From: Panopea generosa
Taxonomy: Eukaryota > Mollusca > Bivalvia > Adapedonta > Hiatellidae
Length of the DNA stretch: 64,000 nt
Reading direction: 5' to 3'
Assembly: GCA_029582155.1 (NCBI GenBank)
Contig: CM055905.1
Coordinates: 7,132,062 to 7,196,061, forward strand
Shown: piece after piece, positions 1 to 64,000 of the stretch
How the letters are laid out: each line of letters opens with the position of its first letter
Numbering within the stretch: position 1 is the stretch's first letter
The notes under the pieces: model-generated
Told to the model about the DNA's origin: nothing
What the model saw: the letters and a program-made list of their open reading frames with translations, nothing else
Databases searched by the model: none
Made by a program: the position numbers and the translations under genes

Positions 1-569
1 CGATACGTGGTTTTCGTCAATGAAGCCTGAAAATACCAAGAAACCCAATGTAAGACAAAGACATACGTCTAAATTAATGCGTTCACAGTACACCAGTGCT
101 TATAACTTTGATACAGCGAGTGCGTCTTGATTATTTCTTCTTCTGCAGCGACGCGTACATACACGAATATGTTTAAATATATTTGTTTCTAATTGACACC
201 AACTGGAAACACTCTATCGGGTATACGTCACATTTCCGTGAGTTTGTTTTAAATTGAACATTCTTGAACATTTAGAACAAAGATAATCATAAATGTATTT
301 TAAAATATATATTCTTAAGATAAACAGAGGGATCTTATGTCATTAATGTCCTCACTCCCATGCCGAAAAGACTATTTCACATCTAGATAAATTTCTGCTT
401 TAACATGTATGTATAGCCTGTAATATTATAATAAAGATTTATTGCTTTTAATACTGTTTATGAATATATCTACCTTACACTTAAACATTTTTAAACATAC
501 CCATATGTGTTGATCACAGAATAATAATATACAAGGTAACTGGTTATTTTTTTTTATTGTGTGTGTTTT
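1..569. other. Non-coding flank of the Ty3/gypsy element, possibly its 3' LTR
   Basis: No gene is visible. The stretch lies just beyond the 3' end of the minus-strand polymerase region, where a 3' LTR would sit. I compared it by eye with the region beyond the gag end (4881-5361) and found no matching direct repeat, so an LTR is not demonstrated. The sequence is AT-rich with no long open frame. Confidence 0.3.
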
Positions 570-657
570 ATAACCTTCATTAGGCTTAAGTTTGTTATGA
601 TGAACAACACTTTCATGACCATCACTACTGGGTTGAATTACAAAGTATAAATTTCCT

Positions 658-1291
658 TTATTGGATAAGGACCGTTTTCTCTAATTTTGGATTCACTCCA
701 ACTCTCCGCGTTTCATGTAGACACCAGACGATGTCTCCAATCTGGTAACGGTTAAAAGCTAATTTTACACTATAAATTTCCTTGCTTCGTTTAGCGCTTT
801 GTCCTATGTGCTTTCTGGAAACTTCATGTGTAAAAATCAACTTACTCCTTATATCTTGTTCCTTGTTTTTATGTCCATAAACCACTTCAGCTGGTAGTCT
901 AAACTCTCTAACCAAAGTCATGATATTTGGAGATAGTCGAGTTGTCTCATGATGTGTTGCTCTATAAGCTCCAGCAAGACAGCCTAGGTATAAGTCCCAA
1001 TTATCCTGCTCTCCAACTAGGTACGCTTTTAACATCTTTATTAATGTGCGGTTAAATCGCTCAGTATGCCCGTTACCTCTGAGGTTTCTAGCGCTGGTTC
1101 TTGATTTCCAGGAGTTTCCATAATTCTTGAAAAGTCCTACTTTCTAATGTTGTACGTTGGTCACTGTATATTGAGAGTGGTGAACCCCTGCGTGCCATGT
1201 ATTCATTCAGGATCTTCGATGCGCATTCTTCTGCCGACTGATTGGGAACCGCACTTACCTCAACATACTTTGAAAAGTGGTCAGTTAGCAC
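658..1291 (-). pseudogene. Integrase remnant of the Ty3/gypsy element
   Basis: There are two open pieces. 1291-1088 carries the integrase core around the second catalytic Asp, with DHFSKYVEVSAVP followed by an IYSDQ block (gypsy consensus IHSDQG). 1035-658 carries the following AYRATHHETTRLSPN segment and the start of the C-terminal domain. A frame change separates them, and the N-terminal HHCC zinc finger was not found intact. It is part of the element at 570-4880. Confidence 0.85.
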
Positions 1292-2144
1292 TAATATATA
1301 TCGGTTCCGTCGTTAAATATTTGGAAATGGTCCAATGAAGTCTATCGCTAGGCTATCTCATGGTGCGCCTGTCCTTAGACTGCCCATCGGGGCTTTCGAT
1401 GGCAATTTGTCAGCGGCACATACATCATTTCTTTACGTAAAAGCTTATGTCATGTTTCATATTGTACTAATTATATCTTGGGAAATCTTTTCCTTGGTTT
1501 TTTTAAATCCCATGTGCCCTGCTATTAGTGAATCATGCATTTGATATAACATTTCATGTTTTAGCTCACACAGCACTACTAGTGGATAATATTGATCTGT
1601 TCCGTTGACCTTCTTGAATATTTTACACAGGACTCTATCTTTCAGGTTCAGGGTGTCTCAAATTATCCAGTAGTGTCTGGTAGCAGGGCTCATGACATTT
1701 ATCTCTGCACTTGTAGGTTTTGTTTCATCTTGCAATGCCCTCACTATTGGTGCAATATCAGTGTCCTTCATCTGTATTTCCTTAATGGCTTCTGGAAAAT
1801 GAGTCAACCACCAACTTGGTTTTATATTCTGCATTGACTTCCTTTTTTATGGTCCTGCAACTGATTCAGGATTTAAGGTTACTGGCCGAGTTTGACAGAC
1901 ATCATCAATTGCTGTTTCCTTGTTAATGACGAGTACCATACTATCTACTCGTCTCTGACATTTTACAATGTCCGCACTTTAATGGTTCGCTCATGTCTAC
2001 CTCGGCACACGAACAATCTTTTGGGCTCGAACATCGAGATAAAGCATCACATTGAGTCTGTTTTGTCCCTGCACGATATTCGATGCAGAAATCATATTGA
2101 GCTAAAATTTCTATCCAGCGCGCTATCTTTTCACTTGGTTCTTT

Positions 2145-3104
2145 CTAACTGAATAACCAGACCAGGGCTTGATGGTCACTTCTCACAATAAACCGTCTAC
2201 CAAGAAGGTACTGCCTAAAATATTGGATGAAGTAGACAACAGCATGAAGCTCTTTTTCGGTGTAATTTTTTTCTGCTGTGTTCATCGCTCTGCTCGCATA
2301 TGCGATGACTCTTTCTCTCCCATGTTGAAATTGAGTTAGAACCGCCCCTGTTCCAACTCCCGATGCATCAACATCTAGATAGAAATCCTTACCGTTATTT
2401 AACGGATACCCCATTATGGCTGGACTTACCAGTATTTCTTTCAGCGTTTTGAACGTTTCTTCGCAAGTATCGTTTCAAATGAACTCTTTATCCTTTTTGG
2501 CGAGTTCATCAGTGGCCTTACTATTTTTGCAAAGTCCTTTACAAACCGTCTGTAGTATGATCCGGTTGCTACAAATTGCTTCACTTGTTTTGCGTTCTGT
2601 GGCCTAGGCCACTGCAATATTTTAGCGATGTTATTTGGATCTGGTTTTACTCCCTCGCTAGACACTACATGTCCAAACAACACAATTTCCGTTTGAAGCA
2701 TATTGCATTTTTCAGGCTTTAACTTGAGACCTGCTTGGTTAATTCTGTCAAACAATTGTGTCACTCTTTGTATGTGTTGGATGAAATCAACTCCGTACAC
2801 AATAATATCATCAATGTACACAAGCCATGTATCCCATTATAATCCTTGGAGAGCCAATTCCATTGTTCTTTGGAATGTGCTCGCGGTATTGTTTAAACCA
2901 AATGGCATTCGGTTCATCTCATAGTCCACAGAATGCACTGTTTAGTATGTCTCCTTTCTTAATGGAACCTGGAAGCACCCACTTGTTAATTAAGTCGAAA
3001 TTAATAAACAATGATGTTCCAGCAACTGCATCTAGACAATATTGTACGCGTGGTAGCGGAAAATCGTATGGTTTAACAAGTGCATTAACTCTTCGGTAAT
3101 CCAC
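2145..3104 (-). pseudogene. Reverse transcriptase and RNase H remnant of the Ty3/gypsy element
   Basis: Three open pieces together cover RT and RNase H. 3104-2919 has DYRRVNALVKPYDFPLPR and the first catalytic Asp in FINFDL. 2821-2441 starts at the YIDD box and runs through the thumb region (GLKLKPEKC, LFGHVVSSEGV). 2414-2145 is RNase H, with VDASGVGTGAVL, YTEKELHAVVYF and VRSDHQALVWL. The gaps between the pieces are frameshifts or stops, so no functional polymerase is encoded. Confidence 0.9.
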
Positions 3105-3137
3105 ATATGGTCGTGTAGATCCATTTTTTCTTCCAAA

Positions 3138-3909
3138 CTATAACAATGGGTGAAGCCCATGGTGAGGTACTTTTCGGTATAACCCTTTACTCAAAATATC
3201 TTTAATGGCCTTTTCTTCTTCTGCATACGCAAGAGATATTCGCCTAGGTCTCTGCTTGATGGGAGCAGCATTGCCAGTGTTGATGGGGTGTTCGGTTAGA
3301 TCTGTCAGTCCAATATCCCATTCGTTTCTCGAAAAAATATTCTGGTATTTTTTTAGCAAAGCAGCTACTTCAGATTTGCCAGCTGTCGATCTTTGGAACA
3401 ATGCTCCGAGATGCTCACGTAACTCTAGTGGATTGGCTTTTGCAAATGATGAAATATTGCTCACGTTCTCTTTAGCACTTGTATGTATTCTTCTAACTCG
3501 ATTACAATTTTGATTCTCTTCAGTGTCCTCTTGTTCAATCACTACACTTACTACTCTTTCTATTCTCTCTGCATTTCCTTTTTTCGGCCTCTTGCAATAA
3601 AACTATTTTTGAAGGAAATGGATTCAGAATTCGCACTTTACACGTTGCCGCGTTGCAAACATCTACAAATGTTAATGCCATTAGAAGCCTATAACTAGCT
3701 CTGAAGTTATCTGTAGGCTCCACTAGGTAATCTAATTTCTCATCATTATCGTCTTCCTCTACTCTCTCAACAAAGACATATACTAGTGCTTCCGTATTAA
3801 CCGGTATGCTTGTATTGTCCACCACCGTAACCTTTCGTACTTTTCTATTTCTAACCATTTGTATGCACGATATCTCGGAACCATCTAGAATGATTGTATT
3901 TTTACTCAA
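3138..3909 (-). pseudogene. Protease-RT linker region of the Ty3/gypsy element
   Basis: Two overlapping open pieces. 3909-3535 has the region downstream of the aspartic protease, with the LVEPTD and VRILNPFPS pattern common between PR and RT in gypsy elements. 3542-3138 leads into the N-terminal RT fingers (LLKKYQNIFSRNEWDIG, then HPINTG and PIKQRPRR). The protease active-site DTG triad was not seen. Confidence 0.75.
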
Positions 3910-4880
3910 ATGAATGTCCGCCGGCTACTTTTCACCTCCCTTCAGTATATTGTATCTCAAAATAGATCGTCCTCTATCTCAGCTACTAAAGCTTCCCTGA
4001 CAAGCTCTAGTCGTCATAACTTCAGTAAAAATATCGCTTTCCTTCTCTCTTTTACCAGGAAACTCTACCTTGATCTCTTTATTGCATTTTCTGGGCCTCT
4101 TCTATCTTCGTAAGCCGCTCTAATACCTGTGTCAACTTTTTTATTTGTTCCGTTACTATATCCTGTTCTTTGGTTAAATCGTATTTCTGTGAATGTGTAC
4201 TATGGTCACTGCCAATGTTAATTGGACATTTCTCATATTGGACCCGATTCCGTCTAGTACTATCGTACTCAGTTGATGTTTCGTCACAGTCCTCAAATTC
4301 TACCATTTACTGTTCTTCGGGTACTTCTTTTATTTTTTCTATCGTAGTCATCCCTATTGCTAGTTTGTACGAGTTTTACTACATGGAAAACCGCTTCATC
4401 AATATGCTCGGGTTCTTTGTGGTACTCTACTTCAAACAGTTCTTCATCATCTATGAGTCCACCTAGAAAAAGACGAACTAAATCTTCATCCTGTGTTCTG
4501 ATATCTCTGTAGCCATGACCTTCATCATACAACCGTTTTAGGTCAGCTACATATTCTTCTGCTGTTTCACCATGTCTTTGTAAACGTTTGCTAAATTATG
4601 CAGCAAATGAGCAGGCAGTCTCAATTACTCTTAATCTACTGTTTAGCTCCGATATTAACTCGCGATATTTAAATAACACCTCTGGTGGGAGTTTTGAAAA
4701 TACGAGTTGAGCTGCTTGACCTTCAAGTCGAGGCAGAAGTTGATTTATTTTGTTTTCATTACTCCACTGATATCGTAATGCTATCGCCTCAAATCTAGCA
4801 ATTTATACGGCCCTTTCTTCTTTTCCTACAAATGCTTGGTTTTTTACACCGCTCGAGGATGTGCTGCCTAAGAAGTCTAC

Positions 4881-5361
4881 CAAATAAATAATATTTTAAA
4901 TTATACCCAATTATGTGTTTATAGAATTTACTGTTTAGGTTTAACTAACTTCAGAAAGTACAATTAAAAAAAGAAGGCAAAAAACGTTAATCTTGAAGAC
5001 AGCGTAGATTGATTTACTTCCAAAATGATTTAGATAAGACTCGCCCTGAACTGAAAGAAAACTTAAAAAAAAACGTAAACGTTAATGTTATCCATTAAAC
5101 AGTGAATATTAAAAAGGTATTTAAAATTTTTACAAGTATTAAATAAATAAGTATCACAGGGCGGACAGTAGGCATATTTGATATACGGTTCATTTCTATA
5201 TATAGTGTGGCTATTCAGTATCACTCGTTACTATGGTAAACAATCCCATAATGCAACATTCATGATGGCCGCCGCTGTAATTTTGTTAAGTCGAGTTTAA
5301 ACAGTGGGATTGTTGTAGTTACATAAACATATATGAGTCAGTTATTATGGCTAAAACCGTT
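4881..5361. other. Gene-free AT-rich stretch between the retroelement and the 39-bp array
   Basis: No coding region is supported. It may include the 5' LTR of the adjacent retroelement, but no repeat partner was found near 1-569. At 5243-5254 there is a CCCATAATGC box, resembling the core of a ZNF143/THAP11-type promoter element. It is followed at about 5266 by ATGATGGCCGCCGCT. Whether this is a promoter and first exon is unknown. Confidence 0.3.
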
Positions 5362-5881
5362 GGATACGTGCATTCTTACAGCTAGTGCTCACAACTAGTT
5401 ATATATGTGCATTCTTACAGCTATGTGCATTCTTACAGGTACCGCTCACAACTAGTTGTATATGTGCATTCTTACAGCTAGTGCTCACAACTAGTTGTAT
5501 ATGTGCATTCTTACAGCTACCGCTCACAACTAGTTGTATATGTGCATTCTTACAGCTAGTGCTCACAACTAGTTGTATATTTGCATTCTTACAGCTACCG
5601 CTCACAACTAGTTGTATATGTGCATTCTTACAGCTAGTGTTCACAACTAGTTGTATATGTGCATTCATAAAGCTACCGCTCACAACTAGTTGTATATGTG
5701 CATTCTTACAGCTACCGCTCACAACTAATTGTATATGTGCATTCTTACAGCTAGTGCTCACAACTAGTTGTATATGTGAATTCGTACAGCTAGTGCTCCC
5801 GGCTAGTTGTATATGTGCATTCTTACAGCTACCGCTAACAACTAGTTGTATATGTGCATTCTTACAGCTACCGCTCACAAC
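5362..5881. repeat. 39-bp minisatellite (about 13 units)
   Basis: The tandem unit is 39 bp and contains the perfect 12-bp palindrome ACAACTAGTTGT followed by GTGCATTCTTACAGCTA. Units alternate fairly regularly between an ACCG and an AGTG variant at the junction. Because 39 is divisible by three and the unit lacks stops, open frames of 160-200 codons run through the array on both strands. Those frames are by-products of the repeat. It lies upstream of the first recognised monooxygenase exon. Confidence 0.95.
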
Positions 5882-6220
5882 GTACAAAATTGGTTTTTGT
5901 CAGATAGTATGCCCTTATGAAAACGTTGGGAACTTGTTGGAGATACAAAATACCGGTTTGCATTTCGTTTGCGACCAATAGTATTTTGAGCGAGTAACAT
6001 GACGTTTGTCTAAGTAGCCATACATTTTCGCACTCTTATTCAGAATGTTTGCAATATCAATGATCCAACAGTAAAATCTGAACTAGAGAGTAAGATATAG
6101 GTATTAAAAGACTTGCGTACGAGGGGAAAATTAGGGTATTGAAAACTCCCACCTTTAGTGTGATATACTATATTTAAATTAGCCGCTACACAGAGTATAA
6201 TTATGATTGCTTTACTACAG

Positions 6221-6319
6221 GTATCTGTGATCCATTAGATTCACCTGTGTGCGGTGACAGGAGCAGTTTCGTTAATTGTACGAAGATGGACTTCCAGTGC
6301 GACGCAATCAAAGCTAAAG
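6221..6319 (+). CDS. Monooxygenase exon A (first recognised)
   Basis: Acceptor TTTACTACAG precedes 6221 and donor AAAG|GTGTGT follows. The reading is ICDPLDSPVCGDRSSF and on to CDAIKAK, four cysteines in 32 residues, consistent with a secreted protein. The exon enters with two bases of a codon, so at least one earlier exon must exist. It leaves in phase 1. Confidence 0.75.
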
Positions 6320-9300
6320 GTGTGTATTAGTTGGTTTATTTGTTTTGCATCGTATTCTATAAAGAAGCATCTGGTAAGATTTGCTGAAATATAATTACAT
6401 AAAAAAAAATGCTAATACAAAACTTATACATTCCATTATTATTGGTATATACAACTACCAATCACTGCTCTACACGTCTCGTCTGAAATATTCTTTACTT
6501 CTCTTGAAATGATCATCTTGAGTTTATTAGTATCATCTGGAATTGGTGTGTACACTCTGTACACGTAGAGCAGTAACTGTAAACTTTACGAGTAGCATTA
6601 CAGATAAGGCTTATCACTTAGAACAACTTTTGCGAGATTTGTGTTTCTAGATAATAAGATGTACATGTTATGAGCACATGTAGGAATGGTATTTTGATAT
6701 AACACAATTTGAATGAATATTGTTTTATGTTGTTTTTTTTGTTAATTACAATGACAACAGGGTCCAACGGCATTCCAAACTTGGCAGAACTCATGAAAAT
6801 GTTCCAAAATTCTCGCATGTACAAAAAGATGTGACCATTTGAAGCATTTTCAACAAAAATAAAGCGCATTGTATCATTTTCACGTCCATGTGTATAAAAA
6901 AACTTCTATTTAAATTCTAAAGTATTTCTGCTCATAACAAATCCCTAAGAGTGGGTGATTGAAGTTCTAACAAATCATGGGGCTAGGTTGTATACGGGTT
7001 CTGTACGGGACTGTATTTTTGTTTACAGATGAATGGTATTGGAATTTAAAGTATTTCCTTTTCATAGCAATTAACTTTTTGTTCATTATGGTTATGATGG
7101 AGAGTATTTATTCAGAAGTTGTTAAGACGATCCCCGAAAGAGGGTAAATATTGTGAAATGTCAAAAAATGCTATGGCCACTATGAGCCAGTAGAGCGTCC
7201 TCTGGCCCTCTTGGGCTCTTGTTTAACTTTGACTTTACTTTTTAATGTCTGGTTCGCAAAACTAGTTTTGTTATGTCTCTTTTGGATAGGAATCATCAAT
7301 ATTGTTGTTACTATTGGAGTTTGTTGTTGATGATAATGATTTTGTAGTTATGACGGTGTTTGTGATACATTGTACTATAATATCATCACTTTAAAGTTTA
7401 TGTATCATTGGTAGTGGTGGTGATGATAATGATGTAGTGGTGACGGTGTTTGTGATACATTGTATTATTATGTCATCACATTGGTGACTAAGTTTCTTTT
7501 TAAGTAAAAAGCGATCATTTTACCCGTATGTAGAGATGGATGTGCTGGTTAAACTATAGTTTAAACATATTTTATTTCAACATGAAATGGGGTTGGGCCA
7601 CAAGTTCTTTCAACATTAGGTTCGGGTTAAACTGTCAGGATCCTCCCGGGAAAGAGTGATTAGGTAAACTGTTCGTCTTTTAGTCCTCGATGACAGATAT
7701 GACTGTTAATCAATCAAACCATCTTAGTTTCTTCAATCTTTTCCTATTGCAAATACCTGGTTTATACAGAGGCCTATACACATTAAGTTATGAACTCGTA
7801 ATTTTAATGATTGTCAAGAGTTTCAATAGTAAGTTTTTGATCTTCAGTTTACAACAATTGCTAATATATAATTTGGTAGGTCCATCATACAAGCAGAGTT
7901 TGCATTTCATTCATTATTTGGTACCTTCCAATGAAAAGTATCGTTTAAATTGAAACAATATATATTAGTGGCCATCAGGCGATAACAGCGTCGATAAATA
8001 CACATTCTCGCTGGACCGTACAGTATAAATTTGTCATATCAGAAATACACACAGCAGGGTGTAATTTGCGCTACGCAGCAAGTTTTATGGTTAGATGTAG
8101 CATAGCCTTTACATACTATATACATTGATATATCTTTTATAAATTTACTTATAAAATTATCGGAAAGGATATTGCACTAACACTTGTACTTATACACGAT
8201 TGGTTAGATTAAAATATACTAGTAAAATGTATGTTATCGTCTGCTATTGTTCAATTTATAGACCAACACTATACACGCTACATCGTCGTGTCTTTCATTC
8301 ATAAAATGCACACAATCAAACATTTCAATGGCGTAGTTATACATTCAACACAAGTATGTTATTTACATTTAACAGATTCTTTTTATACATTTGAAGCAAA
8401 CAACTGAATATTATTTTATTCAGGTATATAAACTAAGTTGTTTATTTGTAATTAAATATTGAATATTATGTACTTTTTGGGATTGCTTTGCACTATATCT
8501 TTGGTATGTTGGTACACTGAGTTATGAAATGTATACAGTTTATGACGCTGCCTGAGTTTTTCACATGTCAACTCTAGAGAGTTGCGTATGAAATGAGCTC
8601 CATTTCCAGTGTACAACATCCTTAACAGTCACCAAAAATACAAAACTGATAATAACCTGTGATACATCCACCTGATTAGTATTGGTATATAACACAGATG
8701 TGGGAATTATCGTTTGATACAGAACAAAATTTGAATGAATATTGTTAGATGTATGTTGGTATATTACAATGCTAACGTTATGTGTATCACTGGCGTTTTC
8801 GACATTGCTGACAGAATCGAAGTAAATTGTAAAATTGGTAAATATATAGAACATATAAAATTAGACAATAATCTCTTGTATATTATATGTAAAGACATTT
8901 CTTGTTTGGCTAATTTACTAATTTTTTTGCTATTTCTAGTTTATAGATGTGTTTAATTTCACCATTCGACTCCCAACAACGCCAGTCCCAGCAGAAGTAA
9001 CAACTTATACCTGCATGACGTTTGACTTTCCAACAGATGGTGATTACCATGCCATAGCCTTTACTCCGCACGTGGACAACACGGATGTGTTGCACCACAT
9101 TCTCCTATACGGCTGTCCTGATGCAGGTAGATGTTCGCACCACATTTTTCTATACTGCTGTAGTAATGCAGGTAGGTGGTCGCACCACATTCTCTTTTTC
9201 GGCTGTCCTGATGCAGGTAGGTGGTCGCACCATATTCTCCAACACCGCTGTCTTGATGCAGGTAGGTGGGCGCACCAAATTCTCCTATATAGCTGTGGTA

Positions 9301-12300
9301 ATGCAGGTAGGTGGTCTTATACAACGTCGGGTTATACTAACAAAACTTAGCCGAGGGTCTCGCCTGGAGGTAACACTTTATGTAAAATAATACAACAAAC
9401 TTAACTAGGTCACAAGTAACATTTCCGTCTTGAGACCAACGATACAGCGGAGTATGTTTGTTTCAACTTTAACATAGGTACCTATTTATTCAAAGAGTGT
9501 ATTTACACAACAACGGGGATAATCTGCCCCACCTTAAGTAGTGTAAACAAAGTTTATGAGAATAACCACGAAACTTGGTATATAAACCAAATAGTTAAAA
9601 GGGAATAAATCGAGATTTTTTTCCAATTTAGCATGCTTATTTATACCCACTGAACCCGTTTTGCCAAAAATAATATTTATTTAAACATGCCCAAAATTAT
9701 ATATTGAAAAGATATGTCCTACCTCTTACCTCGGTTAGACTACAATATATTTTCTACTGATGTGACGAATTAAATGAGTCACTTGGTTTCATTTTGATGT
9801 CAAATTGATCCGTTATACCGGTGTTTACATGTAAATAAAATTGTTTCATCTCTGACATTCTCGGTCCGAATGACGATGTAAAGTCGTTAAGCAGTAGTCA
9901 AGAGGTGTCTATTTTAAAAATGGGGATTTCGTTTTAAGTTAACCATTCCATCTTAAATATCGATTTGATGGATTTAAAGGACCAAACCATTTGAAATTTA
10001 TTTAATAATGATAATGAAATGCCTTTTATCCATATTTTTAAGGTATAAGCGTTTGTCCCTATAGACTCCATTTATCTCTGAACATTATTGTCAGAATTCG
10101 GTCTTGTCAATGGCAGCTTTGCACTGATCACAACAATGGTTTGGCAGATTTCTCGCTCGGCCAGTTGTATTTCCTTCTTCTCATACATCTACTTCTGTCG
10201 TGTGTCGGATTGACAGGTGCGAGATAGACTGTATAACGGACCCAGCTCCGATACATTTGAGCACGTTGATCGATAAGTTGTTTCAATGAAAGCTGGATGG
10301 CGTCACAGTTTTGTAAGTGTTCAATAGCTAGTGACTGTGGGACTGGCATAAAATCTTCTTTTTTCCATTAGGATTGAAAAGACCTGATTCGGGAGATATC
10401 GGGGAATGGGCTAAACTAGGTGGGGCAGCGCTCGAGAGCTTATTGGACAGATTTATGCGTATTGATTAAGAAACTGCAGTATGTTATAAGACATTCGAAC
10501 TGTTACACTCTGAATAAAACTTTAACATAATATTCATTCATAGATTTTGATGTCAGATTGATTTTTTTTATAATAACAACACAATCACATAAATGTGTGT
10601 TGATTTAAATTTGACCAGCAAAGCATACACGCTTATTACATTTTTTTTTTCAAGACAATAAGTATTATCATGCTAAATTAAACGTTTAAATTATAGCATA
10701 ACTAATAAATTATTTGCTAGATTCTCATCCATTTATTGTAAAAAGGGGGAGATTTTTTCATGAAAATAAAAAGCGTCGGGACAACATGGAAATTGGGAGG
10801 TGGGCGGGGATGATAATAAAGCAATTAATTTGTATGGCGTAATGGGTTTTAGGGAAATATTGTCTTTACACAGGATTAGATTTAACTATAAAGGTAGAAG
10901 TAGATATTAGTATGACTCGTTTCCCATTGTTATTATGCTATCTGTTTGCTCATTGTAATTTGTGACTAATGCATAATTAAAATGAACCCGTGACGTCTAC
11001 GGTTAATTTGGGATGAACCGAAATTGGCATATATCAAGGAAAAGCTTGTTCAATGCGTTATTTTCTTAAATGGTGATGGTTTGACAAAAACCTAACGTTA
11101 AAACATCTTGGTTTACGGTGTTTAGAATTATCGCCTGTTCTGTATGAGGCAAATCACAGTCTAAGAGCAATGTAGAATGCAAGTAACACAACGGCTGAGG
11201 CTTAATGAAACGAACAAGATAAGAGAAAAACTCGGTCTGGGTAACAAATAAATTGATGCTATAGAGTGCTGCATTATGCATGTTTTGAGCATCCAGTTGC
11301 AAAAAAGATCATCCATTATAAGACTGTATGTCAGAGTTTTATGTCCAGTGCTTCTATTTAAGATGCTGTAACACATGAGAAAGACAAGCCCTACGGTTGT
11401 TTCATGAACGTTGGCGATGGTTGCAATACGTTACTGTCGGCTTGGGGACTGGGGTCGGATGGAATATGTTTACCTCCGAATGCGGGCCTCAGGATAGGCG
11501 CAGGAATAAAAGTTGGCCTGATTCAGGTCAGGGTTTCTACTAGCTGTAATAACACATCATTTTGTGCTTAAAAATAAAAGAAAAATGAAAATGGGGGAAA
11601 GGGTGTAAATATAAAAGAATAACTGTATTTGTTATATAATAAAGTATTTTTGCGTTATTAAAACAATCAATACGTTAACAAAAGTAGGTGACATTATTTT
11701 TTCTTTTAGTTTAAACGTATTTACCCGTATATTCATAGTGATAACAAAACTGGTGAACAATAATAGAAAAAGAATAAGAACGAAGGCTAATGAAATTCTT
11801 CTAGAATTAAAATGATGTATTGGCTTCAAAAAGACCAAGCGCTCATCAATGTCTGGTAACAGTCCGTCAAGTTAAGCCAAGAACACCACACAGCCACAAT
11901 AATATTAAATACACCATTCCTCGTACATCGTTACTGTGACTTCAGTGGACACACTGTTTAGTGAGCCTTCGGTAGAGATAGGTTTTTTAAATCTATTTAG
12001 ACATATATATCTAAAAACTTCCTTAGACATGTTATCATAGAATAATCACTCCTGCAACAACGCCCGTTAATGTAAGCCGTTATTTGCGTGTGGGCACATA
12101 TCTGTTTAACCCACGTTCAAACCTGTCCGTAACAATTGTAACCTGTATATTAAGTCTACGATCGAATCAATAAATAAACAAATATCTAACACGGTATTTT
12201 ATACAATGACTTTAATTTTTTGACATAATGATTGAAAGAAATGGTAGACTATACTTAGATTATTCAAGTTCTATGTTTAAAAAGTACACAACTCCCTGGC

Positions 12301-15300
12301 CAATTCCTCAGACGATAATTGGAGAAAATCACAAGTTTACAAGAACTGTTCTTGTGTCCTCACATGTACAGTTACGTGTACGTTAATATGTTCTAACACA
12401 TCATAGTCAAACTAGGCACAAACCTAGAAATGCCTTAGACTACCTCGGCAATATACATGATATTAAAATTATCGTATACTAAGTGTTCTAAACCAGATAT
12501 TTTTTGATGGGAAAGTAGGAAGATATTTTTTTTCAATCTGAAAATCAAACAGTGATACCAAACAATAGAACTGAATGCAGCTAAGAAGATTTGGGATGGG
12601 GAAGAGGAATAGGGGTGTAGCAAGGGGAACATTCAAAGAATTACGATAGTATGGCAATAACTTTACTATTTATTCCCCAAGTTGTCCACTGACAATGCCT
12701 TGATATTGAATTTAAAACTGTACTATCTGTTACCCATTGACAATTGCTGACAAAACTTTATGATTATTCATATTAAAATCACACAGAGCTGTTCGGAGTG
12801 CAGAAGTCCTGAATAAATATTAGTGTTTATTTAAGAAACTGTATGGAAATGCCACCATTATAACAAGGCAAATTTAAGTCTACCCTATAAGTGAAAGCTA
12901 TGCAGGTCAATTATTATTTCAATATTTGTGCGATGCAAATGTTTCTTTTTATGACACGTATATACTAATTTTTGACATTACAAATCTGACATACAAAATA
13001 GCTCCTTGTTGGCTTTAAATATTAAACATGAATTAATATGATTCCATATTATTTGTGTTATAATTAAGGTAGAGACACTGTACGTCAAATATGAATTTAT
13101 TGATTTTTAGACTCTTTTTATGACAGGTTTGTCGGACTTGTCATCTTCCACACATCGGTAGCACGACTCTAAAAGTCTGAAGCGACTCTGCATCTCTCTG
13201 TATTGTGTGCTTTTACACATCGGTAGCATGACTCTATAAGTCTGAAGGGACTCTGCATCTCTCTGTATTGTGTGCTTCTACACATTGGTAGCACGACTCT
13301 GTAAGTCTAAAGGGACTCTGCATCTCTCTGTATTTTTTTCGTCTACACATCGGTAGCACGACTCTGTAAGTCTGAAGGAACTCTGCATCTCTCTGTATTG
13401 TGTGCTTCTACACATCAGTAGCACGACTCTGTAAGTCTAAAGGGACTCTGCATCTTTCTATATTGTGTGCTTCTACACATCGATAGCACGACTCTGTATG
13501 TCTGAAGGGACTCTGCATCTCTCTGTATTGTGTGCTTCTACACATCAGTAGCACGACTCTGTAAGTCTAAAGGGACGCTGCATCTCTATATTATGTGCTT
13601 CTACATATCGGTAGCACGACTCTTTATGTCTGAAGGGACTCTGCATCTCTCTGTATTGTGTTCGTCTACACATCAGTAGCACGACTCTGTATGTCTGAAG
13701 GGACTCTGCATCTCTCTGTATTGTGTGCTTCTACACATCGGTAGCACGACTCTGTAAGTCTAAAGGGACTCTGCATCTCTCTGTATTGTGTGCTTCTACA
13801 CATCGGTAGCACGACTCTGTAAGTCTAAAGGGACGCTGCATCTCTCTATATTATGTGCTTCTACATATCGGTAGCACGACTCTTTATGTCTGAAGGGACT
13901 CTGCATCTCTCTGTATTGTGTTCGTCTACACATCAGTAGCACGACTCTGTATGTCTGAAGGGACTCTGCATCTCTCTGTATTGTGTGCTTCTACACATCG
14001 GTAGCACGACTCTGTAAGTCTAAAGGGACTCTGCATCTCTCTGTATTGTGTGCTTCTACACATCGGTAGCACGACTCTGTAAGTCTAAAGGGACGCTGCA
14101 TCTCTCTATATTATGTGCTTCTACATATCGGTAGCACGACTCTTTATGTCTGAAGGGACTCTGCATCTCTCTGTATTGTGTTCGTCTACACATCGGTAGC
14201 ACGACTCTGTATGTCTGAAGGGACTCTGCATCTCTCTGTATTGTGTGCTTTTACACATCGGTAGCACGACTCTGTAAGTCTAAAGGGACGCTGCATCTCT
14301 CTATATTATGTGCTTCTACATATCGGTAGCACGACTCTTTATGTCTGAAGGGACTCTGCATCTCTCTGTATTGTGTTCGTCTACACATCAGTAGCACGAC
14401 TCTGTATGTCTGAAGGGACTCTGCATCTCTCTGTATTGTGTGCTTCAACACATCGGTAGCACGACTCTGTAAGTCTAAAGGGACTCTGCATCTCTCTGTA
14501 TTGTGTGCTTCTACACATCGGTAGCACGACTCTGTATGTCTGAAGTGACTCTGCATCTCTCTGTATTGTGTGCTTCTACACATCAGTAGCACGACTCTGT
14601 AAGTCAAAAGGGACTCTGCATCTCTCTATATTGTTTGCCTCGTCACATCGGTAGTACGACTCTGTATGTCTGAAGGGACTCTGCATCTCTCTGTATTTTG
14701 TTCGTCTACACATCAGTAGCACGACTCTGTATGTCTGAAGGGACTCTGCATCTCTCTGTATTTTGTTCGTCTACACATCAGTAGCACGACTCTGTATGTC
14801 TGAAGGGACTCTGCATCTCTCTGTATTGTGTGCTTCTACACATCAGTAGCACGACTCTGTAAGTCAAAAGGGACTCTGCATCTCTCTATATTGTTTGCCT
14901 CGTCACATCGGTAGTACGACTCTGTATGTCTGAAGGGACTCTGCATCTCTCTGTATTTTGTTCGTCTACACATCAGTAGCACGACTCTGTATGTCTGAAG
15001 GGACTCTGCATCTCTCTGTATTTTGTTCGTCTACACATCAGTAGCACGACTCTGTATGTCTGAAGGGACTCTGCATCTCTCTGTATTGTGTGCTTCTACA
15101 CATTGGTAGCACGACTCTGTAAGTCTGAAGGGACTCTGCATCTCTCTGTATTTTTTTCGTCTACACATCGGTAGCACGACTCTGTAAGTCTAAAGGGACT
15201 CTGCATCTCTCTGTATTGTGTGCTTCTACAAATCGGTAGCACGACTCTGTAAATGTAAAGGGACTCTGCATCTCTCTGTATTTTGTTCGGCTACACATCG

Positions 15301-18300
15301 GTAGCATGACTCTATAAGTCTGAAGGGACTCTGCATCTCTCTGTATTGTGTGCTTCTACACATTGGTAGCACGACTCTGTAAGTCTAAAGGGACTCTGCA
15401 TCTCTCTGTATTTTTTTCGTCTACACATCGGTAGCACGACTCTGTAAGTCTGAAGGAACTCTGCATCTCTCTGTATTTTGTGCTTCTACACATCAGTAGC
15501 ACGACTCTGTAAGTCTAAAGGGACTCTGTATCTCTCTGTATTGTGTGCTTCTACACATCGGTAGCACGACTCTGTAAGTCTAAAGGGACTCTGCATCTCT
15601 CTGTATTGTGTGCTTCTACAAATCGGTAGCACGACTCTGTAAATGTAAAGGGACTCTGCATCTCTCTGTATTTTGTTCGGCTACACATCGGTAGCATGAC
15701 TCTATAAGTCTGAAGGGACTCTGCATCTCTCTGTATTGTGTGCTTCTACACATTGGTAGCACGACTCTGTAAGTCTAAAGGGACTCTGCATCTCTCTGTA
15801 TTTTTTTCGTCTACACATCGGTAGCACGACTCTGTAAGTCTGAAGGAACTCTGCATCTCTCTGTATTTTGTGCTTCTACACATCAGTAGCACGACTCTGT
15901 AAGTCTAAAGGGACTCTGTATCTCTCTGTATTGTGTGCTTCTACACATCGGTAGCACGACTCTGTAAGTCTAAAGGGACTCTGCATCTTTCTATATTGTG
16001 TGCTTCTACACATCGGTAGCACGACTCTGTATGTCTGAAGGGACTCTGCATCTCTCTGTATTGTGTGCTTCTACATATCGGTAGCACGACTCTGTATGTC
16101 TGAAGGGACTCTGCATCTCTCTGTATTTTGTTCGTCTACACATCAGTAGCACGACTCTGTATGTCTGAAGGGACTCTGCATCTCTCTGTATTGTGTGCTT
16201 CTACACATCGGTAGCACGACTCTGTATGTCTGAAGGGCTCTGCAACTCTCTGTATTGTGTGCTTCTACACATCAGTAGCACGACTCTGTAAGTCTAAAGG
16301 GACTCTGCATCTCTCTGTATTGTGTGCTTCAACACATCGGTAGCACGACTCTGTATGTCTGAAGGGACTCTGCATCTCTCTGTATTGTGTGCTTCAACAC
16401 ATCGGTAGCACGACTCTGTAAGTCTAAAGGGACTCTGCATCTCTCTGTATTGTGTGCTTCTACACATCGGTAGCACGACTCTGTAAGTCTAAAGGGACTC
16501 TGCATCTCTCTGTATTGTGTGCTTCTACATATCGGTAGCACGACTCTGTAAGTCTGAAGGGACTCTGCATCTCTCTGTATTTTGTTCGTCCACACACCGG
16601 TAGCATGACTCTGTAAGTCTAAAGGGACTCTGCATCTCTCTGTATTGTATGCTTCTACCCATCGGTAGCACGACTCTGTAAGTCTAAAGGGACTCTGCAT
16701 CTCTCTGTATTTTGTTCGTCTTCACATCGGTAGCACAACTCTGTAAGTCTAAAGGGACTCTGCATCTCTCTGTATTGTGTGCTTCTACACATCGGTAGCA
16801 CGACTCTGTAAGTCTGAAGGGACTCTGCATCTATCTTTTTATTTTGTTCTTCTACACATTGGTAGCACGACAGTGTTAGTCTAAAGCTACTCTGAATCTC
16901 TCTCTGTATTTTGTTCTTCTACACATCGATAGCTCGACTCTGTAATTCTGAAGGAACTCTGCATCTCTGTCTGTATTTTGTGGTTCAGCAAAATAGTAGC
17001 AGATATCTTTATCATCAAAAGCAGCCGAGTAGTATGGCCTTTAAATGGGACTTGTGCCGCTCAACTGAAGTCTGACAAACATTCTGCGCTGCAGGCTAAT
17101 CCCCTGAAATATTGCAAATATCAATAACATTGGAAATGTTACAACACTATCAGCTTTGATTTTTTATTTAAACATATTTCAAAGCTAAATACTTTTTTTG
17201 GAATTTATAACATCAAAATATAAGTGAGGAAACAAACAGGGAAACTTTGCATTTGCATTAAAGGGATTATATTGGCATATTACCGTCTATTCCCTGTCCT
17301 AAATACACACGTCCAGCATGAAGATACACTTATAATTTAGAGATATACGCGTCTAAAGTGTCTAATTGCATAACATCTTTATTACAAACATTGGGTTTCT
17401 GAAGCCACGTTTTTGTTTTTGTTTACATTCGCCATTTTCAACGAACCGCTTTCGGGTTTCCGATCAATCATCGGATAACATCGTGAAAACTCGTTCCCGA
17501 TCTCGTTTTCGAGGCTTTGTTCGGGAAGTTTACGGAGTTCAATGTAAACATTGCGCAATACTTTATTGCGGGACGTATTAAAGTTTTTGGCCGATATTCA
17601 ATTACTGTTAATTTGACAACTTTCAAGTAAATAAAGTTTATACGTTAATACATAAGCATTATTTTGTGCACACTGCTTACAGGAATAGTCTGGATTAACA
17701 GCGTGTTTGTGTTACTTGCCAATATAATCCCTTTAAACATTTATAGAACCATACCGTTACGTGTAATGGTTGATTCACAACTATAACTGTACTTCTCAAG
17801 AAGTCGACGGAGTACCCTCTCCTCACACACAGACAGCAACACATCGAGGCGTGCCGCATTCATAACAGTTCACAGCCATCCGTACGTGCTGTGTTACCCG
17901 CATTCGACAGTGCCAGAGCTGTAATAAATACACTTTGAAATATTACTTAAAAGTCCATCTGAGCTAAATGCAAACACATAACCTCAATAAGCAGGCCCTA
18001 AAATTATACGTAAACCAAAAAAACTTTTTTGGAATATTTACATTCTGATTAATGTTGTTATGACTGCCATCAATATACATTGTACCACAGGACAGACATC
18101 CACGGTGACAATTATTAGACTAGTCAGTTCATCGTTAACAAGTGATGCAAGAAATTTAATCTTTGTGACATCAACAAAGTCCTGTACAACCTTTCATTTG
18201 CTGAAAATATTAAAGCAGAAACAAAATTACCACTGACTATACAAAATTTAACTGATAACAATTAACCTAATGTCACTGGAAAATGGACTTAATCTCAAAG

Positions 18301-21300
18301 CTTCAATGGTTAATTTTTGTGTTTTTAACTTTAATATTTTATTTTACAACTATTTTGAAATAAGTTCCTAAAACAAAATTCCACACAAAGCCTTCCTGTC
18401 AGCCACTACAATTCGAGCAAATTTTCAAAATTACCGATGACGTTTTTCGGAATTTCAATACCTTCTGTTGAAATGTCGAAAACATCAAACCACCTATCCA
18501 TTCTGTTGAATATTCTAATTGCGTTTTTAACAACACACGATGTTGAATTGACATCATTAACTGTAACGGAAAAGTCACACTGTCGGCTTACTTACCGGTA
18601 GCCATTTTAACTTGTTGATAACCGAATGCGCCTTATTGGCGGAATGAAAAAGAACTATACCGGAACGTATATATATATACGGGAATGGACACATTGGCGC
18701 CGATTTTAGCTAGAAAAAAGATTTTATAACGTTGGTTCTATAAAAAAATATGTTTTGGGTAATTTTAGCGAGTCGGTCGAAGCACAGCTAACATTCATTT
18801 TTTACTGAATGATGGTCCTACAGATGTCTTAGATTATCTCATCACATTTGACTTAACAATGCCGTAAGCTACCTCTTAAATATCCAAAATGATTATCAAT
18901 AACGCAGTTTATTGTAAAATCAACCATCTCAACAGAGAAATCAGTGAAGCGGCGATGTGCTAGCCAAGTGGATATTGTTGGTCGCTCACGCCAGAGGTCG
19001 TGGGTTCAATCCAATGACCCAGTAATAGTAATTCAGTAATAGTTATGCCCAAATACCTTAATAAAATGGGAACCGAATCAGCTCTGAGCTTACTTCGAAA
19101 TAGAGCTAAAACGAATTCATATAAACCAGTCGTCTGCACCAGTAGTATATATAGTATAATTAAAGTGGCCGATATGTTTTTCGATCTTAGCAATAAAACT
19201 TCATATTTTTATCAAACATTATATATCATGGTTATTCTGTACAATAACTTATGTTGTATTTTGTCTCTGAAGTGTACAATTATTTAATTTTGTTGACCAA
19301 ATATTAAATCGCGACCCACGATAAAGTCACTCAATGGCCAATATTGGGTTATGCTAAAACACTGACAAATAAAACGGAAAATGTCGACCTGTATATTAAC
19401 GAATTTCTCATCTTCAAGGATAGACTCAACCATTTTATTGGAATGTGATTTAATCCTCTTTGTGATTTAATAAAATTTCCATTATTTACTGAACAGAAAG
19501 TAATAGGTGATGCATCTTTAAAACGGTTACATGAAAATGTTGAAATCGATTTTTCTCATGTACTCGAATCCATATTTACACTATAAACGTTTTACCTAAT
19601 ATTATTGTCTGATTTTTTAGTAAGTATCAAATTTAACTAAAACTTGTGACGTCACGCTCATTTGGGGAATATAATGTTAATAAATAAAATACATTTTTTC
19701 TAGAATGTTTCTTAATGTCAAAACGATAATAAAATATGGAGATATTAAAATATATATTACTCTTTTTGTTGTAAATGACCACGAATCTGCGAAAACGGAT
19801 GCGTCCAAGCATTTTTGTAATAATGCCCCTTTGCGGTATAGAAACGAAATTGAATAGGTCTGAATAATCTTAATTCTATATATGCAGCATGAGAAAATAT
19901 ATCATATTTTACAAGAATAATGTTGAGGGAAAATCGTGAAAATCCGAATTAGGAACTATCCTTCATAAAATGTAATTTTACATTCCAGGCACACTGGAAT
20001 AATCCAATTCTAGCCGAAAATACAACGGACAGTTCCGGAATTAACATATATCTGACATCTAAATTACGACCATTCGATGCAGGTATGCTGATGTATGGGC
20101 AAACTCTGTTGCAGATTCCCCCCGGTGAGAATCATTTCTCGGTGGAAGGGAAATGTGGATCCGTGTGTTCGCATCTTATTATGAATGGATCCGTAAACAT
20201 ATTCGGGGCTACCAATCACATGCATTATTTAGGTCAGTATATTTTACGTAACATTCCCGGGTCTGCAGAACTCTTCCAATTATATAAGATTCGTTATTCA
20301 TTGTATACCATCGAGTGTTTAACACTCTGAACGCTGATCCCTTTGATTGCAGAACCCTGTCAGTTATGTACAGTTCAGCCCGTCTTAAGCAGCCAATCAA
20401 ATCAAAGATCAATAGTGGCATTTTAAGGCAGGTTGCTAAATGCAAGTTAATATGCTCTGAGAGCATAAAAATGGAAAATAGCAAATGTTGCTGCTTAAGA
20501 CAAGTGACTGATTAATATAGGCTTCCGCTTACACATATTTGAACGTTTCACACACCAATTAATTTTGTACTGTTCTACAAATAGAGACATGCACTTCTTG
20601 AACACTGGATACATTACAAATGGTTCTAAAAGTGCCTTATTCCCATAGATAGTCCTCTGTTGGTCCAATTATGTTTTTTGACAATTTCGATGGTTTGATG
20701 GCACCCCTTCATTTTTTGACAATTCTGCCCATTTGTTGCAGTGTATCACTACGCATATTTAAACTGTGATAACATCATCAAACAATTCCCAATGTCACTC
20801 AAACTTTGCAGAAATCATGAAAATGTTGTAATGTTCCCATATGCACAAAGAAATGTGACATTTTATGTACTTTTAACAAACAAATTGCCGAACCGCTTTA
20901 CACAGCTCTAATTTCTTAGGCGTAAGAATCTCGCTACCGTCATGTATGGAAGGTAATTCTTCAGTGAGAATTAGACAGTTTATGTAAAAGTTCATCGTAT
21001 GTCATGTTTGGCACTCTGATCCCCGGTGCTGCAGAACTAATTAAAACTAACTTCGATTCCCGGGTCTGCAAACCCCTCCGGATTACCTATATATGATACA
21101 AATCTCGCTGTTCATTATTTACCATCGTTTGTTGAGCATCCGCTGAAACCTTCGATATATCTATACATGTATATGATAAAAATCTCGCTGTTCGTCGTTT
21201 ACACGGTGCCGAATCCACATGATATCATGTTATGGAGCGGTGTAAAAACACGGAGGAAAAGTGCCTGCTTCAGCTAACATTTTTGCAAATAACTTTATAT

Positions 21301-24300
21301 TTCATGAAAATACATTAAACATAGTTCTATCAGGTTGCCATGCCCATCTTGTATTTTTGCAAAAAAGTGCAACTGCTTATTTTGCCCATTTGAAAATGTT
21401 ATGGTAGGGAGTGGTGCAACTGACAAAAATACGATCATGGCCACTTGGTAGCAAATTTCTAAAATTCAGATATATGGGTTACTGTTATAATGACTAAAAT
21501 GACAGTTCCCTTTTCTGAAATATATATCGTTTTAGATATATACTTGGCACGAAAAGAGGTTTTATTTGATGGATTAAATGTGAAACTCTTTATTAACAAA
21601 AATATACAGCGGTAGTCCGGTTATTTCTGGATCATCCCTTTGTTTGCAAAAATACAAACAGACATATAACTGTAAACGTCAAATCTTTTATATCAATAAA
21701 AAATGGCGTATCAATAATATAGTAGGTACTTCACCTCACATATTAATAAATAACCTTATGATTACAGTATTAACTACTTATCTTTCGTTACATAAACATT
21801 AAAGAGATGAAATGCCTCTAGTGTTTAAAATACAAATAGTAATATCTTTCTAAAGAAGGCAGTAACGCGAGTTCGGTTCTTGTTTACATTACTATCGTCT
21901 GTCGGGACCAGTGATCGCATGTAACACTATCGTGCTCCAACTTTGCTCACAATGTTATTTCTGAATAAGGCATTATATAGAGTTTACTGGCGGTTCGTTT
22001 TATTTTTTTATAAAAATTCGAAAAAGAATATTCTCAAAAATCGACAGTAACGTTAAATATTTCGATTTTTATCGTGCATGTTTGCTTTTACATAACCGTG
22101 GTCGTGGTCTATTTATCTGTCGGGCTTCTGATCTATATTATTGGCTAATCGTACTTGTAATTATTTTGAAATGAATTCACTTGACATTTATTTCAAGGCA
22201 CCTGCGCTTTGTCTTCGCTTGTAAAACCAAAAAGAGTACAGAACCTCGCCTTTGATGAAAAGTTTAGCTATGACAGACCAATTCTACACATGTAAGGTCA
22301 TCCATTTAGAAATTTAAAATGCAATATTAGGCCTATGTCAGATAATCGATTCGATATGTACAGAATTATAGTCAAGAGCAAACCTCGAATCTGGTAGGTA
22401 AATAAAAAAGTAGTGAGTTTATATGTAGGACTATCTTTTTTCTTCCAGAAATCAATGTAATGATGATACTGTTGCGGTTTGCAAATCCATTTCCTCAGGT
22501 CATCTGTACAAAGGTAACAGCTCCTAGAAAACATCTAGACATAGTCTTAACGATATGCAACGGCTATAACCAAGAAACAATAAAATACTACCATTAAAAA
22601 ACACATAAAAGTGGGAAAAGCAGCTCCGGAATTTCCCATTTTATCAGTTGTTCTTTTTACAAACTTGCCATATCTGCATTGAAACTCATACAAATTAGAG
22701 AAAAAGTTATAAAACGGATATCTTTGATAAATCGTAATTTACCTCAAAATTTACTAAGACTATAGGCACATTATTCCTACCATAATATGATTTGCCTAAC
22801 CATAAACTTCTATATAGTACAGCTAACTTCCGGAAAAGGGCATGGCTTGTGCAACCTATGATTAGCAATCTGCAACATTTACTGTTGTTATGTACATATG
22901 TATATATACTTTTTATGTCACTTTTAACTTTGTTTTTATTACTTCTAGCTTTGACAAAGAGGCAATAATGGATCCCGGAGATGAATAAAAGATCACGTGT
23001 CAATTCAAATCGGCATCAAGGACAATGACCACGCATTTTGGCCAAGGAACCGATGACGAAATGTGCCTAGGATTTATCTTCTACTATCCACAGGATAGCT
23101 TTTTGGCAACAGGTAAGTGGACGAAGGTGTATATATATTTCTGTTTTCGAACATACAGACCTTGATATACGTTCTCTCTGTTCGATTGTATTAGTGCTTA
23201 TTATATCTCAGAAAAAACGATATTTAATATATTTTATGAAATGCTTTATATTTGCACATTTTGAACAGCCCATGATGTCGTGCTTTCAAATGACATGTTT
23301 AAACTCGCACAACAGTGACGTGACGTGACGTATGGCGGTTTTAGTCCAACAGCAGCTTTTACGTGACGTATGACGGTTATAGTCCAGCAGCAGCATTGAC
23401 GTGACGTATGACGGTTATAGTCCAACAGCAGCCTTGACGTGACGTATGACGGTTATAGTCCAACAGCAGCCTTGACGTGACGTATGACGGTTATAGTCCA
23501 ACAGCAGCCTTGACGTGACGTATGACGGTTATAGTCCAACAGCAGCCTTGACGTGACGTATGACGGTTATAGTCCAACAGCAGCCTTGACGTGACGTATG
23601 ACGGTTATAGTTCAACAGCAGCCTTGACGTGACGTTTGATGGTTACAGTCCAACAGCAGCCTTGACATGACGTATGACGGTTATAGTCCAACAGCAGCCT
23701 TGACGTGACGTGTGGCGGTTGTAGTCATCAGTCCTTACAATGAACAACAAATCAGAGACGGAAAGAAAATGAAAAAAAATACAATGGAAGAACTTGATAA
23801 TTGATTTGTTCATTAAACTTAGACTAGATGCCTTTATCCTGAAGCAGGAATTACTCGACTGGAATAATCATTAAACTCCATATTATTAGTCTGAGTGAAG
23901 CTAAGCTTTTCCCATGGACAGGGCAGGTCTTCTGTTGTCCGTCTGTACGTTAATATGTTTTCAATTTATTTCTAAGAAACCACTAAAGAAATTGTTATGA
24001 ATGAGTTATTTCAGACTGTACGTCATACGGTGATATCGGCTCCTGCGAATGGGATCAGCCATTGATTCAAGGATGTGACTTGGAAACGTTTTCAAACTTT
24101 TCGTAAGTAGTCGCTATGCTGTATTAAGTTCCGGCGAACTTTTATGGTAAAAGTGTAAATTGATGCTTTACTATTTACTGTTGTTCGGGGTACATGTTTC
24201 ATTCAAAAGTTATTGATTTTAATTTTATTTAGGACTTATTTTCTCTGTATTCCCTTGATTTAATGTAGGGAAAACAAGTTCTGTTTCAGTTAAATATTGT

Positions 24301-25102
24301 ATTGTATATAAAATAATCTTTTTTCAAATTGGCTTCAATGCTTTTTAAAATGTCCAAAAAATCATTTTTGTGTGAAAATTTCTCACTCATCAAATATTGC
24401 ATAAATTTTACACTCCAAAACGATTTTGTTGTGATATAGTCAAAAATATCTAGATGTCTTCCATCAAAATTTTGCATTGAAATGTGTACTTTTTGGGATA
24501 TTTCAAAAAGAATTCAAACAAAAATTAAAACAAATCAGAATTTTACGTTACAACTTCATATTTAATACACGTAAAATGTCTGAAGTTATATAAAAAGTTA
24601 TTGCAAAACATCAAAGTATTTCCTATTTTGGTAATTCTAAATTTGTATTTAATTTAAAGTTTCCACTGCTGCACAGTTTGTTTTCCTCGACAGATTTCAA
24701 AAGTGAAATGTTTATTTACCACTTACAATTGTTATTATAACAGTAAAAAGAAATTAAACATGTGCCCAAACAATAATACGAGGTGCCTACGACGAGAGTG
24801 CTGCATAATACAGTAAACCGACGAATGTACATAAAGCTTGTCTTACAGTATCATTGTCATATCTGTCAATAATAGTTTTTTCATATCTACTCACTCTTCC
24901 ACCATTGTGCAATATATATTTTAGACACCAAGAAACCATTGCTAGATATATGACGGTGACGAAACATTGCCAGGCCGGATACTGCAAAAAGGAGTGTAAG
25001 CCAATTATCAAACAGCTGAACAAACATAAGTGTTTATCCCGTACTGTGAGGACAATTTTCATGAGACGGCGTTCACGCATTATCCTGGGCCACGAATTCT
25101 AA
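6221..25102 (+). CDS. DBH/MOXD1-like copper monooxygenase, 8 exons, 5' end not found, in-frame stop
   Basis: Exons: 6221-6319, 8947-9126, 11363-11526, 19989-20232, 22198-22291, 22949-23112, 24015-24102, 24925-25102. All have AG/GT borders and phases that fit, giving 402 visible residues. The family hydroxylates its substrate using two coppers, ascorbate and oxygen in the secretory lumen, as dopamine beta-hydroxylase and PHM do. CuH ligands are His82-His83 (HHILLYGC) and His149 (AHWNNP). CuM ligands are His224 and His226 (NHMHYLG) and Met298 (DDEMCLGF). The core signatures IPPGE and TKHCQAGYCKKEC also fit. The first exon starts in mid-codon, so a signal-peptide exon and perhaps a DOMON domain lie upstream and were not found. 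Codon 273 (22986-22988) is TAA where relatives have a sense codon, so this is either a decaying allele or a base error. The substrate cannot be predicted. PHM is less likely, because DBH-type HWNNP and EMC contexts fit better. Confidence 0.88.
7330..7490. repeat. Short tandem duplication
   Basis: Two copies of a roughly 95-bp unit with GACGGTGTTTGTGATACATT and TATCATCAC/TGTCATCAC are separated by a GTGGTGATGATAATGATG stretch. It is in the intron between exons A and B. Confidence 0.75.
7620..7695 (+). mobile_element. Fragment of SINE family B
   Basis: GGGTTAAACTGTCAGGATCC, then AGAGTGATTAGGTAAACTG, matches the 3' half of family B (GTTTAACCTTTCCAGGATCC, then GTGGTTAGGTTAACTG). Only about 75 bp remains, in the intron between monooxygenase exons A and B. 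Confidence 0.5.
8947..9126 (+). CDS. Monooxygenase exon B (CuH His-His pair)
   Basis: Acceptor TTTATAG precedes 8947. The residues begin DVFNFTIRLP and pass through the family's conserved TTYTC segment to VLHHILLYGCPDA. The His pair is the first copper site. The first usable donor (GCAG|GTAG) ends the exon at 9126 in phase 1. Four further donors at 9171, 9216, 9261 and 9306 lie in a 45-bp array and keep the same phase, so the exon may be longer. Confidence 0.9.
9082..9310 (+). repeat. 45-bp tandem array over the exon B 5' splice site (5 units)
   Basis: Five 45-bp units begin inside exon B. Each has a version of CACCACATTCTCC, a TGT/Cys codon and ATGCAGGTAG, which is a 5' splice-site match. 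The ATGCAGGTAG copies start at 9121, 9166, 9211, 9256 and 9301, exactly 45 bp apart. The frame stays open throughout, to a stop at 9350. The His-His pair is kept in units 1-4 and is His-Gln in unit 5. The duplication clearly arose from the exon-intron boundary. Confidence 0.95.
9596..9750 (+). repeat. Dispersed repeat (partner at 44017-44190)
   Basis: The left part begins TTAAAAGGGAATA, and similar blocks follow in the same order in both copies: GAGGATTTTT-like, CCCACTGAACCC-like, TTGCCAAAA and ATATTGAAAAG. The TTAA start suggests a TTAA-targeting MITE, but the right end was not located. Confidence 0.5.
10235..10355 (+). repeat. Dispersed repeat (partner at 30765-30925)
   Basis: The two loci share, in the same order, ACCCAGCT, a GAGCAC/AAGCAC block, GTCACA, a GTGTTCAATAGCTA-like block and GTGGGACTGG followed by ATAAAA. 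Identity is moderate. No coding potential is recognised. Confidence 0.45.
11363..11526 (+). CDS. Monooxygenase exon C (AWGLG segment)
   Basis: Acceptor CTTCTATTTAAG precedes 11363 and donor TTCAG|GTCAGG follows 11526. The reading includes KPYGCFMNVGDGCNT and then LLSAWGLGSDGICLPPNAGL, matching the conserved aWA.G...lP..vGl block of the family. It enters by completing the phase-1 codon of exon B and leaves in phase 0. Confidence 0.88.
11527..13149. other. Intron interior, nothing recognised
   Basis: AT-rich sequence between monooxygenase exon C and the 65-bp array. Short frames of 60-70 codons on the minus strand show no recognisable protein. No repeat family was identified. Confidence 0.4.
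13150..16985. repeat. 65-bp satellite-like array with higher-order structure (about 59 units)
   Basis: The 65-bp unit includes GGTAGCACGACTCTGTAAGT and GGGACTCTGCATCTCTCTGT. Variant-defined blocks recur at 260 bp (four units), for example near 13595, 13855 and 14115 and again near 14631 and 14891. Other blocks recur at 390 bp (six units), near 15230 and 15620. This suggests block amplification as well as single-unit slippage. Units at the right edge (16830-16985) are more diverged. The array lies in the intron between monooxygenase exons C and D. Open frames of 60-120 codons inside it are artefacts. Confidence 0.97.
17258..17736. mobile_element. TTAA-flanked MITE, piggyBac-like
   Basis: Perfect 20-bp inverted repeats bound a 479-bp element: TTAAAGGGATTATATTGGCA at 17258-17277, with its exact reverse complement at 17717-17736. 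The outer TTAA on both sides is the target site used by piggyBac transposases. No transposase is encoded, so it would be non-autonomous. It sits in the intron between monooxygenase exons C and D. Confidence 0.8.
17737..19988. other. Intron interior with little recognisable content
   Basis: This is the rest of the long intron between exons C and D. A tRNA-like fragment with a GGTTCAATCC B box lies at about 18950-19025 and is probably the head of a decayed SINE. At 18597-18606 the minus strand reads ATGGCTACCG followed by GTAAGT, but nothing supports a gene there. No coding exon was found. Confidence 0.4.
19989..20232 (+). CDS. Monooxygenase exon D (CuH third His, CuM His-X-His)
   Basis: Acceptor CATTCCAG precedes 19989 and donor TTTAG|GTCAGT follows 20232. 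The exon opens with AHWNNPILAEN, whose His completes the CuH site. It continues with DSSG, the LRPFDAGML segment, IPPGE, paired cysteines (GKCGSVC) and NHMHYLG with two CuM histidines. It is the most strongly diagnostic exon of the gene. It leaves in phase 1. Confidence 0.95.
20690..20880 (+). repeat. Dispersed repeat shared with 55195-55360 (inverted) and 6755-6845
   Basis: The core blocks are GATGGTTTGATGGCACCCCT, TTTTTGACAATTCTG and GCAGAAATCATGAAAATGTT. The copy at 55195-55360 is on the opposite strand, and 6755-6845 keeps only the last block. The class is unknown. Confidence 0.6.
22198..22291 (+). CDS. Monooxygenase exon E
   Basis: Acceptor TTTCAAG precedes 22198 and donor ACAT|GTAAGG follows. 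The reading is GTCALSSLVKPKRVQNL and then AFDEKFSYDRPILH, matching the family strand that follows the HMH motif (pattern ...YDxxFxFxxQ). It enters in phase 1 and leaves in phase 2. Confidence 0.88.
22949..23112 (+). CDS. Monooxygenase exon F (CuM Met, in-frame TAA)
   Basis: Acceptor ACTTCTAG precedes 22949 and donor AACAG|GTAAGTG follows 23112. The reading is IFDKEAIMDPGDE, then a TAA at 22986-22988, then KITCQFKSASR and on to DDEMCLGFIFYYPQD. Family members have a hydrophobic residue at the stop position (PGD-x-L-x-T-x-C), so one change from TTA would explain it. Everything after the stop, including the Met ligand, is well conserved. A phase-matched alternative acceptor at 23019-23020 would skip the stop and about 24 residues. 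Confidence 0.88.
23311..23728. repeat. 38-bp minisatellite rich in TGACG half-sites (about 11 units)
   Basis: The unit is 38 bp and contains TGACGTGACGTATGACGG followed by TTATAGTCCAACAGCAGCC. Most units carry three TGACG motifs, the half-site of CREB/ATF response elements. Units are nearly identical, which indicates recent expansion. The array lies in the intron between exons F and G. Confidence 0.95.
24015..24102 (+). CDS. Monooxygenase exon G
   Basis: Acceptor TTATTTCAG precedes 24015 and donor TTC|GTAAGTAG follows. The reading is DCTSYGDIGSCEWDQPL, then IQGCDLETFSNFS, three cysteines in about 29 residues. It enters in phase 1 and leaves in phase 2, linking exon F to the final exon. Confidence 0.82.
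24925..25102 (+). CDS. Monooxygenase exon H (C-terminus and stop)
   Basis: Acceptor ATATTTTAG precedes 24925. The residues begin SHQETIARYMTVTKHCQAGY, continue CKKEC and end RRRSRIILGHEF at TAA 25100-25102. The CQAGYCKKEC cysteine cluster fits the C-terminal part of DBH-like proteins. There is no hydrophobic tail for a membrane anchor. A candidate poly(A) signal AATAAA is at 25446-25451. Confidence 0.85.
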
Positions 25103-25445
25103 TCACGTTTGACGTCATGTGACGTACAAATTGCCTTGGAAGAGAAATGTGCGAAGTCAACAGATGTTATCTTATCAGCTGCTGCTTCAACGGTCAGTGT
25201 TGCAATGTCATTGGTGATCGTGTTCAGTATGATAACTGTTCTCTAAATAATATTGATAGAGAGCTGGAAGAATTTTTTTTTACTTCACATCCAATCTGTC
25301 ATGTTAAGTATATATATTTACATGTAACAGTAACAGTAAACGGGCACTTTGAATAGGATGTAAGTGATATATATTTATACTGCAACACTTTATATAAAAT
25401 ATTTTACCATGTCATGTTTTCCCGAAAAATGACATTTCAAATATA

Positions 25446-25451
25446 AATAAA
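25446..25451 (+). terminator. Candidate poly(A) signal of the monooxygenase gene
   Basis: AATAAA lies 344 bp after the TAA in an AT-rich stretch. It is plausible but not proven. AT-rich DNA yields this hexamer often by chance. Confidence 0.4.
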
Positions 25452-25706
25452 TATGTTTTTTGATTACTTTTTTTGTATATTAAGATCTTTTGTTTATTGA
25501 GACACGATATTTAATGTAGTGTTCGTTGTAACCGTATGTGAGATAGACACACTTATACAAATAATGATACTAGAAAAAAATCACATTTCTGATAGAATTA
25601 TGCATTACATTTAAAAAAATTATATTATATTTCCTAATAAAGATTTTTTCTTTTTTCTTTACTTCTTTAACATTATTGAAGTTGTGTTTAAAGCCATTCC
25701 AACGCG

Positions 25707-26218
25707 TGACTGTTTATATAAGCCACGTCGAGTTATAGGTGAAGACCTGTTTATATATGCCACGTCGAGTTATGTATGTGGGTGAATACCTGTTTATATA
25801 AGCCACGTCGAGTTATATATGTGAGTGAAGGCCTGTTTATATAAGCGAAGTCGAGTAATATATGTGGGTGAAGACCTGTTTATATATATCACGTCGAGTT
25901 ATATATGTGAGTGAAGACCTGTTTATATAAGCCACGCCGAGTTATATATGCGGGTGAAAACCTGTTTATATAAGTCACGTCGAGTTATATATGTGGGTGA
26001 AGACCTGTTTATATAAGCCACGTCGAGTTATATATGTGGGGGAAGACCTGTTTATATAAGCCTTGTCGAGTTATATATGTGGGTGAAGGCCTGTTTATAT
26101 AAACCACGTCGAGTTATATATGTGGGTGAAGACCTGTTTATATAAGCCACGTCGAGTTATATATGTGGATGAAGACCTGTTTATATAAATCACGTCGAGT
26201 TATATATGTGGGTGAAGA
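25707..26218. repeat. 43-bp minisatellite (about 12 units)
   Basis: The unit is about 43 bp, containing GTTTATATAAGCCACGTCGA and then GTTATATATGTGGGTGAAGA. Each unit has a TATATAA box-like string and an ACGTCGA block. It lies downstream of the monooxygenase gene and is followed directly by a SINE fragment. Confidence 0.93.
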
Positions 26219-26219
26219 T

Positions 26220-26310
26220 CTCAGTAGAACCACCGTCCTCAGCATGTAACTGGCAAATTTTCTGACAGTTTTCGAACCGAGCAAAGCTCAAATCCATGAT
26301 CTCAGTGGAA
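26220..26310 (-). mobile_element. Fragment of SINE family A
   Basis: It matches the inverted body of family A in this window: CAGTAGAACCACCGTCCT, then an AACTGGCAAA-like core, then TTTTCGAACC where the B box would be. It is short and diverged. Confidence 0.55.
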
Positions 26311-27984
26311 AGAGATAATAGTGTTTTAAGCCGGCTACTTCTCAGGTGGTTGAAGATCGAGGTTAAACAATTAAATCACTGGTTAAAGTATAAACTAAGG
26401 CAGACTCTGCTTTAAATATCTCAATTACATAAAGTAGAAAAGCAAAAGAGTAAACAAGATAATGCTCAATTTTCTACACTTTAAATGTCAATCATGTAAA
26501 CATTGATAATCTACAAGTGTGCGTAACATGAAGAATAATACTACAAAACTTAGTTCACTTAAAAATCAGTTTCCCAAGACTGCCTATAAGTCTGCTTTAT
26601 TGCTCTATATTTATTACACTATACTTAGATCTAATTTATAAAATATGTTAAAATATAAGCTTTAAAATTAAAAGTATTTAATAATGACTAAGACTTACAA
26701 AGAAAAAGACACGGAACTTCAGTTGTATTTATAAAGAAAATGTGCGGAGTTGCACTGACTATTTATGCATCCCGCAAATAAAAGTGCTGGAATCCCACAA
26801 CATAATAGAAAGGACTCCCGAAAAAAGACGTCGTTGACGTCGTCCCGAATAAATATGTGGGAAATTCCGCATAAAAAACTGTTTGAACGTCTTCCAGCAA
26901 GTAACGGGAACTTGCAATAAATTCTACTATTCCCAAAAAAAGCACATTACCATTACCTTTAAAACAGTGATTAAACACAATAAATGTATTAAAGTATTAT
27001 AATAAACTTTATGAATTAAAAGGACAAATATTAGATTACAATTTCATATCTTTGTATTAATTTTGAATACATTATACATTATAAAGTATTTATTTAACCG
27101 ATAAAACTTTATCAGTAATGAATTCTGGAGCTGTTATGTTCACAGGCTCCCATAATGCTTTATTACAACAACAACAAACATGGCTTCCTCAACAATGACA
27201 GGTGCTCTTTTGAAAGTGATAGATTGATTTAAACAAAAACATGTAGTTATGACTATGACATGATTACTGACTAAATAAGGTAAAAAAACTATGAGTGAAA
27301 TAATGATAGTAAATATTTAACTTAGTAAAGTAGACTTATAGAAATAGTTATAATGTAAACAACAGCACATTTTACCGGAGAAATCCGGGCATAACAATAG
27401 TTTATTAGAAAACAGAACTTTAGAATACTGTTATGAAGAACCTATTGAAATTAAGTTATTTATGTGGAAGTTATATTTTTTCGAAACAGGCAATATATAG
27501 ATGTCAAACGCGTCCCTTCCCGAAAAGTGGTCAAAATTACAAACAAACAAAAATTAAGCTTATGTCATATCCTTTTGTTACATTTCATTCCAGTATATTT
27601 GTTGTTTTTTCACATCCTAGTTTGTTTGTAAAGTTTTAAATAGGGTCCCTGATATTTCCTTCCTGTGGCATTATTAAACACTAAACGTAAGGGTGTAACA
27701 GGTCCTTTGAACTGCTTTTAATATATACGTTTTTGACATAATTGTTTTTCAGATCATTTTGTCATATTTAATTCCGTGTTTGCATTTCCTTGCCTTTATT
27801 GGTCAATCAGAGCACTGCTACGCTCATGCTGAAAAACTATTGAAAGGTAACTGGCAATTTATTATTTTTATTATACATTTAGACTTAAGTCATTACAGGT
27901 TTTGATAATTTGGACCATCACTTTTAATTAATAAATGCATTGACCGAGAAATTACTAATTTCGATCTTGTGAAAACAAACGTAG
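26311..27984. other. Gene-free stretch
   Basis: AT-rich, with no exon recognised. At about 27148-27160 a CTCCCATAATGCT string resembles the ZNF143/THAP11-type box also seen near 5243. It is followed by AACATGGCTTCCTC, but no reading frame supports a gene. Confidence 0.3.
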
Positions 27985-28245
27985 TGGTGAGCTAAGTTAC
28001 AGCGTCTGCCCGGCATGCTTCGAATCCAGGCCGGGTCATATCAAAGAGAACGGTACAAGAAAGTGCTCAGTATTAAGTAGATAGTTCTAAGTCTGGTTGA
28101 CCTGGTGTCAGCATACTGTAACAAGGTGGGGTGTCGTACATGTGCCTGTGTCATGATACTCCAGTGTTGTAGCACTTAGCATACAGCCCCATTAGAAACT
28201 GTCGCGTTGTAACTGAATAAAATGTTGAAAGCAACGCTAAACAAT
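27985..28245 (+). mobile_element. SINE family C (tRNA-like head)
   Basis: It starts with a tRNA-like segment (GTGGTGAGCTAAGTTACAGC and a GCTTCGAATCC B box). The body holds CAAGGTGGGGTGTC and CATGATACTCCAGTGT, and the 3' part GTTGAAAGCAACGCTAAACA. A second copy without its head is at 52735-52905, with the same blocks in the same order. Confidence 0.7.
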
Positions 28246-28320
28246 CACAACTAGTTCTAGTAACAATTGTGCAGGGATTTTACATGCAATCCAATTATAT
28301 CACCAACCCAATTCGTTCAG

Positions 28321-28490
28321 AGATCGTCTGCAAATTGTGAATTCCATATATTACGAGATCGTCTGCAAATTGTGAATTCCATATATTACAAGATCGTCTG
28401 CAAATTGTGAATTCCATATATTACAAGATCGTCTGCAAATTGTGAATTCCATATATTACGAGATCGTCTGTAAATTGTGAATGCCAAATA
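28321..28490. repeat. 35-bp tandem repeat (5 units)
   Basis: The unit is 35 bp with AGATCGTCTGCAAATTGTGA and ATTCCATATATTAC. The first four copies are nearly identical and the fifth is diverged. Confidence 0.95.
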
Positions 28491-28499
28491 ATTAGCAAG

Positions 28500-31126
28500 A
28501 CTGAAATGCATAATTTAGATTAATGTTAAGTTTTTTTGTGTAACATTAAAACATCCGAACATGTGATAATAAATTGATGCATAATATAACAAAATGAAAT
28601 ATATTTGTGCGGAACCTAACTTTGTGTTGTTTTGTTACTGTATAAAGCGTTATGCATGTGCTACTCAAATCAAAATGTCCTAAAGGATTAATTCTGACTC
28701 ATCTCGTTTAAGTCAATGATGTCGGCTTTCAGGAACATAAAATACCGAGCTAAAGAGACTCTTGATTGTGTTAAGTGTATTTTAGTGCCGAAAACAAATT
28801 TAATAAACATGATCAGATTTACTAACTGAAAATTCAAAGCGGTACCAGAAGTAGAATTGCCTTCTGAACTGTTGAACCGATGTTATTACAAAATGGTGGT
28901 AGAAGTGATGGTTTCAAGAAGGAGATTTGTTAAGTATTCTCCGAATAATTAAACTAGTGTTGCTGCGTGCGGTACATCAAACATCTCAGGCTGAGATTTT
29001 CCTCAACTCAAAGTTTTCTATTTCTGTAAAGACTTTCTCCAACTCATTACACATTATTAAAGAATCACACTAAATTAATATAGAAACACATCTTTACGCG
29101 TTGGTAAAGGATATCTAGCAAATTATCATTGTAGAAATAACATAAATTTGAGTGGAGGAAATTTCAAGTTGAGATGTTAAGTGAATTTTGGGGACCGATT
29201 GCTGTAATGCGCTCATTTTCTCTACAGGTACTTCTGGTTCCTGAAATACTGGTGCTCCTGATTGTAATCTATTTGTCACTAATTTGCTAATTATCTTCAA
29301 TGCTAAGTCCCACGTCACATGTTTCCATAGTTTTGTCGTAATAACATTTCCCGTTTATTTTATACCTATGTATGTTTGTAGAATCAACGTTGTGAAAAAA
29401 TGCAACAGCCTGTGAAATGTTCTTTCCAATTCTGAACTTTTCCCATTTGGACAGTATGATATCCATAAATTCAGATATCAAAGACAGATGTTTTTTGTCC
29501 GTAGACTATTGCAAAAAAATGTCCGTTACTGACTTTATCAATTTAATTGCCATGGTAATTAAAGTAAATATAGTTATACTTACCTAATGAACTGTTTAAC
29601 ACAATAATATACTAAAGATCAGTATTAGAGCATTACTTCTTATAACATTTTCCAGAAGTAAAACTCACACCGTTTGACAGCAGATTAAGTTGTTACAGAA
29701 TCTGCGAATAATCTTATCCCTTTGAAATTTTCTATTGCCTTGACAGTTGATGAGTACTATTGTATCAATCTTGTGTTTATTTATGTAGCAATCATGGAAG
29801 GAAGGATAACATTATAATGTAAATATAAATGATTAAAATGATATGCGGTACAGAGGTCACTGTGGTCGTGGTTTACATCAGTTACGGTATTAATTGCTGT
29901 GGATTTTTGACAGGTCCGGTCATCAGGTGCTCTCAGTCGGACTTAAACGGTTCACCGGTCTCAAAAGCTGGCTGCAATTGGGGCATACCAACACGCCTTA
30001 AGCGATGTTCCATTGACGGAGGCTTTGGAAGCACGTTGAAGGTGTCAAGAGTGCCAGATTAATTTGTGTCACTGGCATATAATATCGGTTCCGAAAGAAT
30101 GTCCTTGCATTGTACTGGTAAGACAGTGGGAGTCTCAGTTCATTTCGACTTCTTAAGTTTGCATCTCATCAGTAGGGACATGGTATCTGGCATTTACCAA
30201 TCTCTGGCTGGTGTACCGTAAACAGGGATGAAAAGTGTCTTTATGCAGACTGGATATTTTCATCTCTAGTTGGCGTTTATCTATAGAACATATTCTGAAT
30301 TTTGCATGTCCAGAATATTCGGTACAATTATTGATTTCCAAATGACAACCTCTGGAACTGTTTTGTCTTAATCGGTACCCGTAACAACATCAGCCGGCCG
30401 TTGAATTATAAAACAATTTGACTGGACTTTTTTAAAGAGTGGCTGGTGAATATCGATGGGTTGAGTCCAAACTTATTGTGTTTGTTAAAACAGTCAATTA
30501 TGGAAGCAGATGGGGTAGAATTCTTATTTAAAAGCCCATCTGCCAGGTTAAACAGGGTATTGTTTTATTGTCCTAAATTATATCGGGAATCGGATAAAGA
30601 AGGTGTTGGTCATAACACATATCAATACAAGCAAATGTGTAGGGGCTTATTTGTCTGATTTTGGATAAGTTCAATTTTTCTTTTCCATTTGGGTTTCTTA
30701 TCTTTAATGCGGTGGGACTTGAACGCGCGGTTCTTTCAAACACTCTTTTGATAAAGGTCCATAGAACAGACCCAGCTATCCCGGTAGGTCCGTTAAATAG
30801 CAATGTTGGGATAGCCGCATTTAAGCACACTGATTGGTCAGTTGCTTCAACTGAAATTTTGAATAACGTCACAATTTAGTAAGCGTTCAATTGCTATGAG
30901 TTGTGGGACAGGTATAAAAGTCCCTACTTTTTCTTTGGTGGTTAATAGACCTTATATGGGAAACTACTTTGATAATCCTCTGGATGAAGCGCCCACCAGA
31001 AATCATTGTTATCGCTGAAAATATCGGCCGGTAAATATGCTACTATTAAAGTTTCCTGACAAGAACCTTGAGGTCGAATACTCATTTTAATTACATTGTC
31101 TTCACCGATGGACATTTAATCGCCAG
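28500..31126. other. Gene-poor stretch with short decayed frames
   Basis: No gene is recognised. On the minus strand two overlapping short frames (29481-29287 and 29318-29115) read like pieces of one protein across a frameshift, with KWEKFRIGKNISQAVAFF and KINGKCYYDKTMETCDVG. I do not recognise the family, and it may be an old transposon remnant. A dispersed repeat lies at 30765-30925, matching 10235-10355. Confidence 0.35.
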
Positions 31127-31440
31127 TCGGCTATTGAATGAATGGAGTTTTACGGCGCACCAAAACATTGTAGGTTATTCGACGCCAATAGAAAGGAACA
31201 TTCCAGGTTCACTCTATATTGACAAAAAACAACAAATAAACATAGAGATTAAAAAATCGTATCAACAATTGAATATGCAGAATGAACCTAGAACATTGAT
31301 ACCTGCAGTACCATAGAGTTTCAGCAAATTCTATCATATTACTCAAATTGTTGCTTCTTACGACATGCATGAGCCACAGTGATTTTAGTCTTGCTAGCAG
31401 TCTAATGGCTGTCTGGAACCACACACATTGGTTGGTAATT
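31127..31440 (+). repeat. Dispersed 310-bp repeat, copy 1
   Basis: It aligns along its full length with 58630-58945 in the same orientation. Shared blocks are TGTAGGTTATTCGA, TTCACTCTA, a 17-bp GAGTTTCAGCAAAT block, CTTCTTACGACATGCA and GAGCCACAGTGA, ending in TTGGTAATT. No coding capacity, and the class is unknown. Confidence 0.75.
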
Positions 31441-33074
31441 ATAAACAACAATAATGAACTTAATATAAAGTTATAAAATGAACACCCATTCGGATAACCC
31501 CTACCTCACTGCAGAGATCGACAAGGATTATATTCTTACCCAGAACCACACACGTTTGGCCATGGCAGTGCATCTTGGAAATAAACATAATAGTATCTGT
31601 CATTTACACTTACTTATTCACAATACAAAATTGTTAATGCCTTGATTATTGATGTGTGCTTTTTATCCTATTGTACATTGAAATGATCAGAACAATGTGT
31701 AAGCTTTGACTGTATTTTTGTGATCCGTTTAATATGTTTATAATATGCGTCCACATTTGCCCCTGAAATTGATTCGTTTCCTAAAATATCGTTAATGTAT
31801 GAAGTACGGTAAATGTACAAACTTATAAAAGCATTTCAAGATCATCTCTTGACAGCCTATGCATAAATAAAAAGAAATTAAGGGCCGTATAGATAAATTA
31901 ACTCGCAATGTAGACATATACCATAACCTGCGTTAAGTTTCTTAAGATCGGTACATGTCAATTTGCCATTAAATATATTATGTTTGTATGTCTGACACGG
32001 CTGTGATTTTTTACCCACAACTTCAGACCTTAACGATTCCGCTTTGTGAACATCCGTGAGGGTTCCACGCCATATTTAACATGAAATAGATACATACTAT
32101 AATTTTAAGTTTTGGCACAGTCTGTTTTTTCAATGGGTCCTTCAGTATGATTATGGTTTCTTGCACTGTATTCTGTGTGTTTAAATGAATGATGCTTTAA
32201 AGTTTTGCAATCTTGTAACAATGAGTGTTCAGTTTTATGTGTTACATGTATACCATGGTTTATTTGGAAACTTGTGGTTTGAGGTACAATTACCGCTTTT
32301 CAAGACAAATCGTCACACGTTTAAAATGGTATTCTGTTATCTGAAGGTGAAATAAATTTATGATTATTTAATTTCATGCATTTTCATACAATAAAATGCA
32401 AAATGTAAAAAACATTTCAAATAACAACTACCCGTTTCAAACTGCCATTTAGGTGTGATTTAATGTCATCAGTGTTACAAGAGATGAAATAAATAATGTA
32501 TATGTGTTCATTTTTGCTGATTTAACAATGTTCTGACAGTCGTGTTTCGCGATGAAACAACATACCGCGGCCGCATTTACCAATGACTTCAGTATTTTGA
32601 CCAGTTTTTACTTGTATCCGGTTTGCCCTGATACTTTGTCGAAATATAAACCTTTAATAACACGCGATACCTTCGGGAAATAGTTGCTACATGCATCATT
32701 TTTTCCGAATTAAAGTCGGAATTTGCGATTGTAACCTGAAACACATATATCTTTTAATCATATACATAGAAAACGTTTTCGGTATCTTTTTAGATATTCT
32801 GCTTCATGCATCAGTTTGTCTTTCTTTTTTAACCGGCGTCTTTCAACTCGTACCGCTGCTGATAAAGTTTATGTTTCCTGACATTTGTTGTGTATTATAA
32901 AAACAAATTCTTAAATAATTATTATTTTTATTTTGTATTTAAAAAAATTAAAATAACTGAATGTAATGGTTTATGTTTAAAATCTTTCAATTTTTCGATA
33001 AATGACGATATTTTAAAATCGACAAGTACGAGATATGTGCAGTGTACGCCAACATCTGATGCAACCTCAGATAA
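31441..33074. other. Gene-free stretch downstream of the RING-NHL gene
   Basis: AT-rich with no exon recognised on either strand. On the minus strand an AATAAA (32932-32927) lies about 145 bp past the RING-NHL stop and may be its poly(A) signal. Confidence 0.4.
32927..32932 (-). terminator. Candidate poly(A) signal of the RING-NHL gene
   Basis: TTTATT on the plus strand reads AATAAA on the minus strand, about 145 bp after the stop codon at 33075. The position is typical, but the surrounding AT-richness weakens the case. Confidence 0.45.
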
Positions 33075-33802
33075 CTATGTCAAAATGCACCCACATGACG
33101 ATGGTGGTGGTGGTATAGTCTCAGGAGGTACGTGTTTTCTAATTGTGAAAATATGCATAAGATTGTCAGCATCAACTATCAAAAGATCAACCGTATCTTG
33201 ACGGATGGAGATTGCCCTCGGAGAAAGAACCCCATATTCGGATGATTCCATTCTACCATTGTACACACCCTTCCCTGACAACACGTCAACACTATTTGTA
33301 AACTTTCTAGCCACAACTAGATAGCCATTAAACACAGTCAAATCTCCCGCTCCGACAACAACTTTCTCCCAATTAAGGTGTCCGTCAAGGTTATAGCATT
33401 TCACTACGCCTGTTTTCTCGTCGCTTACATACACCAACCGTGTCAGAGAACACACAGCCAATTGCCGCGGACTTTTCAACTGATAGTGACCCAGTCTTAG
33501 GGAAATATTCCCACCAGTTATACCGTTTGTGTCCAAAAAGCTAACATGAAAATTTTCGTCGTCGTTGTCGCACAATAAAACGACTAACTGATCCTCAAAC
33601 GAGTCAATCCCATAACACTTCATGGTTAATTTTATTGTTTCACGTTTTAGAAGATTATCAAGGTCCAAAATTTCAATGCATCGGTCGTCGGGGTTCGTCA
33701 TGAAGAGCAGTGAGCCAAGAACAGCAATGTCATAAATATCTCTCTGTCGAATCGAAGACTTGAGTCTTAGATCAGGCTTATATAGCAGAATCTCACATAA
33801 AC
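33075..33802 (-). CDS. RING-NHL exon 4 (propeller and C-terminus)
   Basis: Acceptor GCATTTTCAG. It carries most of the propeller (LYKPDLRLKSSIRQRDIYDI, VYVSDEKTGVVKCYNLDG, VARKFTNSVDVLSGKG). After IPPPP it ends SSCGCILT and TGA at 33077-33075. The last four residues Cys-Ile-Leu-Thr fit a CaaX box, with a second Cys two residues upstream. Confidence 0.87.
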
Positions 33803-36800
33803 CTGAAAATGCAGAACATGCGTTTCATGTTACAGTAACACACAATAATAGGAATTTTGGTTAAAATATTAAATTAGTATGATATTTACACCTAGAAACT
33901 TTGAAATTGGACAAAATATTTAAATTGTTTCTAAATACTAAATATTAACAAGTAAACTGACAATTTGTATTGCCAAAGTTTCGTTACTATTTCCAAACTT
34001 TGGCGTCCGGTCATACAAAACGTTACGCACTGAATTATAAAGTGAACGAATCAACAAAACATTTGTTTTTAATAAATGTCAGTTGTGTTAATTGAATGAA
34101 TATGTTAGTGTTAGACACGTGTAATCCACCTACACTGTTACAGGTACCATGAAGCCGTTTATTAAATGTTGCCATATACCAGTATGTAGTGTACTTTGTA
34201 ACAGGTTTTATTAGCAAGGTTTAACGCCATTTTCAGCACATTAAAGGTTATATTATATAGTTTTATTGGCGAACCCAGAATGAATTTGAATAGAAAAACC
34301 GTCTTTCTGCAAGTAACTGTCAATCATTCCCATATTAAGTTTTTAAACAAACGATACTAGCACCTACGACCTCGGTGGTGAAAAGTGGCCAGAACACAAC
34401 AACTGCTTATACCTGGCGGGCATAGACCATCCACTTTGTAAGGGACTTTTATAAGCCTGCGTATCTACAAGATGGGACATCAAACAATGACACTTTGGTA
34501 ATACTTTCAACAAATTTGGTAGAAGACCTGATGTGAAACGCAAAATATGGAGAGAAAAAACAACAACAATGTAGATTCGATTTGTATGTAGGATTTTAAA
34601 TTGTATTTTAACTGGGTTTTGCTCTGTGGCAAACTCCAACGTAAGGTAAACGTCATGATTTAAACAAAATGATACTCTCAAATCCAAAACTGAATTCTGG
34701 CATGATAAATTAACGAAGCTCTTGGAACCAACAAACGCTGTAGCATATAAAAACATAAATACACAAAGAGCGTGAATCCTGGGTTATTGTTAATTTTTAT
34801 TCCAAATTGGAAATAATTTGAACGAGGTGAAATATCTCTGAACGAAGAAATGGTGAGTGATTGGGAAATTTTGTCAAATTGAGCGAAATTCGAATAATAA
34901 CGACGTTGCTATTACCATTTTTCGAACAGTTCTAAATACGAAACAGCAGCTGGTATTGTAAATGTTTTTTATGTACCAATTTGTAAAGTGTGTTTACCTA
35001 TTTATCAGTATTAATTGGAATGTATTAATAAAATATAACATTAATTTTCTAAAATATAAATCGTTTTATGTCATATACTGACTTCCATGACACAAAAACA
35101 AGTTGACAACGCATTTTCATTACATTTACCTTCATCAAATACTATCAACTCTTCACCATAGAACGTTGCTGCGGTGATCTTGCTGACCCTGCCCTTTCCT
35201 CTTATATCTTTATCAAACTCAGTATTTGACGTGACATCTGACTCTCTAGGCAACTGTTCTCCGTTGCTGGCTTCCAATATCCTTACGTTTCTCCGCAGTC
35301 GTGTTAGTTTATAACGCCCTGGTTCAACTTCATAATACTGTCCATTGTAATTTTCCCCACGTGATGTTCCAGGTATAATACTTTCATACGGTTTGACTGC
35401 TTTCGATGCGTCTTCGTTGGATTCTTCTTCGTCATCAATTTGGCCCGTGTATCTATGGTCGATTGGTTTTGATGGATCCATCCCATGAGAAATGATGTCG
35501 GATTTAGGATACTCGGATCGTTGCCAGTCTAAAACCCATGTGTCTGGCTGAACCTGCTTATTTGAATCTGAAACAAGTAAACGGTAAATGTATCATATTT
35601 TAAATGAACGAGAAAATATATGAAATATTTGGAAAATACTATTAAAAAAAGTATAGGAAAAGAAAACTGGTGACGTATTATGTAACCACTTCCCGCCAAC
35701 ACTACTCCAGTTTACTGGCTTCAGCTGCATTTGTATACCATTTTGGAAAAGTACTTCATCATCACCGATATTCAAAGGGACCAGAAATTCACCATGCGCA
35801 GTCGGTAAAATAATAAAGTGTATTCTTTTGAAGTAGTACTTCAGGAACTCCGTGATTCAAAGAACCAGAAATATAACAATGGGAGGTCAAAACAAATGTA
35901 TTATGTAATTTGAAGGTTAAATGTTAGCTTTTATCTCACGTTACAAGAGTCAATATAGGCATTGCTTTATTTACCCGGGGCAGCTGCGGGGATGTTATTT
36001 CCGGAGTCAGCGTGTTCTCGGTCTTGCAGTTGCACTGTATGCAAATCATCTTTAGGGATCTGAGCGGACCACTCTCCTCGCGGAATTGAATAATTCAGAA
36101 CCTGAAAATAGCCAGAGTATTTAAATTTATTTATTTATATTGCGCGTTCGTGCACAAAACGGGATATTTATAAATAATTAATACAGGAAATTTAATGATA
36201 CCTCTGAACATCAGAACCTCGTTTCATTGAATATGTTCATGTAAAAACATCGATCATGTGTCCAAGTGCCGGTTTAAGAGGCATTCTATTTTTGAGAAAC
36301 ACTGAATGAGTTCCATAATTCAAGAAACCAGACATACACAAATAAAAAGTAAAGGTCACCCTTTTTGTCTAGGACACGGAACCTACATGTAACACTAAAT
36401 AAGGCCAATGTTAAAATGGTTCATAGGAATTTTATGAGCATTTGAGGACATTTGTTAAACAAAATCTTAGGATGTCACTGCATTGCCTTTCAAAAACGAC
36501 CAAGCTGGTCATTCTACCAGTAATTCTGCATGTTTATGGGAAGATACATTCCTGCTATGAAAAAAAGAATACTTTAAAAATATATATATATGGACTTTTT
36601 TTAAGAGTAAAGAACAAAGTTCATCTGTGTAGTGAGACCTAAATTGATATCTAATGTAATGAGCCACCGGAAGTAAAGAAGAATGAAACTAAGACAATAC
36701 ATTCACGAGGAGTAATGAAATTATGCAACACCCCTCATGCACCGGTTTAAGTCGTAATCCCCTTTTGAGCAACACCACTGAATGGGCTATTTGATTCCGA

Positions 36801-38205
36801 GGAAACAAATGTATTGATGTTAACAAGATGGAGTTGACACAGACACCACCAAGGACTGCGAGGTCAAAGTATAGGCCTGTTCACCAAATTTTACTTAAAT
36901 ATTTCAAAACTTAACTAAGTTTTAACTGGTTATTTGTCTATTATGTAATCAATATCAATGAAACCATTTACTGGAACCAGTCTGAAATCATGATCACCCG
37001 GCTGCTTATTTTAGATTTAGTATATGTTTAGTATATAAACAAGAGCCTGGTCAAAGAAGTCATTGATGCACATAGATTCGAACTAAGAAAAGAGCAGAGC
37101 AGACAGGGCTTTGTCGAATATGTCCATGGGAGATCAAAGGTTTGCAAATTCCATCACACCTCAGGTCCGACTTACACGTTAATCTTTTTTCGAGCAACAC
37201 TGAATAAACTTCATGATTCCATTGTCCCTGAACTATTACAGGGCGATTTTCACAGCCACCACATACGTTAGACTTTTGTTGTGAAAAATATAAAAATACA
37301 TTTAAAAAATGCGCACTTGCAGTTGCAAGAAATGTGTTACTGTGAATAGAAACTAAAGTGCGTATGATTATAAAAGTTTATTTTTTTTAACAAATTGTGA
37401 TGGTTGCAACATCAGTAGTAAGAGATGTATAAGAAAATGTAGTGTATTTAAGCGCTTCTTGCAGAAGTAGTACTACATCTTGTAGCAGATACAGCAGAAC
37501 AAAGAGCAAACAGATAGAGTAGTAGCAAATGTAGAACAGTAACAGAGGTCTTGGTCTTAGTAGCAGATGCAGATAACATAACAGTAGACGATGCAGTAGT
37601 CACAGATATAGAAGAAGAACAACTGGAAGCAGTAGCTGATACTGCTATGGTGGTGGTTGTAATAGTAGTAATGTTAACAGAAACGGTGATAGTTAAAATA
37701 ACGGTAGTAGTATTATTATTAGCAGGTGTAATTGATAAGAGAAGTAGTACCAGGTGTAGATTACCTGTCAGTATATGTAGTAGTAAATGATACGAAAGAA
37801 ACTTTAAACAGAAGCTGATACTGCTGTGGAGTAACGTCCGAAGTGATAATAGTAGTAATATTAACAGAAACAGCGGTAATAGTAGCAGTGACAGTTATAA
37901 ATCACAGAAATCTTAAGAGTAAAGATAAATCACACACAAATATAGAAATCTAGCTTACATACTTTAGTAAAATGCCCGCATAATATACATTCGAATCCTC
38001 GATCACTGTCTGAAATCTTTGGCGACCTGTTTATTGCAAATTGCAGACAATCACAGCAGAAGGCGTGCTTACATTGGAGGATTCTCGGATCGTCAAATGT
38101 TTGAAGGCATACCGGACAATTATCAATAGCTGGGGGTTGTTTGCGGTCAGATTTTGGCGGGGTCAGCAACCGTCTAAAATCATCCGACAAGTCCGTCGCC
38201 TTCAT
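33075..38205 (-). CDS. RING-finger protein with NHL-like beta-propeller and CaaX-like end, 4 exons
   Basis: Exons (minus strand): 38205-37963, 36101-35975, 35567-35130, 33802-33075. All have GT-AG borders and matching phases, giving 511 residues from an ATG to a TGA. Residues 30-76 form a C3HC4 RING: Cys30, Cys33, Cys45, His47, Cys50, Cys53, Cys73, Cys76. Residues about 85-200 are polar and acidic (DDEEESNEDAS) with no clear B-box or coiled coil. From about 200 to 490 the chain reads as a degenerate beta-propeller of the NHL type, for example SPRQLAVCSLTRLVYVSDEK and SPRAISIRQDTVDLLIVDAD. RING-NHL proteins of the TRIM-like class are E3 ubiquitin ligases, and the propeller usually binds the target or RNA. 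The last residues, PPPPSSCGCILT, end in a possible CaaX prenylation box. Lineage-specific TRIM-like expansions are common in molluscs, so no orthologue is claimed. Confidence 0.85.
35130..35567 (-). CDS. RING-NHL exon 3 (acidic linker and propeller start)
   Basis: Acceptor CTTGTTTCAG, donor GAAG|GTAAAT. It begins DSNKQVQPDTWVLDWQRSEY, continues with an acidic patch (DDEEESNEDAS), then YKLTRLRRNVRILEA and TAATFYGEELIVFDEG, which looks like the first propeller blade. It enters and leaves in phase 1. Confidence 0.83.
35975..36101 (-). CDS. RING-NHL exon 2
   Basis: Acceptor CTATTTTCAG precedes the exon. The residues are VLNYSIPRGEWSAQIPKDDL, then a segment ending GNNIPAAAP, with donor CCGG|GTAAAT. 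It has no domain of its own and joins the RING to the acidic linker. It enters in phase 0 and leaves in phase 1. Confidence 0.8.
37410..37910. repeat. Imperfect GTA/GCA-rich low-complexity tract
   Basis: Irregular repeats of AGTAGTA, AGCAGATA and AACAGTA motifs lie in intron 1 of the RING-NHL gene. A 79-codon plus-strand frame here (37551-37790) is Val/Ile/Asp-rich low complexity and not a gene. Confidence 0.7.
37963..38205 (-). CDS. RING-NHL exon 1 (RING domain)
   Basis: The ATG at 38205 starts MKATDLSDDFRRLLTPPKSD. The RING spans residues 30-76 and includes CPVCLQTFDDPRILQCKHAF. The donor AAA|GTATGT ends the exon at 37963 in phase 0. The alternative GTAAGC donor four bases later would shift the frame and hit a stop in the next exon, so it was rejected. 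Confidence 0.88.
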
Positions 38206-38516
38206 ATACCCGTGTTGTTTCGTTCCTATACCTACTCATTCTCAATGTTCTTTTTTACTTTATTTTTTTCTCAAACAATAACATCCATACAGTAAGTTAC
38301 ATGTAAAGCTGTATTTCTTAACCCGTCTGTTGTTCCGTACGTATATCTAGTGCTTATTACCTTATCTTTATGTTGTTCAGTTCAATTTAGATTACGGAAG
38401 CAGATTTACACAAGCTTAGGAAGCTTTTATCAATATATCCTTTCGACATTATGTGTTGATTATATGATAGGATTGCTTCGTTGTTAACTGTATGCTTAAC
38501 ATATATATTTATGTCG

Positions 38517-38680
38517 CTTCAAAAACTTTATGTGATAAAGTTTGCCAGTTTTTTGCCGAAGAACGGTGGCTCTACTCAGTCTTACTCAGCCTGAGGTCCT
38601 CCTCCACCATTAAAACTGCCATATATAACCTAAAATGTGTTGAAAATAGCGTTAAAGCCCATTCACAAAAAAAAAATAAT
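38517..38680 (+). mobile_element. SINE family A, head missing
   Basis: It has the body of family A: AAAACTTTATGTGATAAAG, CCAGTT, CTACTCAG, GAGGTCCTCCTCCACCA and GCCATATA. The 3' region GTTGAAAATAGCGTTAAAGC is followed by an A run. It has no tRNA-like head. Confidence 0.75.
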
Positions 38681-39737
38681 CGTATACATCACTGTCCGTT
38701 TTCATGATTTATGTCATTGTGGCAATTTTCACTCTCAAATGAACGATGAATGTACTTCCACGTTAATATGCCTCTTAATTATTTACTTAAGGGTTTGTTA
38801 TGAACTTAGTTTTTTTAAATGTTTCATTTATTGTTCGTTCATAATCCAATTATTATCTACCGAATATGCATAAACGTTTCACTCATAATCTCATAATTTT
38901 CACATATATTATGTTTTTCTTTAAAAAAGCGTCGATGTCAGTTTCACTATTTTATGTCTAGTACATGTAATGCTTGTAAGCATACGTGTATAATAAGAAG
39001 GTGTATATTGAACCGTTCTAATTGTTTTAGCTAAACAATAGAACCATATCGGCTCAAGTTTTACATTATGAAAGAGTTTGCGTTACGCACTTGTAAAGAA
39101 GCGACAGTATCGATGTCCGCTATTTTGTTTTTACATTTTTTTTCAAATAGGCCATTTGATTATTATAACGCCGATCTGCCGAAAATGTAGTTAAATAGTT
39201 TTTATTCAACACATTCCAAAAGGTTTTATTTTAAAGCGCAAGGGGACAAGCTAACTAATTATATGATAGACGGTGCACTTGTGGAGATATACGCATCGGG
39301 TTAAAACACTTTTATGCTCAACTCAAATTAGTACTGAGCAAGGACTTAATGTATTATTTAAGGTATTGGTACTTAGACAAAATTTTCAGTATTCATATAA
39401 AAAAAAGAGATGTATGTGATTAATAAGTAACTGATGTGTTAATCTCTTAACAAAAAATTTTTGGACTTTTGGAAAAAATCTTATCACTTATGGCAATATC
39501 CGGTGTACGTTGTACCACCGTGATAAAGAGAATAACCGGACTAATAGTTTCAATTTATCTGGTAAGGCACTTGTTGCCAGAACAGCGATTTGGGCCTCTT
39601 GTTCTTAGTATTATATTTTTTTTTTTAAATTCGCAAGTTTCGACCAGAAGAGAAACTTTCTTTCAATTGATGACATCATCAAATTGTGTTTCTGCAAGAT
39701 TAACAAACAGTCCATGTCGATAATGCAAAAGTTTATC

Positions 39738-39945
39738 TTAACCTTAACACATTTCTGGTTATATATGGCATATCCAGTTTTATTGGTGGATGAAGACTGA
39801 GTAGAACAGCCGTTCTTCCGCAAGAAACTGGTAACCTTTCTCACAAAGTTTTTGGAGCTAGAGGGACTCGAACCTACAACCTTATTACGCTGGTAGGTCT
39901 TGAGACGGCGCCTTAGACCACTCGACCATGGAGGGTCCTCCCATT
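39738..39945 (-). mobile_element. SINE family A with tRNA-Leu/Ser-like head
   Basis: Read on the minus strand, the head has an A box (TGGTCGAGTGG then TCTAAGGCGCC) and a B box (GGTTCGAGTCC) as in class II tRNAs. The acceptor ends do not pair, so it is not a tRNA gene. The body follows with AAAAACTTTGTGAGAAAGG and GTTCTACTCAG, then the ACTGGATATGCCATATA 3' part. Confidence 0.85.
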
Positions 39946-40393
39946 TTGATATGCAGAAGGAAAAAAACATATATATGCACGTTTCGTATTATTGTATAAA
40001 AAAATACCTTACTTCCCAATGACGAAATTGTACATTTCAAGCTAAGTTTGGGAAAAGAAAATGTGTGATTTACTTGCAAAAGTCATATTAATTTTAAATC
40101 TGTAGTATAGTCTGGTGAAATTTCTCATATATGTGGCTAGAAATCGATGCACTAGGTACGGCATGCTCATAGACGGCAACCGGGCTAAATCAGTTTACCA
40201 CTATTAGAACCTTCATTAGAACCAATAAAAAAATATATGACCCTTTGACCGAGTTATAAGGTTGTTTGTACATTTGTATTTGTCCACCAATAAAAAGTGT
40301 ATTTATAACATGAAATGCTGTAATAAGAATAAGGTTAAAGCTCCGTGGTCAATAACAAAACAAACTACATAAGTAATGCAGATATTTGGCTTG

Positions 40394-40670
40394 ATTGAAT
40401 GTTTAGCATCATTTATGACGTGGGGGCTAACATATGATCATGGTTAACCTTACCACTCTCTCTTGGATCCAGGAAGGTTAACTAGTACTCGAACACATTC
40501 ATCTCTGTAACATGCAACTTTCCCACTTGAATCTGCGGTGAAAGACAAATAACAATCAGAGGCAATGACGTATATCAATCATCACAGCGACCAGTCTGGC
40601 AGAGTTTCAAACTCGGGACCTCTTGATTTGAGTTATTTGATGGCTACTGGTCACTGAGCTAACCATGCCC
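40394..40670 (-). mobile_element. SINE family B (tRNA-like head)
   Basis: On the minus strand a tRNA-like head (GTTAGCTCAGTGACCAGTAG, then CCCGAGTTTGAAAC) is followed by TGTGATGATTGATATACGTC. Then come CAAGTGGGAAAGTTGCATGT, TCGAGTACTAGTTAACC and a 3' end ATGATGCTAAACATTCA. Related copies are at 53352, 57940 and 62793. Confidence 0.8.
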
Positions 40671-41084
40671 AGATGTTTGGTTGGTAAAAATATAACAAAT
40701 AATTGCTCATCAACATTTAATGTTTTATTGATGTTTGTGTGTGTATAAATATTTTTATATAAAGACAAAACAAAAAAGAAAATGTATTGGCTAACAAATA
40801 AGAGGACCTGAGGATGCTCTACTGGCTTATGGTAGGCATAACATTTTTTGAAATCTTACAATATAAACCCTTTTGGGGGGTCTCTTTTACCCCCTTATGA
40901 AAAATGCACCCCCACCCAACTGGACAGTTATTTACTATCAAATAGAAATGCCTCAACTTAAAATGTTCAGTTTTCCATACAATTCCTACATGTATGTAAA
41001 AATGTAAAAAAAAAATAGATTCCCCTATATCCCAGCCCCTTGTGTCTTCCAAACTTCAATCTCCCACTAGTAAGGATGTGCTAT

Positions 41085-41940
41085 GATCCGACTTATGAAA
41101 TAATGATTTATTTCATAAATGAACAATTTTGACAGATGGATTTTTGAGAAGAATATTTTTGAAATTTCAACCGTTTAAGGGGCCAATTCTGGTCCATTAT
41201 TGAAATTCAAACCTCCCAGTTGAACCAAATCTAATAAATTCTTCAGATCTTCAGAACTTAATGTAATTATTGAACAAATGGATCAAAATAATTTTCGATT
41301 TCCCATAAAGTGCATAAGGATAATTTACATCAAATATTAACCCAATCTGACTCACCAGTGGTTGAGAATTTTCATATTTTTAACCCTTTCAGGGCCCAAC
41401 CTGACCGTTACAAAAATTCAGTCCTCATTGAATCAAATCTTATATTCTATGACTAGATGATGCTTCAGATCTCAAGCTAAATAAAAAATTTCCACAAATG
41501 GATGAAAAAATGACTTTATTTCTACTGTATCTCAATAATGAAATGTAAAAATAAGTGCCTTTACACGACCCCTCTTAATTCATATAAAGTTCAATCAACT
41601 ACTCATGGGGAGGGATATTTTATGCTAAATATGAACACATTTGACTGCCTAGTTCTTAGAAAATTTATTTTTTGAAAATACTTACCATTTTGAAGCATCT
41701 TAAGGGGCAATGGAACCCAGTCATTTTAACAAATTTGAATCTCCTTGACCAAGCAATGATTCTATAAAAATTTAGGCAAAATTGGTTCCATTATGAAAAA
41801 ATGAAAAAATCTTTGTCAACACACAATTACATTGGCAATCCTGGCCTTTGGCCATTATCGATAAAAACTGGCAAACAATCTGGCAAAAGCCTCCCCTTCC
41901 CAAAGTGATTGCTTTAACAAACTAAAAAAATGTTGTTAAA
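41085..41940. repeat. Probable interspersed repeat with degenerate internal units
   Basis: Phrases recur at intervals of roughly 200-250 bp: aggggcc/aggggca, a TTCAAACCTCC-like or GAATCTCCTTGA-like block, and AACCAAATCTAATAAATTCTT versus AATCAAATCTTATATTCTA. There is no open frame. The layout resembles the repeat at 42112-42690. Confidence 0.4.
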
Positions 41941-42111
41941 CAATTGCAATGGAAAAAAGCTATAAATGTATGAGGACACCTTCCTACTGAAGGTAGTGGT
42001 CTAAGGCTATGTCTTCTTATGACCACTTACCACTCACAGCTGAGATTGTAAGTTCGGGCCCAGCTAGTAAGTGGTAAGTAATTATCCATAACATATTCAA
42101 AAAAGTTTAAC

Positions 42112-42690
42112 AAACAAGAGGGCCTATATCGCTCATCTAAGTGACCTTCAGTCCCCCAACTGAAGTAGATTACATTGAAAGATCCAGATATATGAATTAA
42201 CAGCAAAAAAGATTTAAATTGAAACTTTCACTATATAGCTATATGGAGAAAATCAGGCCGTACCCGTTTTGGCCATGTGTTTTGACAAGTCACAACACCA
42301 TTAACAATCTTGGTAGCGGGTCACCCAAGAAACATTTCTGCCAAAAAATGTTGAAATCTGGTCTTTTGTTTCAGACTAATTTTTTACAATTTTTACTAAA
42401 GCCATACAGAGAAAACCAGCCTGAACCTCTGGTAGTTTCTGACAAGAATATTTTTAAGTTTTTCCTTTCCGTTGCCGTGGCATTCATAGTTCCAGATTGA
42501 TCAAGTTTGTTTTAACAATTTTGATAGAGGACCATCCAAGGATCATTCCTGTGGTGTCTGATATAAATCGGATAAGCTGATTTCAGAGGAGATGTCGTTC
42601 GAAGCAATTGTTTATGGATGGATAGATGGATGAGGAGTGATCACAATAGCTGACACGGAGTCTTTGGCTCAGATGAGCTAAAAAAACACA
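42112..42690 (+). repeat. Interspersed AACAAGAGGGCC repeat, copy 1
   Basis: It begins AACAAGAGGGCC, then TATATCGCTCATC and AAGTAGATTACAT. The body has GGTCACCCAAGAAACATTTC and ends with GGCTCAGATGAGCTAAA. The same opening and body phrases occur at 63113-64000. It is non-coding, and the class is not determined. Confidence 0.7.
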
Positions 42691-43373
42691 ACATAAGTTC
42701 ATTTATTAAACAAGGGACAACTATTGATCTATTGTGACCTTGACCTTAAAATCAATATATTGTATAGGTCATCTTTCCATTGTGAGGTACTGTGATGACT
42801 AGAGCAGCAGATCATCATTTATCATATATAGGTCTCCCTACACAGTTGAATTTGTCCTCTGTTCTATATGAAATAAGGCTTAGGATTACTCTATTAAAAA
42901 TTAAAAAGTTTCTCTTTTTTTCAAAGCATGAATGTATCCCAACATAGAAATGCACAGTAACAGGTAGGCTGACCAGCTTGTGCTTTTTTTAAAGAGTGTG
43001 CAGTGACACCCTAACGTTTTTTTGTAAAAATAAGTCATCAAATGCTCATAAATACATGGATATGATGAAATCTTATAAATGTCACTTTTTTAACACCAGT
43101 GAAGTTGTATTGCAATATATGCTATGTCAGCTTTTGCATTTCTCATCTGCAGCAAGAAATCACAGCCATTCTGAACCATTTTCGATAATATATCAGAACT
43201 AAATTACAAATTATATCTTGTTACTGCGGAAAAAATTGGGTGTAATTGTGTAGCGAGACGTATACAGACCATCTGGATGAAAGCAACAGTAAATATATCC
43301 GATTTACTTGTTTTTTGACTGGTTGGAAAAAAATATATATCAATACGAACATTAAACTTATATTATTATGCAA

Positions 43374-43630
43374 GATCCTCCATGGCGGAATGGTTTAAGG
43401 CGCCGTCTAAAGATCACTAACCTCTGTACCGCTAAGGTCAAAGGTTCGAGTATCGCTTGCTCCAAAATCTTTACATGAAAAAGTTACTGCTAGTTACTTA
43501 CAGAAGGACAATGATTCTACTCAGATTCAGTTTGAGGTCTTCCTCCACCAATAAGACAGGATATGCCATATAAAATTATAACCAGGAATGTGTTAAAAAT
43601 GGCATTGAACCCAATTCAAACAAAACAAAT
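43374..43630 (+). mobile_element. SINE family A with tRNA-like head
   Basis: The head is CCTCCATGGCGGAATGGTTT, AAGGCGCCGTCT and the B box GGTTCGAGTATC. The body is CTCCAAAATCTTTACATGAA, GAGGTCTTCCTCCACCA, GCCATATAAA and a 3' AATGTGTTAAAAATGGCATT, ending in an A-rich and (AT)n tail. It is in the same family as 39738, 55833 and 58310. Confidence 0.85.
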
Positions 43631-44016
43631 ATATATATATATATAATCATGCACTCTTGTGTAAACACCAAATTATAAAATTATGTAATACAAATTATTG
43701 CTCCATTGGTCAATATCATTAACTTTAACTCAGATTTATAACTTTCGGTGAAAGTCATGTTTAACGCTTGATACACAATATCAAGAGCTTTGTGACTTGA
43801 ATTTGTATACATCTGGCTCATCATTTGTACAAAAGCTCAAAATGTACTTCACACCAAATTTATCAACACTACCAGAACAGATTCCGCCATTGAGACACTG
43901 TTTGTTTCAAATTGCCAGAACCAGGACATTTTTTGTAAATAACTTTGCAATGTTTTTGCTTTTATATCATGATATTGTATTCTGGCGATTTATTTGTATT
44001 ACTTAATAAACAAGGT

Positions 44017-44190
44017 AATTAAAGGGAATATATGAGGATTTTTCAACATTCAAAATTGGCTATAAACATTTTTTCTCATTATATCATGCCCATATATACT
44101 CACTGACCCTGTATTGCCAAAAGGATACTTAGTCAACATGCCTTAATAACATATTGAAAAGGGAACATAAGTTACAGTACTGAGTTGTAG
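44017..44190 (+). repeat. Dispersed repeat (partner at 9596-9750)
   Basis: It starts TTAAAGGGAATATATGAGG. The order of blocks matches the copy at 9596, including CTCACTGACCCTGTATTGCC and ACATATTGAAAAG. Possible TTAA-type MITE; the far end is not defined. Confidence 0.5.
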
Positions 44191-44379
44191 GTTCCTAAAT
44201 ATTTTAAAAGTTCCTTGAACATGATTATTTCAAAATCTCTGCATAATTGTCTTTCAATATAACACTGATTGTTTTAGGACTTTATGGACAGTTTAGTTTA
44301 TATGAATTTATTTTAGCTTGATTGCAATGAAAGCTAAGAACTTATATGAAGCTTTTCAAGTCCGTTTCCTGGGTAGAAC

Positions 44380-44490
44380 CAGTCCTTAGTGTTGTTTTAT
44401 GAGAGGCATTGGCTTGAGTAGAGAATCAAACCCGCAACCTCTAGCTTGAGTGGCCAACACTCTATCTGTTACACTACCGTCCCGCAGGAT
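44380..44490 (-). mobile_element. SINE family D head (tRNA-like)
   Basis: On the minus strand the head reads GGACGGTAGTGTAACAGATA, GAGTGTTGGCC and GAGGTTGCGGGTTTGATTC. A CACTAAGGACTGGTTCTACC block follows. A sister copy on the plus strand is at 57475-57600 with GAGGTTGCGGGTTCAATCC. Confidence 0.65.
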
Positions 44491-44971
44491 CAGTGAGAAA
44501 AGAAGTAACATAAGAAAAAAAGTTGACAAACAGCAGACAACAGAAACACCAACCCGACATATACAAGTCTGACCTTTGGCCAGCAGAGTTGAAAATGGTT
44601 GTCAGCATGCATAGCTCTTTTGAGGAAAATGATAAAAATGTTCATTCATCAATGCGCCTGGAGTTAAGAGTTTTCAGAGATAATACACTATACAGATGAG
44701 CTCTATAATGTGCTGCCTGGCTTCTTTAACGTGCACGGTATAAACTACTCACATTTTATACTAAACAAATTTAGAGATGTATAACTTATCTTAACATTCA
44801 TATATAAACTGTGCAATATAATTTGTTTTAAAAAGTAAGTGTTTAAAAAATACCCTTTTCAAGAAATTTAATAATAAATTTGTCCCATCGGTACAGAAAG
44901 GTGCTAAGTTTAATAAAAGTAGCAGGCACTTTTTTGCATTTATGGGGCAAAATATAAGTATAACAACCCAA

Positions 44972-45118
44972 TTTAGATCTGTGTTATCTGCCCATTTGCT
45001 AGCACAGGATCAATACCAAATGTCAGTATACAAGTTTCCACTATATTTAGATCTGTGTTATCTGCCCTTTGCTAGCACAGGATCAATACCAAATGTCAGT
45101 ATACAAGTTTCCACTATA
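44972..45118. repeat. 73/74-bp tandem duplication over the FAM20B stop codon
   Basis: Two near-identical copies: 44972-45045 (74 bp) and 45046-45118 (73 bp), with TTTAG beginning a third repeat at 45119. They differ by one base (CCCATTTG in the first, CCCTTTG in the second). The second copy contains the last FAM20B codons and the stop. The first lies in the 3' UTR. Confidence 0.95.
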
Positions 45119-45271
45119 TTTAGTATATCCATGAGGCGTCTATCCAATGCCTTTAGGTGAAGATTTGTTATGACTGGGGCTATTGGGTCCTGAGATAATA
45201 TGGATTCCATCACTGTACTCAACACACCATCCTGGTAAACTAATAGTCGCATCCAAGTACTCTCCCTCACC
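45058..45271 (-). CDS. FAM20B: FAM20B exon 8 (C-terminus and stop)
   Basis: Acceptor TTCCATTACAG. The residues begin [20 protein letters not shown] and include [19 protein letters not shown] and [11 protein letters not shown] before TAA at 45060-45058. Vertebrate proteins run about eight residues further after the VL. The stop lies inside a tandem duplication whose other copy has one extra base and would read to a slightly longer end. Confidence 0.92.
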
Positions 45272-48200
45272 CTGTAATGGAATAAGATTATTTTTATATT
45301 TATCAACAATTTAAAAATGAGTTTTAAAACTAGACTAGCAGTCTTTCTGCAAAAAAATACTGATTTTTTTATGTATATATTGTATTTAGCACAATTTCAC
45401 AACTTGATTGTATTTGTAATAATAACAAACTTTTCTCAAATGTTTTTTAGAAGTCTCGCCATTGTTATTATTATTATTTCTGGTCAATTGAATTTAGGAA
45501 TGAACTTGATCTTAGTGATGTGTAAAGACAATGATGTGTAAAGACAGTGATGTGTACAAATGTGATGTAATCAGATGGTGATGTATACAGATAGTGATAT
45601 GTACAGACAGTGATGTGTACAAATGTGATGTAATCAGATGGTGATGTATACAAATAGTGATGTGTACAGACAGTGATGTGTACAAATGTGATGTAATCAG
45701 ATGGTGATGTATACAGATGGTGATGTGTACATACAGTGATGTGTACAAATGTGATGTAATCAGATGGTGATGTATACTGATAGTGATGTGTGCAGACAGT
45801 GATGTGTACAAATGTGATGTATACAGATGGTGATGTGTACAGACAGTGATGTGTACAGATGTGATGTAATCAGAAAGTGATGTATATAGATGGTAATGTA
45901 TACAAATAGTGATGTGTACAGACAGCGTGTGTACAGATGGTGATGTAATCAGATGGTGATGTATACAGATAGTGATGTGTACAGATAGTGATGTGTACAT
46001 GCAGTGATGTATATAGATAGTGATGTGTTAAGATGGTTATGTATACAGATAGTGATGTATACAGGCAGTGATGTGTACAGATGGTAATGTGTACAGATAG
46101 TGATGTGAACAGATGGTTATGTATACAGTTAGTGATGTATACAGGCAGTGATGTGTACAGATGGTGATGTATACAGACGGTGATGTAAACAGGCAGTGAT
46201 GTGTACAGATAGTGATGTATACGGGCTGTGATGTATACAGATAGTGATGTGTACAGATGGTGATGTATACAGATAGTGATGTGTACAGAAAGTGATGTGT
46301 AGAGGATGTGATGTGTACAGACACTGATGTGTACAGACAGTGATGTATATATATATGGTGATGTATACAGACAGTGTTGTGCACAGATAGTGATGAATAC
46401 ATATAGTGATGTATACAGATAGTGATGTATACATATGCTGATGTATACAGACATTGATGTATATATATATTTATATATATATGGTGATGTATACAGACAG
46501 TGATGTGTACAGATAATGATGTAAACAGACTGTGATGTGTACAGACAGTGATGTATGATGTATACAGACAGTGATGTATACAGACAGCGATGTGTACAGA
46601 CAGTGGTATGTACGGACAGTGATGTGTACAGACAGTGATGTGTACATACATTGATGTTTACAGACAGTGATGTATACAGACAGCGATGTGTACAGACAGT
46701 GGTATGTACAGACAGTGATATATGATGTATACAGATAGTGATGTATACAGACAGTGATGTGTACAGACAGTGATGTATACAGACAGCAATGTGTACAGAC
46801 AGTTGTATGTACAGACAGTGATGTATGATGTATACAGACAGTGATGTGTTCAGACAGTGGTATGTAAAGACAGTAATGTGTACAGACAGTGATGTGTGCA
46901 GACATTGATGTATACAGACAGTGATGTATACAGACAGTGATGTATACAGACAGTGATGTATACAGACAGTAATGTGTACAGACAGTGGTATGTACATACA
47001 GTGATGTGTACAGACAGTAATGTGTACAGACAGTGATGTGTACAGACATTGATGTATACAGACAGTGATGTATACAGACAGTGATGTGTACCGACAGTGA
47101 TGTGTACAGGCAGTGATGTATGATGTATACAGACAGTGATGCGTACAGACAGTGATGTATGATGTATACACACAGTGATGTATACAGACAGTGATGTGTA
47201 CAGACAGTGATGTGTACAGACATTGATGTATACAGACAGTGATGTATACAGACAGTGATGTGTACAGACAGTGATGTGTACAGGCAGTGATGTATGATGT
47301 ATACCGACAGTGATGTATACAGACAGTAATGTGTACACACAGTGATGAATACAGACAGTGATGTATACAGACAGTGATGTATACAGACAGTGATGTGTGA
47401 TGTATCAAAACAGTGATGTGTGCAGACAGTGATGTGTGATGTATTATGCAGTCAGTGATGTGTACAGACAGTGATGTGTGGTGTATACAGACAGTGATGT
47501 ATGGTGTATACAGACAGTGATGTGTACAGACAGTGATGTGTAAAGACATTGATGTGTACAGACAGTGATGTATGATGTATACAGACAGTGATGTATACCG
47601 ACAGCGATGTGTACAGACAGTGGTATGTACAGACAGTAATGTGTACAGACAGTGATGTGGTCTGAAATTGATGTGTACAGACAGTGATGTATGATGTATA
47701 CAGACAGTGATGTATACAGACAGCGATGTGTACAGACAGCGGTATGTACAGAAAGTGATGTATACAGACAGTGATGTGTACATACAATGATGTTTACAGA
47801 CAGTGATGTATACAGACAGTGATGTGTACAGACAGTGATGTATGATGTATACAGACAGTGATGTATACAGACAGTGATGTATACAGACAGTGATGTGTAC
47901 AGACAGTGATGTATACAGACAGCAATGTGTACAGACAGTTGTATGTACAGACAGTGATGTATGATGTATACAGACAGTGGTGTGTACAGACAGTGATGTA
48001 TACAGACAGTGATGTGTTCAGACAGTGGTATGTACAGACAGTAATGTGTACAGACAGTGATGTGTGCAGACATTGATGTGTACAGACAGTGATGTATACA
48101 GACAGTGATGTATACAGACAGTGGTATGTACAGACAGTGATGTGTACATACAGTGATGTATGATGTATACAGACAGTGATGCGTACAGACAGTGATGTGT

Positions 48201-51200
48201 ACAGACAATGATGTATGATGTATACAGACAGTGATGTATACAGACAGTGATGTGTACAGACAGTGATGTGTACAGACATTGATGTATACAGACAGTGATG
48301 TATACAGACAGTGATGTGTACAGACAGTGATGTGTACAGGCAGTAATGTATGATGTATACAGACAGTGATGTGTACAGACAGTGATGTGTACAGGCAGTG
48401 ATGTATGATGTATACAGACAGTGATGCGTACAGACAGTGATGTGTACAGACAGTGATGTATGATGTATACAAACAGTGATGTATACAGACAGTGATGTGT
48501 ATAGACAGTGATGTATGATGTATACAGACAGTGATGTGTAGAGACAGTGATGTGTACCGACAGTGATGTATGATGTATACAGACAGTGATGTATACAGAC
48601 AGTGATATGTACAGACAGTGATGTGTACTGACAGTGATTTATGATGTTTACCGACAGTGATGTATACAGACAGTAATGTGTACAGACAGTGATGAATACA
48701 GACAGTGATGTATGATGTATACAGACAGTGATGTATACAGACAGTGATGTATACAGACAGTGATATGTGATGTATCAAATCAGTGATGTGTGCAGACAGT
48801 GATGTATTATGCAGTCAGCGATGTGTACAGACAGTGATGTATGGTGTATACAGACAGTGATTTGTACAGACAGTGATATGTACAGACATTGATGTGTACA
48901 GACAGTGATGTATGATGTATACTGACAGAGATGTGTACAGACAGTGGTATGTACAGACAGTGATGTGTACTGACAGGGATTTATGATGTATACCGACAGT
49001 GATGTATACCGACAGTGATGTGGTCAGAAATTGATGTGTACACACAGTGATGTATGATGTATACAGACAGTGATGTATACAGACAGTGGTATGTACAGAC
49101 AGTGATGTGTACAGACAATGATGTGTACATACATTGATGTTTACAGACAGTGATGTATACAGACAGCGATGTGTACAGACAGTGGTATGTACAGACAGTG
49201 ATGTATTATGTATACAGACAGTGATGTATACAGACAGTGATGTGTACAGACAGTGATGTATACAGACAGTAATGTGTACAGACAGTTGTATGTACAAACA
49301 GTGATGTATGATGTATACAGACAGTGATGTGTTCAGACAGTGGTATGTAAAGACAGTAATCTGTACAGACAGTGATGTGTGCAGACATTGATGTATACAG
49401 ACAGTGATGTATACAGACAGTAATGTGTACAGACAGTGGTATGTACAGACAGTGATGTGTACAGACAGTAATGTGTACAGACAGTGATGTGTACAGACAT
49501 TGATGTATACAGACAGTGATGTATACAGACAGTGATGTGTACAGACAGTGATGTGTACAGGCAGTGATATATGATGTATACAGACAGTGATGCGTACAGA
49601 CAGTGATGTATGATGTATACACACAGTGATGTATACAGACAGTGATGAGTACAGACAGTGATGTGTACAGACACTGATGTATACAGACAGTGATGTATAC
49701 AGACAGTGATGTGTACAGACAGTGATGTGTACAGGCAGTGATGTATGATGTATACTGACAGTGATGTACACAGACAGTAATGTGTACAGACAGTGATGAA
49801 TACAGACAGTGATGTATGATGTATACAGACAATGATGTGTGATGTATCAAAACAGTGATGTGTGCAGACAGTGATGTGTGATGTATTATGCAGTCAGTGA
49901 TGTGTACAGACAGTGATGTATGGTGTATACAGACAGTGATGTGTACAGACAGTGATGTGTAAAGACATTGATGTGTACAGACAGTGATGTATGATGTATA
50001 CAGACAGTGATGTATACCGACAGCGATGTGTACAGACAGTGGTATGTACAGACAGTAATGTGTACAGACAGTGATGTGGTCAGAAATTGATGTGTACAAA
50101 CAGTGATGTATGATGTATACAAACAGTGATGTATACAGACAGCGATGTGTACAGACAGTGGTATAAACAGACAGTTATGTATGATGTATACAGACAATGA
50201 TGTATACAGACAGTGATGTGTACAGACAGTGATGTATACAGACAGCAATGTGTACAGACAGTGGTATGTACAGACAGTAATGTATACAGACAGTGATGTG
50301 TACTGACAGTGGTTTGTACAGACAGTTATGTATGATGTATACAGACAGTGATGTGTACAGACAGTGATGTATACAGACAGCAATTGTACAGACAGTGGTA
50401 TGTACAGACAGTGATGTATGATGTATACAGACAGTGATGTGTACAGACAGTGATGTATACAGACAGTGATGTGTACAGACAGTGGTATGCACAGACAGTA
50501 ATGTGTACAGACAGTGATGTGTACAGACAGTGATGTAAACAGACAGTGATGTGTACAGACAGTGGTATGTACAGACAGATGTATGATGTATACAGACAGT
50601 GATTTATACAGACAGTGATGTGTACAGACAGTGGTATGTACAGACAGTAATGTATACAGACAGTAATGTATACAGACAGCGATGTATACTTACAGTGGTA
50701 TGTATAGACAGTTATGTATGATGTATACAGACAGTGATGTATACAGACAGTGATGTGTATAGACAGTGATGTATACAGACAGCAATGTGTACAGACAGTG
50801 GCATGTACAGACAGTGATATATAATGAATACATGCAGTGATGTTTACAGACAGTGATGTATACAGACAGTGATGTTTACAGACAGTGATGTGTACAGACA
50901 GTAGAATGCACAGACAGTAATGTGTACAGACAGTGATGTGTACAGACAGTTATGTGTACAGACAGTGGTATGTACAGACAGTGATGTGTACAGACAGTGA
51001 TGTATGATGTATATAGACAGTAATGTGTACAGACAGTGATGTTTGATGTATACAGACAGTGGTATGTACAGACAGTGATGTGTAGACAGTGATGTGTACA
51101 GACAGTGATGTACGATGTATACAGACAGTGATGTATGATGTATACAGACAGTGATGTATACAGACAGTTGTTTGTACAGACAGTAATGTGTGATGAGTAC

Positions 51201-54200
51201 AGACAGTGGTATGTACAGACAGTAATGTGTACAGACAGTGATGTATGATGTATACAGACAGTGATGTTTACAGACAGTGATATGTACAGACAGTGGTATG
51301 TACAGACAGTGGTATTTACAGACAGTAATGTGTAGCCATTTGTTAGATATAATATTTTGTTTTAATACAATTACAGCAACAGTGTATATGCGAATTGTAA
51401 AAATAATATTGATGATTATAGAAACATTCTCTCAGTAATTTATTTATACCAATATACAATTGTTTTGAAGCTTGACTGCACTACCACTCTCTAGTCTGTA
51501 TCCTTTGTAGAGACAGTACATGGTATTGGTTATGTGGGGATGTTTTCACAAACCAGATACCAACTGCATGACCTTGGGCACAAGCGGCCAATACCCTAGC
51601 AACTGCAATATCACCAAATACACGATCTTGGTGATTAACTATTAAACAATGAATTATGACTTACCTACAGCACTGGTAGAGTGGTGCCAAAATTGATCTT
51701 TCATCTATATGAGGATTGCCAAAACTGAAACAAAAACATGAACACTTATCTAGAACAGTTAGAAGTGTTTCTGTGTAGAAGCTGTACTAAGCATATGCTG
51801 ACAGAGTGTCTTCTTGCTCACGGTTACAACACATAGCCGTGGTGAAGGATCGAACCTCCAACCCTGGGTCTGGTGCTCTACCCCTGGATCACGCGCTCCA
51901 CATATAGAATAATGTTATTTTGATATGTCAAACTATTTGGTAAAATATAATCTTGATCATTTCTTGGTTAAATGAGTTAACAAAGATTCGCTGTATGTTC
52001 ACATGTGACCTAAATAAACAAATAACCAAATTAGGACAGTTGGCGAGTAGGTTTATTAAACATGCAAATACAATGTGTAGGCACAGTTGTAGGGAGGTCC
52101 AGGGCTAAGGTCTTCCAAAATAAAATCAGCTATAATGTGCATTTTGGTGTATATTATGTTTTTAGAGGCCTGGTTATCCTTAATATATTAACATTGATTT
52201 CAATTTCTTATAACCAAGTATATTGATATCAAATGTAATGTTTGTTCACTTTAATAAAGGGAAAATGAAGAGGCCTTCCTAATGGTCAGATTATTATTGC
52301 ATTTTGGCATTTTTATTTTTTTGATTTCTCAGAAAAAAAGTGGAGGCACATGGCTATAGGAAGCTACATCCCTGATAATATAAAGCAAGATCAAACTGGT
52401 TGTTAGATCAAATTAAGTTCATAATTATTTCCTTATATTCCCAACCAATCTACCATAATAAAAGAGCGACAATTGATGAGTGACCAATTATTTTAACTTG
52501 TGCGATGATAATTGTTATGAAGAATCGGATTATTATCTTGACGATGAGAAGTGTATACAGACAAGGAATGAGAGATTGTTCTATAGTCCCTTGATACAGG
52601 GCAATGTGCCGAGAAAAGTTGATTAAAGAATAATGAAAAAAAAAATGATAATAAACTTGTTTTTTTTTATTATTATGTTTTTATATAAAAAATAGTCAAA
52701 ACTATTTTGCCAGTGACTCACCCAAAAAAAAAATTCGGGACAGCTTCAGTATAATATGACAGAGTGGGGTATCATACCATATGTCTTTGGCATGATACTC
52801 TAGTGTGACCATGCTTAGAATTCTGACTCAAGTAGACACCATCGAAATATGACTGAAAACTTGTTGAAAGCAACACTAAACAACATACAACAACAACATT
52901 ATTAACAACAGAAGTTATTTGTATTGGCTCAGTTCATATTGGCCAAGTATCATTAAAATTTACCCAGTTTGTGTGTAACAAGGTAAGCATGTTCCTTGAA
53001 GACAATGGAGTGAATTAATAATTACTATACCTCAAGTACTTGTCCATGTTAAATTCACAGAGATAATCATGTGTTAACTATAGGCAGGGTTATAGTTTTA
53101 TTTACCAACACATGCATAAAAAAGATGTACATTTTGATACTACATGTATCACAAAAGCAGGAAAAATGCACATTTAGTTATTTTTCAATTCTTGTTGATC
53201 TTTAATTGCATATAATTGGACAGGTATCATTTTATTTACTATCATTTGCTTAGAAAAGATGTGTGCTTTGTTTGAATACCAAATGATAGGGTTTCAGTAT
53301 AATAAAATAAATATCCCATTCATAAGGCCTTCAAAAACGATAATCAACCTCAGTTTGGCACGATTAGCTAAGTCATTAGCCCGCCCGACTATCAATCCAG
53401 GGCTTGTGAGTTCAAATCCCCACTCAGCCACAGTCTCCATGATAAGTGATATAAAACATTGCGTCTCATTACCATTCATCTCTCACCGCTGATACAAGTG
53501 CGAAAGTTATCAGTTACTTGTGGAGATAGGGGTGCTCGAGTACCGTTTAACCTTTCCAGGATCCCAAGAAACAGTGGTTAGGTTAACTGATTATCTGTTA
53601 GCATTCCATGGCATAAAAATGACGCTAAATATTCAAACAAACAAACAAACAGTTTGGCCTCAGAGATAATCTCTTGCTCAGAATGAACATAATTACCATC
53701 CCTCTCCTATGAATCTTATAAATTAGAACTTTCCAGTAAACTCCCCTACTGTCTGTATGACAGTATGATCAAATATTGATTTTGAGAAAAAAAAAACGAA
53801 TCGAAAAAATCGCAATTTTAGAAGCCCTCGTAATAACATAGTAATAATTTTACACTCAAACTGATTTGGCAAACCTTTTGGCATTATCCATTATCAACAC
53901 AGTTGAATTATTAATGTTTTTATCCTTGGCATAGTTGTGTCTGTCAGCATTACTGATGAGGTAATCTAGGATGGACATGTCAACAAGATCCAGTAGTTCT
54001 CTCCCTTTGCTGTACTTGGTATTCTTCATAATGGTGCTGTTGCAGTAGTTCTCGTCACTTTGCCATCTGTGAATGCAAGTGACATAGTGATTAATAATTG
54101 ATTATCAAATTACTTTGAACAAGAAAAACTGATGAGGAAAAATTAGATGTGTGTTAATAGGCAATTTAAATAAAATCAGCAGAAAACTGAAATGATCAAA

Positions 54201-57200
54201 CAGACTATTTTTATATTTTTTAACAAGTTTGGGTTTAGGAATTTCATCCAACACAAATTGGTATAATAACCTACTACCCATGTATAAATGGCCCCTGCAC
54301 TGATTTTTGTGGAAAAGAGATTTGCTCACCACTTCGGACGTAAATATTTAATCAAGGTCTGATTTAAAGACAATTTAAAGTTGAATGAATGTCAAATTAC
54401 CAGCAGTGTGTTTTAAGACATTTAACAAACACTTCAGACAAAACTAAAATTTTGATTTCTCATGCCCAAATAAATGCAAATGAACCCCAAAAGCCCCTTT
54501 TTGCAAAACGCACCACCCTAACTTTTAAAGTTACATTTTCTCTTTATAATGTGCATCTACACGGAAGTTTCCAAGCTGTTTCTACCATCCAGACAAAGAT
54601 AATTCAGAGATAATTTTCAATACATGTATGGTATAATGACAGAGGTCTCTCATAACAAATGAATCTGTATTTCTAAAACTACACAATGCAATGTGCAAAT
54701 TTCTGTTAAGACTAACTATAACCTACTCTAGTAGTTTACCAGAAAACTGTCAAAAAAATCTAAGCCATTGCCAAGACAGAGACACTTTTAATGCACACAA
54801 CTACAATAGCCCTTCTTATTCCATTTTGCTACAATTCTGTAAATGTTCAATGAGCTCTTTTTTTAGAAAATTGTATATTAAAATGATGCAAATATAAAAT
54901 AAACCAGTATATTAACATGCCCTTAATTTTCTTTCTATTTTTGAAAGGGATGCAACTCTTTTTAATGAAAAAAAACATTATATTTTATATATTCTTGGCA
55001 GGTATGTCAAACATTACAACAATTTTTAAAAAAAAATTTAACTGTATGATAAGACTAAAAATCCCAAAAACTAGGATAATGAATATAAAATCCTTTAATA
55101 ATATTTTTTTTATATTGAATTTTAGATAATAATGATTGGAAATTAATTAATTTTGTTGAATATGCTTAAAATGGTTATATTGTTTTGTACATATGAGAAC
55201 ATTGGAACATTTTCATGAGTTCTGCCATGTTTGGAGGACATCAGGTACAGTTGGATGAAGGTATAATAGTTAAAAGATCCGTATTGATACACTGAAACAA
55301 ATCGCAGAATTGTCAAAAATAAAGGGGTGTCATCAAACCATCAAAACAATGAAAATTACTTTGGTCAACTTTAATTGTAGTGCTATTTATGAAGTGAGAA
55401 AGAAATTTTGACTAATCAACTGATCAAAACAGGTAATACTTTGCGAGCTTTCCCTCCTTGTAACTTCGAGCCCAGGGGTGTTTCTCAGTCTTCAGCAATA
55501 CGACATCTGGCAGCCACAAAATGATTGCTCCCTCCAACTTTGTTCCATTACCACATACACCTGTCTCTTTTCCCTACCATTGGAAAAGACGATGAAAATG
55601 AAGACTATGATGATGATGATGATAATAATGATGATAAAATTGATGACAATAAATTTGCTGATGATAATAAAATGTGAAAACATGTTCTGCGAAGTTGTGT
55701 AGAATGGCATTCGGTATATTCAATGACACACGACTACTTTTAAGCAATATTTCTCCTAGTACTATACTCTCTTCAAGTACCTTAGTTTGAATAGAATAGA
55801 ATCTTAACAGAGGAAACTGATGGTTTTTGTTAGAATTGAGTAGAACCACCGTCCTTTCACAAGTAACTGACAAACTTTTTCACATAAAGTTTTTGGACCA
55901 AGCGGGACTCGAACCTATGACCTCAGCAGTCAGAGGTATGTGATCTTGAGATGACACCTTTGACCTCTCAGTCACAAGGGACAAATACAACTCAAAATAG
56001 TAAATGAAAGATTCATGTACCTTGCAATAGTAACATTTGCCATAGAAGCAGGTATTATTTTTACGTTTGAAGAATGTGTTTTTTAACAACTCTGTAGCAA
56101 CAGGAGCAATGTCCTTTTCCATATCAACCACACGCCCAACTGCCAATGGTGTGCGTCTAAATTCTAGAAGTCTGAAAATAAAATTAAAGAGAAAATGTGT
56201 ACACTAATGCTTATAAAGGCACTTTATTAAAATTGAAACGCTTGGTTGTGTCAGATTAAAAAAAGATATCGGTGATATCTCTGGATGCTTCCTGAACAAG
56301 TGCATGATCAAGCAGTAACTATTTTGTGTGTAAAGGTACAGCGGTGTAAAAGGAAGATTATTCGTGAGAATAGATTTTTGGTACAAAATAATCAAAAATA
56401 AGGATTTAGAAAGGGTCATAACTCTTTGAAATAATCACTGAACCAAAACACAAAGACAATATGCACATTTATACTTGGTCATGATGCATCCTAGCAAGTT
56501 TCTTAACTTTCCAACTAAAGGTTGTAGAGAATTAGCACAGACAAAGATTTGATAAAGGATGGAATTAAAGAGCAATTAATACTCTGTGAAAAATCAGTGA
56601 CCCAAAAGACATCCATAAAGTGCCAACCAAAAGTTGTAGAGAAATAGTGTGGACATACAAAAGTAATCAAAGACAATGGTTTGGTATTTGATAGAATCAA
56701 TGGCCATAACTCTATGAAAATTCCTAGAACCGAACACATTTAGCACGTTTCATAAAAATCTAATAAAGGTTATAGACAAATAGCAAGCACAGGAGTCGCA
56801 CGGACACACACACCAAAGGATGGACATATAAACGAATCAGCGACTATATGCTTCCCCAACATTTTCAGGAAGCAAAACATTTATGTCAGAGATAATTATT
56901 TGTACATGTGGGTAAAAATAAATACAAGTAGCAGGAATATAAAGATTTGGTTATATATGGGTAGACATTTCACATGCCCCCTATAAAAACTAAAGTTTCA
57001 AAGTGTGAGGATAGTTGGAAAATATTTCTCTGGAATTCAATTTACAAATGCAGGCCTAGATTTTTGGGGTGAGGGGGAGTCTGGGGATTTTGCAGATTTT
57101 TTAAAAATCTAAATGGCCAATGGTGCATTTTTCAGAGATTGTGTGTGTAGTTTTTCTAATACATACCAATTACTGTAATTAGCAGGAATATAACGATTTG

Positions 57201-60200
57201 GTTATATACGGGTAGCAATTTCACATGCCCTCTGATCATGGGTTTGATGCTCTACTAAAGTGCTAGGATGCTGGGAAAATATTTCTCTGGAATTCAACTG
57301 CAGCTCTGAGAAATTCCAAATTTACAAAAAGTTCAGGCCTGGCAACTTTCTGGTTTTTACAACATCGTCGAACATTACAGTTTTGGCATATGGTGGGAGG
57401 GTATGATAGTTACTCAATCAAAGAGTTAGGTTTATCTTAGACTCTCTGGATTCCCCCACATCAACACCTACAGGTAGGGTGGTGGATGTAATGTTGACTG
57501 TTCAAGCCTGAGGTTGCGGGTTCAATCCCACATTTGATCAGATGGCCTCTTTAATAAACACTTAGTACTGATTTTACCCAAATACAATTAAGTTCCAAGT
57601 TGGTATGATCTGGAAATGGGAAATTTGAGTATTAATTTGCAATAAAGTTAAAATAAATTAGTACAGAATAAGGCCATGTAATCTTTTGTGCATTTGTCAT
57701 TGTTAGAGGGCACATTAAACTAGTTTACTTTTAGGTTCTCGCAGGTTTCCCCCCACATCCAGACCACACTAACATCTTTGTCTGCAGTCTCATAAATGAT
57801 GTATGAGATATGCAGTTTTTTGTTTTTTTGGATAGATTTAAAGTAAATCATTGTTACATTCACATATTAGAACATGAACACTTTGTGCATGTATTTAGGC
57901 ATTTTGAAAGATTCCAATGGACTTGAAATAATGTTTGTTTGAATATTTAGCATCATTTTTATGCCATCAAGGGTTAACAGACAATCAGTTAACCTAACCA
58001 CTCTTTCCTGAGATGCCATACATCAATCATCACAGAGGCCGTGGTCGGGCAGGCATTCAAACTCACAATCCCTAGAAAAATAGTCAGATGAGTTACTGAC
58101 TGAGCTAACCTTGAGTTAAGGTATAAACAATTTAAGTTGCCTAGTTTGTACAGAGGATAACTAGCTTCTCACCTATGCATTGCAAATTTGGTTGGAATAA
58201 ATAGTTATAAATTACCTTTGCTAATGAAATTCTGCATTTAAAAGACACCAAATTAGACAACAGTTTCCTTCCATAGTTTCCAGTATTATTTCCACATAAA
58301 GATTTACCTAGGTCCAAAATCTTTATGTGAGAAAATTTGCCAGTTACTTGCAAAAGGAATCCAGTCTTCTTCTGAGGTCTTCCTCCTCCACCAGTAAAAC
58401 TGTATGCCATATAAATATAACCTGTCATGTGCTGAAAATGGCAACTCAACCCAATTAAAACAAAAACTAATAATAATCCAGTCATGATCTACCTTCCCAG
58501 ATGGAATGCAGCAATTTCCCCATTATGTCTGTCTTCTCCTGCATATGGCTTTCCTTCTATGACATGATTCCTCAGAAAACTGAAACACAAAACACAAAAA
58601 ACACTTTAGAATGAATGAACTGGGAATTTGAATAAATGAATAGAGTTTTACTGTGTAACTACACACTGTAGGTTATTCGATGCAAACAGGAAGAAAGATT
58701 CCATGTTCACTCTACATGTACAAAAACAACAAATTGACATACAGATTTAAAAAATCATATCAACAAATGAATATGCACAATGTACAGAGAACCTAGATAC
58801 CTGCAGAACAAAGAGTTTCAGCAAATACTATCGTATCACTCAAATTGTCACTTCTTACGACATGCACGAGCCACAGTGAGCCTATTCTTGCCATTTCTCA
58901 TATGGCCCCTGGAACCACAAGGATTGGTAATTTAACCATAATAATAAACACGACATGAAATGAACTGGGAATTTACAAGCTGCCTAAAACAGATGAATTA
59001 TTATCAACAAATGGAAACACAAAATGAAACTGGCCCTTGGCTATCAAATACTGTATCCAATACTAGCAGGGGTGTAGCTGCGTCACTTTTAAATTGCAGG
59101 CCTAGATTTTGTGGTGAGAGGAGTCTGGGGATTTCACCCCAAGATTTGCAGATTTTTCAAAAATCTGAATTGCTCATGGTGCATTTCTCGGAGATTGTGT
59201 GTGTAGTTTTCTAACTAAAACATACCAATTACTGTAATTACAATACTTTGTTTTTTCTGGGGAAACGTTCAGGCCAGCCCTGACCTTTCAATTATATTTT
59301 TGGAAGAATATGAGCATTTAAAAACGCAAGTGCAAAATATTTCCATGTCAATTAAAGTTTACTCTTCCCACTTCTAAAACAAAAGGTAAATTATTTTATA
59401 AAAGCACCCAGCTCAATAATTGAATTGAAATTGACAAGTTTGTGTATATTTTTGCGAGTTTAAAACTATAACACTTGCTTAAAATGCTGTTTGAATGCCC
59501 AGGTCAGGGATTACAGCCCAGACTTGGTACAGTTGCAGTTCAGTGGAGTTTTTTGGCCATTTTCATAGCCGTTATTGGGTCATATTCCCAATGGCAAATA
59601 GCATCTTTTTTACCCAACTGAGTGGTAAAAAATTCCAATTGAAAGCTTCAATAATTGTAAATTGAAACTTGCCATAATTCCTTCAAAAAATACACAAAGT
59701 TTTCTCCATTGACATTGGTTCTTTAATTAAATGGCCAGAGAACAAGTGTACATATTTTTATGAAGTTGAACAAATATATTTAATGCAAAAGTTTTCCCAA
59801 TGTTAATGAAAACGCCGCTAAAATTCCTAATTCCAAGGGTATGGTTCATCTTCCCAAAATGGTAAAAAAACACTGGTCAGTTACACCCAATTTAAAAAAA
59901 ATAGAATAACAAGTGGTCAAACATATATTTTCCAATCCTTCCTGGTCTCATATCCAATAGCCCTGACATGACACACATGTATTAATGTGATTGTAAAGGG
60001 TGAAATAAACATGAATAGAAAACATAAAACAAAAAGATTACAATTTTGGTTTGAATGCTGCTTTCTGATTGCCTTCAAGAGTTAGTAACATCTTGAGTTG
60101 TGTCCCTTTGTAACCAACGTCTGCTGCAGTTATCTTCCTTGTAGCTAGGGAGTTAAGGACAGCACCTGCTCCGTAAAAAATATAGATATAGATATTTTTT

Positions 60201-60838
60201 GATGTACCAGTAGATAAAATAAGTGACATAATAACATATATTTGCTAAAATAAACAGAACATTTATAGGATTAAATTCTTTTTTTCTGTTTTTTATGCAC
60301 ATGTAAAGTATGTCGAATCACGCACAAATCAAATAAAGTCCAAAGAAGTCTCTGATAAAAAAAGTGAAATCTCAGGTTTGAAAATTCTTATATAACTTAA
60401 TAGTTTGACATCATTGCCAAAACTTGAAATTCCAATCAACATCGCTGTCATCAATTTCTGCGATGATTACAGTTACTATATCATTATAAACCTACCTAGT
60501 TCTGGGGCATACTCCGGGTGTACTTCTCTGGAACGGTACCAGCTTTTTGCTATCAGCCATGGAGACTCTCTAATGCCATAACGATAATTCACCCAATATT
60601 TCTTCACTAGTTCTTTTATAACGTCTTCCCTGTCAATTTTTTGGAATTCATCATGTTTATGTGATCTGAATGAATCTTTCGTCTCTACGTGATGTCGAAC
60701 ATTTAACTTATCTAACTCATATTTTTCTTCATCTTTGTAACTTTGTCCATTTATCTCTGGCTCCAGTATTTTATAAGAAACAAACAGTATTAGGCATACC
60801 AATGCGGCATAAAATACTTGTTTGGGTTTAAATCTCAT
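45058..60838 (-). CDS. FAM20B: FAM20B glycosaminoglycan xylosylkinase, 8 exons, complete
   Basis: Exons (minus strand): 60838-60496, 60165-60042, 58579-58493, 56171-56021, 55573-55440, 54066-53875, 51724-51665, 45271-45058. Splice sites are GT-AG and the phases fit, giving 434 residues (human FAM20B has 409). It phosphorylates xylose at C2 in the proteoglycan linkage region in the Golgi, promoting chain extension. Residues about 7-25 are a hydrophobic signal anchor ([18 protein letters not shown]). The kinase fold shows [14 protein letters not shown]-binding Lys153 (AFKPK), Glu177 in the [10 protein letters not shown] helix, [18 protein letters not shown], catalytic Asp321 (SNADRHNY), metal-binding Asp340 (MDNAKSFGNP) and [14 protein letters not shown]-type sequence (here [14 protein letters not shown]). 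FAM20A and FAM20C fit less well. The last intron holds the 16-bp minisatellite, and the stop lies in a tandem duplication. Confidence 0.95.
45515..51334. repeat. 16-bp minisatellite, 5.8 kb, in FAM20B intron 7
   Basis: About 360 copies of a 16-bp unit, GATGTATACAGACAGT or GATGTGTACAGACAGT. Variant units are interspersed: GGTATGTACAGACAGT, AATGTGTACAGACAGT and 7-9 bp insertions of the GATGTAT type. Longer blocks recur, indicating higher-order amplification. Units at the 45.5-46.5 kb end are more diverged. Since 48 bp equals 16 codons and the minus strand lacks stops in the common unit, spurious frames of up to 637 codons appear. They encode only Tyr/Thr/Ser/Cys/His/Val/Ile/Leu repeats. The array is about 240 bp from exon 8 and 330 bp from exon 7. 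Confidence 0.98.
51665..51724 (-). CDS. FAM20B: FAM20B exon 7
   Basis: Acceptor GTTTTTGTTTCAG. The residues are [20 protein letters not shown], almost identical to the vertebrate protein, and the exon is only 60 bp. Donor TGTAG|GTAAGT, phase 2. The 16-bp minisatellite begins about 330 bp downstream in the next intron. Confidence 0.94.
51803..51900 (-). mobile_element. tRNA-like fragment, probable SINE head
   Basis: The minus strand reads GTGGAGCGCGTGATCCAGGG, GTAGAGC and then GGAGGTTCGATCCTTC, an A box and B box in tRNA spacing. The acceptor arms do not pair, so a functional tRNA is unlikely. Confidence 0.55.
51901..52734. other. Intron 6 interior of FAM20B
   Basis: AT-rich intron sequence with A- and T-runs near 52630-52730. 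No exon and no clear repeat were recognised. Confidence 0.4.
52735..52905 (+). mobile_element. SINE family C, head missing
   Basis: It shares TGGGGTATC, GGCATGATACTC, AGTGT and GTTGAAAGCAACACTAAACA with the copy at 27985-28245, in the same order. An ACAACAACAAC tail follows. Confidence 0.7.
53352..53645 (+). mobile_element. SINE family B, complete-looking
   Basis: A tRNA-like head (TTAGCTAAGTCATTAGCC, CCGACTATCAATCCAGGGCT, then GAGTTCAAATCCC) is followed by the core AAAGTTATCAGTTACTTGTG. Then come GGGTGCTCGAGTACCGTTTA, GGTTAGGTTAACTGATTATC and a 3' end ATGACGCTAAATATTCAAAC with an (AAAC)n tail. It lies in FAM20B intron 6. Confidence 0.88.
53875..54066 (-). CDS. FAM20B: FAM20B exon 6 (catalytic Asp and metal-binding Asp)
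   Basis: Acceptor CATTCACAG. The residues begin [20 protein letters not shown], continue [20 protein letters not shown] and end VLIMDNAK. Asp321 (NADRH) is the catalytic base and Asp340 (MDNAK) the metal ligand. Donor AAAAG|GTTTGC, phase 2. Confidence 0.94.
54067..55195. other. Intron 5 interior of FAM20B
   Basis: AT-rich with several short frames (60-75 codons) on both strands and no recognisable protein. At 54500-55130 poly(A)/poly(T)-rich stretches dominate. Nothing functional is evident. Confidence 0.4.
55195..55360 (-). repeat. Dispersed repeat (inverted partner of 20690-20880)
   Basis: Read on the minus strand it has GATGGTTTGATGACACCCCT, TTTTTGACAATTCTGCGATT and GTTTCAGTGTATCA, then CAGAACTCATGAAAATGTTC. 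These are in the same order as at 20690-20880. Confidence 0.65.
55440..55573 (-). CDS. FAM20B: FAM20B exon 5
   Basis: Acceptor TTCCAATGGTAG. The residues [20 protein letters not shown] are followed by [20 protein letters not shown] and GKLAK. This matches the vertebrate order LWLPDV...HPWGRTYREGKLA. Donor AAA|GTATTA, phase 2. A (CAT)n microsatellite sits just upstream of the acceptor. Confidence 0.92.
55600..55660. repeat. (ATG)n microsatellite beside FAM20B exon 5
   Basis: An imperfect ATG/ATA trinucleotide tract on the plus strand, which is (CAT)n on the transcribed strand. It ends about 25-30 bp before the exon 5 acceptor, so on the transcript it lies in the branch-point region. Confidence 0.85.
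55833..55985 (-). mobile_element. SINE family A with tRNA-like head
   Basis: The minus strand reads CCCTTGTGACTGAGAGGTCA, AAGGTGTCATCTCAAGATCA and the B box GGTTCGAGTCCC. Then come CCAAAAACTTTATGTGAAAA, GTCAGTTACTTGTGAAAGGA and CGGTGGTTCTACTCA. It lies in FAM20B intron 4, 36 bp from exon 4. Confidence 0.82.
56021..56171 (-). CDS. FAM20B: FAM20B exon 4
   Basis: Acceptor TTATTTTCAG. The residues include [20 protein letters not shown] and [13 protein letters not shown], with cysteines that form disulfides in the family. Donor GCAAG|GTACAT, phase 0. Confidence 0.93.
56206..56880. repeat. Probable interspersed repeat with 'CATAACTC' phrases
   Basis: Repeated phrases: GTCATAACTCTTTGAAATAA, ACTCTGTGAAAAATCAGTGA and CCATAACTCTATGAAAATTC, plus GTTGTAGAGAA/GTTATAGACAAATAG. 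A terminal part has ACGGACACACACACC and GCTTCCCCAACATTTTCAGG. The pattern suggests a diverged, internally repetitive element. The class is unknown. Confidence 0.45.
56926..57330. repeat. Diverged tandem duplication (about 250 bp unit)
   Basis: The blocks AGCAGGAATATAAAGATTTG, TTTCACATGCCC and GGAAAATATTTCTCTGGAAT occur twice, near 56930 and near 57180. A third shared part (CAGGCCTAGATTTTTGGGGT, then GAGATTGTGTGTGTAG) recurs at 59090-59240. Confidence 0.65.
57475..57600 (+). mobile_element. SINE family D fragment (tRNA-like)
   Basis: The head is AGGGTGGTGGATGTAATGTT and GAGGTTGCGGGTTCAATCCC, followed by a CACTTAGTACTGATTTTACC block. It is the sister of the minus-strand copy at 44380-44490. 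Confidence 0.6.
57940..58115 (-). mobile_element. SINE family B, internally deleted
   Basis: The minus strand reads GGTTAGCTCAGTCAGTAACT and a degraded B box, then TGATGATTGATGTATGGCAT. It then jumps to GGTTAGGTTAACTGATTGTC and the 3' ATGATGCTAAATATTCAAAC. The central segment present in other copies is missing. Confidence 0.75.
58310..58470 (+). mobile_element. SINE family A, head missing
   Basis: It opens GGTCCAAAATCTTTATGTGA, then GCCAGTTACTTGCAAAAGGA, GAGGTCTTCCTCCTCCACCA and TGCCATATAAATATAACC. It ends in CCAATTAAAACAAAAAC. It abuts the donor side of FAM20B exon 3, 23 bp from the exon. Confidence 0.78.
58493..58579 (-). CDS. FAM20B: FAM20B exon 3 (helix Glu)
   Basis: Acceptor TGTTTTGTGTTTCAG. 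The residues [20 protein letters not shown] are followed by [10 protein letters not shown]. Glu177 pairs with Lys153 in the family. Donor AAG|GTAGAT. It enters and leaves in phase 2. Confidence 0.93.
58630..58945 (+). repeat. Dispersed 310-bp repeat, copy 2
   Basis: Partner of 31127-31440, with ACTGTAGGTTATTCGATGC, GTTCACTCTACATG, AAAGAGTTTCAGCAAATAC, CACTTCTTACGACATGCACG and GGATTGGTAATTT. It lies in FAM20B intron 2. Confidence 0.75.
60042..60165 (-). CDS. FAM20B: FAM20B exon 2 (ATP-binding lysine)
   Basis: The acceptor is ACGGAGCAG. The residues are [20 protein letters not shown] and then [20 protein letters not shown], nearly the vertebrate FAM20B pattern. Lys153 in AAFKPK is the nucleotide-binding lysine. 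Donor AAATT|GTAATC, phase 2. Confidence 0.93.
60496..60838 (-). CDS. FAM20B: FAM20B exon 1 (signal anchor and N-terminal stem)
   Basis: The ATG at 60838 begins [20 protein letters not shown], a type II signal anchor. A charged stem follows, then [10 protein letters not shown] and [11 protein letters not shown], conserved in FAM20B. The donor CTAG|GTAGGT ends the exon in phase 1. Confidence 0.93.
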
Positions 60839-62282
60839 ATTAAAGCTATTAAATATTACTATTCTTTTTTCTGAATTATAGTTATGATATGAAATTATTC
60901 CCGACTCTGTTCAGGATATCAATGATCAGTCTGTTTCTATGTTCATGGCCTTAACATCTTAGTAAAGTGGCCACAACATTCAAACTGAAATGAAAATTAA
61001 AACAATCAATACAACATTGAATAAGGCCATAATAGATTAAATCCTAGAATTTCATCCAAGTTTGTTTAAAAACAGGGCTGGTGTGTGCAATTTTATTTTT
61101 TACTTTTCAGATATTGAAACATAAACAGTGACTATTTGTATCATGTATGAAAAGAAAGAAAATTATTTATAGATCAATAGGTTTAAAACATTAGGCGGTT
61201 TTGGCAAATTAGTTCAAATTAATGGTTTTATACTCGGGATCGAAATACAGATGGAATTAGCTTTGACAGGTCTAACTAAATGCATATAAACAGAGACAAG
61301 TAACTGCAGGTGCTTGTCTAAAACATGAAACATATTTATCAAATCATGTGTTATAATCCAATACATTTTAATAATTTTCAATATTATGATCTAATTTACT
61401 GTATATTTCACATATTTGATAAAATCATATATTATTTTGTGTGTTAGTTCATGTGTCATATCATGATGTCAATTTTAAATAATATTATAATTTCTCTATA
61501 ATATAACAAATAAATAAAAATAAGTATATGTCTTATAGTTACTGATCAACATCAAATAATGATAATCCAATACTATCACAAATAATTACAAAAACCATCT
61601 TAATTATTACATTGTGACACCTGATCATGGTGTGAAACACTATAAACTTTATGCGTTAATTTATGTGTGATAAAAAACCTCTTAATTTGGTATGATACTG
61701 AAATGGTACGAAACATCTGTAAGTGTAATTCCCAAGGTGACACCAAATTTATTACCGATATATATTAACCAGCCGTTAATTTATGACATATATACATGTA
61801 TATAATTTAATCATAACATTCGTGATTTTTAAAGAAAATAACATCAGTTAGATGGAGAAGACAATTTTTCATAACTCAATATAAAAAGTAAAAGTAAAGT
61901 GTTTGTTTATTATAGTGTCGCCCCTATTGAAAGGCAGGGTTCTCAATAGGACTCAAAAGTGGATTCATTTGACCCCTGACTCCAAAATCTGGAGAGTCAA
62001 AAATGAAATCTTGGGAGTCAATATGAACGTATGGTTTTAAGCGTTAAATTGCAAAACATCTCCAGATTTTGTGGTTGGAAGTCAATTTCTATGTGTTGGC
62101 ATGTATTATATATGATATATGGCAAGAAATCAAATAAAACAACATATAATCTTTATCAGTTTTATTTTTAATTTTTCCTGTTTGAATATTTATAATGAAT
62201 ACATTACAAGGCATGAGTCCAATTTCAAAGTCCCTTCCATGGTTGGATTTATGTTTAAATGGAACAGGCCTAACTAAATTTT
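60839..62282. other. Gene-free stretch upstream of FAM20B
   Basis: The 5' side of FAM20B, very AT-rich. No CpG-rich promoter, TATA box at a convincing distance or exon was identified. The partner exon expected downstream of the zinc-finger exon at 62310-62582 was looked for here and not found. Confidence 0.4.
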
Positions 62283-62309
62283 TCAATGTTTTTTTTTGTG
62301 TTGACTTAC

Positions 62310-62582
62310 GGCACTTTTCTGCAGACTGGCACTGCCTTCAGTTCCAAATGGATTCGACTTGCCTGCATCTTTGCACCAGTTACACATCATTACTGTGTTG
62401 CCACTTTTTATAACATTATCAACCCATGGAAATTCAGTTTTCCATACCTCCTTAAACTTCCTCACAACTTTTGGTGATTTAGAAATACATATATCAATTT
62501 TAACTTTCTTTGGAGTCAGAACAATCTCCTCAGCAGCAAGTCGTTTCAGATACAGAAAGGAAAACATACTTGTTTGCGCCAT
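62310..62582 (-). CDS. Orphan exon with a CxxC zinc-finger module (ZNF862/C17orf113-like)
   Basis: From an ATG at 62582 the minus strand reads MAQTSMFSFLYLKRLAAEEI, later VVRKFKEVWKTEFPWVDN and MMCNWCKDAGKSNPFGTEGS, then ASLQKSA. The pattern of a W-rich lead-in, CxxC, NPF and GS...LQKSA is that of TTF-type/C17orf113-like zinc fingers found in ZNF862-like proteins related to hAT transposases. At 62310 a perfect donor GCC|GTAAGT follows, so the protein should continue in another exon supplying the His ligands. None was found between here and FAM20B. The open frame extends upstream to 62636, so the start is uncertain. It may be a gene piece, a pseudogene or a domesticated transposon fragment. 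Confidence 0.55.
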
Positions 62583-62792
62583 TGTAGTTAATACCAATAT
62601 ACAATAAAACACAACATTCCATAAAAACTTATACATCTAGTATCCAAATAAAAAATCACTGATGAAGCGTTATGTCCGTTGAATTTTAACTGAATAATGA
62701 ATCAATGATACCACATGACTATTTGTAAATTTGATGATGCAAACAAACTAACTCATTAAAATTTTTCTTTAATTTACCCAAACCATTGATTG

Positions 62793-63075
62793 ATTGATTG
62801 AACATTAAGTGTCATTTTTATACCATCGAGGGCTAACAGATGATCAGTTTACCTAACCACTGTTTCCTGGGATTAACCAGTACTCGAGCACACCCCATCT
62901 CCACAAGTAACTGATAACTTTCCCACTTGAATCAGTGGTGGAAGACGAATGATAATGAGACACAATGTCGTATATCAATCATCACAGAGACTGTTGCCGG
63001 GCGGGGGATTCAAACTCAAGACCCCTGGATTGATAGTCAGACGCATAGCCAACTGAGCTGATCAGTCTCGGCTTT
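62793..63075 (-). mobile_element. SINE family B, complete-looking
   Basis: The minus strand reads GATCAGCTCAGTTGGCTATG, GACTATCAATCCAGGGGTCT and TGAGTTTGAATCCCC, then TGTGATGATTGATATACGAC. Then come AAAGTTATCAGTTACTTGTG, GTGTGCTCGAGTACTGGTTA and a 3' ATGACACTTAATGTTCAATC. Confidence 0.88.
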
Positions 63076-63112
63076 ACCCACACCAAACAATAAAATCGGA
63101 CAAAAACAAAAA

Positions 63113-64000
63113 AACAAGAGGGCCAAGATGGCCCTATATCGCTCACCTGACTGATCTTGAGTCACCCAACTTAAGTAGATTATATAATACATGAACACTC
63201 AAAATTCCAGAAAAACGAGATGGGCAAGTAGTTAGCATTTTGATTTGTTTTGAAGATGTAACAGATGGGAAGAGGTTCACCCATGGTAAATGTCAGTGAA
63301 ATTACATTGAAATCAGGTTAGTAGATTCTGACAAAAAGGCTTTGAAGTTTTTACTATAGCTGCCTATATAGTAAACTAGCACTCACTGTGAGGTCATGTT
63401 TTTTTAAAAAATCACAACGGCTTGAACAAACTTGGTAAAGGGTCACCCAAGGAACATTTCTGCAAAAAAATTTTAAAACTGATCAGGTGGTTTCTGACAA
63501 GAGATTTTTTAAGTTTTTACTATAGCTTATATAGTAAACTTACCCCATCCCCTGGCGGCCATGTTTTTTGACAAATCACTACTTGGTGAAGGATCCTCCA
63601 AGGAACATTTCTGTGGAATTATTTTAAAAATTAGCCAGTAGTTTCTAACAATAAGATTTTTTAAGTTTTTAATAATTATACTTGCCCCACTGGCGGCCAT
63701 GTTTTTTGACGAATCAAGATGGCTTGAACAAACTAGGTAGAGGGTCACCCAAGGAACATTTCTGTGAAATTATTTTAAAATTGAGCCAGTAGTTTATGAC
63801 AAGAAGATTTTTTAAGTTTTTACTATAGCTCATATAGTAAACTAACCCCACACCGTGGCCGCCATATTTTTTTGACCAATCAAGGTGGCTTGAACAAACT
63901 TGGTAGAGGGTCACCCAAAGAACATTTCTGTGAAGTTATATCAAAATTGGCCCAGTGGTTTCAGAGGAGAAGTTGTTAGAAGCTAAAAGTTAACGATGGA
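63113..64000 (+). repeat. Interspersed AACAAGAGGGCC repeat, copy 2, with internal tandem units
   Basis: It begins AACAAGAGGGCCAAGATGGC and CCTATATCGCTCACCTGA. From about 63340 on, a unit of roughly 150-190 bp recurs four times. Each holds TTTTTACTATAGCT, GTAAACT, GGCCATGTTTTTTGAC, a GCTTGAACAAACTTGGTA block and GGTCACCCAAGGAACATTTC. It runs off the window edge. The short frames in it are not genes. Confidence 0.8.

Follow-up and report, generated by a model that had tools for sequence, protein, structure and literature searches.

A length-variable minisatellite spanning the donor of a copper type II monooxygenase-like exon in Panopea generosa

Results

The window, a stretch of 64,000 nucleotides of Panopea generosa DNA on the contig here called C12, contains exons of a copper type II ascorbate-dependent monooxygenase-like gene, a relative of PHM and DBH. 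Exon B (8947..9126, + strand) belongs to PF01082 (E 4.4e-12 for 8940-9350, Pfam) and holds the His-His of the CuH site, with HHILLYGC aligning with HHMLLFGC of solved PHM structures; we infer that it is of phase 1 at both ends. Exon C is placed by prediction at 11363..11526 (+, PF01082), following a phase 1 acceptor AG at 11361-11362 and with its donor after 11526. On its own, 11362-11526 scores 22.6 bits for PF01082, below the cut-off of 30, versus 71.2 bits for exons B and C joined, and the joined exons match PHM and DBH chains. Further downstream, an open frame at 19953..20330 (+) includes an exon with QAHW and HMH (PF03712, E 9.7e-07, 28.8 bits), and another at 22989..23165 (+) includes a C-terminal exon carrying EMC (PF03712, E 8.6e-09). 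We take QAHW to be the third CuH ligand position, HMH to be CuM, and EMC to be the CuM methionine region. A longer match to the EMC exon, at C12:7155011-7155229, contains two stops. Both the PF01082 and PF03712 domains are found in the host gene, with the HH, QAHW, HMH and EMC segments read in open frames.

A 45-bp minisatellite lies across the end of exon B, at 9092..9316 (+). Tandem Repeats Finder (TRF) reports a period of 45, 5.0 copies, 80% matches, 0% indels and a score of 289, and the units were also read one by one. As a repeat the array exceeds chance; tandem arrays of period at least 10 cover 19% of the window. Each repeat unit combines the final 35 bases of exon B with the first 10 of its intron (GTAGGTGGTC). 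The exonic part of unit 1 (35 bp, 9092..9126, +) ends at the exon's own donor, CAG/GTAGAT (the slash marks the exon-intron border), and is followed by four extra copies (9127..9306, +), each closing at a donor CAG/GTAGGT (after 9171, 9216, 9261 and 9306). If the donor after 9126 is used, the copies at 9127-9306 would be intron; otherwise 15, 30, 45 or 60 residues would be added to the protein. An earlier note on this DNA had described five exact 45-bp periods, each with a His-His-like pair and a Cys codon. The periods are indeed exact, but the units are not, all five being mutually different; Cys is present in 5/5 units and His-His in 4/5, unit 5 reading His-Gln. The longer motif His-His-x4-Gly-Cys is intact in only two of the five, Gly-Cys being gone from the other three.

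All five units carry a CAG/GTAG donor, after 9126, 9171, 9216, 9261 and 9306. The CAG/GTAGG type that the earlier note assigned to each of them is found in the four copies and not in the first. As that note had stated, every donor is in the same phase, the period being divisible by three, and exon C would be joinable from each, with a fitting acceptor and a continuation of PF01082. Predicted pairing with U1 is -8.0 kcal/mol for the exon's own donor versus -12.9 kcal/mol in 4/4 window copies. That the proximal donor is the weakest of five is the opposite of what would be expected if it alone mattered, and this counts against regarding the array as neutral; the single donors of six other paralogous loci (of 22, located by hand; a seventh, L022, is without a match), however, range from -4.7 to -10.7 kcal/mol. 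Since predicted U1 pairing is weaker at the exon's own donor than at the four copies, in-frame distal splicing, and with it length isoforms, is possible.

A second copy of the locus is found on contig C18. There the array has 11 units, which correspond, point differences aside, to the five of the window plus three 90-bp dimers, so that the unit number changes, as the earlier note had envisaged, from 5 on C12 to 11 on C18. In window coordinates, the blocks shared with C18 run from -1061 to 34680 at 93.8-99.3% identity and from 56164 to 62201 at 96.6-99.1%. Such block identities would be equally compatible with a recent duplication and with a second haplotype in a heterozygous animal. Over 183 bp (8944-9126) exon B is identical on the two contigs, and the segment 8301-8946 just upstream shows 18 differences in 646 bp. 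The CAG is lost at two of the 11 C18 donors (CAT, CCG). GT is kept in 5/5, 11/11 and 32/32 copied donors, and in the window array variable columns make up 1/9 of the donor versus 15/36 of the remaining columns; we counted both observations against a neutral origin. With C18 included, the variable columns are 3/9 versus 16/36.

The reading frame was also described as free of stops, and it is indeed open from exon B to a stop ending at 9350. This carries little weight, since the consensus unit and random units are often open too. The consensus is open in 4/6 frames, random 45-bp segments of the window average 2.5/6 (5000 draws), and when the 35 exon bases and GT are followed by 8 random window bases, the coding frame is open in 80% of 20000 draws. 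An in-frame coding design beyond chance is therefore not shown: at about 1/3 for the period and 0.8 for openness, approximately a quarter of such units would qualify by chance. The changes between units were assessed by placing each variant singly on the consensus. In the coding frame, 6 of the 21 distinct variants of the window are synonymous, 15 are non-synonymous and none is a stop, versus an expected 5.3, 14.8 and 0.9; with C18 added, there are 7, 17 and 1 versus 6.3, 17.6 and 1.1, the actual C18 frame being without an internal stop. No sign of coding constraint between units was seen in these counts, which match the neutral expectation (with 21 variants, weak constraint could escape). The suggestion of extra metal-binding loops is not upheld: the motif degrades from unit to unit, and the variants give no sign of constraint on coding.

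Donor-spanning arrays also occur elsewhere in the genome. In one paralogue, the corresponding exon end carries its own, independent array with a 48-bp period, and a donor-spanning array is absent from 19/22 paralogous exon-B loci of the genome; the array is therefore not a general feature of copper type II monooxygenases (PHM, DBH). The two independent monooxygenase arrays each combine a 3n period with regular units free of stops, which was counted against a neutral reading. Beyond this family, an ABC-ATPase-like exon carries a donor-spanning array with steps of 26 bp (the first step is 35), and an Ig-domain exon carries one with steps of 33, 33, 34, 34, 33, 34, 34 and 34 bp. That the first two Ig steps are 33 bp was likewise counted against neutrality. 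A frame filter, by which only 3n donor-spanning arrays survive, was considered and is weakened by the 26-bp ABC-ATPase-like and mixed 33/34-bp Ig arrays; because these exist, frame keeping seems not to be required (n = 4).

Pairs of MAGGTRAGT gave 3912 + 4363 matches versus 1372 + 1093 for the reversed pattern, and pairs of CAGGTAGGT gave 447 + 706 versus 290 + 277. A special enrichment of donors in arrays was not accepted from these numbers: they count pairs and not arrays, big arrays are counted repeatedly, and a 51-bp unit is present at several places. True donors would also be expected to raise the background of such counts. The places listed were the first on C1 for MAGGTRAGT and the first on C1-C2 for CAGGTAGGT; among the former, 30 loci yielded 8 distinct arrays, two of which span the donor of a recognisable exon. 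Of the remaining six, one starts about 28 bp past a donor, four show none by eye, and one (L069) fills its locus and cannot be judged; Pfam was run on the three exons among these 8 arrays.

Discussion

The array is probably a neutral minisatellite of variable length that originated across an exon-intron boundary, comparable to the 31-bp VNTR of human CBS. Its anatomy, the copy number differing in two near-identical loci, the neutral-like changes and the recurrence at other exon ends are what is observed. As to the route of origin, a 45-bp segment (35 bases of the exon B end and 10 of the intron start) would have been duplicated in tandem, and slippage or unequal exchange may then have expanded or contracted the array, each unit having a potential 5' splice site. 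The copies would mostly be removed as intron. The extra donors would be tolerated bystanders, and the 3n period would be a matter of chance or, at most, of a permissive filter. Some splicing from the distal donors, which would lengthen the loop following the CuH His-His by 15 residues per unit, is possible with such an array, and not required.

A functional alternative is that the distal donors are used as the proximal one is without G at +5, so that unit number sets protein length, each unit adding 15 residues to the loop that runs from the CuH His-His to the following cysteines. The difference in U1 pairing (-8.0 versus -12.9 kcal/mol in 4/4 window copies), the 3n period with a frame open to 9350, and an insertion point that the alignment places close to where the length differs from PHM by 4 residues are consistent with this. 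However, the units are without visible coding constraint, just two of the five keep His-His-x4-Gly-Cys, two of the 11 C18 donors are degraded, and arrays elsewhere have a 26-bp period or shift between 33 and 34 bp; we consider copy-number-dependent isoforms unlikely, though worth keeping in view. Also rather doubtful is a broader proposal, in which 5' splice sites repeatedly seed minisatellites in this genome, two monooxygenase paralogues independently hold, at the matching exon end, stop-free, frame-keeping banks of alternative donors, and the window copies replaced a proximal donor that had weakened, so that insertions next to the copper site would depend on copy number.

The units could instead be extra metal-binding repeats with selected His-His and Cys, as the presence of Cys in 5/5 and His-His in 4/5 window units might suggest, but this is highly unlikely: the variant counts match the neutral expectation, unit 5 has His-Gln and three units have lost Gly-Cys, and the residues copied account for little of the fold, the remaining ligands lying in other exons, whose segments we presume to have copper-ligand roles. 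Intron gain or recursive splicing from tandem copies that carry AGGT, in which each unit would offer its CAG as an acceptor site and its GT as a donor site for splicing between units or stepwise, would draw on the fairly pyrimidine-rich stretch seen by eye before each CAG/GT, yet the units show no signal of selection, and we regard it as very unlikely. Finally, the C12 or C18 copy could be a misplaced haplotype and the unit number a choice of the assembly, which the block identities would suit as well as they suit a recent duplication. Even then the 11-unit copy would remain a real allele, and the independent array of the paralogue can be explained without it, making an artefact extremely unlikely.

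Donor-spanning minisatellites of this kind, with a 10-100 bp unit that includes an exon end and an intron start, have known counterparts, and the window array fits among them. The human CBS VNTR is situated at exon 13/intron 13. Its 31-bp unit, as described for c.1444_1467+7(16_21), comprises 24 nt of exon end and 7 nt of intron start, and its copy number is polymorphic (PMC2630376). In the window likewise, the unit (35 + 10 bp) spans the donor and copy number varies; on that account of CBS, however, the period of 31 is not a multiple of three and the variation is documented within populations, whereas here it is between two loci of one assembly. In human segmental-duplication genes, variable internal tandem repeats at exon-intron boundaries are reported to generate alternative splicing (PMC2812944). 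Like the window array, these are minisatellites that differ between near-identical duplicated loci; the human repeats, as reported, form novel introns with transcript support (PMC2812944), whereas the window array is seen in genomic sequence. For potato RdRp, a segment lying across an intron-exon boundary is reported to have been duplicated in tandem, and a new intron was detected (PMC4974935). In the window too, the duplicated segment straddles an exon-intron boundary and its copies include splice signals, but what is seen, in genomic sequence, is a donor-spanning array with 5 units, or 11 on C18.

Taken singly, the window array is ordinary and resembles these known cases. Arrays that copy donors nevertheless offer a natural test of donor choice, as they provide near-identical sites at fixed spacing, with a unit number that differs by locus. 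Several such arrays apparently exist in this genome, with 3n and other periods, and it therefore becomes possible to ask whether frame limits their survival.

A 45-bp array across the end of exon B

Tandem Repeats Finder places a 45-bp array at 9092-9316 of the window (C12:7132062-7196061 of a 1.47-Gb genome), with 5.0 copies, 80% matches and 0 indels. The first 35 bases of unit 1 are the 3' end of exon B (8947-9126, plus strand), and the final 10 bases of the unit are the counterpart of the intron start that follows this exon. CAG followed by GTAG is found at all five exon-end copies (after 9126, 9171, 9216, 9261 and 9306), confirming the five 45-bp periods with donor copies described in an earlier note. 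Tandem arrays with a period of at least 10 make up 19% of the window. In this repeat-rich setting, the array is probably a neutral minisatellite that originated over the exon-intron boundary. A published case with the same anatomy is the human CBS VNTR, named c.1444_1467+7(16_21) (PMC2630376). Boundary repeats that change splicing are also described for human segmental duplications (PMC2812944).

The host gene is copper type II monooxygenase-like. A frame at 8940-9350, which includes exon B, matches PF01082 (E 4.4e-12), and exon C (11363-11526, plus strand) extends this match, scoring 22.6 bits by itself, under the cut-off. Joined, exons B and C (boundaries placed from consensus splice signals and phase) reach 71.2 bits for PF01082 and match solved PHM and DBH chains; HHILLYGC aligns with HHMLLFGC in both PHM alignments displayed. 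Profile matches to PF03712 were observed in frames at 19953-20330 and 22989-23165. Across the genome, at a loose cut-off, PF01082 gives 50 matches (39 on C12) and PF03712 gives 52 (42 on C12), these being counts of exon matches and not of genes.

A second copy on contig C18

A DNA search showed that the window locus recurs on contig C18. With blocks shorter than 400 bp left out, the copy covers -1061 to at least 34680 (the end of the DNA compared) at 93.8-99.3% identity per block, and a further C18 piece matches window 56164-62201 at 96.6-99.1%. Either a segmental duplication or the separate placement of a second haplotype could account for the C18 copy. Its array has 11.0 copies and a 90-bp higher-order period; compared unit by unit, and point differences aside, it departs from the window array by three additional 90-bp dimers. 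Window 818-1701 (about 0.9 kb) is absent from the C18 copy; it lies within 420-4800, where LTR retrotransposon-like reading frames, broken into several frames, occur on the minus strand. These include stretches whose motifs look reverse transcriptase-like and integrase-like.

Donor strength, reading frame and coding constraint

The earlier note proposed that distal in-frame donors may be used, adding 15 residues to the protein per unit. The best argument for this is that the donor nearest the exon is weakened and the in-frame donors beyond it are stronger: exon B's own donor pairs with the U1 5' end at -8.0 kcal/mol and each of the four window copies at -12.9 (best duplex taken, register not fixed). 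However, this argument is not conclusive, because the single donors located by hand at six other paralogous loci reach just -4.7 to -10.7 kcal/mol. GT is preserved at all donors, 5/5 in the window and 11/11 on C18; the C18 donors comprise four of the weak GTAGA type, five strong ones and two lacking CAG, which pair at -6.3 and -10.1 kcal/mol. Putative use of the distal donors to give a longer protein is, in our judgement, unlikely.

The frame through the array is open to 9350. Four of the six frames of the consensus 45-bp unit are open, against a mean of 2.5 of 6 for random 45-bp window segments, and in simulated units (the same 35 exon bases, GT and 8 random window bases) the coding frame was open in 80% of draws. 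A 3n period without stops in an array is weak evidence for coding design. Elsewhere in the window, a 39-bp array at 5422-5881, whose unit contains the acceptor-like TTCTTACAG, is covered by an open frame on each strand (208 and 166 residues); the 208-residue frame had no Pfam match.

Counting distinct variants only, each set singly on the consensus unit, the window units show 6 synonymous, 15 non-synonymous and 0 stop variants (expected: 5.3, 14.8 and 0.9), and window and C18 units together show 7, 17 and 1 (expected: 6.3, 17.6 and 1.1). The actual C18 frame runs for 232 residues with no internal stop. Unit variation looks like that of unselected copies, although 21 to 25 variants leave room for weak constraint. 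The copper-ligand motif attributed to every unit is only partly there: His-His is present in four of five window units, but His-His-x4-Gly-Cys in just two. Between C12 and C18, exon B has 0 differences in 183 bp and the adjacent upstream 646 bp has 18; the count for exon C is 3 in 165 bp, and the remaining compared stretches differ by 0.1 to 2.3%, so that the contrast between exon B and its upstream sequence is moderate.

Arrays at paralogous exons

Thirty of the 50 PF01082 matches were fetched as loci, and 22 of the exon-B kind, including some near-identical pairs, were retained (excluded: L007, L008, L014, L016, L024, L029, L030 and L036). In two of these, L021 and L035, no His-His position could be assigned, and the end of the match served instead. 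A donor-spanning array is present in three of the 22: the window gene, the C18 copy and an independent paralogue. None was found in the other 19 exon-B loci of this genome, among which arrays begin 77, 211 and 263 bp beyond in L010, L025 and L035, respectively.

The independent array, at about C12:30901395 on the minus strand (L026, L037 and L038), has a 48-bp period; its host is a paralogous monooxygenase gene, in which it occupies the corresponding exon end, with 32 regular units from the donor. The far end is irregular and contains stops, which is why Tandem Repeats Finder gives 35.4 copies and 2% indels. Starting at the Met that precedes His-His, 534 residues can be read in an open frame, and the predicted exon C acceptor is 1884 bp from the donor. 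The proximal donor pairs at -6.4 kcal/mol and none is stronger, 15 of 32 being equal (proximal included) and 17 weaker. The array's 7 non-synonymous and 4 synonymous variants (expected: 8.1 and 2.4) are too few to call.

Monooxygenase exons at C12:32.8-32.9 Mb have near-identical partners at 33.7-33.8 Mb (L018/L019, L031/L032 and L033/L034, by eye). With members about 0.9 Mb apart, these pairs point to another duplication or a retained haplotype. In L012, a 31-bp repeat (1405-1497, 3 copies, TTTCAG inside) stands directly before an exon-B start and is an apparent acceptor-side counterpart of the donor-spanning arrays.

Donor-spanning arrays at other genes

The 30 loci fetched from a paired-donor scan of the genome represent eight distinct arrays, and in two of these the repeat crosses the splice donor of an identifiable exon. 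One (L045, C1:12285518), at an I-set Ig exon (E 3e-10; donor VEVK/GTAAGT), runs in steps of 33, 33, 34, 34, 33, 34, 34 and 34 bp. The other (L042, C1:9514414) has 23 copies of 26 bp right after an ABC-ATPase-like exon (PF00005, E 0.0013, below the cut-off) that resembles ABCE1. Its steps are mostly 26 bp, about double where the unit is altered, with a first step of 35; the repeated motif is the exon's donor CAT/GTGAGT, with about 5 exon bases repeated. A third array starts about 28 bp past the donor of an ADH_N exon, no exon was recognised by eye at four, and one fills its whole locus and hence falls outside this judgement. Consensus donor pairs 18-48 bp apart are 3.4 times commoner than the reversed pattern in the same genome. 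Among the donor-pair matches listed, a 51-bp repeat with donor-like sites on both strands occurs at several places. Within the window, a 5.8-kb array at 45514-51334, with a 16/32-bp unit, has a strong GC skew of 0.25 to 0.43 (three 2-kb bins).
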